64,000 nucleotides of DNA from the NCBI RefSeq assembly GCF_029229925.1, contig NZ_CP107254.1, forward strand, positions 1,674,001 to 1,738,000, given 5' to 3'. Both the position numbers and the translations under genes were made by a program. The notes beneath the pieces were generated by a model that did no database searches, was not told the origin of the DNA, and saw only the letters and a list, made by a program, of their open reading frames with translations. Of this stretch, positions 1 through 64,000 are shown one piece after another. The number at the start of each line of letters is the position of its first letter. Within the stretch, counting starts at the first letter, position 1. Source of the DNA: Halorhabdus sp. BNX81 (GTDB lineage: Archaea; Halobacteriota; Halobacteria; Halobacteriales; Haloarculaceae).

Positions 1-1908
1 ATCGCCGGTCGCAACCGCGTCGTGTCTGGCGTTTGCTGCCAGTTCCCGGGCGTCCTCAGTCACTTCTTTCTGGCTTGCGCTGGCTTTGACCTGATAGACG
101 ACCTTGGTCGCCTGCCGATCTTCGGTGAGGTACTCCCGGGCCTGTTCGCCGGATTCGGACGCCAGCAACTCGTCGTAGATCGGCTCCAGGTTTCGGTCAG
201 GGACGTCGTTTTCGGTGAGGTCGTTGCGCTGGAGACGGGCCGCGAACCCCTCGTCATTCTCGGCGTGTGATCGGATCACGTCGATGATGCCTTCTGAGAC
301 GGCGCGACCGTCCTCCCGGACGAACGAGTCGGGCGGATCCGTGCCGGTTCGATAGATCGCCTCCAGGGCGTGATTTCGCTGCAGTGGCCCCTCGAGGTAA
401 AGCGTCACCTGTTCGGTGTTGGTCGTCTCGAAGGTATCGGTGATGTAATTCGAGGTGGCCGTGATCTCGAACTCCGAGGGAGCGATTTCGTCGGGAAGCA
501 CGTCGATCTGCGGTGGATGCTCGGCATACGGCAGGAAGTCGTCAGTCTCGAACTTGGACTGGACGTTGGTCGCCGAGTGGGCGGCCCCAGCGGTCACCAG
601 CAGGATGATCGCCACGAGGACGACCGGGTGGCGCTTGGCCATCACGGCGCTGGAACGAAGCGCGGTCCCCAAACGCGATCCCTCGCCGCCAAGCGGCGTC
701 ATCGAGAACTGCCCGATGCCGTGGGCCGCGCGCCAGTGATCCGTGCGGACTTTCAGCGCCGGGAGGAACACACCAAAGACCGCGAGAGTGAATACCATGC
801 CGATCGCGACGACCAGGCCGAACTCCCGGACGGGTGCCAGCGCGCTGGTGACGTTCGCCGAGAACCCGATGACGTTCGTCACGGCGACGATGAAGAACGC
901 CACGAGCAGCCCTCGCGTGGCGGTTGCCATGCTTTCGTCGACCGACCGGCCGTCGACACGCTCCTCGCGATACCGATTGACCGCGTGAATCCCGAAGTCG
1001 ATGCCGACCCCGAGCAACAGGACGGGGACAGCGATCATCATGAGGTTGAACGGGATCCCAACCAGGCCCATGAATCCGAACGTCCAGACGATGGCCATGA
1101 GCAGACTGATCAGCGCGAGCACGAGGTCGATCGGATCGCGATAGGCCACAGTTAGGAAAGCGAGGATCAGGACGATCACGACCGGCACGATCAACGACAG
1201 CGACTCGAAGATGGCCCGGTCGAACCCCGCCTGCTGGATCGCCGATCCGAACACGCGCACGTCGCCGTCGCCGGTCTCGGCAGTCACTTGCACGCGCTGC
1301 TGGACGGCTTCAAGCGTCGAATCGTCTCCCTCCGGAACCGCGTGAGAGACGAGTACCATCGTCGCCGATGCCCGGGGCTGGTTGGGGTTGAGGTCCTCGC
1401 TCAGCAACTGGGTTATCCCCGGTCGTCGGTCGAGCAACGTCCGGGCCGCGTCCCGGACTTCCGCGGGCGTCGCTGTCTCGATGGTCCGGCGCTGGGCCGC
1501 CGTCGTCGTCGCAAAGGGATCGAGGACGCTTGCAGTCCCGGACGCGATACCGGTCACCGCACGCACCCGGAGCGACGGATCGGCTTCTAGCTCCGCCTGG
1601 AGTTCGAGCAGCCGAAGCAGCGACGGCTTCGAGAACACATTCTCGCTGGTGAGGACGACCTGCGTCGAGTCCTCACCGGCCTCGAAGGTCGATCCGAACT
1701 GATTGTCGACGAACGCCTGGGTGTGATGTTCGGGGACGCTCTCGAAGAACCGCTGGGTACCGGAGTCGATGCCCACGCCAGGGATCCCGAAAGCGAACCC
1801 AGCCGTCACCACGAGAAAGGCCAGGACAACGCGGCCGGGCCGATCGACGATCACCCGACCGATCCCATCGACGACCCGCTCGTGATCAACAACCGAGGTC
1901 ACGGCCAT
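1..1908 (-). CDS. RND/MMPL-family exporter, 3' end cut by window edge
   Basis: Membrane exporter of the RND superfamily (MMPL/HAE3-like branch), which moves lipids or hydrophobic compounds by proton or ion coupling. The frame is open without a stop from the ATG at 1908 to the left edge (at least 636 residues). The first about 30 residues are hydrophilic, then a transmembrane helix leads into an extracytoplasmic part containing GIDSGTQRFFE. Further on, a dense hydrophobic block includes GVGIDFGIHAVNRYREE, the typical MMPL signature after TM4, followed by a second soluble part near the left edge. The ATG lies one base after the stop of the COG1361-type gene, so the two are translated as one unit. 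Secreted COG1361 proteins beside RND exporters are a common archaeal pairing, and this one is probably the exporter's periplasm-side partner. The substrate cannot be told. Confidence 0.88.
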   Translation of the reverse strand, partial: MAVTSVVDHERVVDGIGRVIVDRPGRVVLAFLVVTAGFAFGIPGVGIDSGTQRFFESVPEHHTQAFVDNQFGSTFEAGEDSTQVVLTSENVFSKPSLLRLLELQAELEADPSLRVRAVTGIASGTASVLDPFATTTAAQRRTIETATPAEVRDAARTLLDRRPGITQLLSEDLNPNQPRASATMVLVSHAVPEGDDSTLEAVQQRVQVTAETGDGDVRVFGSAIQQAGFDRAIFESLSLIVPVVIVLILAFLTVAYRDPIDLVLALISLLMAIVWTFGFMGLVGIPFNLMMIAVPVLLLGVGIDFGIHAVNRYREERVDGRSVDESMATATRGLLVAFFIVAVTNVIGFSANVTSALAPVREFGLVVAIGMVFTLAVFGVFLPALKVRTDHWRAAHGIGQFSMTPLGGEGSRLGTALRSSAVMAKRHPVVLVAIILLVTAGAAHSATNVQSKFETDDFLPYAEHPPQIDVLPDEIAPSEFEITATSNYITDTFETTNTEQVTLYLEGPLQRNHALEAIYRTGTDPPDSFVREDGRAVSEGIIDVIRSHAENDEGFAARLQRNDLTENDVPDRNLEPIYDELLASESGEQAREYLTEDRQATKVVYQVKASASQKEVTEDARELAANARHDAVATGD

Positions 1909-1909
1909 C

Positions 1910-4768
1910 TCACTCGGATTCGTCGACGTCCAGTCGGTCGCTGGATCCATTCCCCGAAGTCACTCGCTGGCGCAGACGACTCCCGATGGCCCGTAGTCGA
2001 GAGGCTGCGCCGACGTACCACCCAAGGGCGATGATGGCGACGAATGCGCCGACACCGCCGAGCACGACGGGGACCCCGAGCGATGACTCCGTCCGCTCGA
2101 TGACGACAGGGATACGGTACGTATCCGAGAGGGCGCTCTCGCCACGCTCGTCGTCGAACCGGAACTCCATCGAGGCCGAATAGGTCTTTTCACTAGCGCT
2201 CCCGTCGGCCGTAATATCGAGTGTGATCGTCGTCGACTCGCCGGGGTCGAGTGCCGAGATGAACGCCGAATCGTCGCCGCTGTCGAGTGGGTCGTCGGTG
2301 AAGAGACTCGCCTGGATGTTCGACAGCGTCTCGTTGCGACGGTTGGTGACCGTCAGCGTCAGTGGCCCGGACTCGCCGGGGGCCAACGTCCCGGTTGTCC
2401 GTTCGAGTGCGAAGGCGTCGCGACTGGCCCCGATGGTGACAGTCACGTCGCGTGTATCGGTCTGTCGGACGTCCATCTGTGGATCCCGATAGCGGGCGGA
2501 GAGTTCGAAGATACGAGGGCCGTGCTCGGCTTCCTCGGTGACGCCGACACGGTAGCGAACGGTCGCGGACTCGTTCGGGCTGAGTGACCCGACAGCATAG
2601 CGGCTGTTGTAAAAGTTGACGTTCCGATCCTGGGTCGAGGCCGTAACGACCAGGCCCTCGACGGAGCGATTTCCGGTGTTGGTCACCGAAACGTGCAGGT
2701 TGCCTTCCTCCCCGACGAAGAGGTCACTCCGGAGGCGGTCGAAACTGAACCGTTGTTCCGGGAGCGGCGTGATACCGACCGCTCGCGTCTGCTCCGGCAT
2801 ATCGTCGCCAGCCTCGTTCTCGTAAGCGACCGCCAGGTTCGCAACGTACTCCCGGACGATGGCGTCGTCGTCGAAGCCTGCCCGGAAGGAAACTGTCCGG
2901 GTCTCACCGACTGCCCACTCGCCGACGTAGGATTGGGCGGTCGGCGTCCCGGTCTGTGGCGGCTCGACGGTAACGCCCTGCGCTTCGATGGGTTCGGCCC
3001 CGCCCGTGCCGAAGAACATCGCGTCGGCGTCCGAACTGGCCGTCACGACAGACTGGGTCGCGTTCACCGGCCCATCGTTCCGAAGCGTCAGCGTCACCCG
3101 ACCGCTGCTTCCCACGGGGACGTCGTGGTCGATCGACTCGACGACGAACTGTGGTTCGCCGGAGGGTCTGAACGCGACCTCGGTGGTCCATTGATTGTCG
3201 TTGTCGTCAGCGTCAGTGTACTCGAAGTCCACGTTCAGGGGGTAGGACCGATTGACGGCGTTCGCGGTCGCGCCGACCCGAAAGGTAAGCCGACGGGTGT
3301 CGTTCACACCCCACTCAGAGACGGTAGCAGTCCCTGACCGGGAGGACTCGGAACCGACATAGATCTCCGAGTCCGGCGTCGACGCCGTCACCGAAACGTC
3401 CGAAAAGTTCGTTTCAGCAACATTGTCGACGACGACAGTGAGCGTCCCAACGCCGTTCGTGGGCACGTCGTGGGTACGACTGACCAGCGAAAAATCGTCG
3501 TGTTCGCCCGGGACGAACTGGAGGAACTCGGTCCGGGTGTTGTCGTTATCGGCGGCGTCAGTGTACTCGAACTCGAGGTCGATCGGATACGGTCGGGCGA
3601 GTGCATCGTCGGTCGTTCCAACCCGAACCGTCACGTTCCTGGTCTCGTTTTCGTGCCACGTCCCGATGGCAGTCGTCGACGACCGTGAGGACTCGTCGCC
3701 GAGGTAGACGTCAGTCGCGGTCGTCGAGGCCGTCACGGTAACGTCTTCGATCGTCTTGCGTGCCATCTGCTCGAGTGAGACCGTCAGTGTCCCCTCCCCA
3801 TTGCGGGGCACGTCGTGGGTGACGTTGACCACGTCGAACCGGGTCCGGTTCCGCGGCGTGATCCCGATCGACTCGCTCGCCGTCTGCTGGGCGTCGTCGC
3901 TGTCGACATACTCGACCGTCACGTCGACCGGATACTCCCGGGCCACGGCGCTGTCAGCAGTCCCCGCACGGAACCGGAGCGTTTTGGATTCATCTGCCCC
4001 CCACGAACCGACATTTGCCTCCGCTGTCGCAGTTCCGGACCCGAAATACAGGTTCGAGTCCCCCGAAGACAGCGAGACTGTCGCCTCCGTCACATCCTCG
4101 TCGCCGGCGTTGCTCATCTCGACGGCGACGGTCCCCTCACCGCCCAGCGGGGCGTCGTGAGAGACGGCCTCGACCTCGAAGCGGGGTTGTGGCTGGATCT
4201 CGACGGTGATCGTGTCCGTATCGGAGCGCTCGGCGGTCGTCTCGTCTCGCAGCCGGTACTCGCCGGTTTCGCCTTTCTCGTAGGTGGCGCGTGACGTGTG
4301 CCGATACTCGCTGGTGACCTCGAGTTCGTACGTTCCGGCCGCTGCGTCCTCGTCGACGACGACACTGAACACCTGCGGGTCGGACGCGTTCCCGTCCTGC
4401 AGTGTGCCGGCGGGTTGGGCGTCGGTCTCGACGGTGAGCGGCGCACCCCTGGTATCAGTGACGTTGACGGAAATCGAACGGGCCTCTGTGACACGGTCGC
4501 GCATCTCCTCGGTGTAGGTGCCGTTACTCCCGAAAGTCGCATCGTTTTCGAGGTAGATCGAGATGGACCCACTCTCACCAGGGTCGAGACGAGCGTCGGG
4601 GGCCGACGCGGAGAGGTCCGGCGTCCCTTCGACAGTCGTGACGTTAGCGGCACGCGCAACGCCCACACCGAACGAGACGACGCCCGCCACGGTACTTCCG
4701 ACGATCATCGTGGTGAGAACGATTGCCGTCACTTTCCGTCGCGGCGCAACTGATCCAGAATGCCCCAT
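1910..4768 (-). CDS. Secreted COG1361-type repeat protein with C-terminal anchor
   Basis: Large exported surface protein of 952 residues. An N-terminal signal segment (about residues 12-40, ending near ARAAN) is followed by at least six related beta-sandwich repeats of about 120 residues. Each repeat has a phrase like F-x-V-x-x-x-x-HDVPxxGxGTLTVxL and a later W-x-x-x-x-TRxxxFRxG-x-x-x-x-AxxxxYPxxxxxxYxD. A single membrane helix (about residues 905-925, VPVVLGGVGAFVAIIALGW) anchors the C-terminus, leaving a short acidic cytoplasmic tail. This layout matches the archaeal COG1361 (S-layer/CARDB-like) proteins that accompany RND exporters. The RND start codon follows its stop by one base. Upstream, an AT-rich box about 27-32 bases before the ATG suggests a leaderless or nearly leaderless mRNA. 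Function beyond being the exporter's extracellular partner is inferred. Confidence 0.85.
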   Translation of the reverse strand: MGHSGSVAPRRKVTAIVLTTMIVGSTVAGVVSFGVGVARAANVTTVEGTPDLSASAPDARLDPGESGSISIYLENDATFGSNGTYTEEMRDRVTEARSISVNVTDTRGAPLTVETDAQPAGTLQDGNASDPQVFSVVVDEDAAAGTYELEVTSEYRHTSRATYEKGETGEYRLRDETTAERSDTDTITVEIQPQPRFEVEAVSHDAPLGGEGTVAVEMSNAGDEDVTEATVSLSSGDSNLYFGSGTATAEANVGSWGADESKTLRFRAGTADSAVAREYPVDVTVEYVDSDDAQQTASESIGITPRNRTRFDVVNVTHDVPRNGEGTLTVSLEQMARKTIEDVTVTASTTATDVYLGDESSRSSTTAIGTWHENETRNVTVRVGTTDDALARPYPIDLEFEYTDAADNDNTRTEFLQFVPGEHDDFSLVSRTHDVPTNGVGTLTVVVDNVAETNFSDVSVTASTPDSEIYVGSESSRSGTATVSEWGVNDTRRLTFRVGATANAVNRSYPLNVDFEYTDADDNDNQWTTEVAFRPSGEPQFVVESIDHDVPVGSSGRVTLTLRNDGPVNATQSVVTASSDADAMFFGTGGAEPIEAQGVTVEPPQTGTPTAQSYVGEWAVGETRTVSFRAGFDDDAIVREYVANLAVAYENEAGDDMPEQTRAVGITPLPEQRFSFDRLRSDLFVGEEGNLHVSVTNTGNRSVEGLVVTASTQDRNVNFYNSRYAVGSLSPNESATVRYRVGVTEEAEHGPRIFELSARYRDPQMDVRQTDTRDVTVTIGASRDAFALERTTGTLAPGESGPLTLTVTNRRNETLSNIQASLFTDDPLDSGDDSAFISALDPGESTTITLDITADGSASEKTYSASMEFRFDDERGESALSDTYRIPVVIERTESSLGVPVVLGGVGAFVAIIALGWYVGAASRLRAIGSRLRQRVTSGNGSSDRLDVDESE

Positions 4769-4929
4769 CGTACGTTTGTGTTCTTCGAGGACCGACTAAA
4801 CGATTTGCAAACGCTAAACAACTATCTATACGTTTATTTTGGTTAGTATCGATAAGAGTGCCGGGTGATGTCTCCTCTGTGTGCTGAATTCACTCGCTCA
4901 GGTTCGGGACAAACAAACTCGTCGAAGTG

Positions 4930-4935
4930 TATATA
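4930..4935 (+). promoter_or_regulatory. TATA box of TrmB-type regulator; decides its start
   Basis: TATATA sits 27 bases before the A of the ATG at 4960, the spacing at which archaeal transcription begins on the start codon. This favours a leaderless mRNA starting at 4960 over the in-frame GTG at 4927, which lies upstream of the box. Confidence 0.6.
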
Positions 4936-4959
4936 GGTGATCGAGGCGGATTTTCGCTC

Positions 4960-5769
4960 ATGGTTAACCTGTGTGACCTTGGATTGTCGAGCTACGAGGA
5001 CCAGGCATACCGGACCATGCTGGGTCACGGCCCGGTCTCGGCGATGGACCTCGCCCAGGCGAGCGATGTCCCGGAGGGGCGAATCTACGACGTCCTCGAT
5101 AGCCTGGAGACCCGGGGGCTGGTTCGCTGCCAGACTCACAGCCGACCGAAGCAGTATCTCGCGGTCGAACCGGAAGCGGCGATCGATCGACTCGTCGAAA
5201 CCCGTTCCAGAGAACTGCGCGAGGAGATCAATCGCTACGAAGTCGTGGGTAATCGACTCATCGACGAGCTCTCCGCGGACGGATCCGTGTCCGAACAGTT
5301 TCTGACGACGGCGATCGGCGTCGAGGACGCAACCGAGTTGTTACTCGAACGCATCGCCGTCGCCGACGAGCAGGTGGTGATGGTCGCGGACATCTTCACA
5401 TCGGAGTTCGACGTCGCCGAGATGGGGCCGGACATCCTCGATCACATCGCCGACGCCATCGAACGCGGCGTCGACGTCTCGATGCTGGTTCCCCATCGGC
5501 TGGTCGACGCCGTACCGGGCGGATTTATCGACCGAATCGAACGCGAACCGTTCACCGACGACGGCTTCGCCGTGCGGACGACCGACCAGCTGTATGGGGC
5601 GTTCTTTCTTCTCGACCACGTCGAGCTGTGTTTCGATGTCGTGAACCCGATGGAACGTGACGCGATGATCGGACTGATCAACGTCAAAGACCCATCGTTC
5701 GCACTCGAACTGGAGTCACAGTTCCGAAAACACTGGGAAGAAGCTACTCGGTACGAACCCGGACTGTAA
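4960..5769 (+). CDS. TrmB-family transcriptional regulator
   Basis: Predicted regulator of 269 residues. Residues about 1-75 form a TrmB-type winged helix (LGLSSYEDQAYRTML, then DVPEGRIYDVLDSLETRGLV), followed by a short coiled-coil and a C-terminal half resembling the TrmB effector or phospholipase-D-like domain (VVMVADIFTSEFDV onward). TrmB proteins usually sense sugars or other small molecules. This one lies divergent to the COG1361/RND exporter pair with about 190 bases between starts, so it may control the exporter; that is inference. The start at 4960 is chosen because the TATA box lies upstream of it and because the helix-turn-helix begins right after it. An upstream GTG at 4927 would add 11 residues that include the promoter sequence. 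Confidence 0.85.
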   Translation: MVNLCDLGLSSYEDQAYRTMLGHGPVSAMDLAQASDVPEGRIYDVLDSLETRGLVRCQTHSRPKQYLAVEPEAAIDRLVETRSRELREEINRYEVVGNRLIDELSADGSVSEQFLTTAIGVEDATELLLERIAVADEQVVMVADIFTSEFDVAEMGPDILDHIADAIERGVDVSMLVPHRLVDAVPGGFIDRIEREPFTDDGFAVRTTDQLYGAFFLLDHVELCFDVVNPMERDAMIGLINVKDPSFALELESQFRKHWEEATRYEPGL

Positions 5770-5813
5770 ACGCGCGTCCTGCCCTGGGCTGACGCGGTTG
5801 TGAACAGGCGAAA

Positions 5814-6497
5814 TTACAGCTCGACCCATTCGCTCGGTTCGGCGGTCAGCCCACGGACGCGAGCTTCTCGCTTCCCGTCGGTTTCGCGGATCTCGATCAT
5901 GCCGTCGAAGGCCTGCTTGATGACCTGGAGCGTCTGCTCGTCGTGTGCGCTGGCGTCGATCGTAAACAGACCGAGGTATTCGGCCGCCTCCAGTCGCGAA
6001 GAGAGAACGTGACAGAACTTGAACACCGTCTTGCGGTCGGTGTAGGTCAGCATCGTCGACAGCGAGGACAGCGCAAGCCGTCCCCGATCCGCCCCGCGGC
6101 CATGGAGGGCTTCGAGTCCTTCCGTGATCCCGATGCCGATGCCAGTCAGGTCGCCGGGCGAGCCCACGTGATGGACGAACGCATCGCCCGTCTCGGACTC
6201 GGTGGTCTGTTGATCGCCGGCACAGTCGATGACGCCGAGTTCGAACTCGTCGGTGCCGGCTCGATCGGCGAATTCGTCAATGACAGTCGTCGCTCGGTCC
6301 CCCGTCGAGACGATGATTGCCCCCTGATTGTCCGTGACGCCGTCCGCCAGAATATCGTAGGCCAGCCCCTGCTTGCCGGTCATCGCGGGACCGGTGATCA
6401 GAATGCTCGACCCGGGCCTAACAGCCTCGAGGGGCTCTACATCGAGTACTGATGAGAGGTCGTACATTGTCCCAGGTTGATCAGTGTTCGTCGCCAT
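5814..6497 (-). CDS. RecA/KaiC-like ATPase of haloarchaeal signalling type
   Basis: Cytoplasmic P-loop protein of 227 residues with a RecA-superfamily fold. The Walker A-like motif is GPAMTGKQ (about residues 36-43) and the later strand GRLALSSLSTMLTYTD is in the position of a KaiC Walker B region. It is shorter than KaiC and lacks a second domain, resembling the haloarchaeal proteins annotated as HTR-like or DUF7504 (family name from memory). It overlaps the upstream HalX response-regulator gene by 17 bases, so the two are co-translated and likely act in the same signalling path. The partner and output are unknown. Confidence 0.75.
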   Translation of the reverse strand: MATNTDQPGTMYDLSSVLDVEPLEAVRPGSSILITGPAMTGKQGLAYDILADGVTDNQGAIIVSTGDRATTVIDEFADRAGTDEFELGVIDCAGDQQTTESETGDAFVHHVGSPGDLTGIGIGITEGLEALHGRGADRGRLALSSLSTMLTYTDRKTVFKFCHVLSSRLEAAEYLGLFTIDASAHDEQTLQVIKQAFDGMIEIRETDGKREARVRGLTAEPSEWVEL

Positions 6498-7065
6498 TGC
6501 TCAACTCCCGAAGCGTTGCGATGAAGTCCTCGTCGTCTTCGACGCCGCCCAGCGTGTCCGAGAGGTCATCGTTGAGAGCGTCGACACGCGAAGACAGTTG
6601 CTGATATTCCTCACTTTCGGCGAGTTCGGCGTGGCTCTTTGTCGCTTCTAGCGTCGCTTGCTTTTCGACCAGCGAGTAGTACTCCTGTAGTAGATCGTCA
6701 TAGGTCGACCGTTCCAGCAGATTTGACACCGTCTCGTGGAGTTCGTTACTCCGGATCGGTTTGGTTAGATACGAGTCGAATCCCATCTCGAGGATATCGA
6801 AGTCGGGTTCGACGGCAGTCACCATCGCGACGCGACAGTTACTGTCGCTCTCCCGGATCCGTTCGAGTACCTCGTCGCCCGACAACCCCGGCATCATGCG
6901 GTCGAGCAACACCACGTCGACACTGTCGTCGAGACACTCGAGGGCTTCGGACCCGCTTTCGGCCATACGAACCTCGTACTCGTCCTGTAACCAGAGATTG
7001 TACGTCTCGGCGACGTCCGGCTCGTCTTCAACAATGAGGACGACTGGTGGTTCGGACCCTGACAT
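6481..7065 (-). CDS. HalX-type response regulator
   Basis: Two-domain signalling protein of 194 residues. Residues about 7-120 are a receiver domain with the acidic pair in VLIVEDEPD, the phospho-acceptor Asp in VVLLDRMMPG, a conserved Thr in VAMVTA and Lys in YLTKPI. Residues about 125-190 are the alpha-helical HalX domain, specific to haloarchaeal response regulators and lacking a classical DNA-binding fold. The 3' end overlaps the KaiC-like ATPase gene by 17 bases. No histidine kinase lies directly beside it; the nearest is about 2 kb away, so the cognate kinase is uncertain. Confidence 0.9.
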   Translation of the reverse strand: MSGSEPPVVLIVEDEPDVAETYNLWLQDEYEVRMAESGSEALECLDDSVDVVLLDRMMPGLSGDEVLERIRESDSNCRVAMVTAVEPDFDILEMGFDSYLTKPIRSNELHETVSNLLERSTYDDLLQEYYSLVEKQATLEATKSHAELAESEEYQQLSSRVDALNDDLSDTLGGVEDDEDFIATLRELSNGDEH

Positions 7066-7210
7066 CGGCCATCTATCTCGTGGTAATTACCTCCTGGTAC
7101 ATAGCCCTGTGGGTCTTGGTGGCCCGACCCGGATACGCTGACAAGTTCGGCATACCACTCCCGAATGACAACCCGAACGGCTCAAGCGTGTTGAGGGGCT
7201 TGCCACCCGT

Positions 7211-7786
7211 ATGATCCGGAATCTGGCGACTGGCGTCGATGGCTTCACCAGCAACGTGTTTCTCGTGACCGGCGACCGAGATGTCCTCGTCGACGTCGGC
7301 AACGACTTCGATGTCGTGGCTCGCGTCCGTGAACACGTCGAGGACCTCGACGCCGTCGTCCTGACTCACACCCATCCCGACCACGTCGGTAACCTCGGGA
7401 CAGTCACGGATGCCTTCGACGTCACTGTCGAAGGATACGACGTCGACGCGCCCGGCGTCGAACAAGCCATCGAAGACGGCGACGACATCGTCATGGGCGA
7501 GCACACTTACACGGCCCTACACACGCCCGGCCACAAAGACGACCACCTCTGTCTGTACGCGGCTGAACCAGCCATTCTCTTTGCAGGCGATCTGGTCTTT
7601 TCGAACGGCGGCTTCGGCCGGACGGATCTCGAAGAAGGCGATCGATCCGTCCTCGTCGAAAGTATCCAGCGTGTTTTAGAGACGGTCGGCGATGATCTTG
7701 ACGTAATGTACGCCGGCCACGGCCGGAGCGTCCAGACTGACCCGTACCGCAACATCGAACTCGCCGCCCAGGCCGCCAGGTTCTGA
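7211..7786 (+). CDS. Metallo-beta-lactamase-fold hydrolase
   Basis: Zinc hydrolase of 191 residues with the full MBL-fold metal site: THTHPDHVGN (HxHxDH), a later His in LHTPGH, Asp in LFAGDLVF and a C-terminal His in MYAGHGRS. It resembles the glyoxalase II-like subgroup, but the substrate cannot be predicted. Transcribed alone, diverging from the HalX gene and converging on the P-loop ATPase gene. Confidence 0.85.
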   Translation: MIRNLATGVDGFTSNVFLVTGDRDVLVDVGNDFDVVARVREHVEDLDAVVLTHTHPDHVGNLGTVTDAFDVTVEGYDVDAPGVEQAIEDGDDIVMGEHTYTALHTPGHKDDHLCLYAAEPAILFAGDLVFSNGGFGRTDLEEGDRSVLVESIQRVLETVGDDLDVMYAGHGRSVQTDPYRNIELAAQAARF

Positions 7787-7807
7787 GTCGCTCGTTCGAC
7801 CCGCCAC

Positions 7808-8611
7808 TCACTCGAAAGCTGTAGCCAGCAACGCATCGTAGGCGTGTTCGTACGCTTCGGCGACCACAACCGGGTCCTGTCGCTGGTCAGCCCCAAGGGC
7901 CGGCAACGTCACGGAAGCGACCGGATCGGTAAGGTCAGTCACCGCGGACACCCGCTCTTCGAGTTGGCCTTCCTTCGCTGACCCTGAAGCCACGCGACAG
8001 GCCTTCTCGTATCGGCTTCCCGGATAGATCCGAGCGCGGCGTGGTTCGACGACCGCGACGGCATCCGGCCGGAGATCCGACAGCGGCCGGGCGATGTTGC
8101 CGTAGGATTCGACGACGGCTCGATCGGCCGATTCGATCGTCTCGCGAATCGATTCCAACGCCGGGAGATGATGGCGCTGCATCACGCCGTTGAATTCCTG
8201 CAGCGAGTCGACGGCGACAGCCGCCGAAAGCGGCAAATTCTCGCGTGCAGACTCCGGCAGCTCGACGGTCCCGTTGACGACGTAGCGATCACCGATCCGA
8301 TCGACCAGAAACTCCCGATCGGACTGGCCAAGCAAGCCAGACCCACCGCTCGGTTCCGGCCGCCAGAGGCGATGGATCGGGTTCAGTGATTCGGCCGAGC
8401 GCTCGCCTGGGCTCGCCGTGGCAAGTCGTCTGGCGTCCTTGCCATAGAGTCGTCCGTCTCCGACGGCCCGGTGATAGTCGTCGTGGTCGAACCAGTAGTC
8501 GTTCCCCGCGCGCGGTTTGAACCCCACCGCTCCAGTATGTTCGAGCAACCCAGTCGAGAACGTGGTCTTGCCCGCGTCGACGCGGTCGGCCCCGGCGACG
8601 AGCAGGTTCAT
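7808..8611 (-). CDS. P-loop ATPase, dethiobiotin synthetase-like fold
   Basis: Predicted ATPase of 267 residues. The N-terminus MNLLVAGADRVDAGKTT carries a Walker A of the deviant SIMIBI/dethiobiotin-synthetase type, followed by KPRAGNDYW. The middle contains VVESYGNIARPL, in the place of the Mg-binding region. It is translated with the upstream DUF5827-like gene through a four-base overlap (8608-8611), so the two products probably act together. The haloarchaeal family is conserved but uncharacterised as far as I know. Substrate and role are unknown. Confidence 0.7.
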   Translation of the reverse strand: MNLLVAGADRVDAGKTTFSTGLLEHTGAVGFKPRAGNDYWFDHDDYHRAVGDGRLYGKDARRLATASPGERSAESLNPIHRLWRPEPSGGSGLLGQSDREFLVDRIGDRYVVNGTVELPESARENLPLSAAVAVDSLQEFNGVMQRHHLPALESIRETIESADRAVVESYGNIARPLSDLRPDAVAVVEPRRARIYPGSRYEKACRVASGSAKEGQLEERVSAVTDLTDPVASVTLPALGADQRQDPVVVAEAYEHAYDALLATAFE

Positions 8612-8880
8612 GCGTCGGCGGCGAGTCCGTAATAGCCCGGTTCGGTATCGCCCGATGGCTCGGCAAAGACGAACGCATCGGCGTGGTTCAACACCCAGGG
8701 GATCGCCCAGTCCAGCAGGACGTTCTCGGTCTCGACGTCGAGTTCCGCGTCAGGATCGACGCCCTGTAACAAGCGCGCAATCTCGTAGATCGTGTACATC
8801 CTATCGGCCGCAAGAACCTCCTCGGGGTCACGAAACTCCAGGGGCCGCAGGTCATCGAAGTCAGCTCTCGGTCGTGGCAT
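8608..8880 (-). CDS. Small conserved haloarchaeal protein, DUF5827-like
   Basis: Acidic protein of 90 residues, starting MPRPRADFDDLRPLEFRDP. It has no membrane segment or known catalytic motif. The sequence looks like the haloarchaeal family annotated DUF5827 (recalled, not checked). I choose the ATG at 8880; an in-frame start further upstream would add 40 basic, unconserved-looking residues reaching into the promoter of the neighbouring kinase gene. It overlaps the P-loop ATPase by four bases, suggesting a shared job. Confidence 0.7.
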   Translation of the reverse strand: MPRPRADFDDLRPLEFRDPEEVLAADRMYTIYEIARLLQGVDPDAELDVETENVLLDWAIPWVLNHADAFVFAEPSGDTEPGYYGLAADA

Positions 8881-8998
8881 AGCTGCCCGTAGCGTCCGTC
8901 GGCGCCTAAATCCCTCGAAACACGGACCGATCCCGTAAACGAGTCCGCTCGAACCCAACGGTTCCGGTTTTATTAATGTGAGTGTGTAATATGTCAGC

Positions 8999-10657
8999 AT
9001 GGACTCGTGGTTGGCCGTCTATCAGGCAGGACTCCTGGTCGCGATTGTCGTGTCGATCGTGGCGGCCAAGCTCGCGTGGCGACATCGCGACGAGCGTGGC
9101 GGGATGCCACTCACGGTTGTCCTCGCGGCGGAGATCGGGTGGGCCGTGGCTATTCTCGTCACGACTGTCTTTCCGGGGACGTCAATTGCGCTTGCGGCCA
9201 ACAAGGCACTTCTGGCTGGCGTCGTCGTTCTGGTACCCGCACTGGTGGTGTTTGCCCTGGAGTACACCGGCCGCGAGTCGCTGGTCACCCGCCGGCTCCT
9301 CGGCGCGTTGTCTGTCGAGCCTGTGGTCTTCATGGCACTCGTCTGGACCAACGAAGCCCATGGGCTGGTCTGGAAGACGCTTCGCATCGACGGGACGGGG
9401 CCACGGGGGCTCGAAACGGTCAACGGCCCGCTGTTCGGCGTCCACACCGCCTATTCCTATCTCCTGCTGTCGGTCGCCGTGTTGCTGATCGTCGTGTTTG
9501 CGCTCCGATCACGATATTTTTACCAGCGACAGATCGCGGCCATCGTGCTCGCGACCCTCGTCCCCTGGGCGGCCAACGCCGTGTCACTGGCACTCGGACT
9601 GGAGTATGACCTCACGCCCATCGCTTTTACCGTCACCGGAGTCGCGTTCACCTGGGCAGTCGCCCGCGAGGAATTTCTCGACATCACGCCCATCGCGACC
9701 GAAGTGGTCTTCGACCGCATCGACACCGCCGTCGTCGTCGTGGACACCGCCGGCCGCGTCGTCGATATCAACGAGAGCGCTCGGGAGTTACTCGGCGTCA
9801 GTGATATCGTCGGCGAGTCGATCGATGAGTGTCTCGGGGCCGTTCCGGACGCCGTCTCCGTCTATGAGTCGATCACCGACGAGCACGAACCCAATACGCA
9901 GGACCTCACTGTCGGTGACCGCGCCGTCAGGATGGAGAGCTCGCCGCTGGTCGACCGCCGGGATGAAGTTGTCGGCTACGCGCTCATCATGGTCGATCTA
10001 ACCGAGGAACGCGAGCGTGAGGCCACGCTAACGCGGCGAAACGAACAGCTCGACCGGTTTGTCGGGGTCGTCTCCCACGACTTGCGCAACCCGCTTCAGG
10101 TGGCCGCCGGCCGGCTCGAGCACGCGCGCCGAGAAGGAAAACCGGAACAGTTCGCGGCGGTCGAGCGCGCCCACAGCCGGATGGAGCGCCTCATCGAGGA
10201 TCTGCTCACGCTCGCCAGACAAAACGAGGATCTCGACCCTGAGCAGGTCGAACTCGAGGTGGTCGCGAAGTCGGCGTGGTCCTACGTCGAGACGGGGGCA
10301 GCCACCCTCGAACTTGACGTCGAAGGCGTCACAGTCGAGGCCGACCCGGACCGGATGAGCCAGTTGTTCGAGAACCTCTTTCGGAACAGCATCGAACACG
10401 GCGGCGAGGACGTGACCGTCATCGTCGAGGGCTTACCTGCCCGTCGGGGATTCGCCGTCACGGACGACGGCCCCGGATTCGACAAGGCGGATCCCGAGAA
10501 AGTCTTCGAGGACGGCTACACGACGACCCGTGACGGCACCGGATTCGGCCTCTCCATCGTCGCGGAGATCGCCACTCAGCATGGCTGGGCTGTTTCGGCT
10601 ATCGATGTCGAAGATGGCGCTCGTATCGAAGTCCTGACCGGCGAAGCCACTGCCTGA
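8999..10657 (+). CDS. Sensor histidine kinase, 7TM-PAS-HisKA-HATPase
   Basis: Membrane-bound sensor kinase of 552 residues. Residues about 1-220 hold seven hydrophobic helices (histidine-kinase N-terminal 7TM type). Residues about 235-340 form a PAS domain (FDRIDTAVVVVDTAGRVVDIN). The HisKA H-box is FVGVVSHDLRNPLQ near residue 355 and the HATPase_c domain fills the C-terminus (N-box FENLFRNSIEHGG, G1 DDGPGF, GTGFGLSI). The product would sense a membrane or small-molecule signal and phosphorylate an unlinked response regulator, possibly the nearby HalX protein. It converges on sod and has no operon partner. An AT-rich stretch 20-40 bases upstream (tttattaatg) fits a promoter. Confidence 0.9.
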   Translation: MDSWLAVYQAGLLVAIVVSIVAAKLAWRHRDERGGMPLTVVLAAEIGWAVAILVTTVFPGTSIALAANKALLAGVVVLVPALVVFALEYTGRESLVTRRLLGALSVEPVVFMALVWTNEAHGLVWKTLRIDGTGPRGLETVNGPLFGVHTAYSYLLLSVAVLLIVVFALRSRYFYQRQIAAIVLATLVPWAANAVSLALGLEYDLTPIAFTVTGVAFTWAVAREEFLDITPIATEVVFDRIDTAVVVVDTAGRVVDINESARELLGVSDIVGESIDECLGAVPDAVSVYESITDEHEPNTQDLTVGDRAVRMESSPLVDRRDEVVGYALIMVDLTEEREREATLTRRNEQLDRFVGVVSHDLRNPLQVAAGRLEHARREGKPEQFAAVERAHSRMERLIEDLLTLARQNEDLDPEQVELEVVAKSAWSYVETGAATLELDVEGVTVEADPDRMSQLFENLFRNSIEHGGEDVTVIVEGLPARRGFAVTDDGPGFDKADPEKVFEDGYTTTRDGTGFGLSIVAEIATQHGWAVSAIDVEDGARIEVLTGEATA

Positions 10658-10733
10658 CAGCACTCAGGCTGCCATAGTGGCGACCAGGGAAACGGAACGG
10701 GTGGCAAAAATCGTCGACACGACGGACTCGTCG

Positions 10734-11345
10734 TTACTCGAAGTGATCGACCGACTTCTGGTACTCTTCGGCGACCTTCTCCCAGTTGACGACCTCGAAG
10801 AAGGCGTCGATGAAGCTGCCGCGGTCCGGCCCGTAGTCGTAGTAGTAGGAGTGCTCCCAGACGTCCAGTGCCAGAATCGGGTGCGAGCCCCACAGCGCGC
10901 CGTTGTCGTGTTTGTCGACTGCGAGGTTCCGGAGTTGCTTGGCGACGGGATCGTACACCAAAAGCGCCCAGCCACCGGCGGCACCCGCAGCGGCCTCGAA
11001 CTCCGCCTTCCAGGCGTCATAGGAGCCAAAGTCCTCCTCGATGCGCTCTAAGAGAGCGCCCTCGGGTTCGCCGCCACCGTTCGGGGACATGTTCTCCCAG
11101 AACAGCGTGTGCAGGTAGTGACCGGAGCCGTTGTGAGAGACGTTGCCCAGCGCGCCGCCGGTCGTGCCGTGATCGCCAGACGAGCGGTTCTCGGCAAGGG
11201 TCTCTTCGGCAGCGTCGAGTCCGTTCACGTAGCCCTGATGGTGGGTGTCGTGATGCCACTCCAGGACTTGCTCGGAAATGTGCGGTTCGAGGGCATCGTA
11301 ATCGTACGGCAGGGACGGCAGTTCGGGGTTTGAACGTTCGGACAT
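10734..11345 (-). CDS. sod: Superoxide dismutase (Mn/Fe type)
   Basis: Converts superoxide to oxygen and hydrogen peroxide in the cytoplasm. The 203-residue protein has the Mn/Fe-SOD metal ligands in WHHDTHHQGYV, GHYLHTLFW and LALDVWEHSYYYDYG. It begins MSERSNPELPSLPYDYDAL, matching the usual haloarchaeal N-terminus. The open frame extends far upstream, but the extension is compositionally unlike a protein and crosses the promoter. The start at 11345 is preceded by GGAGGA at a good distance. It lies downstream of the photolyase gene on the same strand with about 220 bases between, so it has its own promoter. Together they make a light and oxidative damage defence pair. Confidence 0.95.
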   Translation of the reverse strand: MSERSNPELPSLPYDYDALEPHISEQVLEWHHDTHHQGYVNGLDAAEETLAENRSSGDHGTTGGALGNVSHNGSGHYLHTLFWENMSPNGGGEPEGALLERIEEDFGSYDAWKAEFEAAAGAAGGWALLVYDPVAKQLRNLAVDKHDNGALWGSHPILALDVWEHSYYYDYGPDRGSFIDAFFEVVNWEKVAEEYQKSVDHFE

Positions 11346-11392
11346 GTGAAATTCCTCCATGTTTTCTGATGATCGGGTTCCTGTTAAAGCTT
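11346..11392 (-). promoter_or_regulatory. sod promoter and Shine-Dalgarno region
   Basis: On the minus strand a CTTTAACA box lies about 26 bases before an ATG at 11360. That ATG is followed by GGAGGA, which is correctly spaced for the second ATG at 11345. The message may therefore start at or near the first ATG and be translated either leaderless (five extra residues, MEEFH) or from the Shine-Dalgarno-led ATG. Homologue N-termini favour the second. Confidence 0.5.
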
Positions 11393-11565
11393 TAGAAGAG
11401 GGATGGTACCGTGGCACAATGACCGACAGACTGCGTGCTGTTTGATCGAAATACCGGAGGGACACTGTCCCGATCGGCTCCGGGCTGTCGGTATATCTCC
11501 AGACGGGAAATTTCGGTCGGGGACAACAACTGAGTGCCAGATTCGGCTGCAGGGTCTCGGTTGTC

Positions 11566-12978
11566 TCACTCCTCGCCACGTGCGCGCTCGAACATCGTGA
11601 GTGCCTGCTCGCGACGGGCAGCGTGGTCGACGATTGGGGACGGATAGTCCGGGGCATGCATCTCGCGGGTACCGGGGTCGAGTTCGTGCCATGAGTGGAT
11701 GGCATCTGCCGGCACGCCGTCGAGTTCGGGGACGTACTCCCGGATGTATTCGGCGTCGGGATCGTAGCGTTCACCCTGAGTCATCGGGTTAAAGATCCGG
11801 AAATACGGCTGGGCGTCAGTTCCGGTCGAGGCCGCCCACTGCCAGCCGCCGTTGTTGTTCGCCGTATCGTGATCGACCAGCATCTCCCGGAACCAGTCGT
11901 AGCCCTCCCGCCAGTCGATCAGGAGATCCTTCGTGAGAAACGACGCGACGATCATTCGGACGCGGTTGTGCATGTACGCCTCCGCCCGAAGTTGACGCAT
12001 TCCAGCATCGACGATCGGATAGCCCGTCTCGCCGGCCTTCCAGGCTTGCAACCCCTCGGGATCCGTTCGCCACTCGACCGGGTTTTCGTACGACTTGAAA
12101 TTCTCAGTGACCACCGACGGATTGAACCACAGCACCTGTGTGTAAAACTCCCGCCAGGCGAGCTGGGATTGGAACTCCGCGACCGACTCCCGGTCGTCTT
12201 CAGTGTCAGCACGCTCGTGGGCGGCCTCGGTGGCCGCATACACTGCGCGGATGCCGATCGTCCCGTACTTGAGGTGGTGTGAGAGGCGGGACGTGCAGTC
12301 CTCGGCCGGGTAGTCCCGCCGGTCTTCGTACCGATAGATATCCGCAGTACAGAACGATTCGAGGCGCTCGCGAGCGGCCGCCGGGGTCACGCGTGGGATC
12401 GACGCCGCCGGCTCGTCGACGCCAAGTTCCCCAAGCGTCGGGACGGGCGTCTCGTCGACCACGTCGGCAAGAACGTCGGACTCCGGCGGGTCAAGGGCGG
12501 CTGACTTCTCACGGTCGTGCCATTTCCGCCAGAAGTAGGTGAACACCTGATAGGGATCGCCGTCGTTGGTCCGGATCGTCCCCGGCTCGTGGAGGACGGC
12601 GTCATGAACAGCCGCCCGCCGGACGTTCGCGTCATCCAGTGCTTCTCGGACGGCAGCATCGCGGTTGCGCGCGAGAGGACTGTACTCACGGTTCCAGGAA
12701 ACCGTTTCAGCGTCGTACCGTCCGGCAAGTTCCGGCAGTCGTTCGGTCGGATCTCCCTGGACGATGACGAGGTCGCTCCCACGGTCACGGTAAGCGTCTC
12801 GGAGTGCAACGATGGCGTCACGGAGGGCGGCCACGCGGGGCGGACCGGCGTGTTCGAGCACTGTCGGATCGAGCACGAACACACCCAGTACCGTCTCATC
12901 GTTCGTCTCGATCCCGTCGCCCGCGAGCCCGCGGTTGTCGGCGACCCGAAGATCTCGCCGATGCCAGTGGATGCGCAT
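11566..12978 (-). CDS. phr: Deoxyribodipyrimidine photolyase
   Basis: Light-driven repair of UV-induced cyclobutane pyrimidine dimers. The 470-residue length is usual for class I photolyases. N-terminal antenna-cofactor domain from MRIHWHRRDLRVADNRGLA, helical FAD-binding domain with LRAEAYMHNRVRMIVASFL and WQWAASTGTDAQPYFRIFNP. The residues expected for FAD and dimer binding (including the WQWAAS block) are present, so repair activity rather than a cryptochrome signalling role is likely. It starts divergently from the enoyl-CoA hydratase gene with 112 bases between, and is followed by sod on the same strand. Confidence 0.93.
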   Translation of the reverse strand: MRIHWHRRDLRVADNRGLAGDGIETNDETVLGVFVLDPTVLEHAGPPRVAALRDAIVALRDAYRDRGSDLVIVQGDPTERLPELAGRYDAETVSWNREYSPLARNRDAAVREALDDANVRRAAVHDAVLHEPGTIRTNDGDPYQVFTYFWRKWHDREKSAALDPPESDVLADVVDETPVPTLGELGVDEPAASIPRVTPAAARERLESFCTADIYRYEDRRDYPAEDCTSRLSHHLKYGTIGIRAVYAATEAAHERADTEDDRESVAEFQSQLAWREFYTQVLWFNPSVVTENFKSYENPVEWRTDPEGLQAWKAGETGYPIVDAGMRQLRAEAYMHNRVRMIVASFLTKDLLIDWREGYDWFREMLVDHDTANNNGGWQWAASTGTDAQPYFRIFNPMTQGERYDPDAEYIREYVPELDGVPADAIHSWHELDPGTREMHAPDYPSPIVDHAARREQALTMFERARGEE

Positions 12979-13090
12979 ACGTGGGCGTGGGTCGGGACCT
13001 ACGTCAATCCACGGACGTGTCCGCCCGCCAGTTTGACTCCCGGGAAGTCCCTGCGGTCACGCTTTTGGGCCCGCCACACGACGCTATCGT

Positions 13091-13873
13091 ATGCGCAAGC
13101 CGGTCGAATGGACTCACACGGACGGCGTGGCAACGCTGACGATCACTGCCGCCGATTCGCGGAATACCCTCTCCCCGGACGTCGTCACGGCGGCCCACGA
13201 CGCACTCGAAGACGCCAGTGGGGTCACCTGTCTCGTCGTCCGGGGTTCGGGCGAGACGTTTTGTGCCGGCGGCGATCTGGAAGGGGTCGTCGCGGGCGCA
13301 CGTGGGGAGCTTTCCAAGGACGCGTTCATGGCTCGCCTTCGGCGAATCGACGCGCTGATCGAGCGCCTCTATGAGTTTCCGGCACCCACGATCGCCGCTG
13401 TCGACGGCCCGGCGTTCGGGGCTGGCGGCGCACTTGCGCTCGCGTGCGATCTCACCGTCGCGAGCGAAGACGGGTCGATCGGTTTTGGCTTCCACCGCCT
13501 CGGGTTGCCTGTCGGAGCCGGCGTCTCGGCACTTCTCCCGCACAACGTTGGCGAATCGACCGCTGCAGAACTGCTCTATACCGGCGAACTGCTCGACCCC
13601 GAACGCGCGAGCGATCTCGGGTTGTTCAGCCACGTGTTTCCGACGCCCGAGTTCGAAGCCCGTCTCGAAGCGATTATCGAAACGGTGGCATCCGGCCCGT
13701 CCGCAGCGGCTCACGAAACTGGCAAGTTACTTACAGAAAGAAGCTCCCCGGACTTACAAACGGCGATGGTTGCCGAACGCGCCGCCCGGCGGCGTCGGTT
13801 CGGGACGAGCGAGCACGTCGAAGGTGCGACCGCGTTTATCGATCAGCGGGAACCGGCGTTCGAAAACAGATGA
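13091..13873 (+). CDS. Enoyl-CoA hydratase/isomerase family protein
   Basis: Crotonase-fold enzyme of 260 residues acting on acyl-CoA thioesters. The oxyanion-hole regions are visible in GETFCAGGDLEGV and DGPAFGAGGALALACDLTVAS. The usual second catalytic Glu of true enoyl-CoA hydratases would lie after GIGFGFHRLGLPVGAG, where the sequence does not clearly show it, so hydratase versus isomerase activity is open. Single gene divergent from photolyase; no other beta-oxidation gene is nearby. Confidence 0.85.
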   Translation: MRKPVEWTHTDGVATLTITAADSRNTLSPDVVTAAHDALEDASGVTCLVVRGSGETFCAGGDLEGVVAGARGELSKDAFMARLRRIDALIERLYEFPAPTIAAVDGPAFGAGGALALACDLTVASEDGSIGFGFHRLGLPVGAGVSALLPHNVGESTAAELLYTGELLDPERASDLGLFSHVFPTPEFEARLEAIIETVASGPSAAAHETGKLLTERSSPDLQTAMVAERAARRRRFGTSEHVEGATAFIDQREPAFENR

Positions 13874-13985
13874 ATTGAGACGCCGGCCCAGCGATCACGC
13901 CACCGGAGCGAGTACAGCCAGGTCGAATAGCAACGATATCGAGAGCTCTCCGACCGGAATTAGCTCGGCGACTCGTCCTCGAACC

Positions 13986-14264
13986 TCAGAGCTTGCTTTC
14001 GGCGTCCTCAGCGAGTTCCTTCATCCGTTTACCGACACGGCCGGCGTCCGAGAACTCGTCTTCACTCATCGCGTTCGCCAGCGCATTGCCAAGGACGAAC
14101 ACAGCGTGTTTATGTTCGCTTTTCGACATATGAACGTCGGCCGGCGTGACGTCGAGTTCCTTGTAGGGATCGAAGAGTTCGCTGTTGACGCTTTCCTGCT
14201 GGTCGAAGTACTCCATGATCGTCACCATCTCCTCGTGAAGTTCGAGAAGTTCGTCTTTGTGCAT
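13986..14264 (-). CDS. UPF0058 family protein
   Basis: Small acidic helical protein of 92 residues, MHKDELLELHEEMVTIMEYF onward, with a His-containing central helix (HMSKSEHKHAVFVLGNALANAM). It matches the archaeal UPF0058 family, whose members are conserved but lack an assigned function. No operon partner is evident. Confidence 0.8.
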   Translation of the reverse strand: MHKDELLELHEEMVTIMEYFDQQESVNSELFDPYKELDVTPADVHMSKSEHKHAVFVLGNALANAMSEDEFSDAGRVGKRMKELAEDAESKL

Positions 14265-14422
14265 TCCTACCGGTAGATTGTGGTGAGCACGGCATAAGGA
14301 TTACCCGGGAATGACTACCAGACGCCATAGCCCCGCTACGTACACTCAGACCGGGGAGTTTCCATCAATACTGCCTTGCACGATGGACAGTCGCTCCTGA
14401 GAGATGGTTTCGGCCACCCGGA

Positions 14423-14638
14423 TCAGAACACGTATTCGTCGTCGTGTCCCATCATTCCGTCTTCTTCCAGGCCCGGGTCCTCCTCGTCGTCGATCGGGCC
14501 GCTCGTTTTGTACGCCTTCAGTCCGGTCGAGAGGAGGTCTTCGATCGCCTCCTCGCGGTTGAGAAACTCACCCTCCTCGACGAGCTGAGCGATCTGCATC
14601 TCCAGATGATCCGGAATTGTGATCTCTACTTCTGGCAT
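14423..14638 (-). CDS. Ribbon-helix-helix (CopG-like) DNA-binding protein
   Basis: Protein of 71 residues. Residues about 1-45 form a ribbon-helix-helix: a beta strand VEITIPDHLEMQI, then two helices with FLNREEAIEDLLSTGL. A short acidic tail of about 25 residues follows. Similar proteins in haloarchaea (DUF7120-like, from memory) are probable transcription regulators. There is no adjacent toxin gene, so an antitoxin role is not supported. Confidence 0.75.
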   Translation of the reverse strand: MPEVEITIPDHLEMQIAQLVEEGEFLNREEAIEDLLSTGLKAYKTSGPIDDEEDPGLEEDGMMGHDDEYVF

Positions 14639-14725
14639 CGGAGTATCCGGGCTTCGACGGAGGGAGAGTTAAGCCTGACGGGCGAGGTCTCAGACGATCA
14701 TCTCTCGGACGTTCACGAAATAATC

Positions 14726-14757
14726 GCTTACTAAAAGATTATCACTACCGAGTAAGC
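14726..14757. repeat. Inverted repeat in AT-rich spacer
   Basis: Seven-base arms GCTTACT and AGTAAGC enclose an 18-base AT-rich centre, in the 211-base spacer between the ribbon-helix-helix gene and the Tat protein gene. It may be an operator for the upstream ribbon-helix-helix gene or simply chance in AT-rich DNA. The rest of the spacer shows no gene. Confidence 0.35.
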
Positions 14758-14849
14758 TAATCGAATAACTAATCAGATTGATAGGATAATGTAGATATAC
14801 AATAAGGCCAGTTCTACAAACCTAGCTTGATAGGTTACCTTCTAAACTT

Positions 14850-15428
14850 TCACTCACCGAGGATTGTTTCGTGCATATGGTTGACATCCTGATAAGAGCC
14901 ACCAACCGACGTATTGCAATTGCACTCGTACGAGAGCACGTCATCCAGTTTGCAAATATTCACTCGCGGGACCCACCCACGAATAGCGCCATCGGGTCGC
15001 TTGAATCGATCATCCTCGTCCGGTAGGTCTCTCACAAGGGGGCTATCGTGAAATTCTAATAGCACGTAATTTGCCGCCCCAGGATCAGTGTTGCAGCTAT
15101 ACGAATCGCCCCAGTCTACAATTTTGCCACTATCCCATCGAGATTCTCTATCGACATGGGCCGGCGAAGCGACGGCACGGAGCGGCACACCCCTATTCCA
15201 GTCGTAGCACCATTCGTCGTCGCCACCCCAGGGATGGACATATAGTTTGGTATTACCAGGTCCGTTTGAGATGAGCGCGACGTCGTCTCCCTCATCAAGG
15301 TTATCGTAGTCGGGCTTGTCGGCCGCAGCGGCTGTTCCGCTTGCTAACCCACCGATTGCAACTCCTATGGAAGCAACACCGATGCTCCGTAGCACTTCTC
15401 GCCTGGAAGGTCGGTTTTGGTACGCCAT
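14850..15428 (-). CDS. Tat-exported protein of unknown function, SH3-like
   Basis: Secreted protein of 192 residues. The N-terminus has a twin-arginine signal (SRREVLRSIGV followed by a hydrophobic run and an AAAA-D cleavage region near residue 35). The mature part has five cysteines and a pattern suggestive of a bacterial SH3-type barrel (DDVALISN, YVLLEFHDSP, GWVPRVNI). I do not recognise a family. A TATA-like box (CATATATG, 15458-15465) lies about 30 bases upstream of the ATG. The gene and its flanks are clearly richer in A and T than the rest of the window, pointing to acquisition by transfer. No neighbour suggests a role. Confidence 0.7.
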   Translation of the reverse strand: MAYQNRPSRREVLRSIGVASIGVAIGGLASGTAAAADKPDYDNLDEGDDVALISNGPGNTKLYVHPWGGDDEWCYDWNRGVPLRAVASPAHVDRESRWDSGKIVDWGDSYSCNTDPGAANYVLLEFHDSPLVRDLPDEDDRFKRPDGAIRGWVPRVNICKLDDVLSYECNCNTSVGGSYQDVNHMHETILGE

Positions 15429-15800
15429 GCGAACAAGTGATGTTTAGTTAGGACTATCATATATGTCTTTCTATAATGTATTCATAATTATGTTTTTTGA
15501 ATTTACTGATGAGTCGAAGATACTAGGCAGATTTCCATAATCTCATCGGCTAATCGGCGTCCATCGTCGCGAAAGAGATACAAAATCTCTTTGTGCGAAA
15601 TCTGGTCCCTTGTCGAATGGTATTTGAAGGCACTATATCTTGATTTCCCCGAAAGACAGTTCAGGCTATTCCTATGACTTTCGTAGGCGAAATGGTCAAA
15701 CTACTTAAACCGGATCTGGGTTTCGTATAGCCGCCGTGAGTAAAGCCTGTGACGACGATTCTGGGCTCGTTATTGTGAGTCCTTCCGTAAACTATGCCGC
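15429..15800. other. AT-rich gene-free stretch with a possible gene remnant
   Basis: 372 bases without a convincing gene. Bases nearest 15428 hold the promoter of the Tat protein. On the minus strand, 15700-15503 stay open for about 65 codons without a start codon and read like protein (for example AFKYHSTRDQISHKEILYLF), so this may be the tail of a broken gene. I could not assign it to a family. The remainder shows no hairpins or repeats. Confidence 0.4.
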
Positions 15801-16772
15801 TCACTCGTGGCCGAAGACTTCGACCGGCTCGTAGGGTTCTTCGAGGTACTCAACGTCGGAGGCGCTGAGATCGACCTCTAGTGCCTCGACGGCATCTTCG
15901 AGATGCTCGATGCTTGAGGTCCCGACGATCGGCGCGTCGACGTGATCGTTCTGGAAGTGCCACGCGAGCGCGATCTGGGCCATCGTCACCCCGTAGTCGG
16001 CGGCGAGTTCCGCGACGCGATCGTTGATCTCCTCGCTCCCTGGCCCCTCGTGATAGGGCGTTCCGTAGTCGAGTTCGTGTTCGCCACGCGTCGTCGCTGT
16101 AAATTCGTCGTGCGGGCGCGTGAGATAGCCCGCCGCCAGCGGTGACCACGGTAAGACACCGATATCCTCCGTCTCGCAGACGGGGTACATCTCGCGTTCC
16201 TCCTCGCGATAGGTCAGGTGATAGAGGTTCTGCATCGTCTCGAAGCGGGCCAACCCTTCCCGGTCGCTGACGTGCAGCGCCTCCTGGAACTGGTGGGCCC
16301 ACATCGAGGAGGCCCCGATGTGACGGACCTTCCCACGCCGAACCGTGTCGTCGAGCGCCCGCAGCGTCGTCTCGATCGGGGTGTCGTAATCCCAGCGATG
16401 GATCTGATAGAGATCTACGGTGTCCATGCCGAGCCGATCGAGACTGTGATCGAGTTCCTGCTCGATAGTCTCCCGGGAGAGTCCCTCGGCGTTGCGGTGC
16501 TCTTTTGCGCCCGAAAACCGGACCTTCGTCGCGACGACCTGCTCGTCTCGATCGTACTCTGCCAGTACATCCCCGAGAATCTCCTCGCTCTCGCCCGAAG
16601 AGTAGGTGTTTGCCGTGTCGAAGAAGTTCACGCCCAGGTCGATCGCCCGCTCGACGAGTTCCCGCCCTTCCTCCGCATCCAGCATCCAGTCGTCCTGACT
16701 CCCGAAGCTCATACAGCCCAGCGCGATCTTTGAGACCTCCATGCCGGTCGAACCGAGTGTCGTGTACTCCAT
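15801..16772 (-). CDS. Aldo/keto reductase
   Basis: NADP-dependent oxidoreductase of 323 residues with a TIM-barrel aldo/keto reductase fold. Catalytic Asp and Tyr are in FFDTANTYSSGESEE, Lys in VVATKVRF and His in LYQIHRWD; the cofactor-binding end is APIVGTSSIEHLEDAV. It resembles the YhdN/Tas-like bacterial group acting on aldehydes or ketones, with substrate unknown. The ATG at 16772 begins the conserved MEYTTLGSTGMEVSKIALG; 24 upstream in-frame residues are judged non-coding. Single gene. Confidence 0.9.
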   Translation of the reverse strand: MEYTTLGSTGMEVSKIALGCMSFGSQDDWMLDAEEGRELVERAIDLGVNFFDTANTYSSGESEEILGDVLAEYDRDEQVVATKVRFSGAKEHRNAEGLSRETIEQELDHSLDRLGMDTVDLYQIHRWDYDTPIETTLRALDDTVRRGKVRHIGASSMWAHQFQEALHVSDREGLARFETMQNLYHLTYREEEREMYPVCETEDIGVLPWSPLAAGYLTRPHDEFTATTRGEHELDYGTPYHEGPGSEEINDRVAELAADYGVTMAQIALAWHFQNDHVDAPIVGTSSIEHLEDAVEALEVDLSASDVEYLEEPYEPVEVFGHE

Positions 16773-16900
16773 GCCACCCGACACACGACGTCCGATGAAA
16801 TATATCTGCCGGCGTGAACAGAGTGAGGTCCCGAGAAGAGACAACGGGATACAATCGGAAGGACTCTGAAATCAATGGAACGGAATCGTCGGCCTGCATA

Positions 16901-17055
16901 CGACGGCGCTTGCGCCGTCGTTTCACCGTCAGAGCAGAGCTCTGACGAGCTCTCGTTCGCTGCCGCTCACGAGAACGCTGCGAGCGAGTCATTGACTCGC
17001 TCGCAGATGTTTTTGGTCCAGCTTTTTGCGAGGTGGGTTCGCGTGCGAACCCACC
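16901..17055. repeat. Cluster of five palindromes downstream of EF-2
   Basis: Five consecutive inverted repeats fill most of the 312-base gap after the EF-2 stop. 16901-16920: nine-base arms CGACGGCGC, TT loop. 16928-16946: GTCAGAGC arms, AGA loop. 16951-16974: TCTCGT arms. 16978-17006: thirteen-base arms beginning CTGCGAGCGAGTC, ATT loop, followed by a T5 run on the plus strand. 17032-17055: eleven-base arms GGTGGGTTCGC, GT loop. All but the third are perfect. The run of five A at 17061-17065 is a T-run on the EF-2 strand and could end its transcript. Confidence 0.85.
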
Positions 17056-17084
17056 GAAGTAAAAAGGTGGAAACCAGGTCGTCT

Positions 17085-19274
17085 CTAGAAGTAATCGATC
17101 GCTTCGGGCAGTTCGGTCTTCATACCCTTGCGCTCGCGGATCTCCGTGATCTTTTCGGGCTGGAGATTGTCGGCCATGACGCGGAAGCCGGCGTTCTCCG
17201 TGTTCCAGGAGGCGCGACCCTCGGTCGCGCTCCGGATGTCGCTGGAGAAGCCGATCATCTCCTCGACGGGCGCGATGCCCTCGACGACCATGAGGTCGCC
17301 TTCCTGGTACATGTCGTCGACGCGGCCACGCCGACCCTGGATCTCGCCGCTGGCTGCGCCCATGTGTTCGTTGGGCACGTCGATGCGGACGTCCTGAATC
17401 GGTTCGAGCAGGCGGATACCGCCGTCGATCAGGGCGTTGTGGATCGCCTGACGGACGGCGGGGATGACCTGTGCCGGGCCGCGGTGGATGGCGTCCTCGT
17501 GGAGTCGGGCATCGTGGAGGCGAATGAGCGAGCCCTGGACCGGCTCAGCAGCGAGCGGCCCGTCGTTGAGGGCCTCCTCCATCCCTTCGAGGACGAGTTC
17601 CATCGTCTCGTTGAGGTGCTGGATCCCCTTCGTGTCGTCGATAATGACGTTCGTCCCGTGGATGTGCTCGACGTTCTGAGAGGTGTCCTTGTCCATGCCG
17701 GCTTCCTGTAGCGCCTCGCGGCGTTCGAGTTCGGGCATGTCCATCGAAGCCTCGCCGAGCTGGATCGCGTCGACGATGTCCTCATCGAGCGGTTGGACCG
17801 TGATGTAGAAGCGGTTGTGGCGGTTCGGCGAAATGCCCTCGACCTCGCGGCTGGACTCCTGGGGTGCCTCCCGGAAGACGACGATCGGTTCGCCGGTCGT
17901 GATCGGAATGCCCTGGTTGCGCTCGATGCGCTGGGTGACGACTTCGAGGTGGAGTTCTCCCTGCCCGGAGATGAGGTGCTCGCCGGTGTCCTCGTTGATC
18001 TCGATCTCGATCGTCGGGTCCTCCTTGGAGACCTGCTGGAGTGTTTCGATAAGCTTCGGCAGGTCGTCCATGCGCTGGGCCTCGACGCTCTTGGTGATGA
18101 CCGGCTCCGAGATGTGCTCGATGGACTCGAAGGGCGTCATCTCGACGCTGGAAACGGTCGAGCCGGCGATCGCGTCCTTGAGGCCGGTGACGGCAGCGAT
18201 GTTGCCGGCAGGGACCGACTCGACTTCCTCGCGCTCGCCGCCCATGTAGACCCCGACACTCTGGACGCGGTTTTTGCCCGCAGTCCCGGAGACGTACAGC
18301 TCCTGTCCTTCTTCGATCGTCCCGGAGAAGACACGACCGGCGGCGACTTCGCCGGCGTGGGGATCGACGCCGATGTCGGTAACCATCAGGACGAGTTCGC
18401 CATCTTCGTCGACCAGTTGCATCTGCTCGGCGACATCGCTGTCGGCGTCGCCACGCCAGATACGCGGAATACGACGGGGCTGGGCGTCGATCGGGTTCGG
18501 GAAGTGCTCACACACCATGTCGAGCACGACGTCGCTGAGCGGCGTCCGCTCGTGGAGCTCCTGGCGCTTGTCCGCGCGCTCGAGCTCCATGATCTCGCCG
18601 AAGTCCATCCCGGTACGCTGCATCGAGGGCATCGAGACGCCCCACTTGTACAGCGCCGAGCCGAAGCCGACGGTGCCCTCCTCGACGGAGACCGTCCAGT
18701 CCTCGTCGATGTCGTCCATCTCCTCGGTCATCCCGCGGATGAGTTCGTTCACGTCGCGGATGACCGAAACGAGTCGCTCTTGCATCTCCTCGGGTCCTTC
18801 CTGAAGTTCCGAGATGAGGCGGTCGACCTTGTTGATGAACAGCGTCGGCTTGACACCCTCACGGAGCGCCTGTCGGAGAACCGTCTCAGTCTGGGGCATC
18901 GCTCCTTCGACGGCGTCGACGACCACCAGCGCGCCGTCGACGGCACGCATTGCGCGGGTGACGTCCCCGCCGAAGTCGACGTGGCCGGGTGTGTCGATGA
19001 GGTTGATGAGGTGGTTGGTCCCCTCGTACTCGTGGGTCATCGAAACGTTCGCCGCGTCGATGGTGATCCCGCGCTCTTGTTCGTCCTCCTCGGTGTCCAT
19101 CGCGAGTTGCTCTCCGGCGGTTTCGTCGGAGATCATACCCGCACCAGCGAGGAGATTGTCAGTCAACGTCGTCTTACCGTGGTCGACGTGAGCAGCGATG
19201 GCAATATTCCGGATGTGCTCCGGTTTGTCCATCAGTGTCTCACATTCCTGTACGATTTTCTTACGTCGGCCCAT
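17085..19274 (-). CDS. fusA: Translation elongation factor EF-2
   Basis: GTPase that moves tRNA and mRNA through the ribosome. The 729-residue protein has an intact G domain ([21 protein letters not shown]) and all later domains up to the conserved end [13 protein letters not shown]. The histidine that becomes diphthamide is in AIHRGPAQ, in domain IV. The start is [14 protein letters not shown] at 19274; an open frame continues upstream for about 104 codons but runs through the palindromic region and has no conserved protein features. It stands alone, divergent from the HEFGH-motif protein gene, and both ends of the gene face runs of palindromes. Confidence 0.97.
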
Positions 19275-19315
19275 GATATGGGTTTCTACCGGTAGGCGTG
19301 GTAAAAGGGTAGTGT

Positions 19316-19509
19316 TTCCAAGTGGGTGCGACAGAGTGGAGCACCCACTTGGAAGCTCGAAAGGGAGCGACTGAATAGGAGCGATCTTTCGGTGTTTCCG
19401 CGTGAAGCGTGTCAAAGACACGCGAACGCGGAAGCTCGTCAGGGAACGAGCGGAGAGAGTGGACTGACGGTGTGTCCGTGTGAGCGTGCGATTCGCAAGC
19501 GAACACGGA
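19316..19509. repeat. Three related hairpins between EF-2 and the HEFGH gene
   Basis: Three stem-loops in tandem occupy the 344-base divergent spacer. Hairpin 1 (19316-19354) has perfect 14-base arms TTCCAAGTGGGTGC with an 11-base loop. Hairpin 2 (19396-19433) has outer arms TTCCGCGT/ACGCGGAA and inner arms GCGTGTC/GACACGC, separated by GAA and GA. Hairpin 3 (19475-19509) has outer arms TCCGTGT/ACACGGA with GA opposite GA inside. All share a TTCC or TCC foot and a GGA(A) closing end. Hairpins 1 and 2 are followed by AAGCTCG, hairpin 3 by AGTATG. The stems differ but the frame is kept. The rest of the spacer shows no gene; the EF-2 promoter must lie within it. Confidence 0.85.
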
Positions 19510-19618
19510 AGTATGAGGCAGGGATCGAGGTATCGCCTAGCAGCGCACAAAATGACTACCGGACACGCCCGGGGACAGCGTATCAACCGCTACCCGAAGA
19601 ATCTTACGGCACGAGAGC

Positions 19619-20383
19619 ATGTCACTTACCCACATGAAATTGCAGGTCGATGGATCGGGGCCGGCGGAACCGTTTCTCGGGGCACGGGATCTCTTTCAAA
19701 CCGAACACGATCTCGCACGGCCGGTCACGGTCCGAATACGCGAAGATCCGGACGAGCGAACGCGGGTCAGTCACGACGCAGCCGGCCACTGCCTGACGAT
19801 TTCTCGACAGGCAGCAACGAGTGCCATGGCGCGTGAACTCGCGCTTCACGAGTTCGGGCACATGCACCACGCCGAAGCGCGCCACCCATCCCATACGCTC
19901 TCGACGGAGGAGGCGATCCTCCTGGCGTTGTCGGGCCAGAGTGTCGAACGCCGGACACTGTCGCAGTGTTATCAGATCGCCAATCACGCGCGGGACATCT
20001 ACGCCGACGACATCTGGATCGACGTCGCACCGGCCGAAAAGCTAGTGGACTTCCTCGAGGCCAGTCTTGCCGCTGCGGTGGCAGATCGGCCGGACGGGCC
20101 GACAGCCTGGGATCGGGTGTCAGGCGGGGCAGATCCGGACATCACAGCAGTCAACGCCGCGTTCGCGCTTGCGATCGTCGAACGTCACGGACTCGTCGAT
20201 ACCGATCACCGACTGTACGACCTGGCACACGCCGCCGCTACCGACGCGCCACAGCTCGGTGTCAACGAGTTCCGGGAGCGCTTTCGGACGCTCGCCCGGG
20301 ATCCGACCGAAAGTGAGTTCCGAGGAGAGTTGGTCGAACTCACCCGCACGTATGCAAGTCGGACCATGCCTGCGGGGGATTGA
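19619..20383 (+). CDS. Conserved haloarchaeal protein with HEFGH motif
   Basis: Protein of 254 residues, mostly alpha-helical. Around residue 75-90 it carries ELALHEFGHMHHAEARHPSH, an HExxH zinc-protease motif followed by more histidines. It has no signal peptide, so it would act in the cytoplasm. It resembles a haloarchaeal family I recall as DUF5781. Proteolytic activity is not shown; the motif and the upstream ISRQAATSAMARE helix suggest a minimal gluzincin-like fold. A second ATG (MKLQVDG, 19634) five codons in may be the true start. It is divergent from EF-2 across the hairpin cluster, and a GGCCCC-AGC-GGGGCC hairpin follows its stop. Confidence 0.75.
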   Translation: MSLTHMKLQVDGSGPAEPFLGARDLFQTEHDLARPVTVRIREDPDERTRVSHDAAGHCLTISRQAATSAMARELALHEFGHMHHAEARHPSHTLSTEEAILLALSGQSVERRTLSQCYQIANHARDIYADDIWIDVAPAEKLVDFLEASLAAAVADRPDGPTAWDRVSGGADPDITAVNAAFALAIVERHGLVDTDHRLYDLAHAAATDAPQLGVNEFRERFRTLARDPTESEFRGELVELTRTYASRTMPAGD

Positions 20384-20431
20384 GACAAGCCGCTGGCGTG
20401 AGTGCTATATCGGTTGACGTACTGCCGGAGC

Positions 20432-20446
20432 GGCCCCAGCGGGGCC
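20432..20446 (+). terminator. GC hairpin after HEFGH-motif gene
   Basis: Six-base perfect arms GGCCCC/GGGGCC around AGC, about 50 bases after the stop of the HEFGH gene. There is no T-run directly after it, so it may be a transcript-end stabiliser rather than a terminator. Confidence 0.35.
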
Positions 20447-20534
20447 ATCATCTCGTCGTTCTTGGGTCGAAAGGAGTGGATCGAGACAACCAATGACGTC
20501 AGTATCTCCGTGATAGTGTCACGCTGGGCTGCAT

Positions 20535-20545
20535 ACTTTTATACG
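20535..20545 (+). promoter_or_regulatory. TATA box of vWA pilin-like gene
   Basis: ACTTTTATACG lies about 35 bases before the ATG at 20574. With initiation 25-27 bases downstream this gives a leader of about 10 bases without a clear Shine-Dalgarno site. Confidence 0.5.
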
Positions 20546-20573
20546 CTCTCACCGACAAATAGGGGTACTAACG

Positions 20574-22922
20574 ATGAGATTCGGGGGAACATCAGCAGCG
20601 ACCTGGCGATCGGACAGGGCCGTTTCCGAACTGATGGGGTACGTTCTGTTGGTGGGGATCGTCATTGGGGGCGCGATCATGGTGGTTATTCTTGGCGCAC
20701 CCATCATGGAAGGGATCCAGGGCCAACAATCGGACGATACAACGGAATTGGCGATGCAGGAAGTCGACGGACGGTTGAGCACACTGTCGGCGAAGGGGGA
20801 GACGGGGACGATGGAATTCTCGTTCGGCGACGGTGGAGAACAGATCCAGGGACAGCCAGAATTAGTTGAGAATCAGGGGTATATCGAAGTTACTATCAAC
20901 GAGAACACGACCTGTTCGGCCCGTGTCGACCTCGATTCGATACGGACCGAGAACGACCGCGGCGAAATACTCGCCTACGAGGCGGGCGGTCTCTGGCGGC
21001 AGTCCGCCGACGGTGGTGTCGTGATGGTCACGCCGCCCTCCGTCTCGATCACGGACGGACACCTCGACATTTCGGTGGTGAACATGACCGGCGAAGTTGA
21101 TCGTGACACCACCCGTGCACTGGTAAACGCCACGACGTCACAAGCGGACTCTACGAAGGCCATCGAATCGCTGTTACAGGGCGAATGCAAGCGGCCGGAC
21201 AACGTCACGATGACGGTCCAAAGTGACTTCTACCAGGCGTGGGGCGAGCACCTCAGCGAAGAAACGGGGTATGAGGTTTTGAGCTCGAACCCAGCTGACG
21301 GCAGCAGTAATCTGACCGTCGACGATACTGCCGAGACAGCCAGAGTCTATCTCAATCAGAGTTCCCTCCCGCCGCGAACGAACGACAGTCAGAACAGCGT
21401 GATCGACGTGACCAACAAGAGTGCCTACATGCAGAACGTCTCGATCACCGGGAACGGCATCGCCGTCGATAAGAACGCCAACAACAACTACACCGTCTAC
21501 GCTGAACCGGTGGTCGATGACGTGGAGATCGGAACCATTCGACGGGTCTCCGCCGACGATAACGTGACGCGTCGTCCACTTGATGTGGTGTTCGTGGTCG
21601 ACGAGTCCGGGTCGATGGGTGATGATGGGCCAATGGGAACAGAAAAACGGGAATCGACCCGTGAGGCCATCCGAAACTTTACAACGTATCTTGACAGCGA
21701 TATTGACCGTGTTAGTTTGGTCGGATTTCAAGAAATGGGACCGGATTCTCGATTCCCCTACGACCACCCAAATTACGGTCGAATCTATAGAACGAATGGT
21801 AATATGTTGACAAATAATTTTGAAGCATTTAATGATACTTCAGGAGGCACCTTGGAAAAACTCCAAGCAGACGGGTGGACCTACACGGCGGGTGGGATGA
21901 AGAAGGCAACGGCTTTGCTTGAGCTTCGCAGCAATGAATCGAGAGATAAAATCATCGTACTACTTTCAGACGGCAAAAACACTCACAACCACGAGGAAGA
22001 CTGGTGGGTCAACGGAGACACGTATGAATCTGGGCAAACGTATACGCCGAATATTGAAACCTACTCGGGCGAAGACGAAACAGGGACAAATGCTGCAACG
22101 GTCCAAATGGCAAAGCTCGCCAGGAAGACTGGTGTGACAACGTACAGTGTGGGTTTCGGGATCCAGTCAAATATCCCCGATGACTTCTTGGAAGACGTCG
22201 CTGATGCGGGCGGTGGCTGGTACAACTATACGTCAAATCAAGACGAACTACGGGAGGCATTCAAACTGATCGCAAAGCGCGTCTCCAGCACCCAACAAAT
22301 CGGTCGGACGCCGCTGTCGACGAACCTCTCGGCAGGTGGGACCATTCAACCGCCACAGATCACTGGCAACACCGGCAATGTTGCCAACGTGACCAAGAAC
22401 GGCAATACCTTCTTGAACGCCAACGACCCGCTGGCCCCGTCGTCGTTCAGCCACTCCTTTTCGGTGGGTGGCGGTGACATGGTCAACTTCAGCGCATCGA
22501 CGTATAGCTGCAACGAGTGGGTCGCGACGAGTATGACCAAGACGCTCAACGGGTCGACATACCCAGTGACACGCTGTGCGAATATGTCGACCACGAATGC
22601 GACGACGCTCGATAAAAACAACGTCAGCGTCTTCACGAATACCGATTCGGCAGCCTTCAATCGGAATATTTCGGGCACAAACACCTCCGGATGGCAGACG
22701 AATCTCACAGATGCCGTCGTCAATCGGTCGCTCTACAACAGGACGAGCAATAAGCTCACGCTGGCCAGCAACGAGGTGCTCGTCCTCTTTGACTTCCCCG
22801 ACGGGAAGAACACGGACAACAAGATGTTGATGCTCTACACGGTTGGGCTCAGCGATCGGGCAGCACCCACCGGAATAATCGATTTCGAGGTCAGCAACGT
22901 CAAACTCGAACGCGGGTCCTGA
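20574..22922 (+). CDS. Pilin-like surface protein with von Willebrand A domain
   Basis: Predicted pilus-borne adhesin of 782 residues. The N-terminus has an archaeal type IV prepilin layout: SDRAVSE, then hydrophobic LMGYVLLVGIVIGGAIMVV, so processing near Arg-Ala by a PibD-type peptidase is likely. Residues about 45-330 are a pilin-like beta-rich scaffold. Residues about 335-570 form a vWA domain with MIDAS residues DESGS (343-347), a Thr in YTAGG and Asp in LLSDGKNT, so metal-dependent binding of a ligand is expected. A further N-glycosylation-rich scaffold follows. The vWA segment (about 21576-22283) is noticeably more AT-rich than the flanks. The gene points toward the pil operon and ends 37 bases from its last gene. 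Confidence 0.85.
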   Translation: MRFGGTSAATWRSDRAVSELMGYVLLVGIVIGGAIMVVILGAPIMEGIQGQQSDDTTELAMQEVDGRLSTLSAKGETGTMEFSFGDGGEQIQGQPELVENQGYIEVTINENTTCSARVDLDSIRTENDRGEILAYEAGGLWRQSADGGVVMVTPPSVSITDGHLDISVVNMTGEVDRDTTRALVNATTSQADSTKAIESLLQGECKRPDNVTMTVQSDFYQAWGEHLSEETGYEVLSSNPADGSSNLTVDDTAETARVYLNQSSLPPRTNDSQNSVIDVTNKSAYMQNVSITGNGIAVDKNANNNYTVYAEPVVDDVEIGTIRRVSADDNVTRRPLDVVFVVDESGSMGDDGPMGTEKRESTREAIRNFTTYLDSDIDRVSLVGFQEMGPDSRFPYDHPNYGRIYRTNGNMLTNNFEAFNDTSGGTLEKLQADGWTYTAGGMKKATALLELRSNESRDKIIVLLSDGKNTHNHEEDWWVNGDTYESGQTYTPNIETYSGEDETGTNAATVQMAKLARKTGVTTYSVGFGIQSNIPDDFLEDVADAGGGWYNYTSNQDELREAFKLIAKRVSSTQQIGRTPLSTNLSAGGTIQPPQITGNTGNVANVTKNGNTFLNANDPLAPSSFSHSFSVGGGDMVNFSASTYSCNEWVATSMTKTLNGSTYPVTRCANMSTTNATTLDKNNVSVFTNTDSAAFNRNISGTNTSGWQTNLTDAVVNRSLYNRTSNKLTLASNEVLVLFDFPDGKNTDNKMLMLYTVGLSDRAAPTGIIDFEVSNVKLERGS

Positions 22923-22959
22923 ACTAAGGACGGAATCGCTATTTTGCCGTCGTAGATAC

Positions 22960-23790
22960 CTAGCCTGCGAACGAGACCGAGACGTTCGTTTGCCTGACGT
23001 ACACACGATCGAGTGATCCGCCACAGGTCGCTGTCGAACTGGAGACACTCCAGTTGTCGGCACTACTGAAGTGATCCATCCACAGGGACTCCCGTGGCGA
23101 GTCAAACTCCAGTGCGACACTATTGGCACCCGATGCGCTCCCTGACCCTGTTCGATCAACCGGATAAATTAGTTCAGTGCCGTTGTGCGTAGCCGTGATT
23201 TCAAGCGGACCATCGCTCTGGATCGATCCCATCTCCGCGGATTCGATCGTAACAAACGATAGGATAGCAACGTCGTCAGTACAGACGAACTTCGGACCGG
23301 TATTCATGATGCCGCCGTCTTTCTGTTGGCGGAACGTCGCCCCGGTCTCGTAGGAGACGTTCGTCGAACCACTTGAGTAGACGAGCGCATCAAGCGGAAC
23401 TGTGTACGTTGGACCACCTGAACTTGGATTTATCGTGATATCCACCGTCGATCCCCGTTCGATGTCGATCGCTCCGCCCGACAGATCGAGCGTCTCGATG
23501 CGCGTCACAGCGGTTCCCTCCTCGATGCTTTCGAGCGATTGGCCGACAATCTCGAAGCTCTGCTCGGCGTTGTCGAGTTGTTGGCTGTCCCGAAACTCCC
23601 CGAGCTGGGAGAACCCGACCGTCGCGACGAGGCCGACCGAGAAGATGATGATCGCGAACGTAAGCGAGAAACCGACGAGTTCGGACAGGGCTCGGTCGGT
23701 AGACTCCTCGGAGAAGAACAACGACGTATCGGCTCGGTTGGGCGATTTTTCGGACCGAGTGAAGCCAGTTTTCCGGCGTTTATCCGTCAT
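22960..23790 (-). CDS. Pilin-like protein, last gene of pil operon
   Basis: Predicted pilus subunit of 276 residues. After a basic, polar leader, STDRALSELVGFSLTFAIIIFSVG forms the prepilin signal and hydrophobic core; a coiled region and beta-rich C-terminal part with several N-glycosylation sequons follow. The scaffold resembles the N-terminal part of the convergent vWA protein (both contain a block like YxxGxxxRQxxDGGxMxxxP), so the two are probably paralogues (DUF7289-like, from memory). The ATG at 23790 lies one base after the stop of the lectin-bearing gene. The open frame extends 33 codons further, overlapping that gene, but no start there is better supported. Confidence 0.78.
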   Translation of the reverse strand: MTDKRRKTGFTRSEKSPNRADTSLFFSEESTDRALSELVGFSLTFAIIIFSVGLVATVGFSQLGEFRDSQQLDNAEQSFEIVGQSLESIEEGTAVTRIETLDLSGGAIDIERGSTVDITINPSSGGPTYTVPLDALVYSSGSTNVSYETGATFRQQKDGGIMNTGPKFVCTDDVAILSFVTIESAEMGSIQSDGPLEITATHNGTELIYPVDRTGSGSASGANSVALEFDSPRESLWMDHFSSADNWSVSSSTATCGGSLDRVYVRQTNVSVSFAG

Positions 23791-23791
23791 T

Positions 23792-25543
23792 TTATTCATC
23801 CTCGAAGACAGTTCGATAACTTTTGTCGTCGTACCAGTATCGGAGACCGACTGTTGTCTGAATTGGGTTCCCCCCACCTCTGAGCCCACGGAGTTGAATT
23901 TCTACTTCTTCATTCCTCGGAATTGAGATGTGAGGAATCTCGACTATTGTCCCGTCTCCGTCCTTCGGGAACGATAGTTTGCCGAGTTCCACGTTGTGGT
24001 CCCAACTCCCATCGTTCCCGATATCGACCATCATTTCGGCCCCGTAATTGTTTTCGAGATAGTTCGCCTCCGAATTGAGTAGCAAGTCCGATAGTGTGAT
24101 CCCCGAATTCCAGTCGTTTTCGACCGTGAAGCTGAGACACTTTCCGCCCGTGGCTTTCTTTATTTGCTTCAGTTTCCATTTTTGGGAATCAGCTAGAGGT
24201 GATGTAAGAGAATACTGGAACACATCATCACTGTAGGGATCGGCTGTCAATGCGTCTCCACTGTGTACGGCGATGATCCGATACGTACCGTCTCCATTGT
24301 CCTTGATCTCCCAGTGCTGATTATCGCCGCCTGAGTAGCCCCATTGAATGATGTTCGCGCCATCACTGGTTGACCCACCAGAAACGTCAAGAGCTTTATC
24401 GGTCGCATGAGCGGGCGTGAGACGATATACTTTATTTCCGACTGCGGTTATATTCCATAACTCGTGGTCGTTATTGTTGTACCCTCCATGCTCAACGTTA
24501 GCCCCATCGCTTGTATCCCCATTTTCGACTTCTAATACATCGTTACTGTCTTCGTTCGTTATCTTGTATTGTCCTTCTTCAATAGCGTCTGGTGGAATAT
24601 AATTGCAGGACGGGTCAGTATTCATGCTGCCCGTATCATAAGTCAGCCCGGACACCGTGATATTTCGTGACACGGTTCCGATACCACCCTCGTCGTCAAC
24701 GACTTTCAACGTCACATTGGTTTCGCCGCTTCCAAGTGATGTGTTGTAGCGTGCCCCCTCATTAGACATATTCACCGGCGGGCTTACAGTCTGGTTGTCG
24801 AATATCCAGTGGTAGGCGTCGATCGTTCCGTCCGGATCTCGACTATTAGAGGCGTTGAATTGGATCGTCTGGCCGCTTTGGGGAAATGATCGATTGAGCG
24901 TGAACTTGGCGATCGGCGGTCTGTTGAACGGATTCAGCACCCGGCCGGTCGAATGAGGGTTGACTCCTTTTGCGATGCCGATAGAGAGGGTCTGGTCCAT
25001 CGGGATGACGCCCGAGGTTGTCGATGTCCCACCCGTCCGCGTCGCGGTGAGCGTGAACGTCGTCGAATCCAGACGATCTATCGAAACATGGACGTTCGAA
25101 TCATTGTGGACGGGGAACCCGCGGACGAGGTTCTCCCCGCCGCGTGCCACATCAACCTCGAGACACGTATTCGCCGACGAGACCAGGGGGCATTCCCCGG
25201 GCGGTTCAAGCGAGACCGAGTACGTATCCGACATCACTGCGGCCGGTTGATCGACGCGTAAGGTCGCCTGCTGGCTATCGCCTCCGAGGCGGGCAGCATC
25301 TTCGAGCTGGGTCGCCAGTTCCGTGCCGACGGTCTCGATTTGCTGGCGTGCGCCCGCCTCCTGTTGGTTTTCGAGATACCCGTTAGCGGCCAAAATCAGC
25401 CCGAAGATCAACACGGTGGTCATGCCGATCGACAGCGAGTGGGTCACCGGGGTCGAAAGCCCCCGGTCGTCGTGGCGTATCGATCGCCCGCTGTGGGCGG
25501 GCGTCGGCGGTTCAGGCTCGCTGTGGCGGTTGGTTGAGTTCAT
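23792..25543 (-). CDS. Pilin-like protein with PKD and ricin-B lectin domains
   Basis: Predicted pilus adhesin of 583 residues. DDRGLSTPVTHSLSIGMTTV and the hydrophobic run to about residue 54 form the pilin-like N-terminus. Residues 209-298 are a PKD domain (PIAKFTLN, GTIDAYHWIFDN, VTLKVVDDEGG). Residues about 322-463 form a ricin-B lectin domain with repeated Q-x-W-type signatures (DHELWNIT, NQHWEIKDNGDGTYRI, SQKWKLKQ) and DVSGGSTSDGANI, implying binding of a sugar. Residues 470-583 return to a pilin-like beta scaffold. The ricin segment (about 24155-24580) is clearly more AT-rich than its flanks. The ATG overlaps the upstream stop as ATGA. A comparable family without the extra domains is DUF7266-like (recalled, unverified). 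Confidence 0.85.
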   Translation of the reverse strand: MNSTNRHSEPEPPTPAHSGRSIRHDDRGLSTPVTHSLSIGMTTVLIFGLILAANGYLENQQEAGARQQIETVGTELATQLEDAARLGGDSQQATLRVDQPAAVMSDTYSVSLEPPGECPLVSSANTCLEVDVARGGENLVRGFPVHNDSNVHVSIDRLDSTTFTLTATRTGGTSTTSGVIPMDQTLSIGIAKGVNPHSTGRVLNPFNRPPIAKFTLNRSFPQSGQTIQFNASNSRDPDGTIDAYHWIFDNQTVSPPVNMSNEGARYNTSLGSGETNVTLKVVDDEGGIGTVSRNITVSGLTYDTGSMNTDPSCNYIPPDAIEEGQYKITNEDSNDVLEVENGDTSDGANVEHGGYNNNDHELWNITAVGNKVYRLTPAHATDKALDVSGGSTSDGANIIQWGYSGGDNQHWEIKDNGDGTYRIIAVHSGDALTADPYSDDVFQYSLTSPLADSQKWKLKQIKKATGGKCLSFTVENDWNSGITLSDLLLNSEANYLENNYGAEMMVDIGNDGSWDHNVELGKLSFPKDGDGTIVEIPHISIPRNEEVEIQLRGLRGGGNPIQTTVGLRYWYDDKSYRTVFEDE

Positions 25544-26541
25544 GTGTTCCCTCCGTAGACAGTGATATTTCGTTGCTGAGCGTACTGGATGGCGCTCGAT
25601 CGGTACGTGAGATTCACTGACCCGTTCCAGACGGCCGGCGTGCTACAGGCTGGTGTGGACGTGGTCTGGCAGTCCGGGAATGTGAAACTCCACTGGGGAG
25701 GAGTCGACCATACTGTTTGCGTGACGATCGAATACGTCCCATTGATCCGGTTCCCGTTCTCGATCGAAACAGTATACGGCGATTCGAGATGATCCTCGAT
25801 ACCAGTGAACGAACACTGATCGAACGCCCCCTCCCCGTCTACCAGATCGACGAGGACACGCCCACCCGTCGCCGTACAGTTGGCTGTTCCAAGAGTTCCC
25901 GTCGAATCGCTGACATCAACGCTGAGATTGTTGCCGTTGCCGGCCTCCGAACGGTTCATCGAATATTCGAGAAATTCGGTTGTGTCTCCAGCGACCGTGA
26001 TATTTGCCTGGTCCGCACTCACGTTCCGAAGATCGACGTTCAGGAGATACCAGCCGATATCGGTTTCTTGGCCCGACTGGATGACGTCCCAGTCGTGGTT
26101 GTTCGAGTTTGTCGGATCAGTGAAGTTTCGGTTCGTCGTCTGGAGGAGTCGCGTACCGTTCCTGAGTGTCTTCCGGTATGAGACGTTCGCATAGACGGTT
26201 CCCGACGTGGCGAACGAGCGGCCAAGCGCCGCGCTGTAGTTCCCAATCGATTGCGTGACGTTCTCGGTAAGGGCATCCACACCCCGGTTGTACTCGGCGT
26301 GGTTGACCCGGAGCATGATCGACCGACTCGTCTTGCCGGCTTCGAAGGCAAACCCATCGACGTTGTTCACTTCTGCCGAAACACGTTGCCCGTCCGTATT
26401 CTGGGTGAACAACACCGTGTTGACGACCAGCGACAGGACGACAATCACGACAGCCAAGACGACCGCCCCGACTAACAACAGTTGCCCGCGTCGATTTTCG
26501 GGGAGCGCTCGCCATCGGCCGGCGCTCGATTCGATCACCAT
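25540..26541 (-). CDS. Pilin-like protein of pil operon (DUF7261-like)
   Basis: Predicted minor pilin or pilus-assembly protein of 333 residues. NRRGQLLLVGAVVLAVVIVVLSLVV gives an Arg-Gly prepilin-type site followed by a helix, with a long N-glycosylation-rich extracellular part. Four cysteines in two pairs near the C-terminal half (for example FPDCQTTSTPACSTP) may form disulphides. It starts inside the end of the upstream gene (seven-base overlap) and its stop overlaps the next start as ATGA. Confidence 0.75.
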   Translation of the reverse strand: MVIESSAGRWRALPENRRGQLLLVGAVVLAVVIVVLSLVVNTVLFTQNTDGQRVSAEVNNVDGFAFEAGKTSRSIMLRVNHAEYNRGVDALTENVTQSIGNYSAALGRSFATSGTVYANVSYRKTLRNGTRLLQTTNRNFTDPTNSNNHDWDVIQSGQETDIGWYLLNVDLRNVSADQANITVAGDTTEFLEYSMNRSEAGNGNNLSVDVSDSTGTLGTANCTATGGRVLVDLVDGEGAFDQCSFTGIEDHLESPYTVSIENGNRINGTYSIVTQTVWSTPPQWSFTFPDCQTTSTPACSTPAVWNGSVNLTYRSSAIQYAQQRNITVYGGNT

Positions 26542-27212
26542 ACGATCAATCGCACCTCCAGGACGTTGTACACAGACCCGTCGACGGCGTTGGGTACCGG
26601 GTAGTACCCGCTCTTTCCAGGCTGCGGATTCTTGGTAGGATGAGTATCATATTGCCATAGTTCGGCCGTCCCGGCCGAGTCAGCGGTCAGCGTCATGTTG
26701 TCATACAGCACGACGCGCTGTGACGCGATGACCGAGCCCGTCGAGGGCGTCCCCTGGGAGGCCATCGTCACCGACCCGGTTCCGTTCGAGGGATCGGGCT
26801 GCAAGTACGACACCTCCACGTTGTACAGCCGACCACGGGAGGTGAATGTCTCATTCAATATCTGCCCGAGTTCACCCGGAATCCGGGTGGTTCCGTAGCC
26901 GATGTCGGGGTTCACAGCGCCGCTAAACGTGCGTTGACTCTGTGACCAGTTTCGGACAAGTTCCGAGAGCGGTTCCTCCTCAGCCTGAGACGCGATCAAG
27001 AGGGTGTCCTCAGCCTCTTGCTGCAGATCGGTGCGGACTGATGAATCGATCGCGCCTCCGGTCGTTGGCGTGACGACGACGACCTGGACGGCATACAACA
27101 ACGCCGTGATGACGAGGATCGCGCCGATCAGGCCTTCGAGGGTAAACGCCTGTCCGCGGTCGCTCTCTCGTGACCGCTCCTGTCCGGCCGGTTTGTGGGT
27201 AGGCCCGGTCAT
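26535..27212 (-). CDS. Pilin-like protein of pil operon (DUF7288-like)
   Basis: Pilin-like protein of 225 residues. SDRGQAFTLEGLIGAILVITALLYAVQVVVV is the processing site and hydrophobic helix; the EGLIGAILV core is close to classical type IV pilin. The remainder is a predicted beta-rich extracellular domain. The ATG at 27212 is two bases after the previous stop; a GTG at 27221 could add three residues and overlap it. Confidence 0.75.
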   Translation of the reverse strand: MTGPTHKPAGQERSRESDRGQAFTLEGLIGAILVITALLYAVQVVVVTPTTGGAIDSSVRTDLQQEAEDTLLIASQAEEEPLSELVRNWSQSQRTFSGAVNPDIGYGTTRIPGELGQILNETFTSRGRLYNVEVSYLQPDPSNGTGSVTMASQGTPSTGSVIASQRVVLYDNMTLTADSAGTAELWQYDTHPTKNPQPGKSGYYPVPNAVDGSVYNVLEVRLIVW

Positions 27213-27214
27213 CG

Positions 27215-27688
27215 TTACCACACCTTGACGATCAATCGGTACGCTGGCTCGGTCGACCCGGGAACGTCGACGGAGACGATCCGACTCGACTTCCCAAATT
27301 CGTCACGCGTGACGGGGTCCCCAACCATGGCGACCGGGGCCGACCCGTCGAGATATTCGACGGTAACGTTCAGATGCATCGACGAGCCGACGCCGAACCG
27401 ATCTTTCAGGTCGGTCGTCGAGAGGCTGAACAGCGCCATTGCGTTGGTTCCATTCAACGTGTTCGGCTCTGCCGGCATCGAGAGATTCGACACGATGGTC
27501 GATGTGACCCGATCAGCGGCTGCCTGTTCATCGCCGCCGACAGACGACTCGAACGGCGTCAACAGTCCCGGAATGAGCGACAGCACGAGGACGAACCCGA
27601 GCATGAAGATACTGATTCCGAGGACGAAATCCTGTAACGTCTGTCCGCGGGTATCCATCGGTCGCTGTCTTCCCTGGTCTTGCCCCAT
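27215..27688 (-). CDS. Pilin-like protein of pil operon (DUF7287-like)
   Basis: Small pilin-like protein of 157 residues, the first subunit gene after pilC. DTRGQTLQDFVLGISIFMLGFVLVLSLIPG is the predicted signal and helix. The short extracellular region has few distinguishing marks (SSMHLNVTVEYLDG). One base separates it from pilC, so it is in the same transcript. By position and size it could be a core or initiating subunit, which is inference. Confidence 0.75.
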   Translation of the reverse strand: MGQDQGRQRPMDTRGQTLQDFVLGISIFMLGFVLVLSLIPGLLTPFESSVGGDEQAAADRVTSTIVSNLSMPAEPNTLNGTNAMALFSLSTTDLKDRFGVGSSMHLNVTVEYLDGSAPVAMVGDPVTRDEFGKSSRIVSVDVPGSTEPAYRLIVKVW

Positions 27689-27689
27689 G

Positions 27690-29732
27690 TTACCCCCCCA
27701 CAGCTATCCACACCACGAGCGAGACGGTCATCAGCGCGACGGCGTATTTCAACCCGGAGATGATCCGGACGTTCCGGATATACCCGGCGATGACGGCCGA
27801 GAAGATGGCCTGCAACGAGACGGCGTGGAAGAACAGCATCGACAGCATGTCGTTGCTGGGCATGCTCGAACCGAAGTCCTGGCCACCCATCGCCTCCCCG
27901 CCGGAGCTGGCGGTCTGCTGGGAGAGGCCGGCCATCGTCTCGAAGAACTGGACTTTGAGCATGGCGATGACACCGAGCAGCGTCAGGAACGTCATGATGA
28001 TGATGACGACCTGCATCCGTGTCCGTGACTTACGATCCCGGTCGATGTCGTCCTGGTTCTCGCTCGCCTGGGCAGCCGTCGAGAGGACGTCTTGAATCTG
28101 GTTCGAGGCCTCCTGGGCCTCGCTAATGAGCTTGACCGTCCGACTGAGTCGTGGGACGTGATACTTGTTGTTGAATTCCCGGAGTGCCTGCTTGAGGTTC
28201 GTCCCGTAGTTGACCTTCCGGTGCATGATCGAGAACTCGTCAGCCAATCGGCCGGATGAGGTCTGGGCGACGATATTCAGCGATTCAAGCAGGGTCATCC
28301 CGGTCTCGTTTGCGCTTGAGAGTTTCCGAAGGTTCTCCGAGAGCTTCCCAATGACCGACCGACGATAGCGGACGTTCCATTCGTGGAAGATGGCCAGCGG
28401 AATGAAATTGATATACGCCGGCATATACAGCCAGAAAAACGTCCCCTGGAGCGGATTAGACTGCATTCCCGCCAGGGAGGTGGGTGCCCAGCCAATCACG
28501 ACGGTGAACACGAGCGCAACCAGCGTTATGGGAATCGTCACCGCCAGCACGTATGGCGGGTTGTCGCGCAGGAAAATGTGGGGCGCTCGCAGTATCTCGA
28601 TCACCTGATGGGTCCCCTCCCGGCTGTTGATCCGATCGAAAATGCTGTAACTTCCGGTGTACTGCTCGATCAGGCCGAGACTGAAGAGGTTGGTCTCACC
28701 TTCGATCTGGGCGCGCTTTTTCGGGTCGTCCGGGAGCAAGAAGCCGTTGCTGCTTTCGTCCGAGGTAACCGTCGAGACGAGCACGAGGAACGCGACGTTG
28801 ATCATCGGGATCAGCCCGTAGACAGTGATGTACATGAGATCGGTACTCGCGTTGCCCATCATGCTCATGACGACGAGGATGATGATCAACAAAAGCGGGA
28901 ACAAAGACAGCGTCATGTACATCTCCCCGAACAGTTCGAGGGTTTCGAGCATGCGCTGTTGTTCCTGTTTGCTCGTGCGCATGTACTTGTTCTTCTGATC
29001 TTCGAGGAACGACGTCATGTCCCCGCCGGAGTCGACGATCGAGAGCATGTCCGTCAGGAACTGACTCAGCTCGTCGCTCGGCGTCTGGATCGCTTGATTG
29101 CGAATCGCCGTCCGGTAGTCCGTGTCGAAGTAGGTCGTCTCCAGGACGATACTCTGGAACTCCTTTGCGACCTCGCCGTAGGTGTCGTCAGCCGCCGCGA
29201 TCGCTTCGAGGATATCGAGTTGGTTGAGCCCGCCGACCGACAACGCGTACATGAACGAGACCGCATCGGAAAGCATGACGTTGATCTCACGCTCGCGAGC
29301 ACTCGCCCGGAAGTAGGGAATCGAAACGAGCGAACCGAACCCGACCGCAAACCCGATCGTCCCGAAAAACAGTCCCGAGACGATCATCAGGAACGGAAGC
29401 TTGAGTGCCTGGACTATCGGGAGAATACCCTCGGGGAGTCCAAGCCCAAGAAACGACGGCATTTCGCCGGCAAATAGCGTCGCCACGAGGAGGTAGCCAA
29501 GCAGCATGCCGACGAGCCACAGTGATGTTCCCGCGATCGTGCCCACGGCCAGGGCCCGTGAAAGGAACATCTCGACGTTATCTGCCATGCGCGCTTCCGC
29601 CAGTTTCGTCTCGACGTTGGCGACGAAGTCACCGTCCTCGTCGAACAGGCGGCCAAAGAGGGGATAAAACATGTCGCCAAGGCCCCCGGACTCACCGATG
29701 GGTGACCCCCCGCGTCGCGTCTCGAGACTCAT
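27690..29732 (-). CDS. pilC: PilC/TadC-like type IV pilus membrane platform protein
   Basis: Inner-membrane platform of 680 residues for pilus assembly, belonging to the type II secretion F / TadC group. It has two halves, each with a cytoplasmic helical bundle followed by hydrophobic segments (for example LLLIIILVVMSMMG and VVIIIMTFLTLLGVIAML), and an N-terminal membrane pair around residues 60-140. This duplicated layout is usual for archaeal PilC/ArlJ relatives. The start codon overlaps the pilB stop as ATGA, showing translational coupling to its motor. Confidence 0.9.
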   Translation of the reverse strand: MSLETRRGGSPIGESGGLGDMFYPLFGRLFDEDGDFVANVETKLAEARMADNVEMFLSRALAVGTIAGTSLWLVGMLLGYLLVATLFAGEMPSFLGLGLPEGILPIVQALKLPFLMIVSGLFFGTIGFAVGFGSLVSIPYFRASAREREINVMLSDAVSFMYALSVGGLNQLDILEAIAAADDTYGEVAKEFQSIVLETTYFDTDYRTAIRNQAIQTPSDELSQFLTDMLSIVDSGGDMTSFLEDQKNKYMRTSKQEQQRMLETLELFGEMYMTLSLFPLLLIIILVVMSMMGNASTDLMYITVYGLIPMINVAFLVLVSTVTSDESSNGFLLPDDPKKRAQIEGETNLFSLGLIEQYTGSYSIFDRINSREGTHQVIEILRAPHIFLRDNPPYVLAVTIPITLVALVFTVVIGWAPTSLAGMQSNPLQGTFFWLYMPAYINFIPLAIFHEWNVRYRRSVIGKLSENLRKLSSANETGMTLLESLNIVAQTSSGRLADEFSIMHRKVNYGTNLKQALREFNNKYHVPRLSRTVKLISEAQEASNQIQDVLSTAAQASENQDDIDRDRKSRTRMQVVIIIMTFLTLLGVIAMLKVQFFETMAGLSQQTASSGGEAMGGQDFGSSMPSNDMLSMLFFHAVSLQAIFSAVIAGYIRNVRIISGLKYAVALMTVSLVVWIAVGG

Positions 29733-32257
29733 TCCTCTTCGACCCCGTCGGAGCCTGCCTTGGGCACGAACCGGCCGAAGTCGACGTCATCGTCATCGTC
29801 CTTGGCGCTCCCGTCGTCACTGTCGACATCGGTCAGTGCGCTCACGATGTCCGTCCGGGCCTGCTCCTTATAGCGGTCGAACAGCGGCGTGGCGTTTTCG
29901 AGGACATCCTCGGCCTCCGTCAATAGCTCGTCCGGCGGATCCGGTCGCGGAACCATCTCCTCTTTGGCCGGGTCGACCGTGATCTGGACGGATTCCATTT
30001 CCCGGAGGTCCTCCAGGCTGTGATCGAGTTGATCGTTGGCGATCAGCGTCATGATCGTCTTTGGATCGTTGATGAACGCCTGCAGCGTCGCGGCCACCTC
30101 GGTGTAGGTGTTCAGGCCCTGCTCGATGAGATACGCGAGGACGACCTTCCGCATGAACAGTTCCTCGTCGAGGGTGTCCTGGTCCCACCCGCGGTCGAAC
30201 TTGATCTCCTCTAAGGTGCTCGAAGAGCCCATCTGGAGGAACTCGTCGGACTCGGCCTGCCACTGGTAGACGTCCCTGACGTTGATTTCGTCGTTTTCCG
30301 GGGAGTACTCGTTGATCTCGGTCAACGTCTTGTTCCGGCGGACCTTCCGACCCTGCACCCGGGTCTGGGTCTGGATCGAAACCAGATCCAGCGCCGTAAA
30401 CAGCGTCTTCGAGACGTTGATCGGGTCGGTCGTGAACCGTTTGATGACCTCGCCGACCGTGTCGGCGTGGAACGTCGAGTAGCCGGTGTGACCGGTCGAC
30501 ATGACCTGGAAGAGGTCACGCCCTTCCTCGCCACGGACCTCGCCCATGACGATGTAGTCCGGGCGCTGGCGGAGCGCGGCCTCCAGCAGGTCGAACTCGT
30601 CGATGTCCCCTTGCTCATCCTCGCCGAAGGAAGGCCGGGTCACCGAGGCGACCCAGTTGCGCTGGGGGAGTTCGACCTCGCGGGTGTCCTCGATCGAGAC
30701 GATCTTGGCGTTGCTGGGGATGAAAAGCGAGATAGCGTTCAGCGAGGTCGTCTTCCCCGACGCCGTGCCGCCCGCGAAGATCATCGACTTGTTGTTCTCG
30801 ATGGCAAGCCAGAGAAACGCCATCTCGTCCAGGGAGAACGTGTTCCAGTTGATGAGGTCGACCGGCGTGAACGGAACGTCCTTGAACTGACGGATCGTGT
30901 AGTTGGTCCCGTGATCGGAGACCTCCCGTCCCAGGGTGAGCTGGGCACGCGAGCCGTCGGGCAGCGTCGCGTCGACCTGCGGCTGGCGCTTTGAGATACC
31001 TTTCCCTGATCGCTGTGCGAGTTTCACCACGAAGTCGTCGAGGTCGCTCTCGCCGTGCTCGACGTTGGTGATGATCTGCTCGTAGTCGGTGTGGTAGGCG
31101 AACACCCGGGAGTTGTACCCGTCACACGAGATGTCCTCGACGTTGATGTCGTGTTTGATCGGGTCGATCTTGCTGTAACCGATGTAATCACGCTTGAGCA
31201 AGTATAGCAGCTTCTCGACCTGGTATTCCGAGAGGGTGTCGGGGTCCTCTTCGAGGATCGCCGGTTCCGGTCGCGCCGCAATCCCGTCGAGCCCATCCGA
31301 TTCCTCGGCTGGTTCGATTGCCTGTGTCTCGGTATCCATTCCCACGAGCTGTTTGAGCCAGTCTGTCGATCCCGTTCCCGACTCGATATTGTCGTCGTAC
31401 ACGTCGTAGCGCTGCAGTAAATCCTGGGCCTCGCGTTCGATGACGGCGGCGCGATCGGCGTCCTCGTCTTCGACCCCGACGCCCTCTTCGGCGTACTTGA
31501 TCGCCGTCTTGAGTTTGTTCCCGAGGAACTCCTTTAATTCGCGCTCGATGTCGTTGAGCGCCGGTTCGACGACGTAGTACTTGCGTTCGTTCTCCTTTTT
31601 CGAATGAAAGAGGACGACACAGGCGTAGGGCTTGTTGACCCAGTAGCGCTCGACTTCCTCGAAGTGACGCTTCTTTTCCATCGGGACGGCCCGTTCGAGG
31701 TCGTAGCGATTGACGACCGTCGTGTTCCCCTCGACCGTCGAGAAGAACGCGTCCTCGTCTAACTCCTCGTTGACGTCGACGGTTCGCTCCTCGACGAGGT
31801 CTTTCAATTCACTCGCGCGGTTCTGGCCATGACTCAGGCGTCCCTCCGTCTCGTCGGGATCAAACCCGAGGTGTTGGCTTTTGTCGAAGGGGATTTTCTC
31901 CCCGTCCGTCCGTGGGTGGGACCCGTCGGCGTCGTAATAGTACTCCTGTTTGAAATGTTCCCAGAGATACGTCCCCTTGACGACCGGGGTGGTCTCGGGA
32001 TCGAGGAACGCCTGCCAGTGGGTATTCAGGGTTCTGGCGTCACTCGCCCGCGCCGTGAGAAGGTCGGCAGTCCGGTGTGGGTCGAATCCGAGGTACTCGC
32101 TCCGGTCGAACGCACCGCCGTCGTGGAACTCACGCCGAAAATCCACCCAATCATAGGCGTCTTCGTCGTCAGTTTGGTCGTCGTCGCTGTCCCCAAGCAG
32201 CGAGGTGGCACGAGAGCGAAGCTTATCGCCCCCACCATCTTTGTCATCAATTGCCAT
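29729..32257 (-). CDS. pilB: PilB-like type IV pilus assembly ATPase
   Basis: Cytoplasmic motor ATPase of 842 residues that drives pilus assembly. Walker A FAGGTASGKTT lies near residue 495, the Asp box and Walker B-like RPDYIVMGEVRGEEG near 570, and the His box in GHTGYSTFHADT. A long N-terminal region (about 450 residues) with an acidic leader precedes the GspE/VirB11-type core, as in haloarchaeal PilB proteins. It is the first gene of a seven-gene run with overlaps or one- to two-base gaps. I choose ATG 32257; a GTG at 32275 is possible, but the T-rich box at 32281-32289 is 25-30 bases before 32257. Confidence 0.92.
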   Translation of the reverse strand: MAIDDKDGGGDKLRSRATSLLGDSDDDQTDDEDAYDWVDFRREFHDGGAFDRSEYLGFDPHRTADLLTARASDARTLNTHWQAFLDPETTPVVKGTYLWEHFKQEYYYDADGSHPRTDGEKIPFDKSQHLGFDPDETEGRLSHGQNRASELKDLVEERTVDVNEELDEDAFFSTVEGNTTVVNRYDLERAVPMEKKRHFEEVERYWVNKPYACVVLFHSKKENERKYYVVEPALNDIERELKEFLGNKLKTAIKYAEEGVGVEDEDADRAAVIEREAQDLLQRYDVYDDNIESGTGSTDWLKQLVGMDTETQAIEPAEESDGLDGIAARPEPAILEEDPDTLSEYQVEKLLYLLKRDYIGYSKIDPIKHDINVEDISCDGYNSRVFAYHTDYEQIITNVEHGESDLDDFVVKLAQRSGKGISKRQPQVDATLPDGSRAQLTLGREVSDHGTNYTIRQFKDVPFTPVDLINWNTFSLDEMAFLWLAIENNKSMIFAGGTASGKTTSLNAISLFIPSNAKIVSIEDTREVELPQRNWVASVTRPSFGEDEQGDIDEFDLLEAALRQRPDYIVMGEVRGEEGRDLFQVMSTGHTGYSTFHADTVGEVIKRFTTDPINVSKTLFTALDLVSIQTQTRVQGRKVRRNKTLTEINEYSPENDEINVRDVYQWQAESDEFLQMGSSSTLEEIKFDRGWDQDTLDEELFMRKVVLAYLIEQGLNTYTEVAATLQAFINDPKTIMTLIANDQLDHSLEDLREMESVQITVDPAKEEMVPRPDPPDELLTEAEDVLENATPLFDRYKEQARTDIVSALTDVDSDDGSAKDDDDDVDFGRFVPKAGSDGVEEE

Positions 32258-32279
32258 TGCCCTATGTTCTCTCACTCAT

Positions 32280-32290
32280 ACGAAAAAAGC
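32280..32290 (-). promoter_or_regulatory. Putative promoter of the pil operon
   Basis: On the minus strand GCTTTTTTCG lies 25-30 bases before the pilB ATG, the usual TATA position for a leaderless message. It is less perfect than a canonical TATA box. Confidence 0.4.
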
Positions 32291-32368
32291 TTACGTAAGA
32301 CGGATGTCACGTCCGCGTCAGACAGGCCGTATTTTCGGGTCGTCGATTAGCACCACCTAAAAGATCAG

Positions 32369-33514
32369 TCAGGAAATGAACGTCTCAAAGCGAGCCAACG
32401 CCTCTTTTAGATCGCCTAACCCCGTCGCGTAGGACACCCGGAGGTGCCCCTCGCCACCCTCGCCGAAGACGTTCCCCGGGACGACCGCGACACCTTCTTC
32501 CTCGAGGAGCGCTTCGGCAAAGGCCTCGCTATCGTCCCACGGTGACTCCGGGAAGGCATAGAAGGCCCCGCTCACGGGGAAGCAATCGACACCCATCTCC
32601 TCGAACCGGGAGAGGACGAACCGGCGTCGCCGGTTGTACTGGTTGCGCATCTCGACGACGTCGTCCTCGCAGCGTTCCAGCGCCTCGATGGCCGCATACT
32701 GGGGCGTGGTCGGTGCCGACAGCATCGTGTACTGGTGGATGCGGTTCATCGCCGCGATCACGTCCGGGGGCCCCATCGCATAGCCCAGCCGAAGGCCGGT
32801 CATGGCGTAGGCCTTCGAAAAGCCGTTGAACACGATGGTCCGTTCGCGCATGCCGGGTAACGTCGCGATCGAGGTGTGGTCGTGTTCGTAACTCAACTGG
32901 GCGTAGACCTCGTCGCTCAGGACCGTGAGATCGTGCTCGCGGGCGAACTCGGCGACCGGTTGGAGTTCCGCCCGGGTCATCGTCGCCCCGGTGGGATTGT
33001 TCGGGTAGTTCATGACGAGCACGTCGGCCGCGGCCGCCCCACTCGCTTCGAGGACATCCCACGTCAGTTTGAAATCGTCCTCCCGGCGGGTGACCACGTC
33101 GAGCGGGTCGCCGCCGGCGAAGATCGCGCCCGGGACGTAGGAGATATACGCCGGCTGGGCCACGGCGACGGTGTCACCGGGATCGACGATCGCCCGCAGG
33201 GCCAGGTCGACGGCCTCGCTGACGCCCGTCGTCACCAGGATCTCGTCGTCGGGATCGTACGCGAGGTCGAAGTGGTCGTCGACGTGGCCGGCGATCGCCT
33301 CACGGAGTTCGAGTTTGCCCCGGTTTGCCGTGTAGGAGGTCTTGCCCTGTTCCAGGGAGGCGATGGCCGCTTCCCGGGCACTCCAGGGCGCGGAGAAGTC
33401 CGGTTCGCCCACGCCCAGGGAGATGATGTCGTCCTTCTGCTCGGCGAGTTCGAAGAAGCGTCGGATACCCGACGGTGGAATCGTCCGGGCGCGCTCGGAT
33501 AGCTCGATGGTCAT
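32369..33514 (-). CDS. Class I/II pyridoxal-phosphate aminotransferase
   Basis: Aminotransferase of 381 residues, fold type I. PLP lysine is in VFNGFSKAYAMTGLRLG; NYPNNPTGA, DEVYAQLSY and LRVSYATG are the usual cofactor and substrate contacts. It most resembles archaeal aspartate/aromatic aminotransferases; exact substrate is uncertain. The ATG at 33514 overlaps the end of the Lrp gene by four bases, so regulator and enzyme are co-translated. The open frame continues upstream, but only as a shadow of the Lrp gene. Confidence 0.9.
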   Translation of the reverse strand: MTIELSERARTIPPSGIRRFFELAEQKDDIISLGVGEPDFSAPWSAREAAIASLEQGKTSYTANRGKLELREAIAGHVDDHFDLAYDPDDEILVTTGVSEAVDLALRAIVDPGDTVAVAQPAYISYVPGAIFAGGDPLDVVTRREDDFKLTWDVLEASGAAAADVLVMNYPNNPTGATMTRAELQPVAEFAREHDLTVLSDEVYAQLSYEHDHTSIATLPGMRERTIVFNGFSKAYAMTGLRLGYAMGPPDVIAAMNRIHQYTMLSAPTTPQYAAIEALERCEDDVVEMRNQYNRRRRFVLSRFEEMGVDCFPVSGAFYAFPESPWDDSEAFAEALLEEEGVAVVPGNVFGEGGEGHLRVSYATGLGDLKEALARFETFIS

Positions 33515-33999
33515 GGTGAGATCGAGAGACGGTCGTCCTCGTCGCCGTCCCCGAATTCGATGCCGCTCTCCTTGTAGGAGTCCATCACGTAGTGGGTGAC
33601 GGTCTGGGTGATCTCGGGGATCGGCGCGACCTTCTCGCTGATGAACCACGACACCTCGCTCATCGAGTCGCCCTCGACCTCCATGAGGAAGTCGTAGTCG
33701 CCGCTCATCAGCCGCAGTGTCGTGACTTCCGGGAACTTGGCGATCCGATCGGCGATGTCGCCGTAGCTGGTCTCCCGGTCTAAGGTGACGTTGAGTTCGA
33801 CCGTCGCACGGACGCGCTCGCGGTCGAGACCGTTCCAGTCGACGACGGCCTGGTAGCCCCGGAGTGCGCCGGCCGCTTCGAGATCCGCGATCGTCTCCTC
33901 GACGGCGTCTTCGTCCATGTCCGCCATCCGCGCCAGCTCGGTCGTCGAGTAGCGGGCGTTCTCTCGGAGTAACTCCAGGAGTTCGTCGCGACTGTCCAT
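33511..33999 (-). CDS. Lrp/AsnC-family regulator coupled to aminotransferase
   Basis: Transcription regulator of 162 residues. Residues about 1-55 form the winged helix (LLELLRENARYSTTELARMADM, then DAVEETIADLEAAGAL); residues about 70-150 are the RAM/AsnC ligand domain (LNVTLDRETSYGDI, TTLRLMSGDYDFLMEVEG). Its 3' end overlaps the aminotransferase start, so it likely controls amino-acid metabolism including that gene, perhaps sensing the product. Confidence 0.9.
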   Translation of the reverse strand: MDSRDELLELLRENARYSTTELARMADMDEDAVEETIADLEAAGALRGYQAVVDWNGLDRERVRATVELNVTLDRETSYGDIADRIAKFPEVTTLRLMSGDYDFLMEVEGDSMSEVSWFISEKVAPIPEITQTVTHYVMDSYKESGIEFGDGDEDDRLSISP

Positions 34000-34105
34000 A
34001 CACGGGATCCGGCGAGGATGGCCAATAAGGTTTGCTGTCTCATACGGGCCCGCGTGGCGACCGGAGACCGTCGGTTTAAGGTGCCGACTGCCCTACCCGT
34101 CGAGC

Positions 34106-34420
34106 ATGCAGCAGGCTAATCACTCGCCCTCCGGCTGGGAGTTCGTCGCGACCAGGGAGGCCGCCGCGTCGCTTATCCGTGCCACAGTCGAGCTCGATCC
34201 GGACGAACACGTCACCCGCTCGGAGCTCGCGACGGCGGCCGACGTCCCGATGAAGCGACTATACCTCGAAGACACGGTCTCCGAGCTCGTCGACCTCGGC
34301 GTCCTCGAAGCCGTCGACTCCGAGTCCGAGCCCGTCTATACGGTCAACGAGGGGAGCGAGGTCCTCGAAGCCGCGGCCCGCTTCGAGGAGATGGCGACCG
34401 AACGGCTCGTCGGGGACTGA
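34106..34420 (+). CDS. Small winged-helix protein, function unknown
   Basis: Protein of 104 residues with a probable winged helix-turn-helix at about residues 18-80 (AAASLIRATVELDPDEHVTRSELAT, then VSELVDLGVLEAVD). It may regulate transcription, but no target is evident. It diverges from the Lrp/aminotransferase pair and precedes the redoxin gene by 58 bases. Confidence 0.65.
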   Translation: MQQANHSPSGWEFVATREAAASLIRATVELDPDEHVTRSELATAADVPMKRLYLEDTVSELVDLGVLEAVDSESEPVYTVNEGSEVLEAAARFEEMATERLVGD

Positions 34421-34478
34421 CGTTGCTCGCCGGTGACTCCACGTTTTTGTATGCCGGGCCAGTAACTGTCATCGACTC

Positions 34479-35060
34479 ATGACTGCACTCGACTCCGAAC
34501 GCGAGGCCATCGAACGCGGCGAGGTTGCCCCGGACTTCGAACTCCCCGGAACCGACGGCGAGACCCACGCCCTCGCGGACTTTACCGACCACAAGGCCGT
34601 GCTGGTGGTGTTCACCTGCAATCACTGCCCGTACGCCAAAGCGAAGTTCGACCCGCTGAACGAACTGGCGGCCGAATACGACGACCTCGCAGTCGTCGGC
34701 ATCAATGCCAACGATAGCGACGAGTATCCCGATGACTCCTTCGAGAAGATGGTCGAACTCGTCGAGGACGGCACGATCGCCTACGACGCGTACCTCCGTG
34801 ACGAATCCCAAGATGTCGCCCGCGCGTATGGCGCAGTCTGTACGCCCGACCCATTCCTGCTGGAAAACGACGGCGGCGAGTTCCGGCTGGCCTACCACGG
34901 CCGGATCGACGACGCGATGAGTCCCGACGCGGAACCGACGACCTTCGAGATGCGAGCCGTCGTCGAGGATCTGCTCGCCGGCCGGGAACTCACCGACGAG
35001 TTCCGGCCCTCGCGCGGGTGCAACATCAAGTGGACGGACGGCAGCGTCCGGCCCGAGTGA
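34479..35060 (+). CDS. Thioredoxin-fold redoxin, peroxiredoxin-like
   Basis: Protein of 193 residues with a thioredoxin fold of the AhpC/TSA-like type. The active-site region VFTCNHCPYAKAKFDPL carries a CxxC, as in the PRX_like1 group, with a later VCTPDPFLLENDG. It is probably a disulphide reductase or peroxidase in the cytoplasm; no signal peptide. Single gene, ending about 90 bases before the MscS start. Confidence 0.88.
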   Translation: MTALDSEREAIERGEVAPDFELPGTDGETHALADFTDHKAVLVVFTCNHCPYAKAKFDPLNELAAEYDDLAVVGINANDSDEYPDDSFEKMVELVEDGTIAYDAYLRDESQDVARAYGAVCTPDPFLLENDGGEFRLAYHGRIDDAMSPDAEPTTFEMRAVVEDLLAGRELTDEFRPSRGCNIKWTDGSVRPE

Positions 35061-35151
35061 GCGTCCCCGACCGCGGAAGGTGCCCGACTCCAGACGACGG
35101 TCGCCGCCCCGCAGGGCAACGGTTTTCCCGCTGCCCTGTGAGTCACGGTGT

Positions 35152-36096
35152 GTGACGCGACGACTTCCGTACGCGCTCGTCTTCCTTGCGGTCGCCAGCG
35201 CGAGTTCCGCTCTCGCCGTCGGTCGGATCGGCGTGCCGTGGTTCGACCCGGCCGGGGAAGCCTTGTTCGTGGAGGCGCTGACGATCGTCACGATCCTCTC
35301 GGCTGCCTTCGGCGGCTACTGGCTCGTCCTGGCGTATCTCTCGGGCCACGCTGTGGACAAGCGCCGCCGACACGACGCCCGGAACGTGCTTCGACTCACC
35401 TTCGGGATCGTCGCGACCGTCGCGACGCTGGGCGCGCTGACCGACCAGTGGGTCGGCATGCTCGTCTCGCTGGGTGTCGTCGGCTTCGCGGTCACCTTCG
35501 CCCTTCAACAGCCCCTGTTCTCGCTGATCGGCTGGTTCTACATCCTGGTCAACCGCCCCTACCAGGTCGGCGACCGGATCGCCATCGAGGACACCCGTGG
35601 GGATGTCGTCTCGATCGGCTTTTTCGTCACTGAGGTCTGGGAGATCGACGGCGACCTGGTCTCCACGAACCAGCCGTCGGGCCGGATCATCACCGTCCCG
35701 AACAGCGTCGTCCTCTCGAGTCACGTCGTCAACTTCTACGGCGAGGGGGTTCCCTACGTCTGGAATGAACTGTCCATCCAGGTGGCCTACGAGACCGATC
35801 TCGACTACGCGACCGAGGTGATGATCGCGGTCGCGGACGAACACCTCGGCGAGGAGATGGCCAACGAGATCACGAACTACCGCGATCGCCTCGCCGAGAC
35901 CCCGGTCGAACTTGACGTGACCGAGGAGCCGACGGTCAACGTTCGACAGGCGGAGTCCTGGGTGGAGTTGCGCCTGCGATATCTCGTCCACCCGCGCCGG
36001 GGAACCCGTGCCCGGAACGCGATGTACGAGACGATTTTGGAGCGGTTCAACGACAACCCAGATCGCGTGGCGTTCCCGGTCAGCCGGAGTCGGTAA
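35152..36096 (+). CDS. Mechanosensitive ion channel (MscS family)
   Basis: Osmotic safety channel of 314 residues. Three hydrophobic helices (about residues 5-25, 40-65, 80-125), the last being the pore helix GVVGFAVTFALQQPLFSLIGWFY, then the beta domain (YQVGDRIAIEDTRGDVVSIGFF, IITVPNSVVLSSHVVNF) and a mixed C-terminal domain. The start is the GTG at 35152, directly before the first helix; an ATG 24 codons upstream would add basic, unconvincing residues. Confidence 0.9.
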   Translation: MTRRLPYALVFLAVASASSALAVGRIGVPWFDPAGEALFVEALTIVTILSAAFGGYWLVLAYLSGHAVDKRRRHDARNVLRLTFGIVATVATLGALTDQWVGMLVSLGVVGFAVTFALQQPLFSLIGWFYILVNRPYQVGDRIAIEDTRGDVVSIGFFVTEVWEIDGDLVSTNQPSGRIITVPNSVVLSSHVVNFYGEGVPYVWNELSIQVAYETDLDYATEVMIAVADEHLGEEMANEITNYRDRLAETPVELDVTEEPTVNVRQAESWVELRLRYLVHPRRGTRARNAMYETILERFNDNPDRVAFPVSRSR

Positions 36097-36164
36097 CCCC
36101 GGACATTCGTGATCGCTCTCGAATGACCGACGCCATTTTGGTATGCGTGGCCCCAAAGAGACGT

Positions 36165-36830
36165 ATGCCAACCGTCCCTGCGTGGATCGAGGACTACGCG
36201 ACAGTCGTCGGCCCGAAGCCCGATGACGTTATCGAGGAAATGGATGAATACGCCGTAAAGAAGGGGTTCCCGACAGTCGGGCCCGCGGTCGGCGGCTGGC
36301 TCGAACAGCTCGCTCGCATGGTCGGTGCCGAGTCCGTCTTCGAATTCGGCTCGGGCTATGGGTACTCAGCCTACTGGCTCGCCCGTGGACTCCCGGCAAC
36401 TGGCGAGGTTGTCCTCACGGAGATCGACAAAGACGAACTCGACCTGGCAAGGGAGTACCTCTCCCGGGGCGACTTCGAGACCACGATCCATTACGAACAC
36501 GGCGACGCTATCGACATCGTCGGGGAGTACAACGGCCCCTTCGACGTGGTGTTGATCGACAACGAGAAGACCCGATACCGGGAAGCGTTCGAGGCCGTTC
36601 GCGAGAAAGTCGCCCCCGGTGGGATCGTCGTCGCCGACAACGCGATCACCGGCAGATCGATAGATAGCGAGGCGGTCCAGGCAGTAATCGAGGGCGAACG
36701 AACGACGGAGGCAGTATCGGAAATGTCCGCTGGAATCGCGGATCTCTGTCTCGCCCTTCGAGACGCAACTGAGTATCATTCCGCGTTGCTCCCGCTGGGT
36801 GAGGGAGTACTTGTGGCATATCGCGATTAA
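36165..36830 (+). CDS. O-methyltransferase, class I SAM-dependent
   Basis: Methyltransferase of 221 residues. SAM-binding motif I FEFGSGYGYSAYWLARGL, acidic loop LTEIDKDEL and DVVLIDNEK place it in the COG4122/CCoMT-like O-methyltransferase group; the following GGIVVADNAI is also typical. The substrate is not evident. I choose ATG 36165 (MPTVPAWIEDYATVV); an in-frame ATG at 36123 adds 14 residues. It precedes the ABC cluster by about 100 bases, but a promoter-like CATATAGG box lies between, so shared function is not implied. Confidence 0.85.
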   Translation: MPTVPAWIEDYATVVGPKPDDVIEEMDEYAVKKGFPTVGPAVGGWLEQLARMVGAESVFEFGSGYGYSAYWLARGLPATGEVVLTEIDKDELDLAREYLSRGDFETTIHYEHGDAIDIVGEYNGPFDVVLIDNEKTRYREAFEAVREKVAPGGIVVADNAITGRSIDSEAVQAVIEGERTTEAVSEMSAGIADLCLALRDATEYHSALLPLGEGVLVAYRD

Positions 36831-36938
36831 AAGGTGGGCCCACAATGACAGTTAACCCAGTATCGGAACTATTTTTATCTCATAATCAGTCGTTGTTGAT
36901 CATATAGGTTGATATCCGAGAATGACAGTTCACCGAAC

Positions 36939-37817
36939 ATGATTCTCAAAACGGAGCAACTCGGGAAGCGCTGGGGTGGTGATGTCTGGGGCATTCAGGA
37001 CGTCTCTCTCGAACTCGATAGCGGTGTTGTCGGTCTCCTGGGCCCGAACGGGGCAGGGAAGTCGACATTGATGCAACTGATCTCGACGGTGACGAAGCCG
37101 ACCGAGGGACGGATCACCTGGAACGGGACGGATATCGTAGATTCGCCGGGCACTGTCCGATCCGTACTCGGGTACCTTCCGCAGGATTTCGGCGTGTATC
37201 CGAACCTCACGGCAACGGAGTTTCTAGAATATATGGCCGCACTGAAGGGGTTACCCGGCGGGATAACGGATGAGCGCATCGACGAGCTACTGACTATCGC
37301 AAACCTCACAGACTACCGGGATCGGAAGCTCGAAACGTTTTCCGGCGGGATGCGACAGCGGGTCGGCATCGCACAAGCACTGATGAACGACCCGGACCTG
37401 TTGATCGTTGACGAGCCGACAGTGGGTCTAGATCCCGCAGAGCGAGTGCGTTTTCGGAACGTCATCGCCGATCTCACTGAGGATCGAATCGTGGTGTTGT
37501 CGACACACATCGTGTCTGACGTCGAGTCAACCGCCACGGAACTCGTGATCCTGGATGGAGGGACAGTGGCGGCACAGACGACGCCAGAAGGGCTCATGGA
37601 GGATGTCGATGGGACCACCTGGGAGTGGATGGTGTCAAGCGATCGTCTCTCTGCGGTGAAGGCCACCTATCCCGTGACCAAAACCGTCCGAAAGTCAGGC
37701 GGCATCCTGATTCGAGCCGTGAGCGAGGATCGGCCGTCGTCCGACGCGTCGCTCGTCGAACCAACGCTCGAGGATGCATACCTCTGGACGATCGATAACG
37801 ATGGTGAGAGACAGTGA
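36939..37817 (+). CDS. ABC-2 transporter ATP-binding protein (system A)
   Basis: ATPase of 292 residues for an ABC-2 type exporter. Walker A GPNGAGKST, signature FSGGMRQRVG, Walker B LLIVDEPT and H-loop LSTHIV are all intact. Closest to the CcmA/NatA-like drug or polymer exporters. The ATG at 36939 is preferred over a TTG at 36909. Its stop overlaps the start of the permease gene (TGATG), so the pair is translated together. Confidence 0.9.
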   Translation: MILKTEQLGKRWGGDVWGIQDVSLELDSGVVGLLGPNGAGKSTLMQLISTVTKPTEGRITWNGTDIVDSPGTVRSVLGYLPQDFGVYPNLTATEFLEYMAALKGLPGGITDERIDELLTIANLTDYRDRKLETFSGGMRQRVGIAQALMNDPDLLIVDEPTVGLDPAERVRFRNVIADLTEDRIVVLSTHIVSDVESTATELVILDGGTVAAQTTPEGLMEDVDGTTWEWMVSSDRLSAVKATYPVTKTVRKSGGILIRAVSEDRPSSDASLVEPTLEDAYLWTIDNDGERQ

Positions 37818-39403
37818 TGCGCGGTGTCTTCGGGGTCGCGAAAGCTGATTTCACCGAACGGATCCGGGATCGACGGTTCCTCGTCGTCATCCTCGCGAGT
37901 GTCTATCTCGGCCATCTCGTCTCGGTCGGACACATGGAAATGGCGCTGGGAGACGACGCGTTCCGTGGCGTCCACAACGCTGCCTGGCTTGGGACCAATA
38001 TGGCGATCGCGGCGAGCGTCGCGATCGCAGTCTTCGGGTTTTACTACACGAAACAGGCGATCAGTCGGGATAGAGAGCAGGGACCGGGAAAGTTGATCGC
38101 CTCGAGTCCGATCAGTACGCCCGCGTATCTCGTCGGAAAATGGCTGGGGACCCTTGCGATATTGGGCGTGCTTCTGGTTTCGATGGCGATCTCGGTCGTC
38201 GTGCTGTTCTTTCTTCGTGGGACAGGGCCCGTCAGCGCCACGGAGCTGTTAGGGCCGTTCGTTCTGTTCACACTGCCGGTGACAACACTTGTCGCCGCTG
38301 TCGCCATCCTGTTCGAAACGATACCGGTCGTCCGTGGATGGGTCGGAAATCTCGGGTATATTCTGGGACTGGCAATGTTGCCCGTCCTTTCGATCGACCC
38401 CCTGGGTGTTTCATTCATCGTCGAAAGCATGCAACAGTCCATTTCAGCACAGTATCCCGGGTTTTCGGGTAGTGGCGTTTCCTTTGGCTTCGTACCTGGG
38501 GGCGATCAGCGGTTTACCTGGGAGGGCGTACGTATCTCGACCGAATTGCTCCGGCAACGAGCCGGATACCTTGCGCTCTCACCCGTGCTGGTAGTCCTCG
38601 CGACGATCCCGTTTGATCGGCTCGACCCGGCCGGTGGGTTCAAGCTGCCAGTTGCTCCGGGTAGCCGGTTCAGCCTGCCCCTGGGAAGGCGTGACGGCTC
38701 CAAAGACGAACCCGAGCAAAAATCGCCGGTCGCGCCGATCGAGGATCATTCGGGGGAGTCGATCGTTTCCCAAGCGGGATCGTTGAGCACCGCCACTGCC
38801 GAGCACACATTCCGGCCACGGGGACTGCTTCTCGCGGAGGTAAAACTCGCGCTATCGGGTCGGTCTCGCTTGTGGTACGCCGGATTTCTGGGCCTTCTCC
38901 TGGGCGGTATCGTCGCACCTGTCGGGGTCCCACTGCGGATCGTGCTCACACTGTCCTGGATCTGGCCGCTGTTCATCTGGTCTCAGATCGGCGTGCGAGA
39001 GCGCCGACACAACACCGAGAAGCTTGTCTTCACGTCGAAGTATCCCCTGGCGCAGTTGCTTGCCGCGTGGGGGGCAAGCGTGGTTACGATCGCCCTACTC
39101 GTGGCCGCACCCGCGATTCGAATGGTGCTGGCTGCCGATCCAGTGACTGCACTCGGATTGATCGGCGGGGTCGTTGTGGTGCCATCAGTGGCAACTGCTT
39201 CCGGCGTGTTGTCCCGAACCCCACGGCTGTTCGAGATCGGGTATTTCCTGATCTGGTACGTCGGAATCGTCAACGCGACGCCGGTTCTCGACTTCGGCGG
39301 TGTCGTCGGTCCACCACCAGCGAGTGTGTTCGGGTTCTTCGGGGCCGGAATCATCGCGCTGATCGTTGCAGTGTTGTACCGTACCAAGCGGATAAAAGCA
39401 TGA
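37817..39403 (+). CDS. ABC-2 permease, double-length (system A)
   Basis: Integral membrane protein of 528 residues with about twelve hydrophobic segments in two halves, separated by a charged central part (about residues 280-345, SKDEPEQKSPVAPIEDH). It looks like two ABC-2 permease halves fused, which would allow one chain to pair with the system A ATPase. The start overlaps the ATPase stop, and the stop overlaps the start of the 45-residue ORF as ATGA. Confidence 0.85.
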   Translation: MRGVFGVAKADFTERIRDRRFLVVILASVYLGHLVSVGHMEMALGDDAFRGVHNAAWLGTNMAIAASVAIAVFGFYYTKQAISRDREQGPGKLIASSPISTPAYLVGKWLGTLAILGVLLVSMAISVVVLFFLRGTGPVSATELLGPFVLFTLPVTTLVAAVAILFETIPVVRGWVGNLGYILGLAMLPVLSIDPLGVSFIVESMQQSISAQYPGFSGSGVSFGFVPGGDQRFTWEGVRISTELLRQRAGYLALSPVLVVLATIPFDRLDPAGGFKLPVAPGSRFSLPLGRRDGSKDEPEQKSPVAPIEDHSGESIVSQAGSLSTATAEHTFRPRGLLLAEVKLALSGRSRLWYAGFLGLLLGGIVAPVGVPLRIVLTLSWIWPLFIWSQIGVRERRHNTEKLVFTSKYPLAQLLAAWGASVVTIALLVAAPAIRMVLAADPVTALGLIGGVVVVPSVATASGVLSRTPRLFEIGYFLIWYVGIVNATPVLDFGGVVGPPPASVFGFFGAGIIALIVAVLYRTKRIKA

Positions 39404-39537
39404 TCGGACCGAACCGTTTCCGCAGAACGGATCCCGGACAGGCTGGCCACAGGTTGGGGTCCATGTGGCCAAGACAGCGTTCAGGACACTCTCTCGGCAG
39501 TGAGATAGAATTCCAAACAGAACGACGCAAACCATGA
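39400..39537 (+). CDS. 45-residue ORF coupled between two ABC systems
   Basis: Unrecognised small ORF. ATG at 39400 overlaps the permease A stop (ATGA), and its own TGA overlaps the ATG of ATPase B (ATGA), filling a gap of 130 bases exactly. The predicted peptide begins MIGPNRFRRTDPGQ and ends IEFQTERRKP. It is basic, has no cysteine, no membrane segment and no double-glycine leader. It could be a real small protein, a translational relay, or the substrate of an exporter. A TGGCCACA/TGTGGCCA inverted repeat lies inside it, so an intergenic stem with accidental coding is the main alternative. Confidence 0.45.
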   Translation: MIGPNRFRRTDPGQAGHRLGSMWPRQRSGHSLGSEIEFQTERRKP

Positions 39538-40532
39538 TCGATACAGCAACCGAGCCGGCAGTTCGAGTTCGGAACGTGCGGAAAACGTACTCCACAGCAA
39601 GTGGCACAGTCACTGCGTTAGACGGCGTCTCGTTCGATATTGACGCAGGAACCGTGGTCGGGATTCTTGGGCCGAACGGCGCGGGGAAAACAACACTGAT
39701 CAAATCGATGCTGAATCTCGTGGAACCGACGGCTGGGCAAATCGAGATATACGGTATCGACGTCGCAAACGGCGGCAGTGAGCTATACCGCACCGTCTCT
39801 GCGATGCTCGAGGGGGCCAGGAACATCTACTGGCGGCTCTCGTTGCGTGAGAACCTCTATTACTTTACCAGTCTGCAGGGAATCGACCCGAACAGTGTCA
39901 CGGATGATAACTTACGGATCGTTGAATCACTTGGCCTGACTGAGAAACTTGACGAGCCTGTCAACTCGCTGTCCCGGGGAATGAAACAAAAGGCCATCCT
40001 GGCCTGTGTGCTTGCCAGACGAACCGAATTGCTCTTTCTCGACGAACCCACGCTCGGATTAGACGTCGAAGCGTCGATCGCACTCCAGCGGACACTCCGA
40101 AAAATGACGGCAGAACGCGACAAAACAGTCGTTTTGAGTAGCCATGATATGGACGTCATTCAGGAGCTCTGTGACCGCGTTATCGTCCTCTGTGATGGGG
40201 AGTTGATCGTCGACGATTCGGTCTCCTCCTTGCTCAAAGCATTCAAAACGCAATCCCACCGCCTCCGCTTAGCAGAGCCGCTACCGGAGCGCAGGCGTCG
40301 CCGAATCGAGGGGCTCAGCAGTAACGTCTCCTGGACGGACAACGAGTATTTTGAGCTCGAAGCGACACTCGAACAGCCGGAGGATTACTACGAGTTACTC
40401 TCGATACTGGAAGATGCTGGGGCACGGATACGACTGGCAGAGACGCAGACACCGGATCTCGAAGACGTCTTTCTCCACGTGACGAACAATACAGCGGATC
40501 CGATCGAAGAACGCGCCGTGAGGGAAGACTAA
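39534..40532 (+). CDS. ABC-2 transporter ATP-binding protein (system B)
   Basis: ATPase of 332 residues. Walker A GPNGAGKTT, Walker B LLFLDEPT and H-loop LSSHDMD are normal; the signature reads LSRGMKQK in place of LSGGQ-type FSGGMRQR, as occurs in some exporters. A C-terminal extension of about 100 residues (from about residue 235) may be a regulatory domain. The start overlaps the stop of the 45-residue ORF, and the last base of its stop is the first base of the permease B gene. Confidence 0.9.
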   Translation: MIDTATEPAVRVRNVRKTYSTASGTVTALDGVSFDIDAGTVVGILGPNGAGKTTLIKSMLNLVEPTAGQIEIYGIDVANGGSELYRTVSAMLEGARNIYWRLSLRENLYYFTSLQGIDPNSVTDDNLRIVESLGLTEKLDEPVNSLSRGMKQKAILACVLARRTELLFLDEPTLGLDVEASIALQRTLRKMTAERDKTVVLSSHDMDVIQELCDRVIVLCDGELIVDDSVSSLLKAFKTQSHRLRLAEPLPERRRRRIEGLSSNVSWTDNEYFELEATLEQPEDYYELLSILEDAGARIRLAETQTPDLEDVFLHVTNNTADPIEERAVRED

Positions 40533-41320
40533 TGGAGAGCAATATCACGCTGTTCAAAGCAACGTTCAACAAATCCGTCTGGCTGTTGAAGCGGTACCTG
40601 TTTAATACAGTTATGCTGCTTGTCGGGCTGTATGTCCTGTTTGTAATGCTCTTCGTTGGCGGGAAAGAAATAGCCCCCACGGTCGTCGCCGACTCACTCG
40701 GGCCACTGATTGTCGGGTACTTTGTCTGGATTATGGCGACCAAGGCCTATCAGGAGACCTCGAGCGATATCACGCGGGAAGCACAATGGGGCACTCTCGA
40801 ACAATTACATCTCACTCCCTATGGAATCGGCCGTGTCGTCATTTTCACGAGCCTGGTGAACGTACTCATCACGCTGCTCATGGGCGGGGCCATGCTCCTG
40901 GCAATGCTGCTCACCTTGGCGGTGCTGTCTTCGGGAGTGACGCTACAGATCGATCTGTTGACGGTGGTCCCGTTGACAATTCTCACGGTACTCCCGGTTA
41001 TCGGTCTCGGTCTGTTTTTCGGCGGATTGGCGCTTCTATACAAGCGCGTCGGAGAGGTGGCCTCGCTGATGCAACTCCTGTTCATCGTTTTTCTCGCGCT
41101 ACCCGTGGACGCACATCCTGCACTCCGAGTACTCCCACTGACACTCGGCACCACACTGCTTGAGCAAGCAATGACGACAGGGACAGCAGTATGGCAGTTC
41201 CCCGTCTCAGAACTCGTTGTGTTGCTCAGCACGGCATTCGTCTATCTTGTGGGCGGATATCTGCTCTTTCAGGTCCTCCTGAACCGTGCACGTAAACTGG
41301 GTGTGCTTGGACATTACTGA
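40532..41320 (+). CDS. ABC-2 permease (system B)
   Basis: Membrane protein of 262 residues with six hydrophobic segments, typical of a single-domain ABC-2 permease (for example VGLYVLFVMLFVGG, LLMGGAMLLAMLLTLAVLSSG, IGLGLFFGGLALLYKRVGE). It pairs with the system B ATPase. It is the last gene of the coupled run; about 176 bases without a gene follow before cheC. Confidence 0.87.
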   Translation: MESNITLFKATFNKSVWLLKRYLFNTVMLLVGLYVLFVMLFVGGKEIAPTVVADSLGPLIVGYFVWIMATKAYQETSSDITREAQWGTLEQLHLTPYGIGRVVIFTSLVNVLITLLMGGAMLLAMLLTLAVLSSGVTLQIDLLTVVPLTILTVLPVIGLGLFFGGLALLYKRVGEVASLMQLLFIVFLALPVDAHPALRVLPLTLGTTLLEQAMTTGTAVWQFPVSELVVLLSTAFVYLVGGYLLFQVLLNRARKLGVLGHY

Positions 41321-41496
41321 ACGGGTGAGAATTCAGGCAAAGAGAGTCGACACGGAACTGCGTGACGATATAGTGTCCGAATCGTAGAGACTGTTTCGAC
41401 GGGGGGTTTGCCGGATTCGGTTCTCGTTGTTGAGATTCGCAGGTCCACCACTTATTAGGCAGGGCGGGGAAGGGGAGGGTAACGTTCAATCTACCC

Positions 41497-42099
41497 ATGA
41501 GTTTGATGATCGACATCCGGAAGCTCGCGTTGTTCAACAAGATGGCCAAGGAGGGCGGCAACACGGTTGCCGACCACCTCTCGACGATGACGGGGATGGA
41601 GACCGAGATGGAGATCACCAAGATCAACTTCATCGACGTCCCGGACATCAAGACTCACGTCGGCGACGACAAACAGATCGGGATCAGCATCGAACTCGCG
41701 GAACCACCCCACGGCCACATCCTCTTTCTGTTGAACGCGGCGAGTGCGAAGGATCTCGCTCGCGGGATGATCGGTGACATGGGTGGGAGCGACCCGGATC
41801 AGGACGGATTCACCGAGATGGAACGGTCGGCGATCCAGGAGATCGGCAACATCATGACCTCCGGGTTCATCGACGGGTGGGCGAACGTCTTAGAGACCAC
41901 CATCGACATCTCGACGCCGACGTTCACCTACGGCCCGGGCAGCGGAATGGTCGACGAACTCGTGGGCGAACGTGACTCCGACATGGCGCTGATGTTCGAC
42001 TCCCGGGTCCAGGCACTGGACTCCGACATCGACGTGAAGGTCTACACCTTCCCACAGCTCGACGAGCTCGTCGAGTTGATGCAGGAAATCGAGGTTTGA
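41497..42099 (+). CDS. cheC: Chemotaxis protein CheC
   Basis: CheY-phosphate phosphatase-type protein of 200 residues. Both CheC active-site halves appear: NKMAKEGGNTVADHLS near the N-terminus and SAIQEIGNIMTSGFIDGWANVLE in the middle, each with the E-x-x-N pair. It would reset the chemotaxis response regulator, tuning archaellum rotation. No other che or arl gene is in the window, so it is an orphan copy here. A GC-rich purine tract with GGGGAAGGGGAGGG lies about 20-30 bases upstream. Confidence 0.93.
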   Translation: MSLMIDIRKLALFNKMAKEGGNTVADHLSTMTGMETEMEITKINFIDVPDIKTHVGDDKQIGISIELAEPPHGHILFLLNAASAKDLARGMIGDMGGSDPDQDGFTEMERSAIQEIGNIMTSGFIDGWANVLETTIDISTPTFTYGPGSGMVDELVGERDSDMALMFDSRVQALDSDIDVKVYTFPQLDELVELMQEIEV

Positions 42100-42182
42100 G
42101 TTCGGGCCATCGCTGCCCCCGCCGTTGTGTCGGCAGGAACATAAGCGCGAAAGCCAGTCGCTTCTCCGGCGTCGATTCGATC

Positions 42183-42596
42183 TCAGGCCGTGATCGGGGA
42201 CCGTGGGTCGGCGATGCGGTCAGCCGCAATGCCCTTTCGACGGAGCTGTGCCGGGGTAACCGCCGACAGACATGGGATCACGAGATCAACGGAGAGTTCC
42301 TCGGCAGCGGCTGCGATCTCGGTGGCCGGATTACCACGCCGACAGTGTTTCTCGACGGTGACACCCTGGCGCTTGCCTTCCTCTACGAGCGAGCACAGAT
42401 GGTCACGTCCCGTATCTTCAAAGCACTCGATCAGGACCTCGACACTGCTCAGGGCTGGCTCCCCGTATCGCTGGGTGTCGACCACGTACAGCGCGTGAAC
42501 CGCTGCATCCTCGCGGCTAGCCAGGTCGAACGCGCGCTTGACTCGCCCGCGCGTCCGGTCAGTGCCATCCGTCGGAATGAGTATCTGTGTTCCCAT
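42183..42596 (-). CDS. UspA-like protein with degenerate C-terminus
   Basis: Universal stress protein family member of 137 residues. The N-terminal half is typical (ILIPTDGTDRTRGRVKRAFDLA, HALYVVDT). After VDLVIPCLS the usual ATP-binding sequence G-x-x-G followed by nine residues and G-S/T is missing; instead AVTPAQLRRKGIAADRIADP is read. It may therefore not bind ATP. Single gene, converging on cheC. Confidence 0.82.
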   Translation of the reverse strand: MGTQILIPTDGTDRTRGRVKRAFDLASREDAAVHALYVVDTQRYGEPALSSVEVLIECFEDTGRDHLCSLVEEGKRQGVTVEKHCRRGNPATEIAAAAEELSVDLVIPCLSAVTPAQLRRKGIAADRIADPRSPITA

Positions 42597-42724
42597 ACTC
42601 CACTCACTGTACTCGACTTTCGTAACCAGTGACCATATACCTTACGATTAATAATTAGGAATTCTGGCTGCCAGCAAGTGTCGAATCATCAAATGGACCA
42701 TCCACGTGTATGGGTCACTGCCAA

Positions 42725-43756
42725 TTAGACTGTAGCCAGTCGAATCGTCACCGTCGTTCCGTCGTCGGTGTCGAACGAAAGCGTCCCGTCATAGGCGTCG
42801 ACGGTCGACCGGATGACCCATAGACCGACACCGGTACCGTGTTCGAGTTGCGTGATCTCTGATTCGTCGGCGATCGAAGTCAGTTCGTGGGTTGGGATGC
42901 CCGGCCCGCTATCCGCGACACGAATCTCGACATCCCCATTGCGGTGGGACGCCATCACGGTCACGGCACCACCACCGTGAACGACGGCGTTTTCGATCGT
43001 TTCCCGGAGCGCGTCGGCAAGTTTCTCGTCAGCGCGGACGGACACCCCCTCGGGTACATCCGTCTCAATATTCGCCTCGGGATACTCGTCGCCAAGGTCA
43101 TCGACGACCGAGGAGACGGTTTCACTCACGTCGACGGCACGTTCGTCGGCCGGATCGTGATCGATCGCGGCCTGGAACTGCCCCAGTTTCTCGTTCATCG
43201 ACGCCAGTGACGTCGCCTTGGTGGCGATGGCATCGGCCATGCCACCGAGCCGGTCATCGTCGAGTTCGGCGGCCAGCACTTCGGAGTTACCCAGCAGGAC
43301 CTGGGCGTCGTTACGGAGGTTGTGTCGAACGATCCGGTTGAGGACGGCGAGTTTCTGCCGTTCGCGTGCGAGTTCACCGACCCTGATACGGCGGACATCG
43401 TTGACGCCGATGAGGACGTGGGCAACGGCGCTGACACCCAGGACGTCGGCGACGACCGCGGGTGGCAGCGACACTGATGGGCTCGCGGTGACCAAGGCGA
43501 GGACGAGGCCAAGAACCACCACGCCGAGGGCGTTCCAGCCAGCCACGCGGAGCACGTGATCGGTCCGGAGCGCGTCGAGAACGACCAGCGCCGCGCCGGC
43601 CGCGACCAGCGTGAGGCCAACGACGATCCCGAGACCCGCCAGGGCGAGATCGTACAGCGAAGCGAATCCGTTCCAAACGGCCGACAGCGCGATCGCGAAG
43701 ACGACGACGCCGGTCGCACTGACCGACGCGCCACTCCCGAGACGGATGAGATCCAT
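42725..43756 (-). CDS. Membrane sensor histidine kinase
   Basis: Histidine kinase of 343 residues. Residues about 10-125 contain four to five hydrophobic helices; HisKA H-box is VLNRIVRHNLRNDAQVLLG (near residue 145), and the HATPase_c domain has N-box LRETIENAVVHGG, G1 DSGPGIP and GTGVGLWVIRS. It has no separate extracellular sensor, so it may sense the membrane state. There is no adjacent response regulator. It diverges from the Gfo/Idh gene with about 120 bases between starts. Confidence 0.9.
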   Translation of the reverse strand: MDLIRLGSGASVSATGVVVFAIALSAVWNGFASLYDLALAGLGIVVGLTLVAAGAALVVLDALRTDHVLRVAGWNALGVVVLGLVLALVTASPSVSLPPAVVADVLGVSAVAHVLIGVNDVRRIRVGELARERQKLAVLNRIVRHNLRNDAQVLLGNSEVLAAELDDDRLGGMADAIATKATSLASMNEKLGQFQAAIDHDPADERAVDVSETVSSVVDDLGDEYPEANIETDVPEGVSVRADEKLADALRETIENAVVHGGGAVTVMASHRNGDVEIRVADSGPGIPTHELTSIADESEITQLEHGTGVGLWVIRSTVDAYDGTLSFDTDDGTTVTIRLATV

Positions 43757-43878
43757 ACAGTTCGTTGCAACGACGGCTGGATAACTGTGGCGACGCTACG
43801 TATCGCCACGATAGCGCCGAAGGGCTTCGGGCGCACGGGTCGGAACACTCTTTTCGCTGTGTCACGCTGTCCCATTCG

Positions 43879-44955
43879 ATGGCAGCAATCCGGTACGGCA
43901 TCGTCGGCTGTGGCGGGATCGGGGAGACACACGCCGAGGCTGTCAGGGCGACCGAAGGTGTGAGACTCCTCGCGTGTGCAAACCGATCCGCCGCGGGTGC
44001 TCGCGAGTTTGCCGACGCCTATGACCTCGACGCCTGGTATACCGACGTCACCGCGATGATCGAACGGCACAACGTCGACGCCGTCAGCGTCTGCACCCCG
44101 AGCGGCACACACGCGCCCGTTACGATCGAAGCAGCCCACGCCGGTGCGGACGTTCTCTGTGAGAAACCCCTGGACGTCTACGCCGACCGGATGGACCGGA
44201 TGCTCACTGCCTGCGAAGACGCCGGCGTGACATTGGCGGGGGTCTTCCAGGAGCGGTTTCAACCGGCGACCCGACGGGCCAAAGAGGCGATCGAAGCCGG
44301 CGAACTCGGCGAACCGGTGCTTGGCGACGGCCAGGTCAAGTGGTTTCGGCCCCAGGCGTACTACGACGGGGCAGACTGGAAAGGAACCCGCGAGCTGGAC
44401 GGGGGCGTCCTCCTGAGCCAGGCGATCCACACGATCGACCGATTGCAGTGGCTGATGGGCGGCATCGAATCAGTCCGGGCCGTGACCGACATCCACGACC
44501 GGGAGCTGGCTGGCGGGTGTGAGACAACTGCCGGAGTGGCCGTCCGTTTCGAAAACGGCGCGCTTGGGACCGTGTCCGCGACGACCGCGACCAAAGGCGG
44601 GGACGATCGGATCGAAATCAACGGCACTGACGGCTCGATCACACTCGCCGGCGGCGCGATCGACTCCTTTGAGGTCGGGACCGGCGAACGGACCCAGTAC
44701 GGTGCGGAGACCGACGAGGTCGACGTCCACGTCGAACCACTCGAATGGGGCGAGGGGCATGCACGCGTCGTCGAGGACTTCGTCGACGCGCTTCGCGAGG
44801 GACGGGAACCGGCAGTTCCGGGCACGGAAGCCAGACGGGCGGTCGACGGGATTCTGGCCGCCCATGCTGCCGACAAACGTGACGAGTCAGTCGCTGTCGA
44901 GGCCGTCCGTGCGGGCCGGATTCCGGAGGTCAACGCGACCGACCGCAGCAGGTAA
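43879..44955 (+). CDS. Gfo/Idh/MocA-family oxidoreductase
   Basis: NAD(P)-dependent dehydrogenase of 358 residues, usually acting on sugars or inositols. Rossmann motif GIVGCGGIGETHAEAV, conserved CEKPLD and a C-terminal substrate domain beginning near VFQERFQPATRRAKE. The catalytic region LSQAIHTIDRLQWLMG has the expected His. The start at 43879 (MAAIRYGIVGCGG) is chosen; 38 upstream in-frame codons cover the promoter. Single gene followed by 260 bases without a convincing gene. Confidence 0.9.
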   Translation: MAAIRYGIVGCGGIGETHAEAVRATEGVRLLACANRSAAGAREFADAYDLDAWYTDVTAMIERHNVDAVSVCTPSGTHAPVTIEAAHAGADVLCEKPLDVYADRMDRMLTACEDAGVTLAGVFQERFQPATRRAKEAIEAGELGEPVLGDGQVKWFRPQAYYDGADWKGTRELDGGVLLSQAIHTIDRLQWLMGGIESVRAVTDIHDRELAGGCETTAGVAVRFENGALGTVSATTATKGGDDRIEINGTDGSITLAGGAIDSFEVGTGERTQYGAETDEVDVHVEPLEWGEGHARVVEDFVDALREGREPAVPGTEARRAVDGILAAHAADKRDESVAVEAVRAGRIPEVNATDRSR

Positions 44956-45215
44956 ACGGGAGATCCGGACGGCACCGAAAGAAGGTCCCGTGAACGTGTC
45001 AGATTCGGTTGTTATGTACGAGTTGACCCGAACGGGACCGGACGACGCCATCGCCGGAAGTGCCCGGCGCTGGATACGCTTCGTGTGTTCACCAGGATTT
45101 CGAGATTCGTTCGTGGGTAATATCACAATTATTCCAGAATTGACACAACAGAAACCCTTTTGTTCGATCCACCCCTGGCACGAGTACGGCACCTACTGGG
45201 GCCGATGATTTACCA

Positions 45216-47111
45216 ATGACAGACACCGAACTCATCTGGCGGATCGCGGGCGGTTCCGGCGACGGGATTGCCTCGACGAGCCAGAACTTCGCCAAAGCCC
45301 TGATGCGAGCGGGGCTCAACATTTTCACGCATCGACACTATCCCTCGCGGATTCGAGGTGGGCACACGTATGTCGAAGTACGGGCAAAAGACGAAGAGGT
45401 AACCTCCCGTGGCGACGGCTATAATTTCTTGCTGTCGCTCGGTGACAGTTTCGCCCGGAACCCAGCGGAGGACGCCTACTACGGCAACGAGGAACGCAAA
45501 CCCCTCGCCGAGAACCTCGACGAACTTCGAGACGGCGGCGTCATCGTCTACGACACCGGACTCTTCGACGAGGACGAAGTGGCCGAGTTGAACCTCGAGG
45601 AACGGGCCGAAGAAAACAACTGGCACGTGTATCCGGTCAATCTCCGTGAGATCGCCCGGGAACACGGCCGTGACGTCATGCGGAACACGGCCGGCGTCGG
45701 TATCACCGCCGCCCTGCTGGGGATGGACGTCTCCTACTTCGAGGAGCTCATCACCCAGAACATGTCCGGTGACATTCAGGAGGACAACCTGAACGTGCTG
45801 GCCGACGCCTACGAACAGGCCCAGGAGTTCGAGTTCACCCACGATCTCGAAGTCCCGACGGGCGAGAACGAGCAGGAACTGGCGCTGATGAACGGCTCGC
45901 AGTCGATCGCCTACGGCGCGATCGACGAGGGCTGTCGGTTCATCGCCGGCTACCCCATGACGCCCTGGACCGAAGTGTTCACGATCATGTCCCAGCACAT
46001 GGGTAAGTTCGGGGGCGTCTCCGAACAGGTCGAAGACGAGATCGCCGCGGCGGCGATGGCGCTGGGCGCGAGTCACGCCGGCGTCAAGGCAATGTCCGGC
46101 TCGTCGGGCGGCGGGTTCGCGCTGATGTCCGAACCGCTGGGCCTGGCCGAGATGACCGAGACCCCGATCGTGCTCCTGGAGGCGATGCGGGCCGGCCCGT
46201 CGACGGGGATGCCCACCAAACCCGAGCAGGGCGACCTCGAACACGTCCTGTATACGAGCCAAGGCGACTCCGCCCGGGTCGTCTTCGCGCCGGCAGGCGT
46301 CAAGGAGGCCTACGAACAGACCCGGACGGCCTTCGAGATCGCCTACGACTACCAGATCCCGGCGATCGTCGTCTACGACCAGAAGATCGAGGGCGAACTC
46401 CGGTCGGTTCCCGTCGACTTCTTCGACCGGGAGACCAACCCGGACCTCGGGAAGGTCCTCTCCGAGGCGGAGATCAAGGAGGCGGCCCACCACGAGTCGG
46501 GCGCGTTCCAGCGCTTCGACCCGGACGCCGAGGACGGCGTCAGCCCGCGGACGGTCCCCGGCCAGAAGGGCGGACGCCACCTCACGTCGGGTAACGAAAC
46601 CAACGACTACGGCCATATCGACGAGGACCCGGACAACCGGGTCGCCCACATGTCCCGTCGGCTCGAGAAACTCGACACCATCCGCGAGGATCTCGACGAG
46701 GGCGAGACCAACCAGGCGTATCGCGGCCCCGAGGACGCCCGTTACGGGATCGTCACCTGGGGCAGCCAGCAGGGCACGGTCTTCGAGGCGGTCGACCGCC
46801 TCAACGACGAAGGCCACTCGGTGAAGGCCATCGGCGTCAGCGACCTCATGCCCTACCCCGAAGCCGAGATGACCGAATTCCTCGAAAGCGTCGAGGAGGC
46901 GATCGTCGTCGAGATGAACGCCAGCGGGCAGTTCAAGGGGCTGACCCAGAAGGAACTCGGTCGCTTCGGCGACAAACTGTCGAGTCTCCTGAAGTACAAC
47001 GGCAATCCGTTCGAACCGGCCGAGATCGTCGACGGCTTCGAAGCCAGCATCGACGAGGAGACCGACATCCCCGGCAATTCGACCACGTTCGTCCCAGCGG
47101 CAGGTGACTAA
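45216..47111 (+). CDS. porA: Pyruvate:ferredoxin oxidoreductase alpha subunit
   Basis: Gamma-alpha fusion subunit (631 residues) of a CoA-dependent 2-oxoacid:ferredoxin oxidoreductase. The first about 190 residues are the gamma domain (LIWRIAGGSGDGIASTSQNFAKALMR begins it), the remainder the alpha pyrimidine-binding domain with GYPMTPWTEVFTIMSQ and MSGSSGGGFALM. Together with porB it oxidises pyruvate to acetyl-CoA and CO2 with ferredoxin as acceptor. The 631/311-residue pair matches the haloarchaeal pyruvate enzyme rather than the shorter 2-oxoglutarate pair; this is size-based and the substrate is not proven. The 260 bases upstream hold only a likely promoter. Confidence 0.88.
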   Translation: MTDTELIWRIAGGSGDGIASTSQNFAKALMRAGLNIFTHRHYPSRIRGGHTYVEVRAKDEEVTSRGDGYNFLLSLGDSFARNPAEDAYYGNEERKPLAENLDELRDGGVIVYDTGLFDEDEVAELNLEERAEENNWHVYPVNLREIAREHGRDVMRNTAGVGITAALLGMDVSYFEELITQNMSGDIQEDNLNVLADAYEQAQEFEFTHDLEVPTGENEQELALMNGSQSIAYGAIDEGCRFIAGYPMTPWTEVFTIMSQHMGKFGGVSEQVEDEIAAAAMALGASHAGVKAMSGSSGGGFALMSEPLGLAEMTETPIVLLEAMRAGPSTGMPTKPEQGDLEHVLYTSQGDSARVVFAPAGVKEAYEQTRTAFEIAYDYQIPAIVVYDQKIEGELRSVPVDFFDRETNPDLGKVLSEAEIKEAAHHESGAFQRFDPDAEDGVSPRTVPGQKGGRHLTSGNETNDYGHIDEDPDNRVAHMSRRLEKLDTIREDLDEGETNQAYRGPEDARYGIVTWGSQQGTVFEAVDRLNDEGHSVKAIGVSDLMPYPEAEMTEFLESVEEAIVVEMNASGQFKGLTQKELGRFGDKLSSLLKYNGNPFEPAEIVDGFEASIDEETDIPGNSTTFVPAAGD

Positions 47112-47113
47112 TC

Positions 47114-48049
47114 ATGAGTGCATTCAGCGCAATCGGCGAGGATCGCGAGATAGACAGCGAGGAGTATACCCCCGGCATCGAGCCGCAGGCCACCTGGTGT
47201 CCCGGCTGTGGGGACTTCAGCGTCCTCAAGGCGCTCAAGCAGGCGATGCCCGAGGTCGGCCGCACGCCCGAGGAAGTCCTGACGGTCACCGGGATCGGCT
47301 GTTCGAGCAAGCTCAATTCGTACTTCGATTCCTACGGATTCCACTCGATTCACGGTCGGTCGCTCCCGATCGCCCGGGCCGCCAAACTCGCCAACCCGGA
47401 CCTCGAAGTGATCGCCGCCGGCGGTGACGGCGACGGCTACGGCATCGGTGGCAACCACTTCATGCACACCGCCCGGGAGAACCACGACATGACCTACATC
47501 GTGTTCAACAACGAGATCTTCGGGCTGACGAAGGGCCAGACCTCCCCGACCAGCCCCAAGGGTCACAAGTCAAAGACCCAGCCCCACGGCAGCGCCAAGT
47601 CCCCGATCCGGCCGCTGAGTCTGGCGCTGACCTCCGGGGCCTCGTACATCGCCCGGACGGCCGCGGTCAACCCCAACCAGGCGAAAGAGATTCTCACCGA
47701 AGCGATCGAACACGACGGGTTCGCCCACGTTGATTTCCTCACGCAGTGTCCGACCTGGAACAAGGACGCAAAGCAGTACGTCCCCTACACTGACGTTCAG
47801 GACTCCGAGGACTACGACTTCGACATCACCGACCGCCGGGAAGCCGGCGAGATGATGCACGAAGTCGAGGACAAACTCTACGAGGGCGAGATCCTCACCG
47901 GTCGGTTCTACGTCGAGGAGGACCGTCCGTCCTACACCGAGGAGAAGCAAGCGATCGGCGAGATGCCCGAGGAGCCACTGGCCGAGAAGTACTTCGACGA
48001 GGACGCCGAGTGGGATCGGAGCTACGATCTCCTCGAACGCCACACGTAA
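47114..48049 (+). CDS. porB: Pyruvate:ferredoxin oxidoreductase beta subunit
   Basis: Thiamine-diphosphate-binding beta subunit of 311 residues. TWCPGCGDFSVLKAL near the N-terminus has cluster-ligand type cysteines; GIGCSSKLNSYFDSYGFHSIHGR and AAGGDGDGYGIGGNHF (GDG...N ThDP/Mg motif) follow, with the fourth cysteine in TQCPTWNKDA. Two bases separate it from porA, so both are made from one transcript. It partners with ferredoxin instead of lipoamide, as is usual in haloarchaea. Confidence 0.9.
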   Translation: MSAFSAIGEDREIDSEEYTPGIEPQATWCPGCGDFSVLKALKQAMPEVGRTPEEVLTVTGIGCSSKLNSYFDSYGFHSIHGRSLPIARAAKLANPDLEVIAAGGDGDGYGIGGNHFMHTARENHDMTYIVFNNEIFGLTKGQTSPTSPKGHKSKTQPHGSAKSPIRPLSLALTSGASYIARTAAVNPNQAKEILTEAIEHDGFAHVDFLTQCPTWNKDAKQYVPYTDVQDSEDYDFDITDRREAGEMMHEVEDKLYEGEILTGRFYVEEDRPSYTEEKQAIGEMPEEPLAEKYFDEDAEWDRSYDLLERHT

Positions 48050-48147
48050 CGCCACTCGCTGCCGTCGACCGACCGGCCCCCCGTCCGAAGCCGGATACTT
48101 CTTTCACGTTCGGAAGATATTTTTCGACGTAACGGAAAGGAACGTTC

Positions 48148-48576
48148 ATGAGCGCCGAAGCGACGGAGGAGCGGATCCTCGATGTCCTCGAGGAGGACGC
48201 CCAGGCCTCCTACGCCGAGATCGCCGACCAGGTAGGTGTATCGAAACCGACTGTCCGGAAATATATCCAGCGACTCGAAGAGGAAGGCGTCATCGTCGGA
48301 TACTCCGCGGACATCGATCCCAAGAAACTCCCCGGCGAGACGATCGCCATCGTCGGCGTCGACGTCGAGAGCGAGGCGTACGTCGATGTCTCGCGAGCGC
48401 TGAAGGACGTGAACGCGATCGAAGCGCTGTACACCTCAAGCGGCGATCACACCCTGATGGCCGAGATGCGTGCCCCGGACGGCGACACACTCGGTGACGT
48501 CATCAACGACGAGATCGGCTCCCTCGACGGCGTCGCTGCCGTCCACCCATCCTTCCTCCAGGAGCGCCTGAAGTAG
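48148..48576 (+). CDS. Lrp/AsnC-family regulator beside porAB
   Basis: Regulator of 142 residues with helix-turn-helix ILDVLEEDAQASYAEIADQVGVSKPTVRKYIQRLEEEGVI and a RAM ligand domain (IAIVGVDVESEAYVDVSRAL, LYTSSGDHTLMAEM). It lies between porB and the acetyl-CoA synthetase gene on the same strand, so it is a plausible controller of pyruvate and acetate metabolism. TATA-like ATATTTTTC about 30 bases before its start suggests its own promoter. Confidence 0.9.
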   Translation: MSAEATEERILDVLEEDAQASYAEIADQVGVSKPTVRKYIQRLEEEGVIVGYSADIDPKKLPGETIAIVGVDVESEAYVDVSRALKDVNAIEALYTSSGDHTLMAEMRAPDGDTLGDVINDEIGSLDGVAAVHPSFLQERLK

Positions 48577-48700
48577 AGAGTCAGGCCGACATACGCGGAG
48601 TCGGACGCTTTGTCTGGCGATGATTGCTCGATAGGGGGGAATGTCGCCTCTTTGCGCACGTTCACGTTGGCCAGCGTACACGTCACGTGCGTGGTTCAAC

Positions 48701-50716
48701 ATGAACGAACATGATAGTACTGAGCTAGAAGCCCGGCTCCCGGACCAGGAGTACTACCGGCCGCCTCCGGAGTTCGTCGGACAGGCCAATGTCACCGATC
48801 ACGCTGTCTACGACCGCTTCGAGGAGTTTCCCGACGGGTTCAACGAGTACGCCGAACTGCTGACCTGGGACGACCGCTGGGACGAGGTGTTCGACGGCAG
48901 CGATCCACCCTTCTTCGAGTGGTTCGTCGGCGGCTCGCTGAACGCCTCGGTCAACTGTGTGGACCGACACCTCGCGGAGCGAAAGAACCAGGCTGCGCTC
49001 ATTTGGGAGGGGGAGAGTGGCGAGCAACGCACCATCACGTATCAGGACCTCTTTCGGCAGGTCAACGAGATGGCGGCCGTCCTGAAGGAGGTCGGCGTCG
49101 AGGAAGGCGACGTAGTCACGCTCCATCTCCCGATGGTGCCGGCGCTCCCGATCACTATGCTCGCCTGCGCCCGGATCGGTGCCGTCCACTCCGTCGTGTT
49201 CGCGGGCTTCTCGGCGAACGCGCTTGCCGATCGCCTCGGAGACGCCGACAGCGACGTTCTGGTTTCTATCGACGGCTACTACCGGCGTGGCGAGTGGCTC
49301 GATCACAAGGCGAAGGCCGACGAGGCGATCGACGCCGAGGGAACCAGCGTCGAGACGGCACTGCTGTGGTCGCGTCACGACGAACTTCACGGGGACGTCG
49401 AACTCACTGGCGAGGATCCGTACGTCCTCGTTGATGACGTCCTCGCCGAGAAGCGCGGCGCCCGCGTCGAACCCGTTTCCCGCGACGCCGAGGATCCGCT
49501 GTTTTTGATGTACACGTCAGGCACGACGGGCAAACCCAAGGGCTGTCAACACCGCACCGGGGGCTACCTGGCGTACGCCGCCGGGACCGCGAAGTACGTC
49601 CTGGACGTCAAACCGACGGACACCTACTGGTGTGGGGCGGACATCGGCTGGATCACCGGCCATTCGTACATCGTCTATGGCCCGCTCGCCCTTGGCTCGA
49701 CCACCGTCATGTACGAGGGGACGCCGGACTACCCGGACCGGTCGCGGCTCTGGGAGATCGCCGAGCGCTACGATGTCGACATCTTCCACACCTCGCCGAC
49801 GGCGATCCGGCAGTTCATGAAGTGGGGCGAAGAGCACCTCGCGGGCCATGACTTCGACTTCCGGCACCTGACGACCGTCGGCGAACCGATCCAGCCCGAG
49901 GCCTGGCAGTGGTACTACGACCATGTGGGCGAGGAGGATGCGGTCATCGTCGACACGTGGTGGCAGACCGAGACCGGCGGCCACCTCATCACCAACCTCC
50001 CCGCACTCGACGACATGAAGCCCGGCAGCGCCGGCCGACCCTGCCCCGGCATCGAACCCGCGCTCTACGAGGACGACGGCACACGGATCGAGCCGGCCAG
50101 CGGCCGGGCCGGCAACCTCGTGATCGAGCGCCCCTGGCCGGGGATGCTCCAGACGGTCTATGGCGACGACGACCGCTTCATCGACGAGTACTGGCGGCGG
50201 TTTTCCGAGACCGACAGCGACGACTGGCGCGACTGGGTGTACAAGACCGGCGACGGGGCCGTCCACGGCCAGGACGGTTACTATCGCGTCCTCGGTCGGC
50301 TTGACGACGTCATGAACGTCTCGGGCCACCGTCTCGGGACGATGGAACTGGAAAGCGCCGTCGCCGAGGTCGAGGCGATCGCCGAGGCCGCCGTCGTCGC
50401 CCGCGAGGATACTGAACGTGGCCACGTCCCCGATGTGTACGTGGTACTCAGAGACGGCGTCGAACAGAGCGAGGCCGTCCGCCAACAGGTCATCGCGTCC
50501 GTCGAGGACGAGATCGGCGCGTTCGCCCGACCGGATCGCGTGCTGTTCGTCTCGGATCTACCCAAGACCCGCTCCGGGAAGATCATGCGTCGCGTCCTCG
50601 AGAACATCTCGAACAGTGAAGATCTCGGGGATACGACAACACTCCGTGACCCATCAGTCCCCGATCAGATCCGCCAGCAGGTCCAGACCGACGGCGGCGA
50701 GTCCCCTCGGTCGTAG
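48701..50716 (+). CDS. acs: Acetyl-CoA synthetase (AMP-forming)
   Basis: Activates acetate to acetyl-CoA through acetyl-AMP. 671 residues, usual for the ACS family. Motifs: LMYTSGTTGKPKGCQHRTGGYL, WWQTETGGH, KTGDGA and the C-terminal lysine region LPKTRSGKIMRRVL, where acetylation may regulate it. The ATG at 48701 (MNEHDSTELEARLPD) is chosen over an in-frame ATG 20 codons upstream with a basic, cysteine-containing leader. With porAB and an Lrp regulator upstream it forms an acetyl-CoA-producing neighbourhood. Confidence 0.92.
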   Translation: MNEHDSTELEARLPDQEYYRPPPEFVGQANVTDHAVYDRFEEFPDGFNEYAELLTWDDRWDEVFDGSDPPFFEWFVGGSLNASVNCVDRHLAERKNQAALIWEGESGEQRTITYQDLFRQVNEMAAVLKEVGVEEGDVVTLHLPMVPALPITMLACARIGAVHSVVFAGFSANALADRLGDADSDVLVSIDGYYRRGEWLDHKAKADEAIDAEGTSVETALLWSRHDELHGDVELTGEDPYVLVDDVLAEKRGARVEPVSRDAEDPLFLMYTSGTTGKPKGCQHRTGGYLAYAAGTAKYVLDVKPTDTYWCGADIGWITGHSYIVYGPLALGSTTVMYEGTPDYPDRSRLWEIAERYDVDIFHTSPTAIRQFMKWGEEHLAGHDFDFRHLTTVGEPIQPEAWQWYYDHVGEEDAVIVDTWWQTETGGHLITNLPALDDMKPGSAGRPCPGIEPALYEDDGTRIEPASGRAGNLVIERPWPGMLQTVYGDDDRFIDEYWRRFSETDSDDWRDWVYKTGDGAVHGQDGYYRVLGRLDDVMNVSGHRLGTMELESAVAEVEAIAEAAVVAREDTERGHVPDVYVVLRDGVEQSEAVRQQVIASVEDEIGAFARPDRVLFVSDLPKTRSGKIMRRVLENISNSEDLGDTTTLRDPSVPDQIRQQVQTDGGESPRS

Positions 50717-50786
50717 GACGACGAGCCGGCCGCTCCGCCGATCGATGAGACAGGGGTTTTAGGTTCCCTGGCCCGATGTCCGGGAC

Positions 50787-52406
50787 ATGCGCACGCGGCT
50801 GGTGGTGGGAACAGGCTCGATCGCCCGGGCCGTGACCGACGCGCTGTGTGACCGACCGGGCCGCCTCCTGGTGGCCGGGCCGGACGAGGAGACCAATCGT
50901 CTCTGTGAGAGCGGCGCGGCCGAGTGGCTCCCGGTCGATCCGACTGATCCAGCAGCCCTTGGCAAGATCGATGCACCTGTCGAGACAGTCGTCGTGGCCG
51001 GAGCCACGCCCGTCAAGAACCTGGCCATGGCACGGCATGCTCGCCAGGCGTTCCCATCGGCGTTTCTGCTGGCGTACACGGGGACTGACGGGCACCACGA
51101 CGACAACGAGCAGCGCCACTCGGCCCGCGTTGGTCTGCAATCGGTCGCTGACCGGGTCGTCGATCCCGGCGACGTACTGGGGTCGTATCTGCAAGATCGT
51201 GTCGAAACCGGCGGGCTCTCCGTCCACAAGCTTCGAGAAGTGATCGCGAACGTCGATGGGACGCTTGCGGTCGTCATGCACGACAACCCCGATCCGGACG
51301 CCATCGCGAGCGCCATCGCCCTTGTCCGGATCGCCGAGCGGATGGGGTGTCCGGCCGAAGCCTGTTACTACGGATCGATCAACCACCAGCAGAACCGGGC
51401 GTTCGTCAACCTGCTGGATATCGACCTCACGGCCCTCGAAACCGACGCCGACCTCTCGGCGTTCGGTGGGTTCGCCCTCGTCGATCACGCCCGGCCCGGT
51501 GTCAACGACGGGCTTCCCGAAGACACGGCGGTCGACATCGTGATCGACCACCATCCGCCACGTGGGCCAGTCAGAGCGGCATTTACTGATCTCCGGAGTG
51601 ACGTCGGTGCAACGAGTACACTCCTGGTAGAATATATCAGACGGCTCGATATCGATATTTCTGAGACAGTGGCGACGGCGCTTTTGTTCGGGATCCGGGT
51701 CGACACCAACGAGTTTACACGCGAAGTCTCGGCCGCCGACTTCGAAGCCGGCGCGTTCCTGCTCCAGGCAGCCGACCTGGGCGTGCTCGAACGGATCGAA
51801 GATCCGAGCATGAGTTCGGACACGTTCGAGACGATCGCGGATGCGATCCACAATCGATCGCGCCACGGCTCCGTCCTGTTGAGTGGCGTGGGCGAGATAC
51901 GCGACAGAGACACGCTCGCACAGGCTGCGGATCGGTTGCTCGCCATGGAAGACGTGACGACGACGCTGGTGTACGGGATCCAATCCGGGACGATCTACAT
52001 TTCGGCACGGTCACGCGGTACTGACCTCGACCTTGGTGAGACCCTGCGGGCCGCGTTCGGCCAGATCGGTAGTGCCGGCGGTCACGCCGACATGGCCGGC
52101 GCACAGCTCGACCTCGGCGTGATGGAGGCGATCAGCGACGACACCGATCTCGCTGCGATCGTCGAGGAGATCGTGACAGACCGGTTTCTGGACGCCCTGG
52201 AGATCTTCCCGTCGCAGTTACCCCCTGAATCCTACGGGATCGAAACCGAGCTGCCGGGTAATGCCACACCGACCACGCCCCGTCCGGAGGCGGATCACGG
52301 CGACGATTCGGGCGAGGACACCGCGAATCGGTATTTGGTTGGCGACGACGAATCATCGACAGAGGAAGAACCCGGGGCTGGTCGGGACACCGACAGTGGG
52401 ACCTGA
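50787..52406 (+). CDS. Rossmann (TrkA-N-like)-DHH phosphoesterase fusion
   Basis: Protein of 539 residues. Residues about 1-125 have a TrkA-N/Rossmann-like start (RTRLVVGTGSIARAVTDAL). Residues about 150-350 form a DHH phosphoesterase domain with MHDNPDPDAIASA, LVDHARPG and DIVIDHHPPRGP, and the DHHA1 end has GSAGGHADMAGAQL. A low-complexity acidic tail follows. DHH proteins act as oligonucleotide or cyclic-dinucleotide phosphodiesterases or exonucleases; the Rossmann part may sense a nucleotide. The next gene, a CBS-ParB protein, starts 50 bases later. Confidence 0.87.
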   Translation: MRTRLVVGTGSIARAVTDALCDRPGRLLVAGPDEETNRLCESGAAEWLPVDPTDPAALGKIDAPVETVVVAGATPVKNLAMARHARQAFPSAFLLAYTGTDGHHDDNEQRHSARVGLQSVADRVVDPGDVLGSYLQDRVETGGLSVHKLREVIANVDGTLAVVMHDNPDPDAIASAIALVRIAERMGCPAEACYYGSINHQQNRAFVNLLDIDLTALETDADLSAFGGFALVDHARPGVNDGLPEDTAVDIVIDHHPPRGPVRAAFTDLRSDVGATSTLLVEYIRRLDIDISETVATALLFGIRVDTNEFTREVSAADFEAGAFLLQAADLGVLERIEDPSMSSDTFETIADAIHNRSRHGSVLLSGVGEIRDRDTLAQAADRLLAMEDVTTTLVYGIQSGTIYISARSRGTDLDLGETLRAAFGQIGSAGGHADMAGAQLDLGVMEAISDDTDLAAIVEEIVTDRFLDALEIFPSQLPPESYGIETELPGNATPTTPRPEADHGDDSGEDTANRYLVGDDESSTEEEPGAGRDTDSGT

Positions 52407-52455
52407 CGGCGCTGCCAACGAGGGATTTTTACCTGCGGACCTCTCACCGTCAGTG

Positions 52456-53256
52456 ATGGCCAGTTCCGAGGAGTCTCTGACCGTCGAGGATTACATGACT
52501 CACGAGGTCTCGACGGTCGCGCCGGACGACACGGTCGCAGCGGTCGCGAGTCGCATCGCCGATAGCGGGGGTCACACCGGATTTCCGGTCTGCAGTGGCC
52601 GAGACGTACACGGGTTCGTCAGTGCGAGCGATCTGTTGCTTGCCGAGGACGATCTCCCGGTCGCAGACGTGATGTCGACGGATCTGATGGTCGCCCACCC
52701 GGACATGGATCTCGACGACGTGGCCCGGGTCATCCTCCGGTCGGGGATCCAGCGGTTGCCCGTCCTCGACGACGACGGCCAACTTATCGGGATCATCTCG
52801 AACGCCGACGTCATCCGGAGTCAGATCGAACGGGCGACGCCCGACAAGGTCGAGCAGCTCCTGGACACCATCGAGGACGTCCACGACGTCGAAGCGCGCC
52901 AGGAGCGCCGCGTCGTCGATCTCGGCGACCTCACGCCGACCCAGACGAAGGTCTACGGCGACGAGCTCGAAGGCCGGATGTACGAACTCGAACGCGGCCT
53001 GGCCGAACCCCTGGTCGTGATCGACAACGCCGGGGACCTCCTGCTGGCGGACGGCCACCACCGGACCACGGCGGCCGCCGAACTCGGCATCGAAGAGATG
53101 GACGCCTACGTCATCGTCGTCGAGGAACCCGTCGACTTGGAGATGGCCAAGACCGCGACCGAGGAAGATCTGCAGTCGATCGACGACATCACGATCGTCG
53201 ACTATGCGCGCCACCCGCTCGTCGAATCGACGCAACGCGAGACGGGCAGCGAGTGA
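52456..53256 (+). CDS. CBS-pair protein with ParB/sulfiredoxin-like domain
   Basis: Protein of 266 residues. Two CBS domains fill about residues 10-125 (VEDYMTHEVSTVAPDDTVAAVASRI; VADVMSTDLMVAHPDMDLDDV; RLPVLDDDGQLIGIISNADV), a module that usually binds adenine nucleotides. Residues about 150-260 resemble a ParB/Srx domain with LADGHHRTTAAAELG. The combination suggests a nucleotide-sensing regulator; the ParB-like part could hydrolyse nucleotides or bind DNA. The ATG at 52456 is chosen; the longer open frame upstream overlaps the DHH gene. Confidence 0.87.
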   Translation: MASSEESLTVEDYMTHEVSTVAPDDTVAAVASRIADSGGHTGFPVCSGRDVHGFVSASDLLLAEDDLPVADVMSTDLMVAHPDMDLDDVARVILRSGIQRLPVLDDDGQLIGIISNADVIRSQIERATPDKVEQLLDTIEDVHDVEARQERRVVDLGDLTPTQTKVYGDELEGRMYELERGLAEPLVVIDNAGDLLLADGHHRTTAAAELGIEEMDAYVIVVEEPVDLEMAKTATEEDLQSIDDITIVDYARHPLVESTQRETGSE

Positions 53257-53268
53257 CACACTCACCGC

Positions 53269-54975
53269 CTACGGGTCGCAGTAGTGACCCCGCAGCACCG
53301 AGAACGCACGCTTCTTTCGACCGTGTTCGTCGAGGAGCCCTTTGCGATTGTAGCCCCGCTGGTGTGGATTCATCCGGCGGGGGCTCTTGAAGTCAAAGAG
53401 GATCCACGGGGTCGCTCCGACGATCTGCTCGACGCTCTCGATCGCTTCGAGCGATTCGCGATAGTAGGCAGCCTGGAACTCCTCCGTCCAGCGGTCGTCC
53501 TCGTCGCCGTGATTGCCCCACTTTGCCCCCGCGCCCGTTTCCGAGACGATGACCGGCGGGCCCGTCGGATCGTCGACGAACGAACGAACGTCGCCTGCGT
53601 CGCCGACGTACCAGCCGTAGTACTCGTTGATGCCAACGACGTCGAGATGCTCGACCAGCGGGTCGAGCAACGCCAGCCCATCGTCGGTCTCGTCGAACCA
53701 GCACGCCGCAGTGACGAGCCGGGTGTCATCGAGTTCCCGGGCGAACGAGGCCATTTCGGGGAGGACGCGATTTCGGACCTCGTCCTCCGGATCGGTCTCG
53801 TTGGCGATCGACCACAGCGCGACCGACGGCCGGTTCCAGTCACGCTGGATCAACTCGCGGAGTTGCTGGCGATACAGCGCCTGGACGTCCTCGTCGCCGA
53901 AATCGATGTCCCAGTAGGCCGGGACCTCCTCCCACAGCAGGATCCCCTCCTCGTCGGCCCGGCGAGCCATCGCCGCCGTGTGTGGATAATGGGCGAGCCG
54001 AACGAAGTTACAGCCGAGTTCAGCCACCCACTCGAACCGCTGATCGATATCGCCGGGAGTCAGCGCCCGCCCGCGTCCGGCGGCCTCTTCGTGCATCGAG
54101 ATGCCACGGAACTCGATCGACTCACCGTTGACCAAAATGTCGCTGCCCTCGACGTCGACCGCACGAAAGCCGGTCCGTACTTCGACGGCGTCACTCTCCG
54201 ATTCGACGCAGACGTCATAGAGCCGCGGGTCGTCGGGGTGCCACAGCTCGACGTCGTCCCGGTCGAGCGTGATCTGGCCAGTGAGTCGGGTAAGCGCTCC
54301 ATCGGAATCGTCTGGTTCGAGCGGCACCTCTGCACCCAGGCCCGGTATCGCCGCGTGGACATCGCCCGGTTCCGGCCCGTCGATCCAGGCGGTGATCGAC
54401 GCCGTCACAGTCTCGTCGACGCTGGTCTCGACTTTCACGTTCCGAACGAACGTCTCCGGGGTGGCGAGAAGGTCCACGGACCGAAAGATCCCGCCGAAGT
54501 TGAACCAGTCGGTCTGCATGGCGGGGATTCCATCCTCGCGTCGTTCGTTATCGACACCGACGACCAGAAGGTTGTCTTCGCGAGATACCGCGTCGGTGAT
54601 CTCGACGGAAAATGGGGTGTATCCTCCCTCGTGGGTCAGGAGGTGCTCGCCGTTCAACCAGACGTCGGCCTCGTAGTTGACCGCGCCAAAGCGCAGGAAG
54701 AGCCGGTCGCCGTTGTCCTCCCGGTCGAAGCGTCTGGTGTGCCAGACCATCCCCTCGTAGTACTCGAACCCCGGGAGCTGCTCGCCGACGCAGCCCGGCA
54801 CCTCGACCGGGAACCCGTCGTCGACGGTATAATCGGCGGGTGCATGCGGGTCTTCGAGGAGGGGAACGTCCCGGTCGTCGAACCACCCGTCCTGGAACGA
54901 GCGGTAGGGGTCCGGGATCGCCTGCCAGGTCCCGTCGAGTGTGGTCGTTTCGCGGCTCTCGGTGTGGAGATACAT
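53269..54975 (-). CDS. Glycoside hydrolase family 2 enzyme
   Basis: Glycosidase of 568 residues resembling beta-glucuronidase or beta-galactosidase. Order: jelly-roll sugar-binding domain (about 20-190; RLFLRFGAVNYEADVWLNGE), immunoglobulin-like domain (about 190-290) and TIM barrel. The acid/base Glu is in VALWSIANETDPED and the nucleophile Glu in PPVIVSETGAG. The start at 54975 (MYLHTESRE) is chosen; 31 upstream codons are unlikely. There is no signal peptide, so it acts on imported sugars. It converges on the CBS-ParB gene. Confidence 0.92.
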   Translation of the reverse strand: MYLHTESRETTTLDGTWQAIPDPYRSFQDGWFDDRDVPLLEDPHAPADYTVDDGFPVEVPGCVGEQLPGFEYYEGMVWHTRRFDREDNGDRLFLRFGAVNYEADVWLNGEHLLTHEGGYTPFSVEITDAVSREDNLLVVGVDNERREDGIPAMQTDWFNFGGIFRSVDLLATPETFVRNVKVETSVDETVTASITAWIDGPEPGDVHAAIPGLGAEVPLEPDDSDGALTRLTGQITLDRDDVELWHPDDPRLYDVCVESESDAVEVRTGFRAVDVEGSDILVNGESIEFRGISMHEEAAGRGRALTPGDIDQRFEWVAELGCNFVRLAHYPHTAAMARRADEEGILLWEEVPAYWDIDFGDEDVQALYRQQLRELIQRDWNRPSVALWSIANETDPEDEVRNRVLPEMASFARELDDTRLVTAACWFDETDDGLALLDPLVEHLDVVGINEYYGWYVGDAGDVRSFVDDPTGPPVIVSETGAGAKWGNHGDEDDRWTEEFQAAYYRESLEAIESVEQIVGATPWILFDFKSPRRMNPHQRGYNRKGLLDEHGRKKRAFSVLRGHYCDP

Positions 54976-55225
54976 ACTCCAGTATGATCCCGGACACAGA
55001 ACTTGATGGTTTCGACGGGGGCTGACTGTCGAGGACGGTTCCCCAAAGCGAACGCTGAAGCACCTCATGCCGCACGATTTGCGGTATCGCTCGAAGGGGA
55101 CCAGTTGATCAACTCCCTTCCGACATCGACTGATCGATATCGACGCGAGGCAAGTGAGTTACCATCACATGGAAATCACAAATCAGTGGAAACATACGAC
55201 TCGATATAGAAGCACCAGCGTAAGA

Positions 55226-55546
55226 ATGAATCGTGGGTTTGGGATATCGCGTAACTCGCTCATCTGGTCTCTCTTTTTCGTCGTCATGGCGGGTCCGCTC
55301 GTCGCGATCACGCTCATCATGATACCGCAGGTCGAAGGGGTGGCCGACCTGCCGTTAGTCATCTTCTTCGGGTCGTTGGCAATCATCGCTGTCGTTGGCG
55401 TATGGCGAAAGCTAACCGACAGGGACGACGAGCATCCCCGGACCGCGGCGGATGTCGCGTACAATCCGCTCTCGCCAGGAGAGATAGCCAAAGACAACTG
55501 GCGAAAGGCAATTCGGCGCATACCCGGTGACGAGGACGACGACTGA
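55226..55546 (+). CDS. Small two-helix membrane protein, unknown
   Basis: Protein of 106 residues with two membrane helices (about 12-35, WSLFFVVMAGPLVAITLIM; about 43-62, LVIFFGSLAIIAVVGVW), then a charged cytoplasmic tail. I do not recognise it. The ATG at 55226 precedes the first helix; a CGATATAGA box about 20 bases upstream may be its promoter. It converges on the DUF309 gene with 7 bases between. Confidence 0.6.
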   Translation: MNRGFGISRNSLIWSLFFVVMAGPLVAITLIMIPQVEGVADLPLVIFFGSLAIIAVVGVWRKLTDRDDEHPRTAADVAYNPLSPGEIAKDNWRKAIRRIPGDEDDD

Positions 55547-55553
55547 TCGCTCC

Positions 55554-56036
55554 TTACTCAAGGCTTTCGGCGTGCTGATAATCGGCGTCCCGGGCCTCAG
55601 GGGCTTCGCCGTCAAGGGTAATGACCCACCCATCCAGCACAGCCGGATCGGCGATGGCGTTCGTGACGGTGGTCCGCACGTCGAGAATGGCAACGCCGTA
55701 GTAGTCCCGCGGAACGTCCTGCAGATACTGCAAGGCAGTCTCGAAAAGACTCCGCATGCCATCGTCATTCTCAAAGTCGTCGTGTTTGTACGCGCCGGCG
55801 GCAACCTGGACCATCCCGTGTAAGAAGGCGCTTTCAGTCGTTCCACGCCCGTAATTATACCACTCGTCCTCGAAGCAGTCGTGAGATTCGTGGAACGCGC
55901 CGTCGTTGTACAGCGCGACGCCGTGAACGACCGCACGCCGAAGAGTCGCGTGCTCCCATTGCTCGGCATCGGAATCCCACCCGGTCGGCGATCCCGCCGG
56001 CGGCCCGACGCTGTCGTCACGCGTGTGCTCGTCCAT
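55554..56036 (-). CDS. DUF309 family protein
   Basis: Helical protein of 160 residues. [26 protein letters not shown] and [15 protein letters not shown] match the DUF309 fold, with a conserved His/Glu core ([11 protein letters not shown]). Its function is not known. The ATG at 56036 is chosen; the frame upstream runs into the tRNA promoter area. It diverges from tRNA-Leu. Confidence 0.82.
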
Positions 56037-56157
56037 TACCCGGTCAAACGCCGCACGAACAAGTAATTCCGTCGGCTGTGACAACGACGAGACGCCCGTC
56101 GACGCCCGATCGAAACCGGGCCATTTAACCCCCAGAACGGACTGGATTCGGATGCGT

Positions 56158-56241
56158 GCGAGGGTAGCCAAGCCTGGAAACGGCGGCGGACTCAAGATCC
56201 GCTCCCGTAGGGGTCCATGCGTTCAAATCGCATCCCTCGCA
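56158..56241 (+). tRNA. tRNA-Leu, anticodon CAA
   Basis: Complete cloverleaf of 84 bases: acceptor GCGAGGG/CCCTCGC with discriminator A, D-arm, anticodon stem GCGGA/TCCGC with loop CTCAAGA (anticodon CAA, reading UUG), a long variable arm typical of Leu (around CCCGTAGGGG), and T-arm ATGCG-TTCAAAT-CGCAT. The CCA end is not encoded. No intron is seen. Confidence 0.95.
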
Positions 56242-56285
56242 CTGGCGGGCCCACGCGGCCCCTCGCAACAGTGCAGGAAGATCGG

Positions 56286-56329
56286 CGAGGTCGCGAAGCG
56301 ACCTCGAAGCGAACGGCGCGTCGCGCCGT
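56286..56329. repeat. Two palindromes after tRNA-Leu
   Basis: CGAGGTCGC-GAA-GCGACCTCG (56286-56306) and ACGGCGCG-T-CGCGCCGT (56313-56329), both perfect, 45 bases after the tRNA. They resemble the palindromes downstream of EF-2. They may shape the tRNA transcript end or be dispersed haloarchaeal repeats. The following 180 bases hold no gene. Confidence 0.75.
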
Positions 56330-56506
56330 GAGCTGGAGCGGTCTTCCCTCGCAAAACTTCTCAGGCGGTAACCGGATACCCACTGGTGACGAATGCATAT
56401 ATTCGTTCATGCATCTGTCTGAGTACAGTCGGGACGACCCTATGAGATACAGAGCGCGTATTAGCCAACATGATGTTAATATACCAACCGAAAGAAGTCA
56501 AATTGA

Positions 56507-56716
56507 ATGGTCGAAATGCCACCTCAATGTCCGGATTGTGATGTCAAGATGGAACAGATGAATCCGATTGCCGGTGGCCATAATTTGCGGTTCGTATCGG
56601 AAGAAAGCAAAGAAGGAATTCTTGGCTCCATCGGAGTCAACGAAAATTTTGATGTGAACGCCTTCGTCTGTTCTGAATGTGGGTTGAGCCGGCTGTACGC
56701 TAATCTGGACGATTAG
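56507..56716 (+). CDS. Small zinc-ribbon protein
   Basis: Protein of 69 residues with two Cys pairs, CPDCDVKMEQM near the start and CSECGLSRLYANL near the end, forming a probable zinc ribbon. Function unknown. An ATG three codons in (MPPQCPDC) may be the true start. The gene and its upstream 130 bases are AT-rich, unlike the tRNA and DUF309 genes to the left, consistent with acquired DNA. Confidence 0.7.
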   Translation: MVEMPPQCPDCDVKMEQMNPIAGGHNLRFVSEESKEGILGSIGVNENFDVNAFVCSECGLSRLYANLDD

Positions 56717-56890
56717 CCAGCCGAACACACGAGGTACTGATAATTGCTGAGGCTCTATGCATCGCACTACTAGACGTACGAAATCTACGGCGACACCACG
56801 AACGTATTCGATCGCCCCGTATTCGCTTGGTATTCAAATCGATACGTTTCGTCGGTTTTTTGTTTGGTGATGAAACCGCTCTTGATAGAT

Positions 56891-58086
56891 ATGCCCTCCC
56901 CCACTCGCCGCCAGTTTCTCTCCCTGCTTGGAACCGCCAGTGTCGGACTCGCCGGCTGTCTTTCCGAGGATAATGGGGAATTCGGGCAGATCGACGGTGA
57001 ATGGCCGGTCGAAGGGGCTAACGCCCGCAGGACGCGTACTGTCAACGACGGGCCCGCCGATCCAGCGATGGTCTGGGCGACCGAGATTGAGGAGGCTCGA
57101 GCCGTCGGCACGCCGGTTGTCGCCGACCAGACGAAAGTGCCGTCGCTCGCCGACACTCGTGTATACGTGCTCGCCGATGCCGTCTCGTCTCCAGCACGAC
57201 ACCGTTACAGACTGCACGCCTTCGATGCCCCAACAGGCGAGGAGCACTGGCGTGTCCCGCTCCGATCCGACCCGAACAGCCCCCCAGCCGTCGACAGCGG
57301 CCAAATTTTCGTCAGCGCTCAGCGTGGCATCGAACAGGGCCGGCTCGTGGCTTTCGAAGACCGATTCGGGACGAGGAGTGGCTGTACGATATCGACGCCC
57401 GAGTCACTGCTCCACCGGTCGTTGCTGGTGGCACCGTCTATCTCCCTGACTGGGAGGGGACGGTTCACGCTCTCGGGGTGGCCGACGGATCGGTTCGCTG
57501 GGCTCGACCGGTCGGATCGGACCAAGAGAGTCGAACCCTTGCAAAACCAGTCGCTGTCCAAGACGACACGCTGTTCGTGGGTTCGCACACGGGACGGACT
57601 GGTGTAGCTGCCGTGGACGCCGAAACCGGGGAGACGATGTGGACGAAGTCCACCCACCGTGTGATAGCTGGCCCTGTGGTTGACGACAGACTCGTCGTCG
57701 TCAAGGGCGGCAGCGTGCTCAGAGCGTTCGATACTGATGGTACCGATCGATGGGCGTTCAACATCCCCGGGGACGTGCCAGGAATTCCGATCGCTGTCGA
57801 TGACCAGCATGTCTACGTCTCCACCCGAAAGCGACTCGACGCGATTACCCGGAGCGGCCGAGAAGCCTGGACTTACGAGCCTGACGACGAGGATGTCGGT
57901 CCTCCGACAGTAGTCGGCAACGAGGTGGTCGTCCCCGTCGGGGACGGATTAACTGCACTCGCCCACGCGGACGGGGCGACCCGATGGCACACCGAGACGG
58001 ACGGGTATGGGTCCGTCGTTGTGACGCCCTCGGCGATGTTTATGGCTGCGTCTGGCGGCCGCATCATTGGACTGGGGACCGGTTGA
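56891..58086 (+). pseudogene. PQQ-like beta-propeller lipoprotein, frameshifted
   Basis: Secreted beta-propeller gene broken in the middle. The first part starts MPSPTRRQFLSLLGTASVGLAGC, a Tat signal (RRQFLS) with a lipobox (LAGC), then propeller blades such as ALHRYRLHAFDAPTGEEHW-like repeats. At about 57355-57372 the frame must change to keep homology: after LVAFED the blade continues in the next frame as DEEWLYDIDARVTAPPVVAG, TVYLPDWEGTVHALG. One base lost from the GGG at 57368-57370 would explain it. The second part runs to 58086 with blades like GVAAVDAETGETMWTK. Either a true pseudogene or a sequencing slip. Confidence 0.8.
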
Positions 58087-58200
58087 CATCCGCCTCGCCC
58101 TGAAGTGCGGGTTTTTTGCCTTGCAACTTCCATAACTTGGTCGGCTTGGAGAGAAATGTTGTGGGAGAGAATGTTTCATTGTGCCAGGTCTCTGCTGGTG
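58083..58200 (-). mobile_element. Apparent right-end remnant of IS200/IS605 element
   Basis: Read on the minus strand, this ends ...AACCCGCACTTCAGGGCGAGG-CGGATGTCAACC, resembling the right end of haloarchaeal IS200/IS605 (TnpB) elements, where a CTCGCCC-TTCA-GGGCGAG hairpin precedes AGGATGTCAA. Here the left arm is degraded. No intact tnpA or tnpB is seen upstream (58200-58440), which is AT-rich and holds no gene. Pattern recognised from memory. Confidence 0.45.
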
Positions 58201-58449
58201 AAGACACACCTACGCCTGATCGAACCGTCCAAGTAATCGCGCTGTAGACAACCCTCGTAACGACAAGAACGTGCCGATAAAACAGAGTTGATATTTGACG
58301 TTTTCGAATAACTGACTTTATCCAACCCCTCCGTCGATGACAGGCTTCGATACCAGTGCTGAGTTCAACCCCTATATCTCCCACACTGATTTCAGTAGTA
58401 CAGAAATCTGTAACACCGGCAAGTCAAAAATTCTGTAAATACCCATCGT

Positions 58450-58496
58450 CCAGCCTGGAAACGACGGCGGACGCAAGATCCGCTCCCGTAGGGTCC
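58450..58496 (+). repeat. Partial tRNA-Leu copy
   Basis: About 47 bases match the middle of the tRNA-Leu(CAA) gene (D-arm to variable arm: CAGCCTGGAAACG, then GCAAGATCCGCTCCCG) with a few changes, one in the anticodon loop (CGCAAGA for CTCAAGA). Both acceptor strands and the T-arm are missing, so it cannot be a working tRNA. It may be an old attachment-site duplication. The stretch 58087-58547 otherwise holds only the IS remnant and AT-rich sequence. Confidence 0.75.
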
Positions 58497-58547
58497 TAGT
58501 TCACTCCGTTCACGAGAAATCGGCAGTCAGTCACGACCCGGCGTCAC

Positions 58548-58789
58548 TCACCGGTGGTCGTCGATCCACTCGCAGAATGCCTCGAAGTCCTGGGCGCCGC
58601 ACTGATCGGCGATATTTCGCAACGTTCCAGTCTGGCGCCCCCCATCGGCACGGTCACGTTCCGTACTTCGCCCGTTTTGGGGTGTTGATAGCGGAGTTTG
58701 AGGTGGCTCCCGGTTCGATCAACAGGATAGTAGTCCATATCGATCAACACTGACGCCACGTCTTCGCCCGTGAACCGTCGCCGACTCAT
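58548..58789 (-). pseudogene. hicA: HicA-family toxin, frameshifted
   Basis: Starts as a typical HicA: RRRFTGEDVASVLIDMDYYPVDRTGSHLKLRYQHP, with the Gly-x-His RNA-interferase motif (TGSHLKL). After VTVPMGG the open frame runs into unrelated residues and stops at 58544. In the neighbouring frame a normal HicA end is read, RQTGTLRNIADQCGAQDF then EAFCEWIDDHR, stopping at 58548. A single base lost in the run of six C on the plus strand (58638-58643) explains it. The start overlaps hicB by four bases. Confidence 0.8.
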
Positions 58790-59040
58790 TCCTCAAACCA
58801 GGGGGCATCGGGTTCGCGGGGTTCGTCGGGGACCGTCTCCGGATCGATCCCCCACTCCCGGAGATCGTCATCGGCGACGGGGTCCCCGATCTCACCCTTG
58901 TGCAGCGCGACAGCCTCGTCGAGATTTTCGAGTGCTTCCTGGCGGCTTTCGCCCTGGCTGGCGACGCCGGTCTCCTCATCGATCGCCGACCACCGGCCGG
59001 AATCGTTCTCGATCAGGCTAATCTCCCGACCTGTGCTCAT
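58786..59040 (-). CDS. hicB: HicB-family antitoxin
   Basis: Antitoxin of 84 residues. The partial RNase-H-like HicB fold is seen in ISLIENDSGRWSAIDEETGVASQGESRQEALENLDEAVAL, without a clear C-terminal DNA-binding domain, as in short haloarchaeal HicB proteins. It would neutralise HicA, but the toxin gene is frameshifted. The ATG at 59040 (MSTGREIS) is chosen; an ATG six codons upstream is possible. Confidence 0.85.
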   Translation of the reverse strand: MSTGREISLIENDSGRWSAIDEETGVASQGESRQEALENLDEAVALHKGEIGDPVADDDLREWGIDPETVPDEPREPDAPWFEE

Positions 59041-59083
59041 GAAACGAATTACGTGCACGACCCAAATAAACGTTCTGTGAAAT

Positions 59084-59182
59084 CTACATAGTGAACCTCA
59101 CTGCCAGCGGGAGCAACGCCAGTACGCACACGGGGAGAACCCGAAAGAGCCGGTCGACCCGACGCCACCATCTTGCAAACAT
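59084..59182 (-). CDS. Possible 32-residue membrane peptide
   Basis: MFARWWRRVDRLFRVLPVCV followed by LALLPLAVRFTM: a basic head and one hydrophobic segment, upstream of hicB on the same strand. It could be a real small membrane protein, but nothing else supports it. The remaining spacer up to the GH3 start shows only a CTAGTAG repeat and no gene. Confidence 0.25.
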   Translation of the reverse strand: MFARWWRRVDRLFRVLPVCVLALLPLAVRFTM

Positions 59183-59288
59183 CGAAGAGATAGTACAACA
59201 ACTACTAGTAGCATGCTGCAGTAAGTACTGGTAGAGACAGTGGTTCGACACTGTGTTCCAACAGTCGGACCACGGCAGGACAATCGCT

Positions 59289-61517
59289 ATGGCTACCAAT
59301 AACACAGACGACACGACAGACCGGATCGAGGCACTGATCGACCGACTCACGCTTGAGGAGAAGATCGATCTCGTTCACGGTGACGATGACCCGGACGAAC
59401 TCGCGACGGGATATCTCCCGGGCATCGAGCGACTGGACGTGCCGTCGCTCTCGATGGTCGACGGGCCGCTGGGCGTCCGACCGGGCACGGCGACCGCGTT
59501 CCCGGCGTCGATCGCCCTGGCTGCCGCCTGGGACGACGACCTCGCCCACGAGCAGGGCGAAGCCCTCGGTCGGGAGACGCTCGGTGCTGACCAGGACGCC
59601 TTGCTCGCGCCGGGGTTCAACATCGTTCGCGTGCCCCAGGGCGGTCGAACGTTCGAATATTACAGTGAGGACCCGTACCTGGCGAGTCGGCTGGCCGTCG
59701 GGACTGTCGAAGGCGTTCAGGACGCCGGCGCGATCGCCACCGCGAAGCACTTCGTCGCCAACAACCAGGAGCAGGATCGACACGAAGTGAGTGCCGAGGT
59801 GAGCGAGCGCGCGCTCCGGGAAGTCTACCTGCCGGCCTTCGAGGCGGCGGTCACGGAGGGCGACGTCGGATCGGTGATGGCTGCCTACAACCGGATCAAC
59901 GGCACGTACGCGACCGAACACGAGTGGCTGTTGAGCGACGTCCTCAAGGACGAGTGGGGGTTCGATGGCTACGTCGTCAGTGACTGGTGGGCGACAAGCG
60001 ACGGCGTGGCGGCAGCCAATGCCGGCCTCGACATCGACATGCCGGGGATCCCGGTGAGCCAGTGGCACGCCGAAGAGAGTCTCCTGCACGACGTGATCGA
60101 AAGATTGCCCGACACACTGCCGAAACAGTCGATCGCGAAACTCGCCTCGACCCCGTGGCTCCCCGAGAACGTCAATCCGAACCTCTTCGATCGAAGCCCG
60201 TTCGAAGTCGAACTTCCCGAGGCAGTCAGACGCGGGCAAGTCGCCGAGTCGGACCTCGACGAGAAGATCAGACGCGTCCTTGGCCAGATGGAGCGCTTCG
60301 GGCTGTTCGACGACGAGCAGCCAAGCGGTGCATTCGGTGCCGGGGAACACCGCGACGTGGCAACGCGGGTCGCCGAGCGCGGCGCAGTCCTCCTCCGGAA
60401 CGAAGGGAACGTGCTCCCGCTCTCGCCCGAAACCGACTCGATCGCCGTGATCGGTCCCAACGCCGACTCGGCAAAGGTCGGCGGCGGCGGGAGTTCGCGG
60501 GTCACACCCGATAGCACAGTCAGTCCACTCGAGGGAATTCGCGAGCGCGTCGGCGGTGACACCCGCGTTGCCTTTGCTCGCGGAACCGAACCGATCGACG
60601 ACACCGAGGGTGTGGCGGGTGTGAACTTCGACCTCTCGGAGTTCGCTCCAGGAGGCTCCTCTAGCGGCGATGGCGCGCCAGGGGTGGGCGACGCAGTCGT
60701 CGCTGCCCGACAGGCGGACGTCGCAGTCGTATTCGTTCAGGACGACGCGGCCGAAGGCACAGACCGATCGCTGTGGCTCCCGGGCGAACAGGATCGGCTG
60801 GTGGCTGCTGTCGCCGACGTTGCAGACCGGACCGTCGTCGTCTGTAACACCGCCGGGGCGATTCGGATGCCGTGGGCCGATGATGTCGACGCCGTCGTCG
60901 AGATGTGGTATCCCGGCCAGGAGGACGGCCACGCAACGGCGGCAGTCCTGTTCGGCGACAGCGACCCCAGCGGCCGGTTGCCGGTTACCTTCGGTCGTCG
61001 ACTCGACGACTATCCGGCATCGACCGAGGATCGGTATCCGGGGGTCGGGCTCGAAGCCGAGTATGACGAAGGCGTTTTCGTCGGCTATCGGCACTTCGAC
61101 GCCGAGGGGATCGAACCCCAGTTCGCGTTCGGTCACGGGCTAAGCTACACCGACTTCGCGTATTCCGACGTGGCGGTCGATCACGATGGCGAGCCGGACG
61201 CGACTGTCGAGGTTACGGTCGAGAACGTCGGCGAGCGTCCGGGCCGGGACGTTGTACAGGTGTACCTCGGGCCTGCCGATGCCCCGCTCGAACGGCCGCC
61301 GAAAGCACTGGCTGCGTTCGAGACCGTTGCGCTCGATGCCGGCGAGGCAGTGACTGTCACGTTAGATCTCGATTCGCGTGCGTTCGCCTACTACGACGTC
61401 GAGGCGGGCGAGTGGACCGCGGCGGACGGCGAGTACACTGTCCTGGTCGGTCGGTCGTCTCGCGATATCGTTGCCGAACGGACAGTTATCGTCGAGGAAT
61501 CGACGATCGTCGAGTAA
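59289..61517 (+). CDS. Glycoside hydrolase family 3, beta-glucosidase type
   Basis: Releases terminal beta-linked sugars. 742 residues with the GH3 two-domain core and a C-terminal fibronectin III-like domain. KHFVANNQEQDRHEVSAEV and YVVSDWWATSDGVAAANAGLD hold the substrate and nucleophile Asp region; the second domain has GGGGSSRVTP, AVVFVQDD and WYPGQEDGHATAAVLFGDSDPSGRLPVTF; the C-terminus has LSYTDFAYSD and GRDVVQVYLGP. No signal peptide, so it is cytoplasmic. ATG 59289 (MATNNTDD) is chosen over one 12 codons upstream. Confidence 0.93.
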   Translation: MATNNTDDTTDRIEALIDRLTLEEKIDLVHGDDDPDELATGYLPGIERLDVPSLSMVDGPLGVRPGTATAFPASIALAAAWDDDLAHEQGEALGRETLGADQDALLAPGFNIVRVPQGGRTFEYYSEDPYLASRLAVGTVEGVQDAGAIATAKHFVANNQEQDRHEVSAEVSERALREVYLPAFEAAVTEGDVGSVMAAYNRINGTYATEHEWLLSDVLKDEWGFDGYVVSDWWATSDGVAAANAGLDIDMPGIPVSQWHAEESLLHDVIERLPDTLPKQSIAKLASTPWLPENVNPNLFDRSPFEVELPEAVRRGQVAESDLDEKIRRVLGQMERFGLFDDEQPSGAFGAGEHRDVATRVAERGAVLLRNEGNVLPLSPETDSIAVIGPNADSAKVGGGGSSRVTPDSTVSPLEGIRERVGGDTRVAFARGTEPIDDTEGVAGVNFDLSEFAPGGSSSGDGAPGVGDAVVAARQADVAVVFVQDDAAEGTDRSLWLPGEQDRLVAAVADVADRTVVVCNTAGAIRMPWADDVDAVVEMWYPGQEDGHATAAVLFGDSDPSGRLPVTFGRRLDDYPASTEDRYPGVGLEAEYDEGVFVGYRHFDAEGIEPQFAFGHGLSYTDFAYSDVAVDHDGEPDATVEVTVENVGERPGRDVVQVYLGPADAPLERPPKALAAFETVALDAGEAVTVTLDLDSRAFAYYDVEAGEWTAADGEYTVLVGRSSRDIVAERTVIVEESTIVE

Positions 61518-61580
61518 CACGAGGCTTCGATACCGGCAATCAGTCGCGGAAACCGGCGAATCGTTGCCCGGGGACAACAA

Positions 61581-61589
61581 CTATGATAG
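61581..61589 (+). promoter_or_regulatory. TATA-like box of sdh operon
   Basis: CTATGATAG is centred 26 bases before the sdhC ATG, consistent with a leaderless message. Confidence 0.45.
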
Positions 61590-61610
61590 TCCGGGCCGTC
61601 GTGTGGCAAT

Positions 61611-62000
61611 ATGGCGCAAACGTACGACCGTGGAGCCGTCGAGGACTTCGGTCGGTGGCGGGAGTTCTCAGCCGGGATGTGGGCCTGGTTGCTTCACAAG
61701 TTCACCGGCTGGGTGCTCGTCGGATACCTGTTCACGCACATCGCCGTGTTGAGTACGGCGACGGGCGGCGAGGAGTTGTATAACGCGACATTGCAGGGAC
61801 TCGAAGCACTGGCGATCGTGCGGTTGCTCGAAGTCGGCCTGTTAGCTGTCGCCGTCTTCCACATTCTGAATGGGATCCGGCTGCTGTTCATCGATCTGGG
61901 ACTCGGTCTGGAACGACAGGATCAGAGTTTCTATGCGTCGCTGGTGATCACGGGGGCCATCGCCGTCGCCAGCGTGCCGACGTTCCTCGGGGGGCTGTAA
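61611..62000 (+). CDS. sdhC: Succinate dehydrogenase cytochrome b subunit
   Basis: Membrane anchor of 129 residues for complex II, with three helices (about 25-50, 68-92, 105-125). The His in [10 protein letters not shown] and that in [16 protein letters not shown] are candidate haem ligands. It holds the quinone site with sdhD. First gene of sdhCDBA; the stop is 3 bases before sdhD. Confidence 0.9.
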
Positions 62001-62003
62001 TCC

Positions 62004-62372
62004 ATGGCTGAATACTACTCGTCGTTCGATTCCGGCGGCAAACGGTGGTTCCTCCAGCGGATCACGGCAGTCATTCTGATCGGCACGCTTGCCTTTCACT
62101 TTTTCCTGTTGCACTTCGTCAACCACGCTGCGGACATCAATTTCGCCGGGACGCAGGCCCGCATGAGCCAGGTTGGCTACTTTACGACGATGGTCGTCTT
62201 TCTGGTGACAGCGACGTTCCACGGCGTCAACGGAATCTACAACGCGCTGGTCAATCAGGGCATCTCCGGGACGCCAAAGCGCGTCGCAAAATACGGACTG
62301 ACCCTCGCCGGACTGCTGTTGATCGGGCAGGGTATCCGGGTCGCACTTGCAATGGCAGGGATTACACTATGA
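62004..62372 (+). CDS. sdhD: Succinate dehydrogenase membrane anchor subunit
   Basis: Second membrane subunit of 122 residues with three helices. HFFLLHFVNHAAD and ATFHGVNGIYNALV carry conserved His for haem or quinone binding. Its stop overlaps the sdhB start (ATGA), coupling their translation. Confidence 0.9.
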   Translation: MAEYYSSFDSGGKRWFLQRITAVILIGTLAFHFFLLHFVNHAADINFAGTQARMSQVGYFTTMVVFLVTATFHGVNGIYNALVNQGISGTPKRVAKYGLTLAGLLLIGQGIRVALAMAGITL

Positions 62373-63292
62373 GCACAGATTCAAACGCCGAGACGGAAGT
62401 CGACGCCGAAGCGGACATCGAAACCGAGGCAAAAACGAACGCCGAATCCGAGCCGGCCGTCCCGGAAGCGGATATCTCAGCCCACCAGCAACGCCGGATG
62501 GACGAGAAGCGCGACGGGATGGCCGAACGCGACGCAGAAGCAGCGGCGGCTGCGGAGGCCGACGGGGAGACGACCCACCTCCGGATCTTCCGGTATGACC
62601 CCGAAGTCGAGGGGAAGACTGAACCACGTTTCGACGACTTTCAGGTCCCCTACGAGCAGGGGATGACTGTCCTCGATGCGTTGATTTACGCACGGGATCA
62701 CTTCGATTCGACGCTGACCTTTCGTCACTCCTGTCAACAGGGCGTCTGTGGCTCTGACGCGCTGTTCGTCAACGGCTCGCAGTATCTGGGCTGTAAGACC
62801 CAGTTGAACGAGTTCGACGAGCCGGTCCGGATCGAACCGTTGCCCCACCAGGATGTCGTCAAGGACCTGGTGGTCGACATGCAGCACTTCTACGAGCAGA
62901 TGGACGCCGTCGAGCCGTACTTCGAGCCCGACGAGTTGCCCGAGGACGAACTCGAAGAGCAGCGCCAGACCCGGGAGAACCGCGAGAAGATCAAACTCTC
63001 GACGCGATGCATCCAGTGTGGTGCCTGTGCGTCCTCCTGTAACGTCGCCGCGGGCGACAACAAGTATCTCGGCCCGGCGGCACTCAACAAGGCCTACCGG
63101 TTCATCATGGACGAGCGGGAAGGCGGCGAGCGGCGGGAAGAGCGCCTCGAGATCGTCGAGGACGAACACGGCGTCTGGCGGTGCCAGACCCAGTTCTCCT
63201 GTACGGAGGTGTGTCCGAAGGACATCCCCCTGACCGAACACATCCAGGAACTCAAGCGCGAAGCGATCAAGGAAGACATCAAATTCTGGTGA
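62369..63292 (+). CDS. sdhB: Succinate dehydrogenase iron-sulfur subunit
   Basis: Electron-transfer subunit of 307 residues. About 65 N-terminal residues form an acidic, Ala/Glu-rich extension. A 2Fe-2S domain follows (FRHSCQQGVCGSD, GSQYLGCKTQL), then the cysteine-rich domain with CIQCGACASSC and CQTQFSCTEVCPKDI for the 4Fe-4S and 3Fe-4S clusters. It passes electrons from SdhA to the membrane quinone site. Confidence 0.93.
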   Translation: MSTDSNAETEVDAEADIETEAKTNAESEPAVPEADISAHQQRRMDEKRDGMAERDAEAAAAAEADGETTHLRIFRYDPEVEGKTEPRFDDFQVPYEQGMTVLDALIYARDHFDSTLTFRHSCQQGVCGSDALFVNGSQYLGCKTQLNEFDEPVRIEPLPHQDVVKDLVVDMQHFYEQMDAVEPYFEPDELPEDELEEQRQTRENREKIKLSTRCIQCGACASSCNVAAGDNKYLGPAALNKAYRFIMDEREGGERREERLEIVEDEHGVWRCQTQFSCTEVCPKDIPLTEHIQELKREAIKEDIKFW

Positions 63293-63296
63293 AACT

Positions 63297-64000
63297 ATGC
63301 ACGAACACGACGTACTCGTTGTCGGTGCGGGCGGCGCAGGGCTTCGGGCAGCGATCGCGGCAGCCGAAGAAGGAGCCGACGTGGCCATCGTCACGAAGCT
63401 CCACCCCGTGAGAAGTCACACCGGGGCGGCCGAGGGCGGGATCAACGCCGCGCTCCAGGACGAGGACTCCTGGCAGGATCACGCCTACGACACAATGAAG
63501 GGATCGGACTTCCTCGGGGACGCGCCGGCAATCGAGACGCTCGCGAGTGACGCGCCGGAGGACGTCATCCAGCTCGATCACTGGGGGATGCCGTTCTCCC
63601 GAGAGGAGGACGGCACGGTCTCACAGCGACCGTTCGGCGGCCTGTCGTACCCGCGGACGACCTACGCCGGCGCGGAGACCGGCCATCATCTGCTGCATAC
63701 GATGTACGAGCAGGTGGTCAAGCGGGGCATCGAAGTCTACGAGGAGTGGTACGTGACGGATCTCGCCGTGACTGACGACGATGATCCGGAAGACCGGACC
63801 TGCCATGGCGTCGCCGCCTACGACATCAAGACCGGCGAAGTCGAAGGGTTCCAGGCCCGAGACGCCGTTATCCTTGCGACCGGCGGACTCGGCCAGGTGT
63901 TCGATCACACCACCAACGCCGTCGCCAACACGGGCGACGGGCAGGCAATGGCCTACCGCGCGGGCGTGCCGCTCGAAGACATGGAGTTCGTCCAGTTCCA
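63297..64000 (+). CDS. sdhA: Succinate dehydrogenase flavoprotein subunit, cut by edge
   Basis: First 234 residues of the catalytic subunit that oxidises succinate to fumarate. The N-terminus has the FAD motif VLVVGAGGAGLRAAIAAAEEG, the flavin-linkage region RSHTGAAEGGINAAL (His for covalent FAD) and GGLSYPRTTYAG; DAVILATGGLGQVF follows. It starts 4 bases after sdhB. The active-site region lies beyond the window. Confidence 0.93.
   Translation, partial: MHEHDVLVVGAGGAGLRAAIAAAEEGADVAIVTKLHPVRSHTGAAEGGINAALQDEDSWQDHAYDTMKGSDFLGDAPAIETLASDAPEDVIQLDHWGMPFSREEDGTVSQRPFGGLSYPRTTYAGAETGHHLLHTMYEQVVKRGIEVYEEWYVTDLAVTDDDDPEDRTCHGVAAYDIKTGEVEGFQARDAVILATGGLGQVFDHTTNAVANTGDGQAMAYRAGVPLEDMEFVQF

What the first reader, a model, noticed from the sequence alone, without database searches (positions are those of the whole stretch)
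20574..32257. Type IV pilus locus armed with vWA and lectin pilin-like proteins
Seven overlapping genes (pilB, pilC, five pilin-like) face a sixth pilin-like gene. All six subunits share an Arg-Gly or Arg-Ala site just before a hydrophobic helix (DRAVSE, DRALSE, DRGLST, RRGQLL, DRGQAF, TRGQTL), the archaeal prepilin layout. Two carry extra binding domains: a MIDAS vWA, and PKD plus ricin-B lectin. This predicts a pilus with tip or side adhesins for a sugar and for a metal-dependent ligand. vWA tip adhesins are known on some bacterial pili; a paired lectin and vWA on an archaeal pilus is not something I know to be described.
Basis: partly seen in the sequence, partly recalled or inferred. Interest (0 to 1): 0.75.

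Follow-up and report, generated by a model that had tools for sequence, protein, structure and literature searches.

The report
Swappable sugar-grabbing pili in salt archaea
A salt-loving archaeon encodes what looks like a hair-like surface fibre bearing two different gripping parts, and comparison with relatives shows that the fibre's gene set, and the sugar-binding part on it, get swapped beside a nearly unchanged assembly machine.

Summary
Window 20574-32275 encodes PilB, PilC and six pilin-like proteins, all six with an archaeal-type prepilin site and helix (0 of 175 outside ORFs match). One carries a vWA domain with an intact MIDAS, another PKD plus ricin-B lectin. The base operon is ordinary: its DUF7288 pilin is in 366 of 391 class genomes. 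The armed form, a DUF7289-vWA pilin beside a DUF7266-PKD pilin, was found in 26 genomes. Its lectin varies: ricin-B only here, Laminin_G_3 in 11, malectin in 2, none recognised in 12. In the two congeners with the most similar PilC (92-93%), everything after the pilC stop codon, up to the next gene, is replaced. A Salinigranum plasmid carries an armed pilin set but no PilB-family ATPase. Best reading: an exchangeable adhesin cassette, probably at a pilus tip. The same vWA-plus-lectin pair is known on Streptococcus sanguinis pili, on other pilins, so this is a new archaeal variant of a known principle. Processing, assembly and binding are untested; structure models failed.

The parts
20574..22922 (+). 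vWA modular pilin, 782 aa: prepilin site R15-A16 (DRAVSE), DUF7289 pilin part aa 15-260, vWA with MIDAS aa 337-471, conserved C-terminal part to aa 782; convergent with the operon
22960..23799 (-). DUF7289 pilin without cargo (listed from GTG 23889; ATG 23799 or 23790 more likely)
23792..25543 (-). lectin modular pilin, 583 aa: DUF7266 aa 25-114, PKD aa 207-296, ricin-B beta-trefoil about aa 305-463 (insert against 16 homologues), shared C-terminal domain about aa 464-583
24155..24631 (-). ricin-B insert itself (about aa 305-463) with QxW-like motifs ELW361, QHW409, QKW454
25540..26541 (-). DUF7261 pilin, 333 aa
26535..27221 (-). DUF7288 pilin, 228 aa (marker of the operon family)
27215..27688 (-). 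DUF7287 pilin, 157 aa
27690..29732 (-). pilC / TadC-type platform protein, 680 aa; its stop codon is the edge of the exchanged stretch
29729..32275 (-). pilB / VirB11-family assembly ATPase, 848 aa (ATG start possible at 32257)
20367..27691 (.). exchangeable pilin cassette: stretch with no nucleotide match (blastn, E 1e-10) to congener G050 at the same site

Best explanation
This is a haloarchaeal type IV pilus locus whose minor pilins carry adhesin modules. PilB (ATPase) and PilC (platform) would assemble pilins that the prepilin peptidase has cut at the R-A or R-G site. Two pilins present extra modules: the DUF7289-vWA pilin a metal-dependent binding face, the DUF7266-PKD-ricin pilin a glycan-binding beta-trefoil held out by a PKD spacer. 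Bulky modules should fit best at the filament tip, as modelled for S. sanguinis. The likely glycan is an environmental polysaccharide such as xylan or arabinan, because the three other ricin-bearing proteins found in this genome are GH11, GH43 and beta-helix proteins. The set of six pilins is an exchangeable cassette beside a nearly constant pilB-pilC, and the lectin is a second, finer level of exchange. Shown: genes, domains, prepilin-type sites, MIDAS residues, differing lectin modules on one carrier, cassette replacement. Inferred: processing, assembly, tip position, ligands, adhesion.
For: Domains above Pfam cut-offs. MIDAS and cleavage Arg invariant in 19 of 19 aligned orthologues; DUF7289 and VWA in 19 of 19 scanned. 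Prepilin test 6 of 6 pilins against 0 of 175 outside ORFs; one Peptidase_A24 match in the genome. A profile of the vWA pilins matches, besides ordinary vWA proteins, solved pilus adhesins: type IV pilus protein PilB (7b7p, 5.2e-9), Mfa5 (5.7e-13) and 'cell wall surface anchor' proteins (species and the names GBS104 and RrgA are recalled). In 25 of 25 fetched armed loci the vWA pilin lies 0.7-2.1 kb from the long DUF7266 pilin, 22 times on the opposite strand. PKD in 26 of 26, DUF7266 in 24 of 26; ricin 1, Laminin_G_3 11, malectin 2. Armed DUF7288 rows are one side of a branch, 99/95, 25 rows against 27. PilC tree puts the window with G050 and G079 (100/99), whose pilins are 23-31% identical to the window's; nucleotide homology breaks at 27691-27692, the pilC stop. 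Plasmid-borne armed set on a record with no PilB-family ATPase. Other ricin domains on GH11, GH43 and beta-helix proteins.
Against: No structure model: single-sequence AlphaFold gave mean pLDDT 36.0 and 33.6. No expression, processing or binding data. 12 of 26 armed loci show no recognised lectin, so the lectin is not essential to the system. In 10 of the 25 other armed loci no pilB or pilC is in the stretch fetched (some stretches end near the set or at a contig edge), so the link to this motor is by neighbourhood. Two armed loci look damaged: L099 (vWA gene in two frames, DUF7266 start missing) and L102 (two stops in the DUF7266 start). DUF7289-vWA proteins also occur without the other pilins: 9 of 9 further ones fetched from families f3 and f7 have no other pilin-set match within 20 kb, so vWA alone does not mark this system. 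The first ricin subdomain has ELW in place of QxW. The polysaccharide ligand is a guess by association. In Pseudomonas and Caulobacter, PilY1 vWA or minor pilins are linked to surface sensing (PMC9210963, PMC12607857; titles and abstract starts only).
Confidence: 0.7

Rival explanations
1. A cell-surface sugar-capturing scaffold like the Sulfolobus bindosome: the lectin and vWA pilins form a short envelope structure that holds polysaccharide near the cell for secreted hydrolases, not an extended adhesive pilus.
For: Substrate-binding proteins with pilin-type processing sites, assembled by PilB/PilC homologues, are known in Sulfolobus; H. volcanii PilB4-PilC4 was proposed to build a pilus-like structure of two relatively large pilins (PMC4371748 passages). 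PilB matches the BasE model, though far below its cut-off (182.7 of 1000 bits). GH11, GH43 and beta-helix proteins with ricin domains in the genome.
Against: No substrate-binding-protein domain in the set; five small or medium pilins look like filament parts; solved pilus adhesins are among the best profile matches of the vWA pilin.
Confidence: 0.2
2. A pilus for cell-cell recognition (aggregation or mating): the lectin reads S-layer glycans of other haloarchaea, and cassette swapping changes partner choice or escapes pilus-using viruses.
For: Replacement of the whole pilin set between near relatives while PilB and PilC stay at 90-93% fits diversifying selection on exposed parts; pilB4 and pilC4 transcripts fall during HFTV1 infection of Haloferax gibbonsii (PMC12542753 passages).
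Against: No direct evidence of partners; the other ricin domains found in this genome are on GH11, GH43 and beta-helix proteins; the passages seen do not show virus binding to these pili.
Confidence: 0.2
3. The vWA pilin is a tip assembly or mechanosensing factor (as proposed for PilY1) and the lectin pilin the only adhesin.
For: The vWA pilin is constant in armed loci while the lectin varies or is absent, as expected of a core factor; vWA in PilY1 is linked to surface sensing (PMC9210963, title and abstract start).
Against: MIDAS residues are invariant in 19 of 19, which suggests ligand binding; 2 of 2 scanned plain loci have a DUF7289-DUF7305 protein there instead, so vWA is not needed for assembly as such.
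Confidence: 0.25
4. A T2SS-like pseudopilus that exports the polysaccharide hydrolases.
For: Shared ATPase and platform families.
Against: No second membrane, so no secretin, is expected in a haloarchaeon (general knowledge; not searched); the ricin-bearing hydrolases read here begin with twin-Arg stretches that look like Tat signals (judged by eye).
Confidence: 0.03

Closest known systems
Streptococcus sanguinis type IV pilus minor pilins PilB and PilC
   Same: Two modular pilins in one locus: one vWA with MIDAS, one Ig-like spacer plus lectin; in 11 of 26 loci the lectin here is ConA-like too (Laminin_G_3), as in PilC.
   Different: DUF7289 and DUF7266 pilin parts (no bacterial pilin family matched); the window's lectin is a ricin-B trefoil; vWA gene convergent to the operon; function unproven. 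Independent origin is inferred, not tested by a tree.
Haloarchaeal PilB4-type type IV pilus (Makarova et al. 2016, Fig. 4B)
   Same: VirB11 ATPase and TadC-type protein with its own pilin set; a marker pilin in 366 of 391 class genomes; a variable-length minor pilin prone to duplication was noted (arCOG02911); the abstract names adhesins among extra components.
   Different: Its main text has no lectin, ricin or PKD; in the passages seen, vWA proteins are regulators or, for bacterial TadG, pilus anchors, not pilin modules.
Pilus vWA adhesins RrgA, GBS104, Mfa5
   Same: MIDAS vWA presented on a pilus; profile matches to solved structures (names RrgA and GBS104 recalled).
   Different: Not type IV pilins (recalled); no lectin partner compared here.
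Sulfolobus bindosome
   Same: Large subunits with pilin-type processing sites and substrate-binding function, assembled by PilB/PilC homologues (PMC4371748 passages).
   Different: Subunits resemble transporter-type substrate-binding proteins, not lectins or vWA.

Membership tests
Archaeal type IV pilus system | VirB11-family ATPase plus TadC-type platform protein | tested here: met
   T2SSE 3.2e-31, T2SSF 5.3e-30; archaellum motor model FlaI 404.2 bits, below its cut-off of 550
Archaeal type IV pilus system | Linked pilins with class III signal peptide (R/K-A/G site, then hydrophobic helix) | tested here: met
   6 of 6, against 0 of 175 outside ORFs; PilC also hit at an internal helix
Archaeal type IV pilus system | Prepilin peptidase in the genome | tested here: met
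   one Peptidase_A24 match, 40.7 bits, cut-off 26.5
Archaeal type IV pilus system | Proteins processed and found in filaments | not testable with these tools
   needs mass spectrometry of pili
Makarova PilB4-type (clade 2, Fig. 4B) | ATPase in clade 2 with extra N- and C-terminal domains | tested here: inconclusive
   848 aa, Pfam ATPase match only from aa 427; PilB3_C 28.3 bits (cut-off 27), PilB3_N 24.2 bits (below 27); no ATPase tree with named references was made
Makarova PilB4-type (clade 2, Fig. 4B) | Own pilin set next to pilB-pilC, present across haloarchaea | tested here: met
   DUF7288 in 366 of 391 class genomes, Haloferax volcanii the one control that rings; adjacency checked only in the loci fetched
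Modular pilins (S. sanguinis PilB/PilC principle) | Non-pilus functional domain grafted on a pilin part | tested here: met
   DUF7289 + VWA, 19 of 19 scanned; DUF7266 + PKD, 17 of 17 and 7 of 9 (PKD in 9 of 9)
Modular pilins (S. sanguinis PilB/PilC principle) | Bacterial pilin part (IPR012902) | tested here: not met
   no bacterial pilin N-terminal family among Pfam matches to E 1 for the two modular pilins (a weak ComP_DUS match, 14.1 bits, is below cut-off); it works like them but is not a member
Modular pilins (S. sanguinis PilB/PilC principle) | Module binds ligand; subunit at the tip | not testable with these tools
   needs binding assays and microscopy
Ricin-B / CBM13-type lectin | Beta-trefoil with three QxW-type repeats | tested here: met
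   2.1e-28 and 9.1e-21; ELW, QHW, QKW, the first deviating; PDB relatives incl. ThreeFoil 3.4e-43 and xylanases
vWA with MIDAS | DxSxS, T, D metal site | tested here: met
   D343, S345, S347, T436, D466 invariant in 19 of 19

The most novel reading that the evidence does not exclude
Haloarchaea run an exchange system for pilus specificity. pilB-pilC stays fixed at one chromosomal site, whole pilin cassettes (also carried on a plasmid without a PilB) are swapped in right after the pilC stop codon, and on the armed cassette one carrier pilin takes lectin modules of three different families (ricin-B beta-trefoil, ConA-like Laminin_G_3, malectin) beside a constant vWA pilin. This re-invents, in another domain of life and on other pilins, the vWA-plus-lectin pair of S. 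sanguinis.
Probability: 0.45. Interest if true: 0.75.

Novelty: new variant of a known kind. Interest (0 to 1): 0.62.

Why it matters
What archaeal pili stick to is mostly unknown. This locus names two specific, testable adhesin modules on a predicted archaeal pilus, and the 26-locus comparison offers natural variants that differ chiefly in the lectin (for example G069 against G272). If confirmed, it would show that bacteria and archaea each arrived at a vWA-plus-lectin pilus, and that pilus specificity in haloarchaea changes by swapping cassettes beside a nearly constant motor. It would also suggest that polysaccharide-degrading haloarchaea anchor to their food by pilus-borne carbohydrate-binding modules.

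Tried and rejected
Structure prediction: window proteins folded alone gave mean pLDDT 36.0 (PKD-ricin-C-terminal part) and 33.6 (vWA pilin); not used, and no fold search was run.

The search for related loci on genome contigs with the lectin pilin gave one bacterial locus matching the PKD stretch only: dropped.

Idea that the lectin was borrowed from this genome's own hydrolases: own-genome ricin matches are 41-53% identical, several over short stretches; matches of 45-49% occur in other species. The donor is open.

Idea that armed loci are a recent invention of this genus: rejected, armed rows from families f1 and f4 share one branch.

Idea that a DUF7289-vWA protein by itself marks an armed locus: rejected. 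Nine more such proteins (893-997 aa; families f3 and f7, chosen from the list by long frames) all carry DUF7289 and VWA, with no other match to the window's pilin set, PilB or PilC in their 20 kb. They are not counted among the 26.

Archaellum: the FlaI model scores below cut-off; no archaellum search of the stretch was made.

Rows left out: A1 left out L093, L099, L102 (cut or late-starting DUF7266 frames), scanned apart (L093's genome as L133). A2 left out L099 (vWA gene in two frames) and, being fetched later, L127-L132. The tree left out G164's armed copy (L133) and one duplicate row. One search gives lectin counts, not members; members were assigned from alignment A1 and the eight without lectin rescanned one by one.
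Full report
WHAT IS THERE. The window is part of a 2.83 Mb single-contig genome (G000:C1:1674001-1738000). Its DUF7288 family rings in only one of 14 control genomes, Haloferax volcanii, so I take it for a haloarchaeon. On the minus strand pilB (29729-32275), pilC (27690-29732) and five pilin-like genes follow each other almost without gaps; a sixth, at 20574-22922 on the plus strand, converges on them. Pfam names the five DUF7287, DUF7288, DUF7261, DUF7266 and DUF7289, and the sixth DUF7289 plus VWA. The DUF7266 protein also carries PKD (aa 207-296) and a ricin-B lectin (aa 322-456). All pass the curated cut-offs; DUF7261 (28.8 bits, cut-off 27) and PKD_4 (31.4, cut-off 27) only just.

MORE THAN CHANCE. 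It hits all six pilins, PilC once at an internal helix, and none of 175 ORFs of 100 aa or more in the rest of the window. The genome has one prepilin-peptidase-type match (Peptidase_A24, 40.7 bits). In 19 aligned full-length orthologues of the vWA pilin, the MIDAS residues D343, S345, S347, T436 and D466 and the cleavage-site Arg15 are invariant. In 17 aligned DUF7266-PKD pilins Arg27 of the site is invariant.

THE BASE OPERON IS ORDINARY. The DUF7288 marker is in 366 of 391 class genomes. Of 19 plain loci fetched (L106-L124), 12 have a DUF7266 pilin of 145-173 aa, 3 a longer frame (L107 451 aa, L109 241, L124 350), and 4 no DUF7266 match to the window's protein. Two convergent DUF7289 proteins of plain sets were scanned; both carry DUF7305 where the armed one has vWA. 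This resembles the PilB4-type system of Makarova et al. 2016 (PMC4858521; sections 11 and 12 read), but I did not place PilB on a tree with named references.

THE ARMED VARIANT. Full-length vWA-pilin orthologues (pilin, vWA and C-terminal parts) are in 20 of 146 genomes of the family (one, G391, in two frames) and 20 of 391 of the class sample (14 in family f1, 6 in f4). Together these are 26 genomes, whose loci I fetched (the window itself for G000). In 25 of the 25 others a long DUF7266 pilin lies 0.7-2.1 kb from the vWA pilin, on the opposite strand in 22. Pfam finds PKD in 26 of 26 of these pilins and DUF7266 in 24 of 26 (G164 scanned as L133); in the other two, L099 and L102, the start of the frame is missing, and in L102's genome it holds two stops. 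A DUF7288 tree puts 25 armed rows on one side of a branch (99/95), 27 plain rows on the other; 0 of 500 label shuffles do so. Armed and plain sets lie side by side in L093, L099 and L105, so duplication followed by divergence is likely. DUF7289-vWA proteins also exist outside such sets: 9 of 9 further long ones from families f3 and f7 carry VWA but have no other pilin-set match within 20 kb.

THE LECTIN VARIES. Over the 26 loci the DUF7266-PKD pilin carries ricin-B once (this window), Laminin_G_3 eleven times, malectin twice (2.3e-11 and 5.8e-31), and no recognised glycan-binding family twelve times. The ricin domain is a clean insert (about aa 305-463) between PKD and a C-terminal domain common to the 17 aligned; Laminin_G_3 and malectin sit after that domain. 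So the modules entered at different points. G069 and G272 (L090, L092) are 94% identical over 1748 bp covering most of this gene, yet one has the Laminin_G_3 stretch and the other lacks about 1 kb there: gain or loss is recent. The four armed congeners G144, G139, G268 and G318 have no ricin.

THE WHOLE PILIN SET IS EXCHANGEABLE. In five congeners the locus lies between DUF5781/EF-2 and an aminotransferase/Lrp gene, and in the sixth, G318, on the one side that its contig reaches. In G050 and G079, nucleotide homology with the window runs through pilB and pilC (89% and 85%) and stops at 27692 and 27691, the pilC stop codon; for G050 it resumes at 20366 in DUF5781. Between lies another pilin set in inverted order, with a 2267-aa (G050) or 1874-aa (G079) protein bearing a DUF7289-like start and CARDB repeats; G050 has a plain set besides. 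By protein, PilB is 90-91% and PilC 92-93% identical to G050 and G079, their pilins 23-31%. For the armed congeners PilB is 81-82% (3 of 4 measured), PilC 81-85%, pilins 43-71%. A PilC tree groups the window with G050 and G079 (100/99), away from the armed congeners. The simplest history is replacement of an ancestral armed set in the G050/G079 line; the direction was not tested. In 10 of the 25 other armed loci (L095-L100, L102-L104, L130) no pilB or pilC is in the stretch fetched (for L102, L103 and L130 little upstream was read). A six-gene armed set lies on a 437-kb plasmid of Salinigranum marinum (NZ_CP100462.1): DUF7287, DUF7288, one pilin-sized gene without Pfam match, DUF7266 with two PKD and a malectin match below cut-off (19.9, cut-off 23), DUF7289, DUF7289-VWA. 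The whole plasmid has no match to the PilB family PF00437, so a motor would have to come from elsewhere in the cell.

HOW IT MOST LIKELY WORKS. Shown: genes, domains, sites, conservation, module and cassette differences. Inferred: the prepilins are cut, PilB-PilC build a pilus, and the two bulky modular pilins cap it. The vWA site binds a ligand through a metal ion; the lectin binds a glycan. A profile of the vWA pilins matches solved pilus adhesins, among them type IV pilus protein PilB (7b7p, 5.2e-9) and Mfa5 (5.7e-13), but its best match is a hypothetical membrane protein (4rck, 9.9e-18), and ordinary vWA proteins such as collagen VI and anthrax toxin receptor 2 also appear. The ricin insert matches ThreeFoil, xylanases and several lectins in the PDB. 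The three other ricin-bearing proteins that the search found in this genome are GH43, GH11 and beta-helix proteins, so a plant-type polysaccharide is my guess for the ligand.

AGAINST WHAT IS KNOWN. S. sanguinis PilB is a pilin with vWA and PilC a pilin with an Ig-like and a ConA-like lectin module, modelled in one complex (PMC8179133 and PMC9934059, passages). The haloarchaeal pair has the same kinds of part on pilins of other families. The former paper's survey of modular pilins used the motif IPR012902, and the word 'archaea' does not occur in its main text. The Makarova main text has no lectin, ricin or PKD, though its abstract names adhesins among extra components. Seven searches of an open-licence library listed no paper on archaeal pilins with lectin or vWA modules that I could see from titles and abstract starts; subscription papers and preprints are not in it. 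The Sulfolobus bindosome is the nearest archaeal precedent for sugar-binding pilin-like proteins, and H. volcanii PilB4-PilC4 was proposed to build a structure of two relatively large pilins (PMC4371748 passages).

VERDICT. An intact, well-conserved variant of a known kind of pilus locus. The new points are the variable lectin, the exchangeable cassette with its sharp edge at the pilC stop, the plasmid copy without a PilB, and the likeness to the S. sanguinis pair.

Noticed in passing
L134 12182-17806 (G079) and L135 11024-17827 (G050): In the replaced cassettes a 1874-aa and a 2267-aa protein with a DUF7289-like start (by BLAST to the vWA pilin; no Pfam DUF7289 match) and CARDB repeats: giant pilin-like proteins of unknown role.
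   Followed up: partly
L141-L149, one gene each (893-997 aa): DUF7289-vWA proteins in families f3 and f7 with no other pilin-set match within 20 kb: apparently stand-alone vWA pilins.
   Followed up: partly
L099 whole: Two full pilin sets plus part of a third; the armed vWA pilin is in two frames, and a neighbouring 1180-aa protein carries VWA plus several PKD domains.
   Followed up: partly
L094 8190-10225 (G139): pilC is split into two ORFs (238 and 440 aa) overlapping by 4 nt: a split gene or a sequencing error.
   Followed up: no
L136 6729-8828, L108 10824-12896: In two plain sets the convergent pilin is DUF7289 plus DUF7305, so vWA seems to take the place of DUF7305 in the armed form.
   Followed up: partly
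L125 6299-9631, L126 8860-11944: Own-genome GH43, GH11 (two genes) and beta-helix proteins, three of the four with ricin-B domains: probably a polysaccharide degrader.
   Followed up: partly
window 14001-16000: Local G+C dip to 0.519 against about 0.62-0.65 on either side, left of the locus.
   Followed up: no

Follow-up and report, generated by a model that had tools for sequence, protein, structure and literature searches.

A haloarchaeal pilin-like protein with an old vWA domain that appears to be exchanged as a block between genomes

PilB of S. sanguinis is a bimodular pilin whose vWA head binds proteins, and adhesion requires the MIDAS (PMC8179133). PilC, the pilin that partners it, bears a ConA-like lectin (PMC9934059), and the survey published with the description of PilB treats modular pilins as a strategy of bacteria (PMC8179133). 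For archaea, the parts of Makarova et al. 2016 considered here treat the modular evolution of type IV pili at the level of whole pilin sets and name vWA proteins as regulators (PMC4858521). Here, we report the computational analysis of a pilin-like gene of Halorhabdus sp. BNX81 that lies in a 64,000-nt stretch of contig NZ_CP107254.1 (positions 1,674,001 to 1,738,000 of the forward strand), referred to below as the window. Its 782-aa product is likely to be a modular type IV pilin of archaeal kind whose vWA module is exchangeable, and it probably acts as a tip adhesin.

Architecture of the gene and its locus

The gene (20574..22922, + strand) is an open reading frame with orthologues across haloarchaeal genera. 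Its product matches the Pfam families DUF7289 (E 1.9e-22) and VWA_2 (E 3.2e-11), and VWA_2 and VWA both exceed their curated cut-offs. The protein consists, in order, of a DUF7289 pilin module, a linker, a vWA domain and a C-terminal β-rich domain. The pilin module (residues 1–260; 20574..21353, +) combines the prepilin-like start SDRAVSELMGYVLLVGIVI with DUF7289, the match to which spans residues 15–260 and leaves the C-terminal flank outside the family. By inspection, the start is of the class III type, with a charged leader followed by a hydrophobic stretch (SDRAVSELMGYVLLVGIVIGGAIMVV); R15 and G22 are invariant in the orthologue alignment, and a helix is predicted with low confidence at residues 16–40. 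The linker (residues 261–334; 21354..21575, +) is conserved. Downstream of it, two short conserved segments, which we denote the putative left and right recombination anchors, lie at codons 336–348 (LDVVFVVDESGSM; 21579..21617, +), including the MIDAS DxSxS, and at codons 571–580 (SSTQQIGRTP; 22284..22313, +). Between them is an AT-rich block (codons 349–564; 21618..22265, +) that makes up most of the vWA domain and contains T436 and D466 of the MIDAS. The MIDAS residues D343, S345, S347, T436 and D466 are invariant in 11 orthologues (alignment A1). The C-terminal β-rich domain (residues 571–782; 22284..22919, +) gave neither a Pfam match nor a PDB sequence match and occurs solely in vWA-carrying proteins. 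An AlphaFold model of the protein has moderate confidence (pLDDT 77.6, pTM 0.52), and its best structural matches, with whole-chain TM-scores of about 0.2, are the pilus adhesins SpaC, PitA and RrgA and the minor pilin PilB of S. sanguinis.

The surroundings of the gene constitute a type IV pilus locus, in which it is encoded with a PilB-like gene, a PilC-like gene and five further pilin-like genes, in an order conserved in relatives. Convergent to it is a DUF7289 pilin without a vWA domain (22963..23799, −), assigned by Pfam and synteny; this neighbour had been given 276 residues in the original prediction and has 279–309 aa here, depending on the choice of start. Next come a DUF7266 pilin with a PKD domain, a ricin-B lectin and a C-terminal domain (23795..25543, −), the DUF7261, DUF7288 and DUF7287 pilin-like genes (25543..27688, −; Pfam) and the genes for a PilC-like (T2SSF) platform protein and a PilB-like ATPase (27693..32257, −). 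The PilC-like gene was assigned by Pfam and the PilB-like gene by its Walker A motif, GGTASGKTT, together with synteny. In the related genome G003, the PilC gene (L097 4189–6221) appears as two open frames that overlap, a sign of either a frameshift or an error in the assembly.

Composition of the vWA block

The codons for about residues 335–570 had been predicted to use A and T more than the flanks, for example around 21790–21860. Segmentation, codon shuffling and a genome sample agree on this, and the segment named lies close to the composition minimum of the gene at residues 381–420 (GC3 0.35, GC 0.38). Composition was uneven along the gene, contrary to the even one that would have spoken against the prediction: GC3 is 0.71 in residues 1–260, 0.80 in 261–334, 0.53 in 335–570 and 0.77 in 571–782. 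An unsupervised segmentation placed the best internal segment at codons 349–564 (GC3 0.50 versus 0.75 outside), with a log-likelihood gain of 20.8 compared with at most 10.6 in synonymous shuffles. Amino-acid composition as the source of the low GC3 is excluded by within-gene synonymous-codon shuffles that hold the amino acids fixed, against which residues 335–570 have z = −5.9. As genome background, we used a 464-kb sample of the Halorhabdus sp. BNX81 genome that includes the window and holds 264 genes. Just 0.7% of the 216-codon windows in these genes have an equally low GC3, and the vWA gene ranks second among 95 long genes in internal GC3 contrast. The strongest contrast in the sample belongs to a gene elsewhere (L081 13375–15669, −; G000:C1 about 1513375–1515669), which has a 200-codon segment of GC3 0.275.

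The low GC3 is shared by many orthologues, being found in the block of nearly all those of the Halorhabdus/Halapricum/Halosimplex group (synonymous z −2 to −8) and not in those of H. pelagicum, G020, Haloferax, Haloplanus and Haloprofundus; it is thus no fixed mark of the block. The left edge of the segmentation falls at codons 346–351 (window numbering) in this gene and in those of H. salina, G003, QS9, H. aquaticum and G018, and coincides with the DNA junction of the Halosimplex pair described below.

The vWA domain is an old part of the architecture

The vWA domain occupies the same position in 24 of the 24 orthologues examined, with full-length vWA-carrying proteins in Halorhabdus, Halapricum, Halosimplex, Haloferax, Haloplanus, Haloprofundus and other relatives. 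A scan of genome contigs gave matches with an alignment as the query and none with a single sequence. With such a distribution, it is very unlikely that a pilin gene of the Halorhabdus lineage without a vWA domain recently took up a foreign one, even though the block is AT-rich, vWA-less DUF7289 proteins exist (the neighbour among them) and a true insertion of this kind is found in the adjacent DUF7266 gene.

The flanks point the same way. The original prediction had both resembling the neighbouring pilin, and this holds for the N-terminal one, which shares 24% identity with it (E 3e-10) and belongs with it to DUF7289; the C-terminal flank has no likeness to the neighbour (E 1.2). The two flanks of the vWA gene do not together make up a single pilin. 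When the C-terminal domain by itself was used to search the whole family, every instance of it was accompanied by a vWA domain, the sole shorter open frame being a frameshifted Halapricum gene, and vWA-less DUF7289 proteins mostly bear an unrelated domain, DUF7305, C-terminal to the pilin module. Since the C-terminal flank always accompanies a vWA domain and vWA-less homologues have DUF7305 in its place, the vWA and C-terminal domains form one old unit, and an ancient graft of this unit behind a DUF7289 module is probable. The proposed search for homologues lacking the vWA domain, by which the junctions were to be mapped, yielded no vWA-less version with both flanks. A recent insertion was rejected, as the domain is present in all orthologues and none is contiguous across the junction.

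In Halapricum sp. CBA1109, a frameshift near residue 546 divides the vWA pilin gene (L028 5635–7940) not far from where the block ends on its right side.

Exchange of the block between genomes

The sharpest junctions come from two Halosimplex genomes, Halosimplex pelagicum and G018. The DNA of their vWA pilin genes is about 95% identical over residues 14–334 (up to ~340), 56% identical over 349–564 and 96% identical over 571–780. Identity stops at the left anchor, with a sharp edge directly 3′ of the ATG codon in FVxDESGSM, the MIDAS motif, and scaffold identity returns at the right anchor, at the TCC AGC ACC AAG CAG codons of SSTKQI (residue ~571). This ~510-bp break is the only one in a 14-kb comparison, the rest of which is collinear at 90–93% identity. 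Composition differs between the two genes in the block alone (GC3 0.77 and 0.91, Fisher p 3e-4; flanks p 0.87 and 0.44), and because the difference is confined to the block, composition travels with it. The simplest reading of these sequences is that the composition arrives together with the block.

The G018 block resembles that of G022, a member of another genus (72% DNA identity over part of the block); in the vWA tree, QS5, the row matching G022, is the sister of G018, a grouping that the N and C trees reject. As to donors of the Halosimplex blocks, no long stretch of any block reached more than 72% DNA identity. The vWA segment had no match in one scan of viral contigs, and a search for a plasmid source gave distant vWA proteins alone, at no more than 31% identity among the matches listed.

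In Halorhabdus, the block and the scaffold have different relatives. H. salina and G003 share 85% residue identity in the N-terminal part and 44% in the block, and H. salina and the window gene share 55% in the N-terminal part (55–60% outside the block overall) and 65% in the block. The N and C trees agree on the groups (salina,G003) and (window,(amylolytica,G005)), in conflict with the vWA tree, which has (window,salina) and (G003,(amylolytica,G005)). In AU tests, the vWA segment rejects salina+G003 (p 1e-4) and window+amylolytica+G005 (p 6e-5), and the scaffold rejects window+salina in both its N (p 1e-8) and C (p 0.009) parts. Because the block and scaffold trees conflict and both swaps are rejected, the window gene is itself a mosaic, whichever part moved. 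G003 may be the simplest recipient, with the blocks of the window gene and H. salina common by descent, to judge from the PilB and PilC trees. A second, short and unusually divergent patch separates the otherwise close genes of H. salina (L021) and G003 (L007) in the C-terminal part at residues 641–720 (window numbering; DNA identity 52–65%), possibly another exchange.

Of the original prediction that the vWA domain was inserted by recombination, the recombination stands, on the mosaic trees, the AU tests and the Halosimplex block, and the insertion does not, given the presence of the domain in every orthologue. Homologues that all contain the domain with a matching phylogeny had been named as evidence against it; all do contain it, and the phylogenies of block and scaffold conflict. 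The event is thus the replacement of an old domain rather than the insertion of a new one.

Could a vWA domain that evolves very fast under diversifying selection, with a low GC3 resulting from AT-biased change, account for these patterns with no recombination? It does vary more than its flanks even where no swap has occurred (G008 and G062 share 97% of amino acids in the N-terminal part and 84% in the vWA domain), and outside the block there is a weak correlation in Halorhabdus/Halapricum between GC3 and conservation (rho 0.41, p 0.05). Stretches elsewhere in the gene that vary just as much nevertheless have a normal GC3 of 0.65–0.85, which weakens rapid evolution alone as the cause of the low GC3. 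Fast evolution also sits poorly with sharp junctions in genes 95% identical elsewhere, with AU rejections in both directions and with a window gene and H. salina that are closer inside the block than outside it, and we consider it unlikely. A constant scaffold with a variable block likewise recalls the programmed switching of Neisseria pilS/pilE, which draws on silent cassettes in one and the same genome; no second related vWA block is present in the window's genome or in 12 relatives, so that silent vWA copies number 0 in 13 genomes, weak matches lying mostly inside large unrelated open frames, and such switching is most improbable. Exchange of the block by recombination is, by contrast with these two alternatives, well supported by the sequence comparisons.

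Lectin insertion and replacement of pilin sets

The AT-rich insert in a pilin scaffold is a feature of the adjacent gene: it is the ricin-type lectin of the DUF7266/PKD pilin (gene 23795–25543), an AT-rich, lineage-specific segment of ~150 residues (about residues 314–463; 24155..24604, −) with a GC3 of 0.42–0.53. Residues 1–313 and 464–580 of the DUF7266 protein align contiguously with residues 1–305 and 305–440 of the H. amylolytica protein, and the lectin is missing from the DUF7266 genes of H. amylolytica, G005, H. salina, G003 and the two Halapricum-group genomes compared. As relatives are contiguous without it, this lectin, and not the vWA domain, has the marks of a recent insertion. Its best relatives are other haloarchaeal ricin-type domains, at no more than 48% identity among the top full-span matches listed, and two of them are elsewhere in the BNX81 genome. 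The DUF7266 pilins of Halapricum G027 (L099 6799–9444) and of the Halosimplex pair (L101, L102) have a Laminin_G_3 lectin, which that of G008 (L100 11237–12850) lacks; lectin modules therefore come and go in this pilin.

Larger replacements also occur at the locus. G004 and G006, of the same genus, have the PilB and PilC proteins closest to those of the window (89–93%). Between these nearly identical genes and EF-2, G004 (L096) and G006 (L094, L095) have a complete pilin set unrelated to that at window positions 19619–27688; one member of this other set is a DUF7289-like protein of very large size (1886 aa in G004).

Proposed mechanism and implications

We propose that the DUF7289 module would anchor the protein in the filament, and that the vWA domain with its intact MIDAS and the conserved β-rich C-terminal domain would together form the head that binds the ligand, which probably sits at the tip of the pilus. 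This architecture would be old, and the head would be replaced blockwise by homologous recombination among related haloarchaea. The exchanged stretch would begin directly behind the MIDAS codons for DESGSM and extend to those for SSTxQI, with the conserved codons on each side acting as anchors. We further propose that the GC3 of the block is distinct, and lower in most cases, because blocks come from a common pool and do not evolve in step with the host gene. Such exchange would alter what the pilus binds and leave assembly untouched. Filament assembly, adhesion, a position at the tip and selection for altered specificity of binding are what we infer from these features, as are the pilus-tip location and the binding target of the vWA head.

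It is conceivable, though rather doubtful, that haloarchaeal pilus loci serve more generally as a platform for the interchange of adhesin heads, in which vWA heads are swapped across species and genera via the MIDAS-codon anchors, lectins are inserted into a partner pilin and whole pilin sets between PilB/PilC and EF-2 are exchanged. If so, recombination would shift pilus binding specificity at a higher rate than mutation does, and viruses or the recognition of mating partners may be what drives it. The Halosimplex pair provides a clean natural experiment, near-identical genes that differ in the head domain only, and the effect of a head swap on adhesion is therefore directly testable. What archaeal pili bind, and how their specificity changes, would in this way become open to experiment.

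Comparison with known systems

The constant N-terminal part and the variable part replaced by recombination recall pilin antigenic variation in Neisseria; here, unlike in that system, there are no silent cassettes (13 genomes) and the exchange is between genomes. The different pilin set between PilB/PilC and EF-2 in G004 and G006 resembles the replacements of whole sets treated in the parts of Makarova et al. 2016 considered here, parts that describe no vWA pilin and no one-domain exchange inside a pilin gene (PMC4858521).

SpaC, PitA and RrgA, the tip adhesins of sortase pili, likewise place a vWA domain between β domains at a pilus tip; SpaC (6m3y) is the best structural match by E-value (E 3e-12), and the vWA domain has weak sequence matches to Lacticaseibacillus pilus proteins. 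Sortase pili, however, are covalent structures with no relation to the type IV kind.

In S. sanguinis PilB, as in the haloarchaeal gene, a pilin module precedes a vWA domain that has a MIDAS, and the gene belongs to a type IV pilus locus; the PilB structure 7b7p matches with E 6e-9. The archaeal gene differs in its DUF7289 pilin family, in its extra C-terminal β-rich domain and in a vWA domain exchanged between species, and the likeness is probably convergent. It extends to S. sanguinis PilC, for the lectin of the adjacent DUF7266 pilins is of the ConA-like Laminin_G_3 family in Halapricum and Halosimplex and of the ricin type here. At this archaeal type IV pilus locus, a vWA pilin stands beside a lectin pilin, in apparent convergence with the PilB and PilC of S. 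sanguinis.
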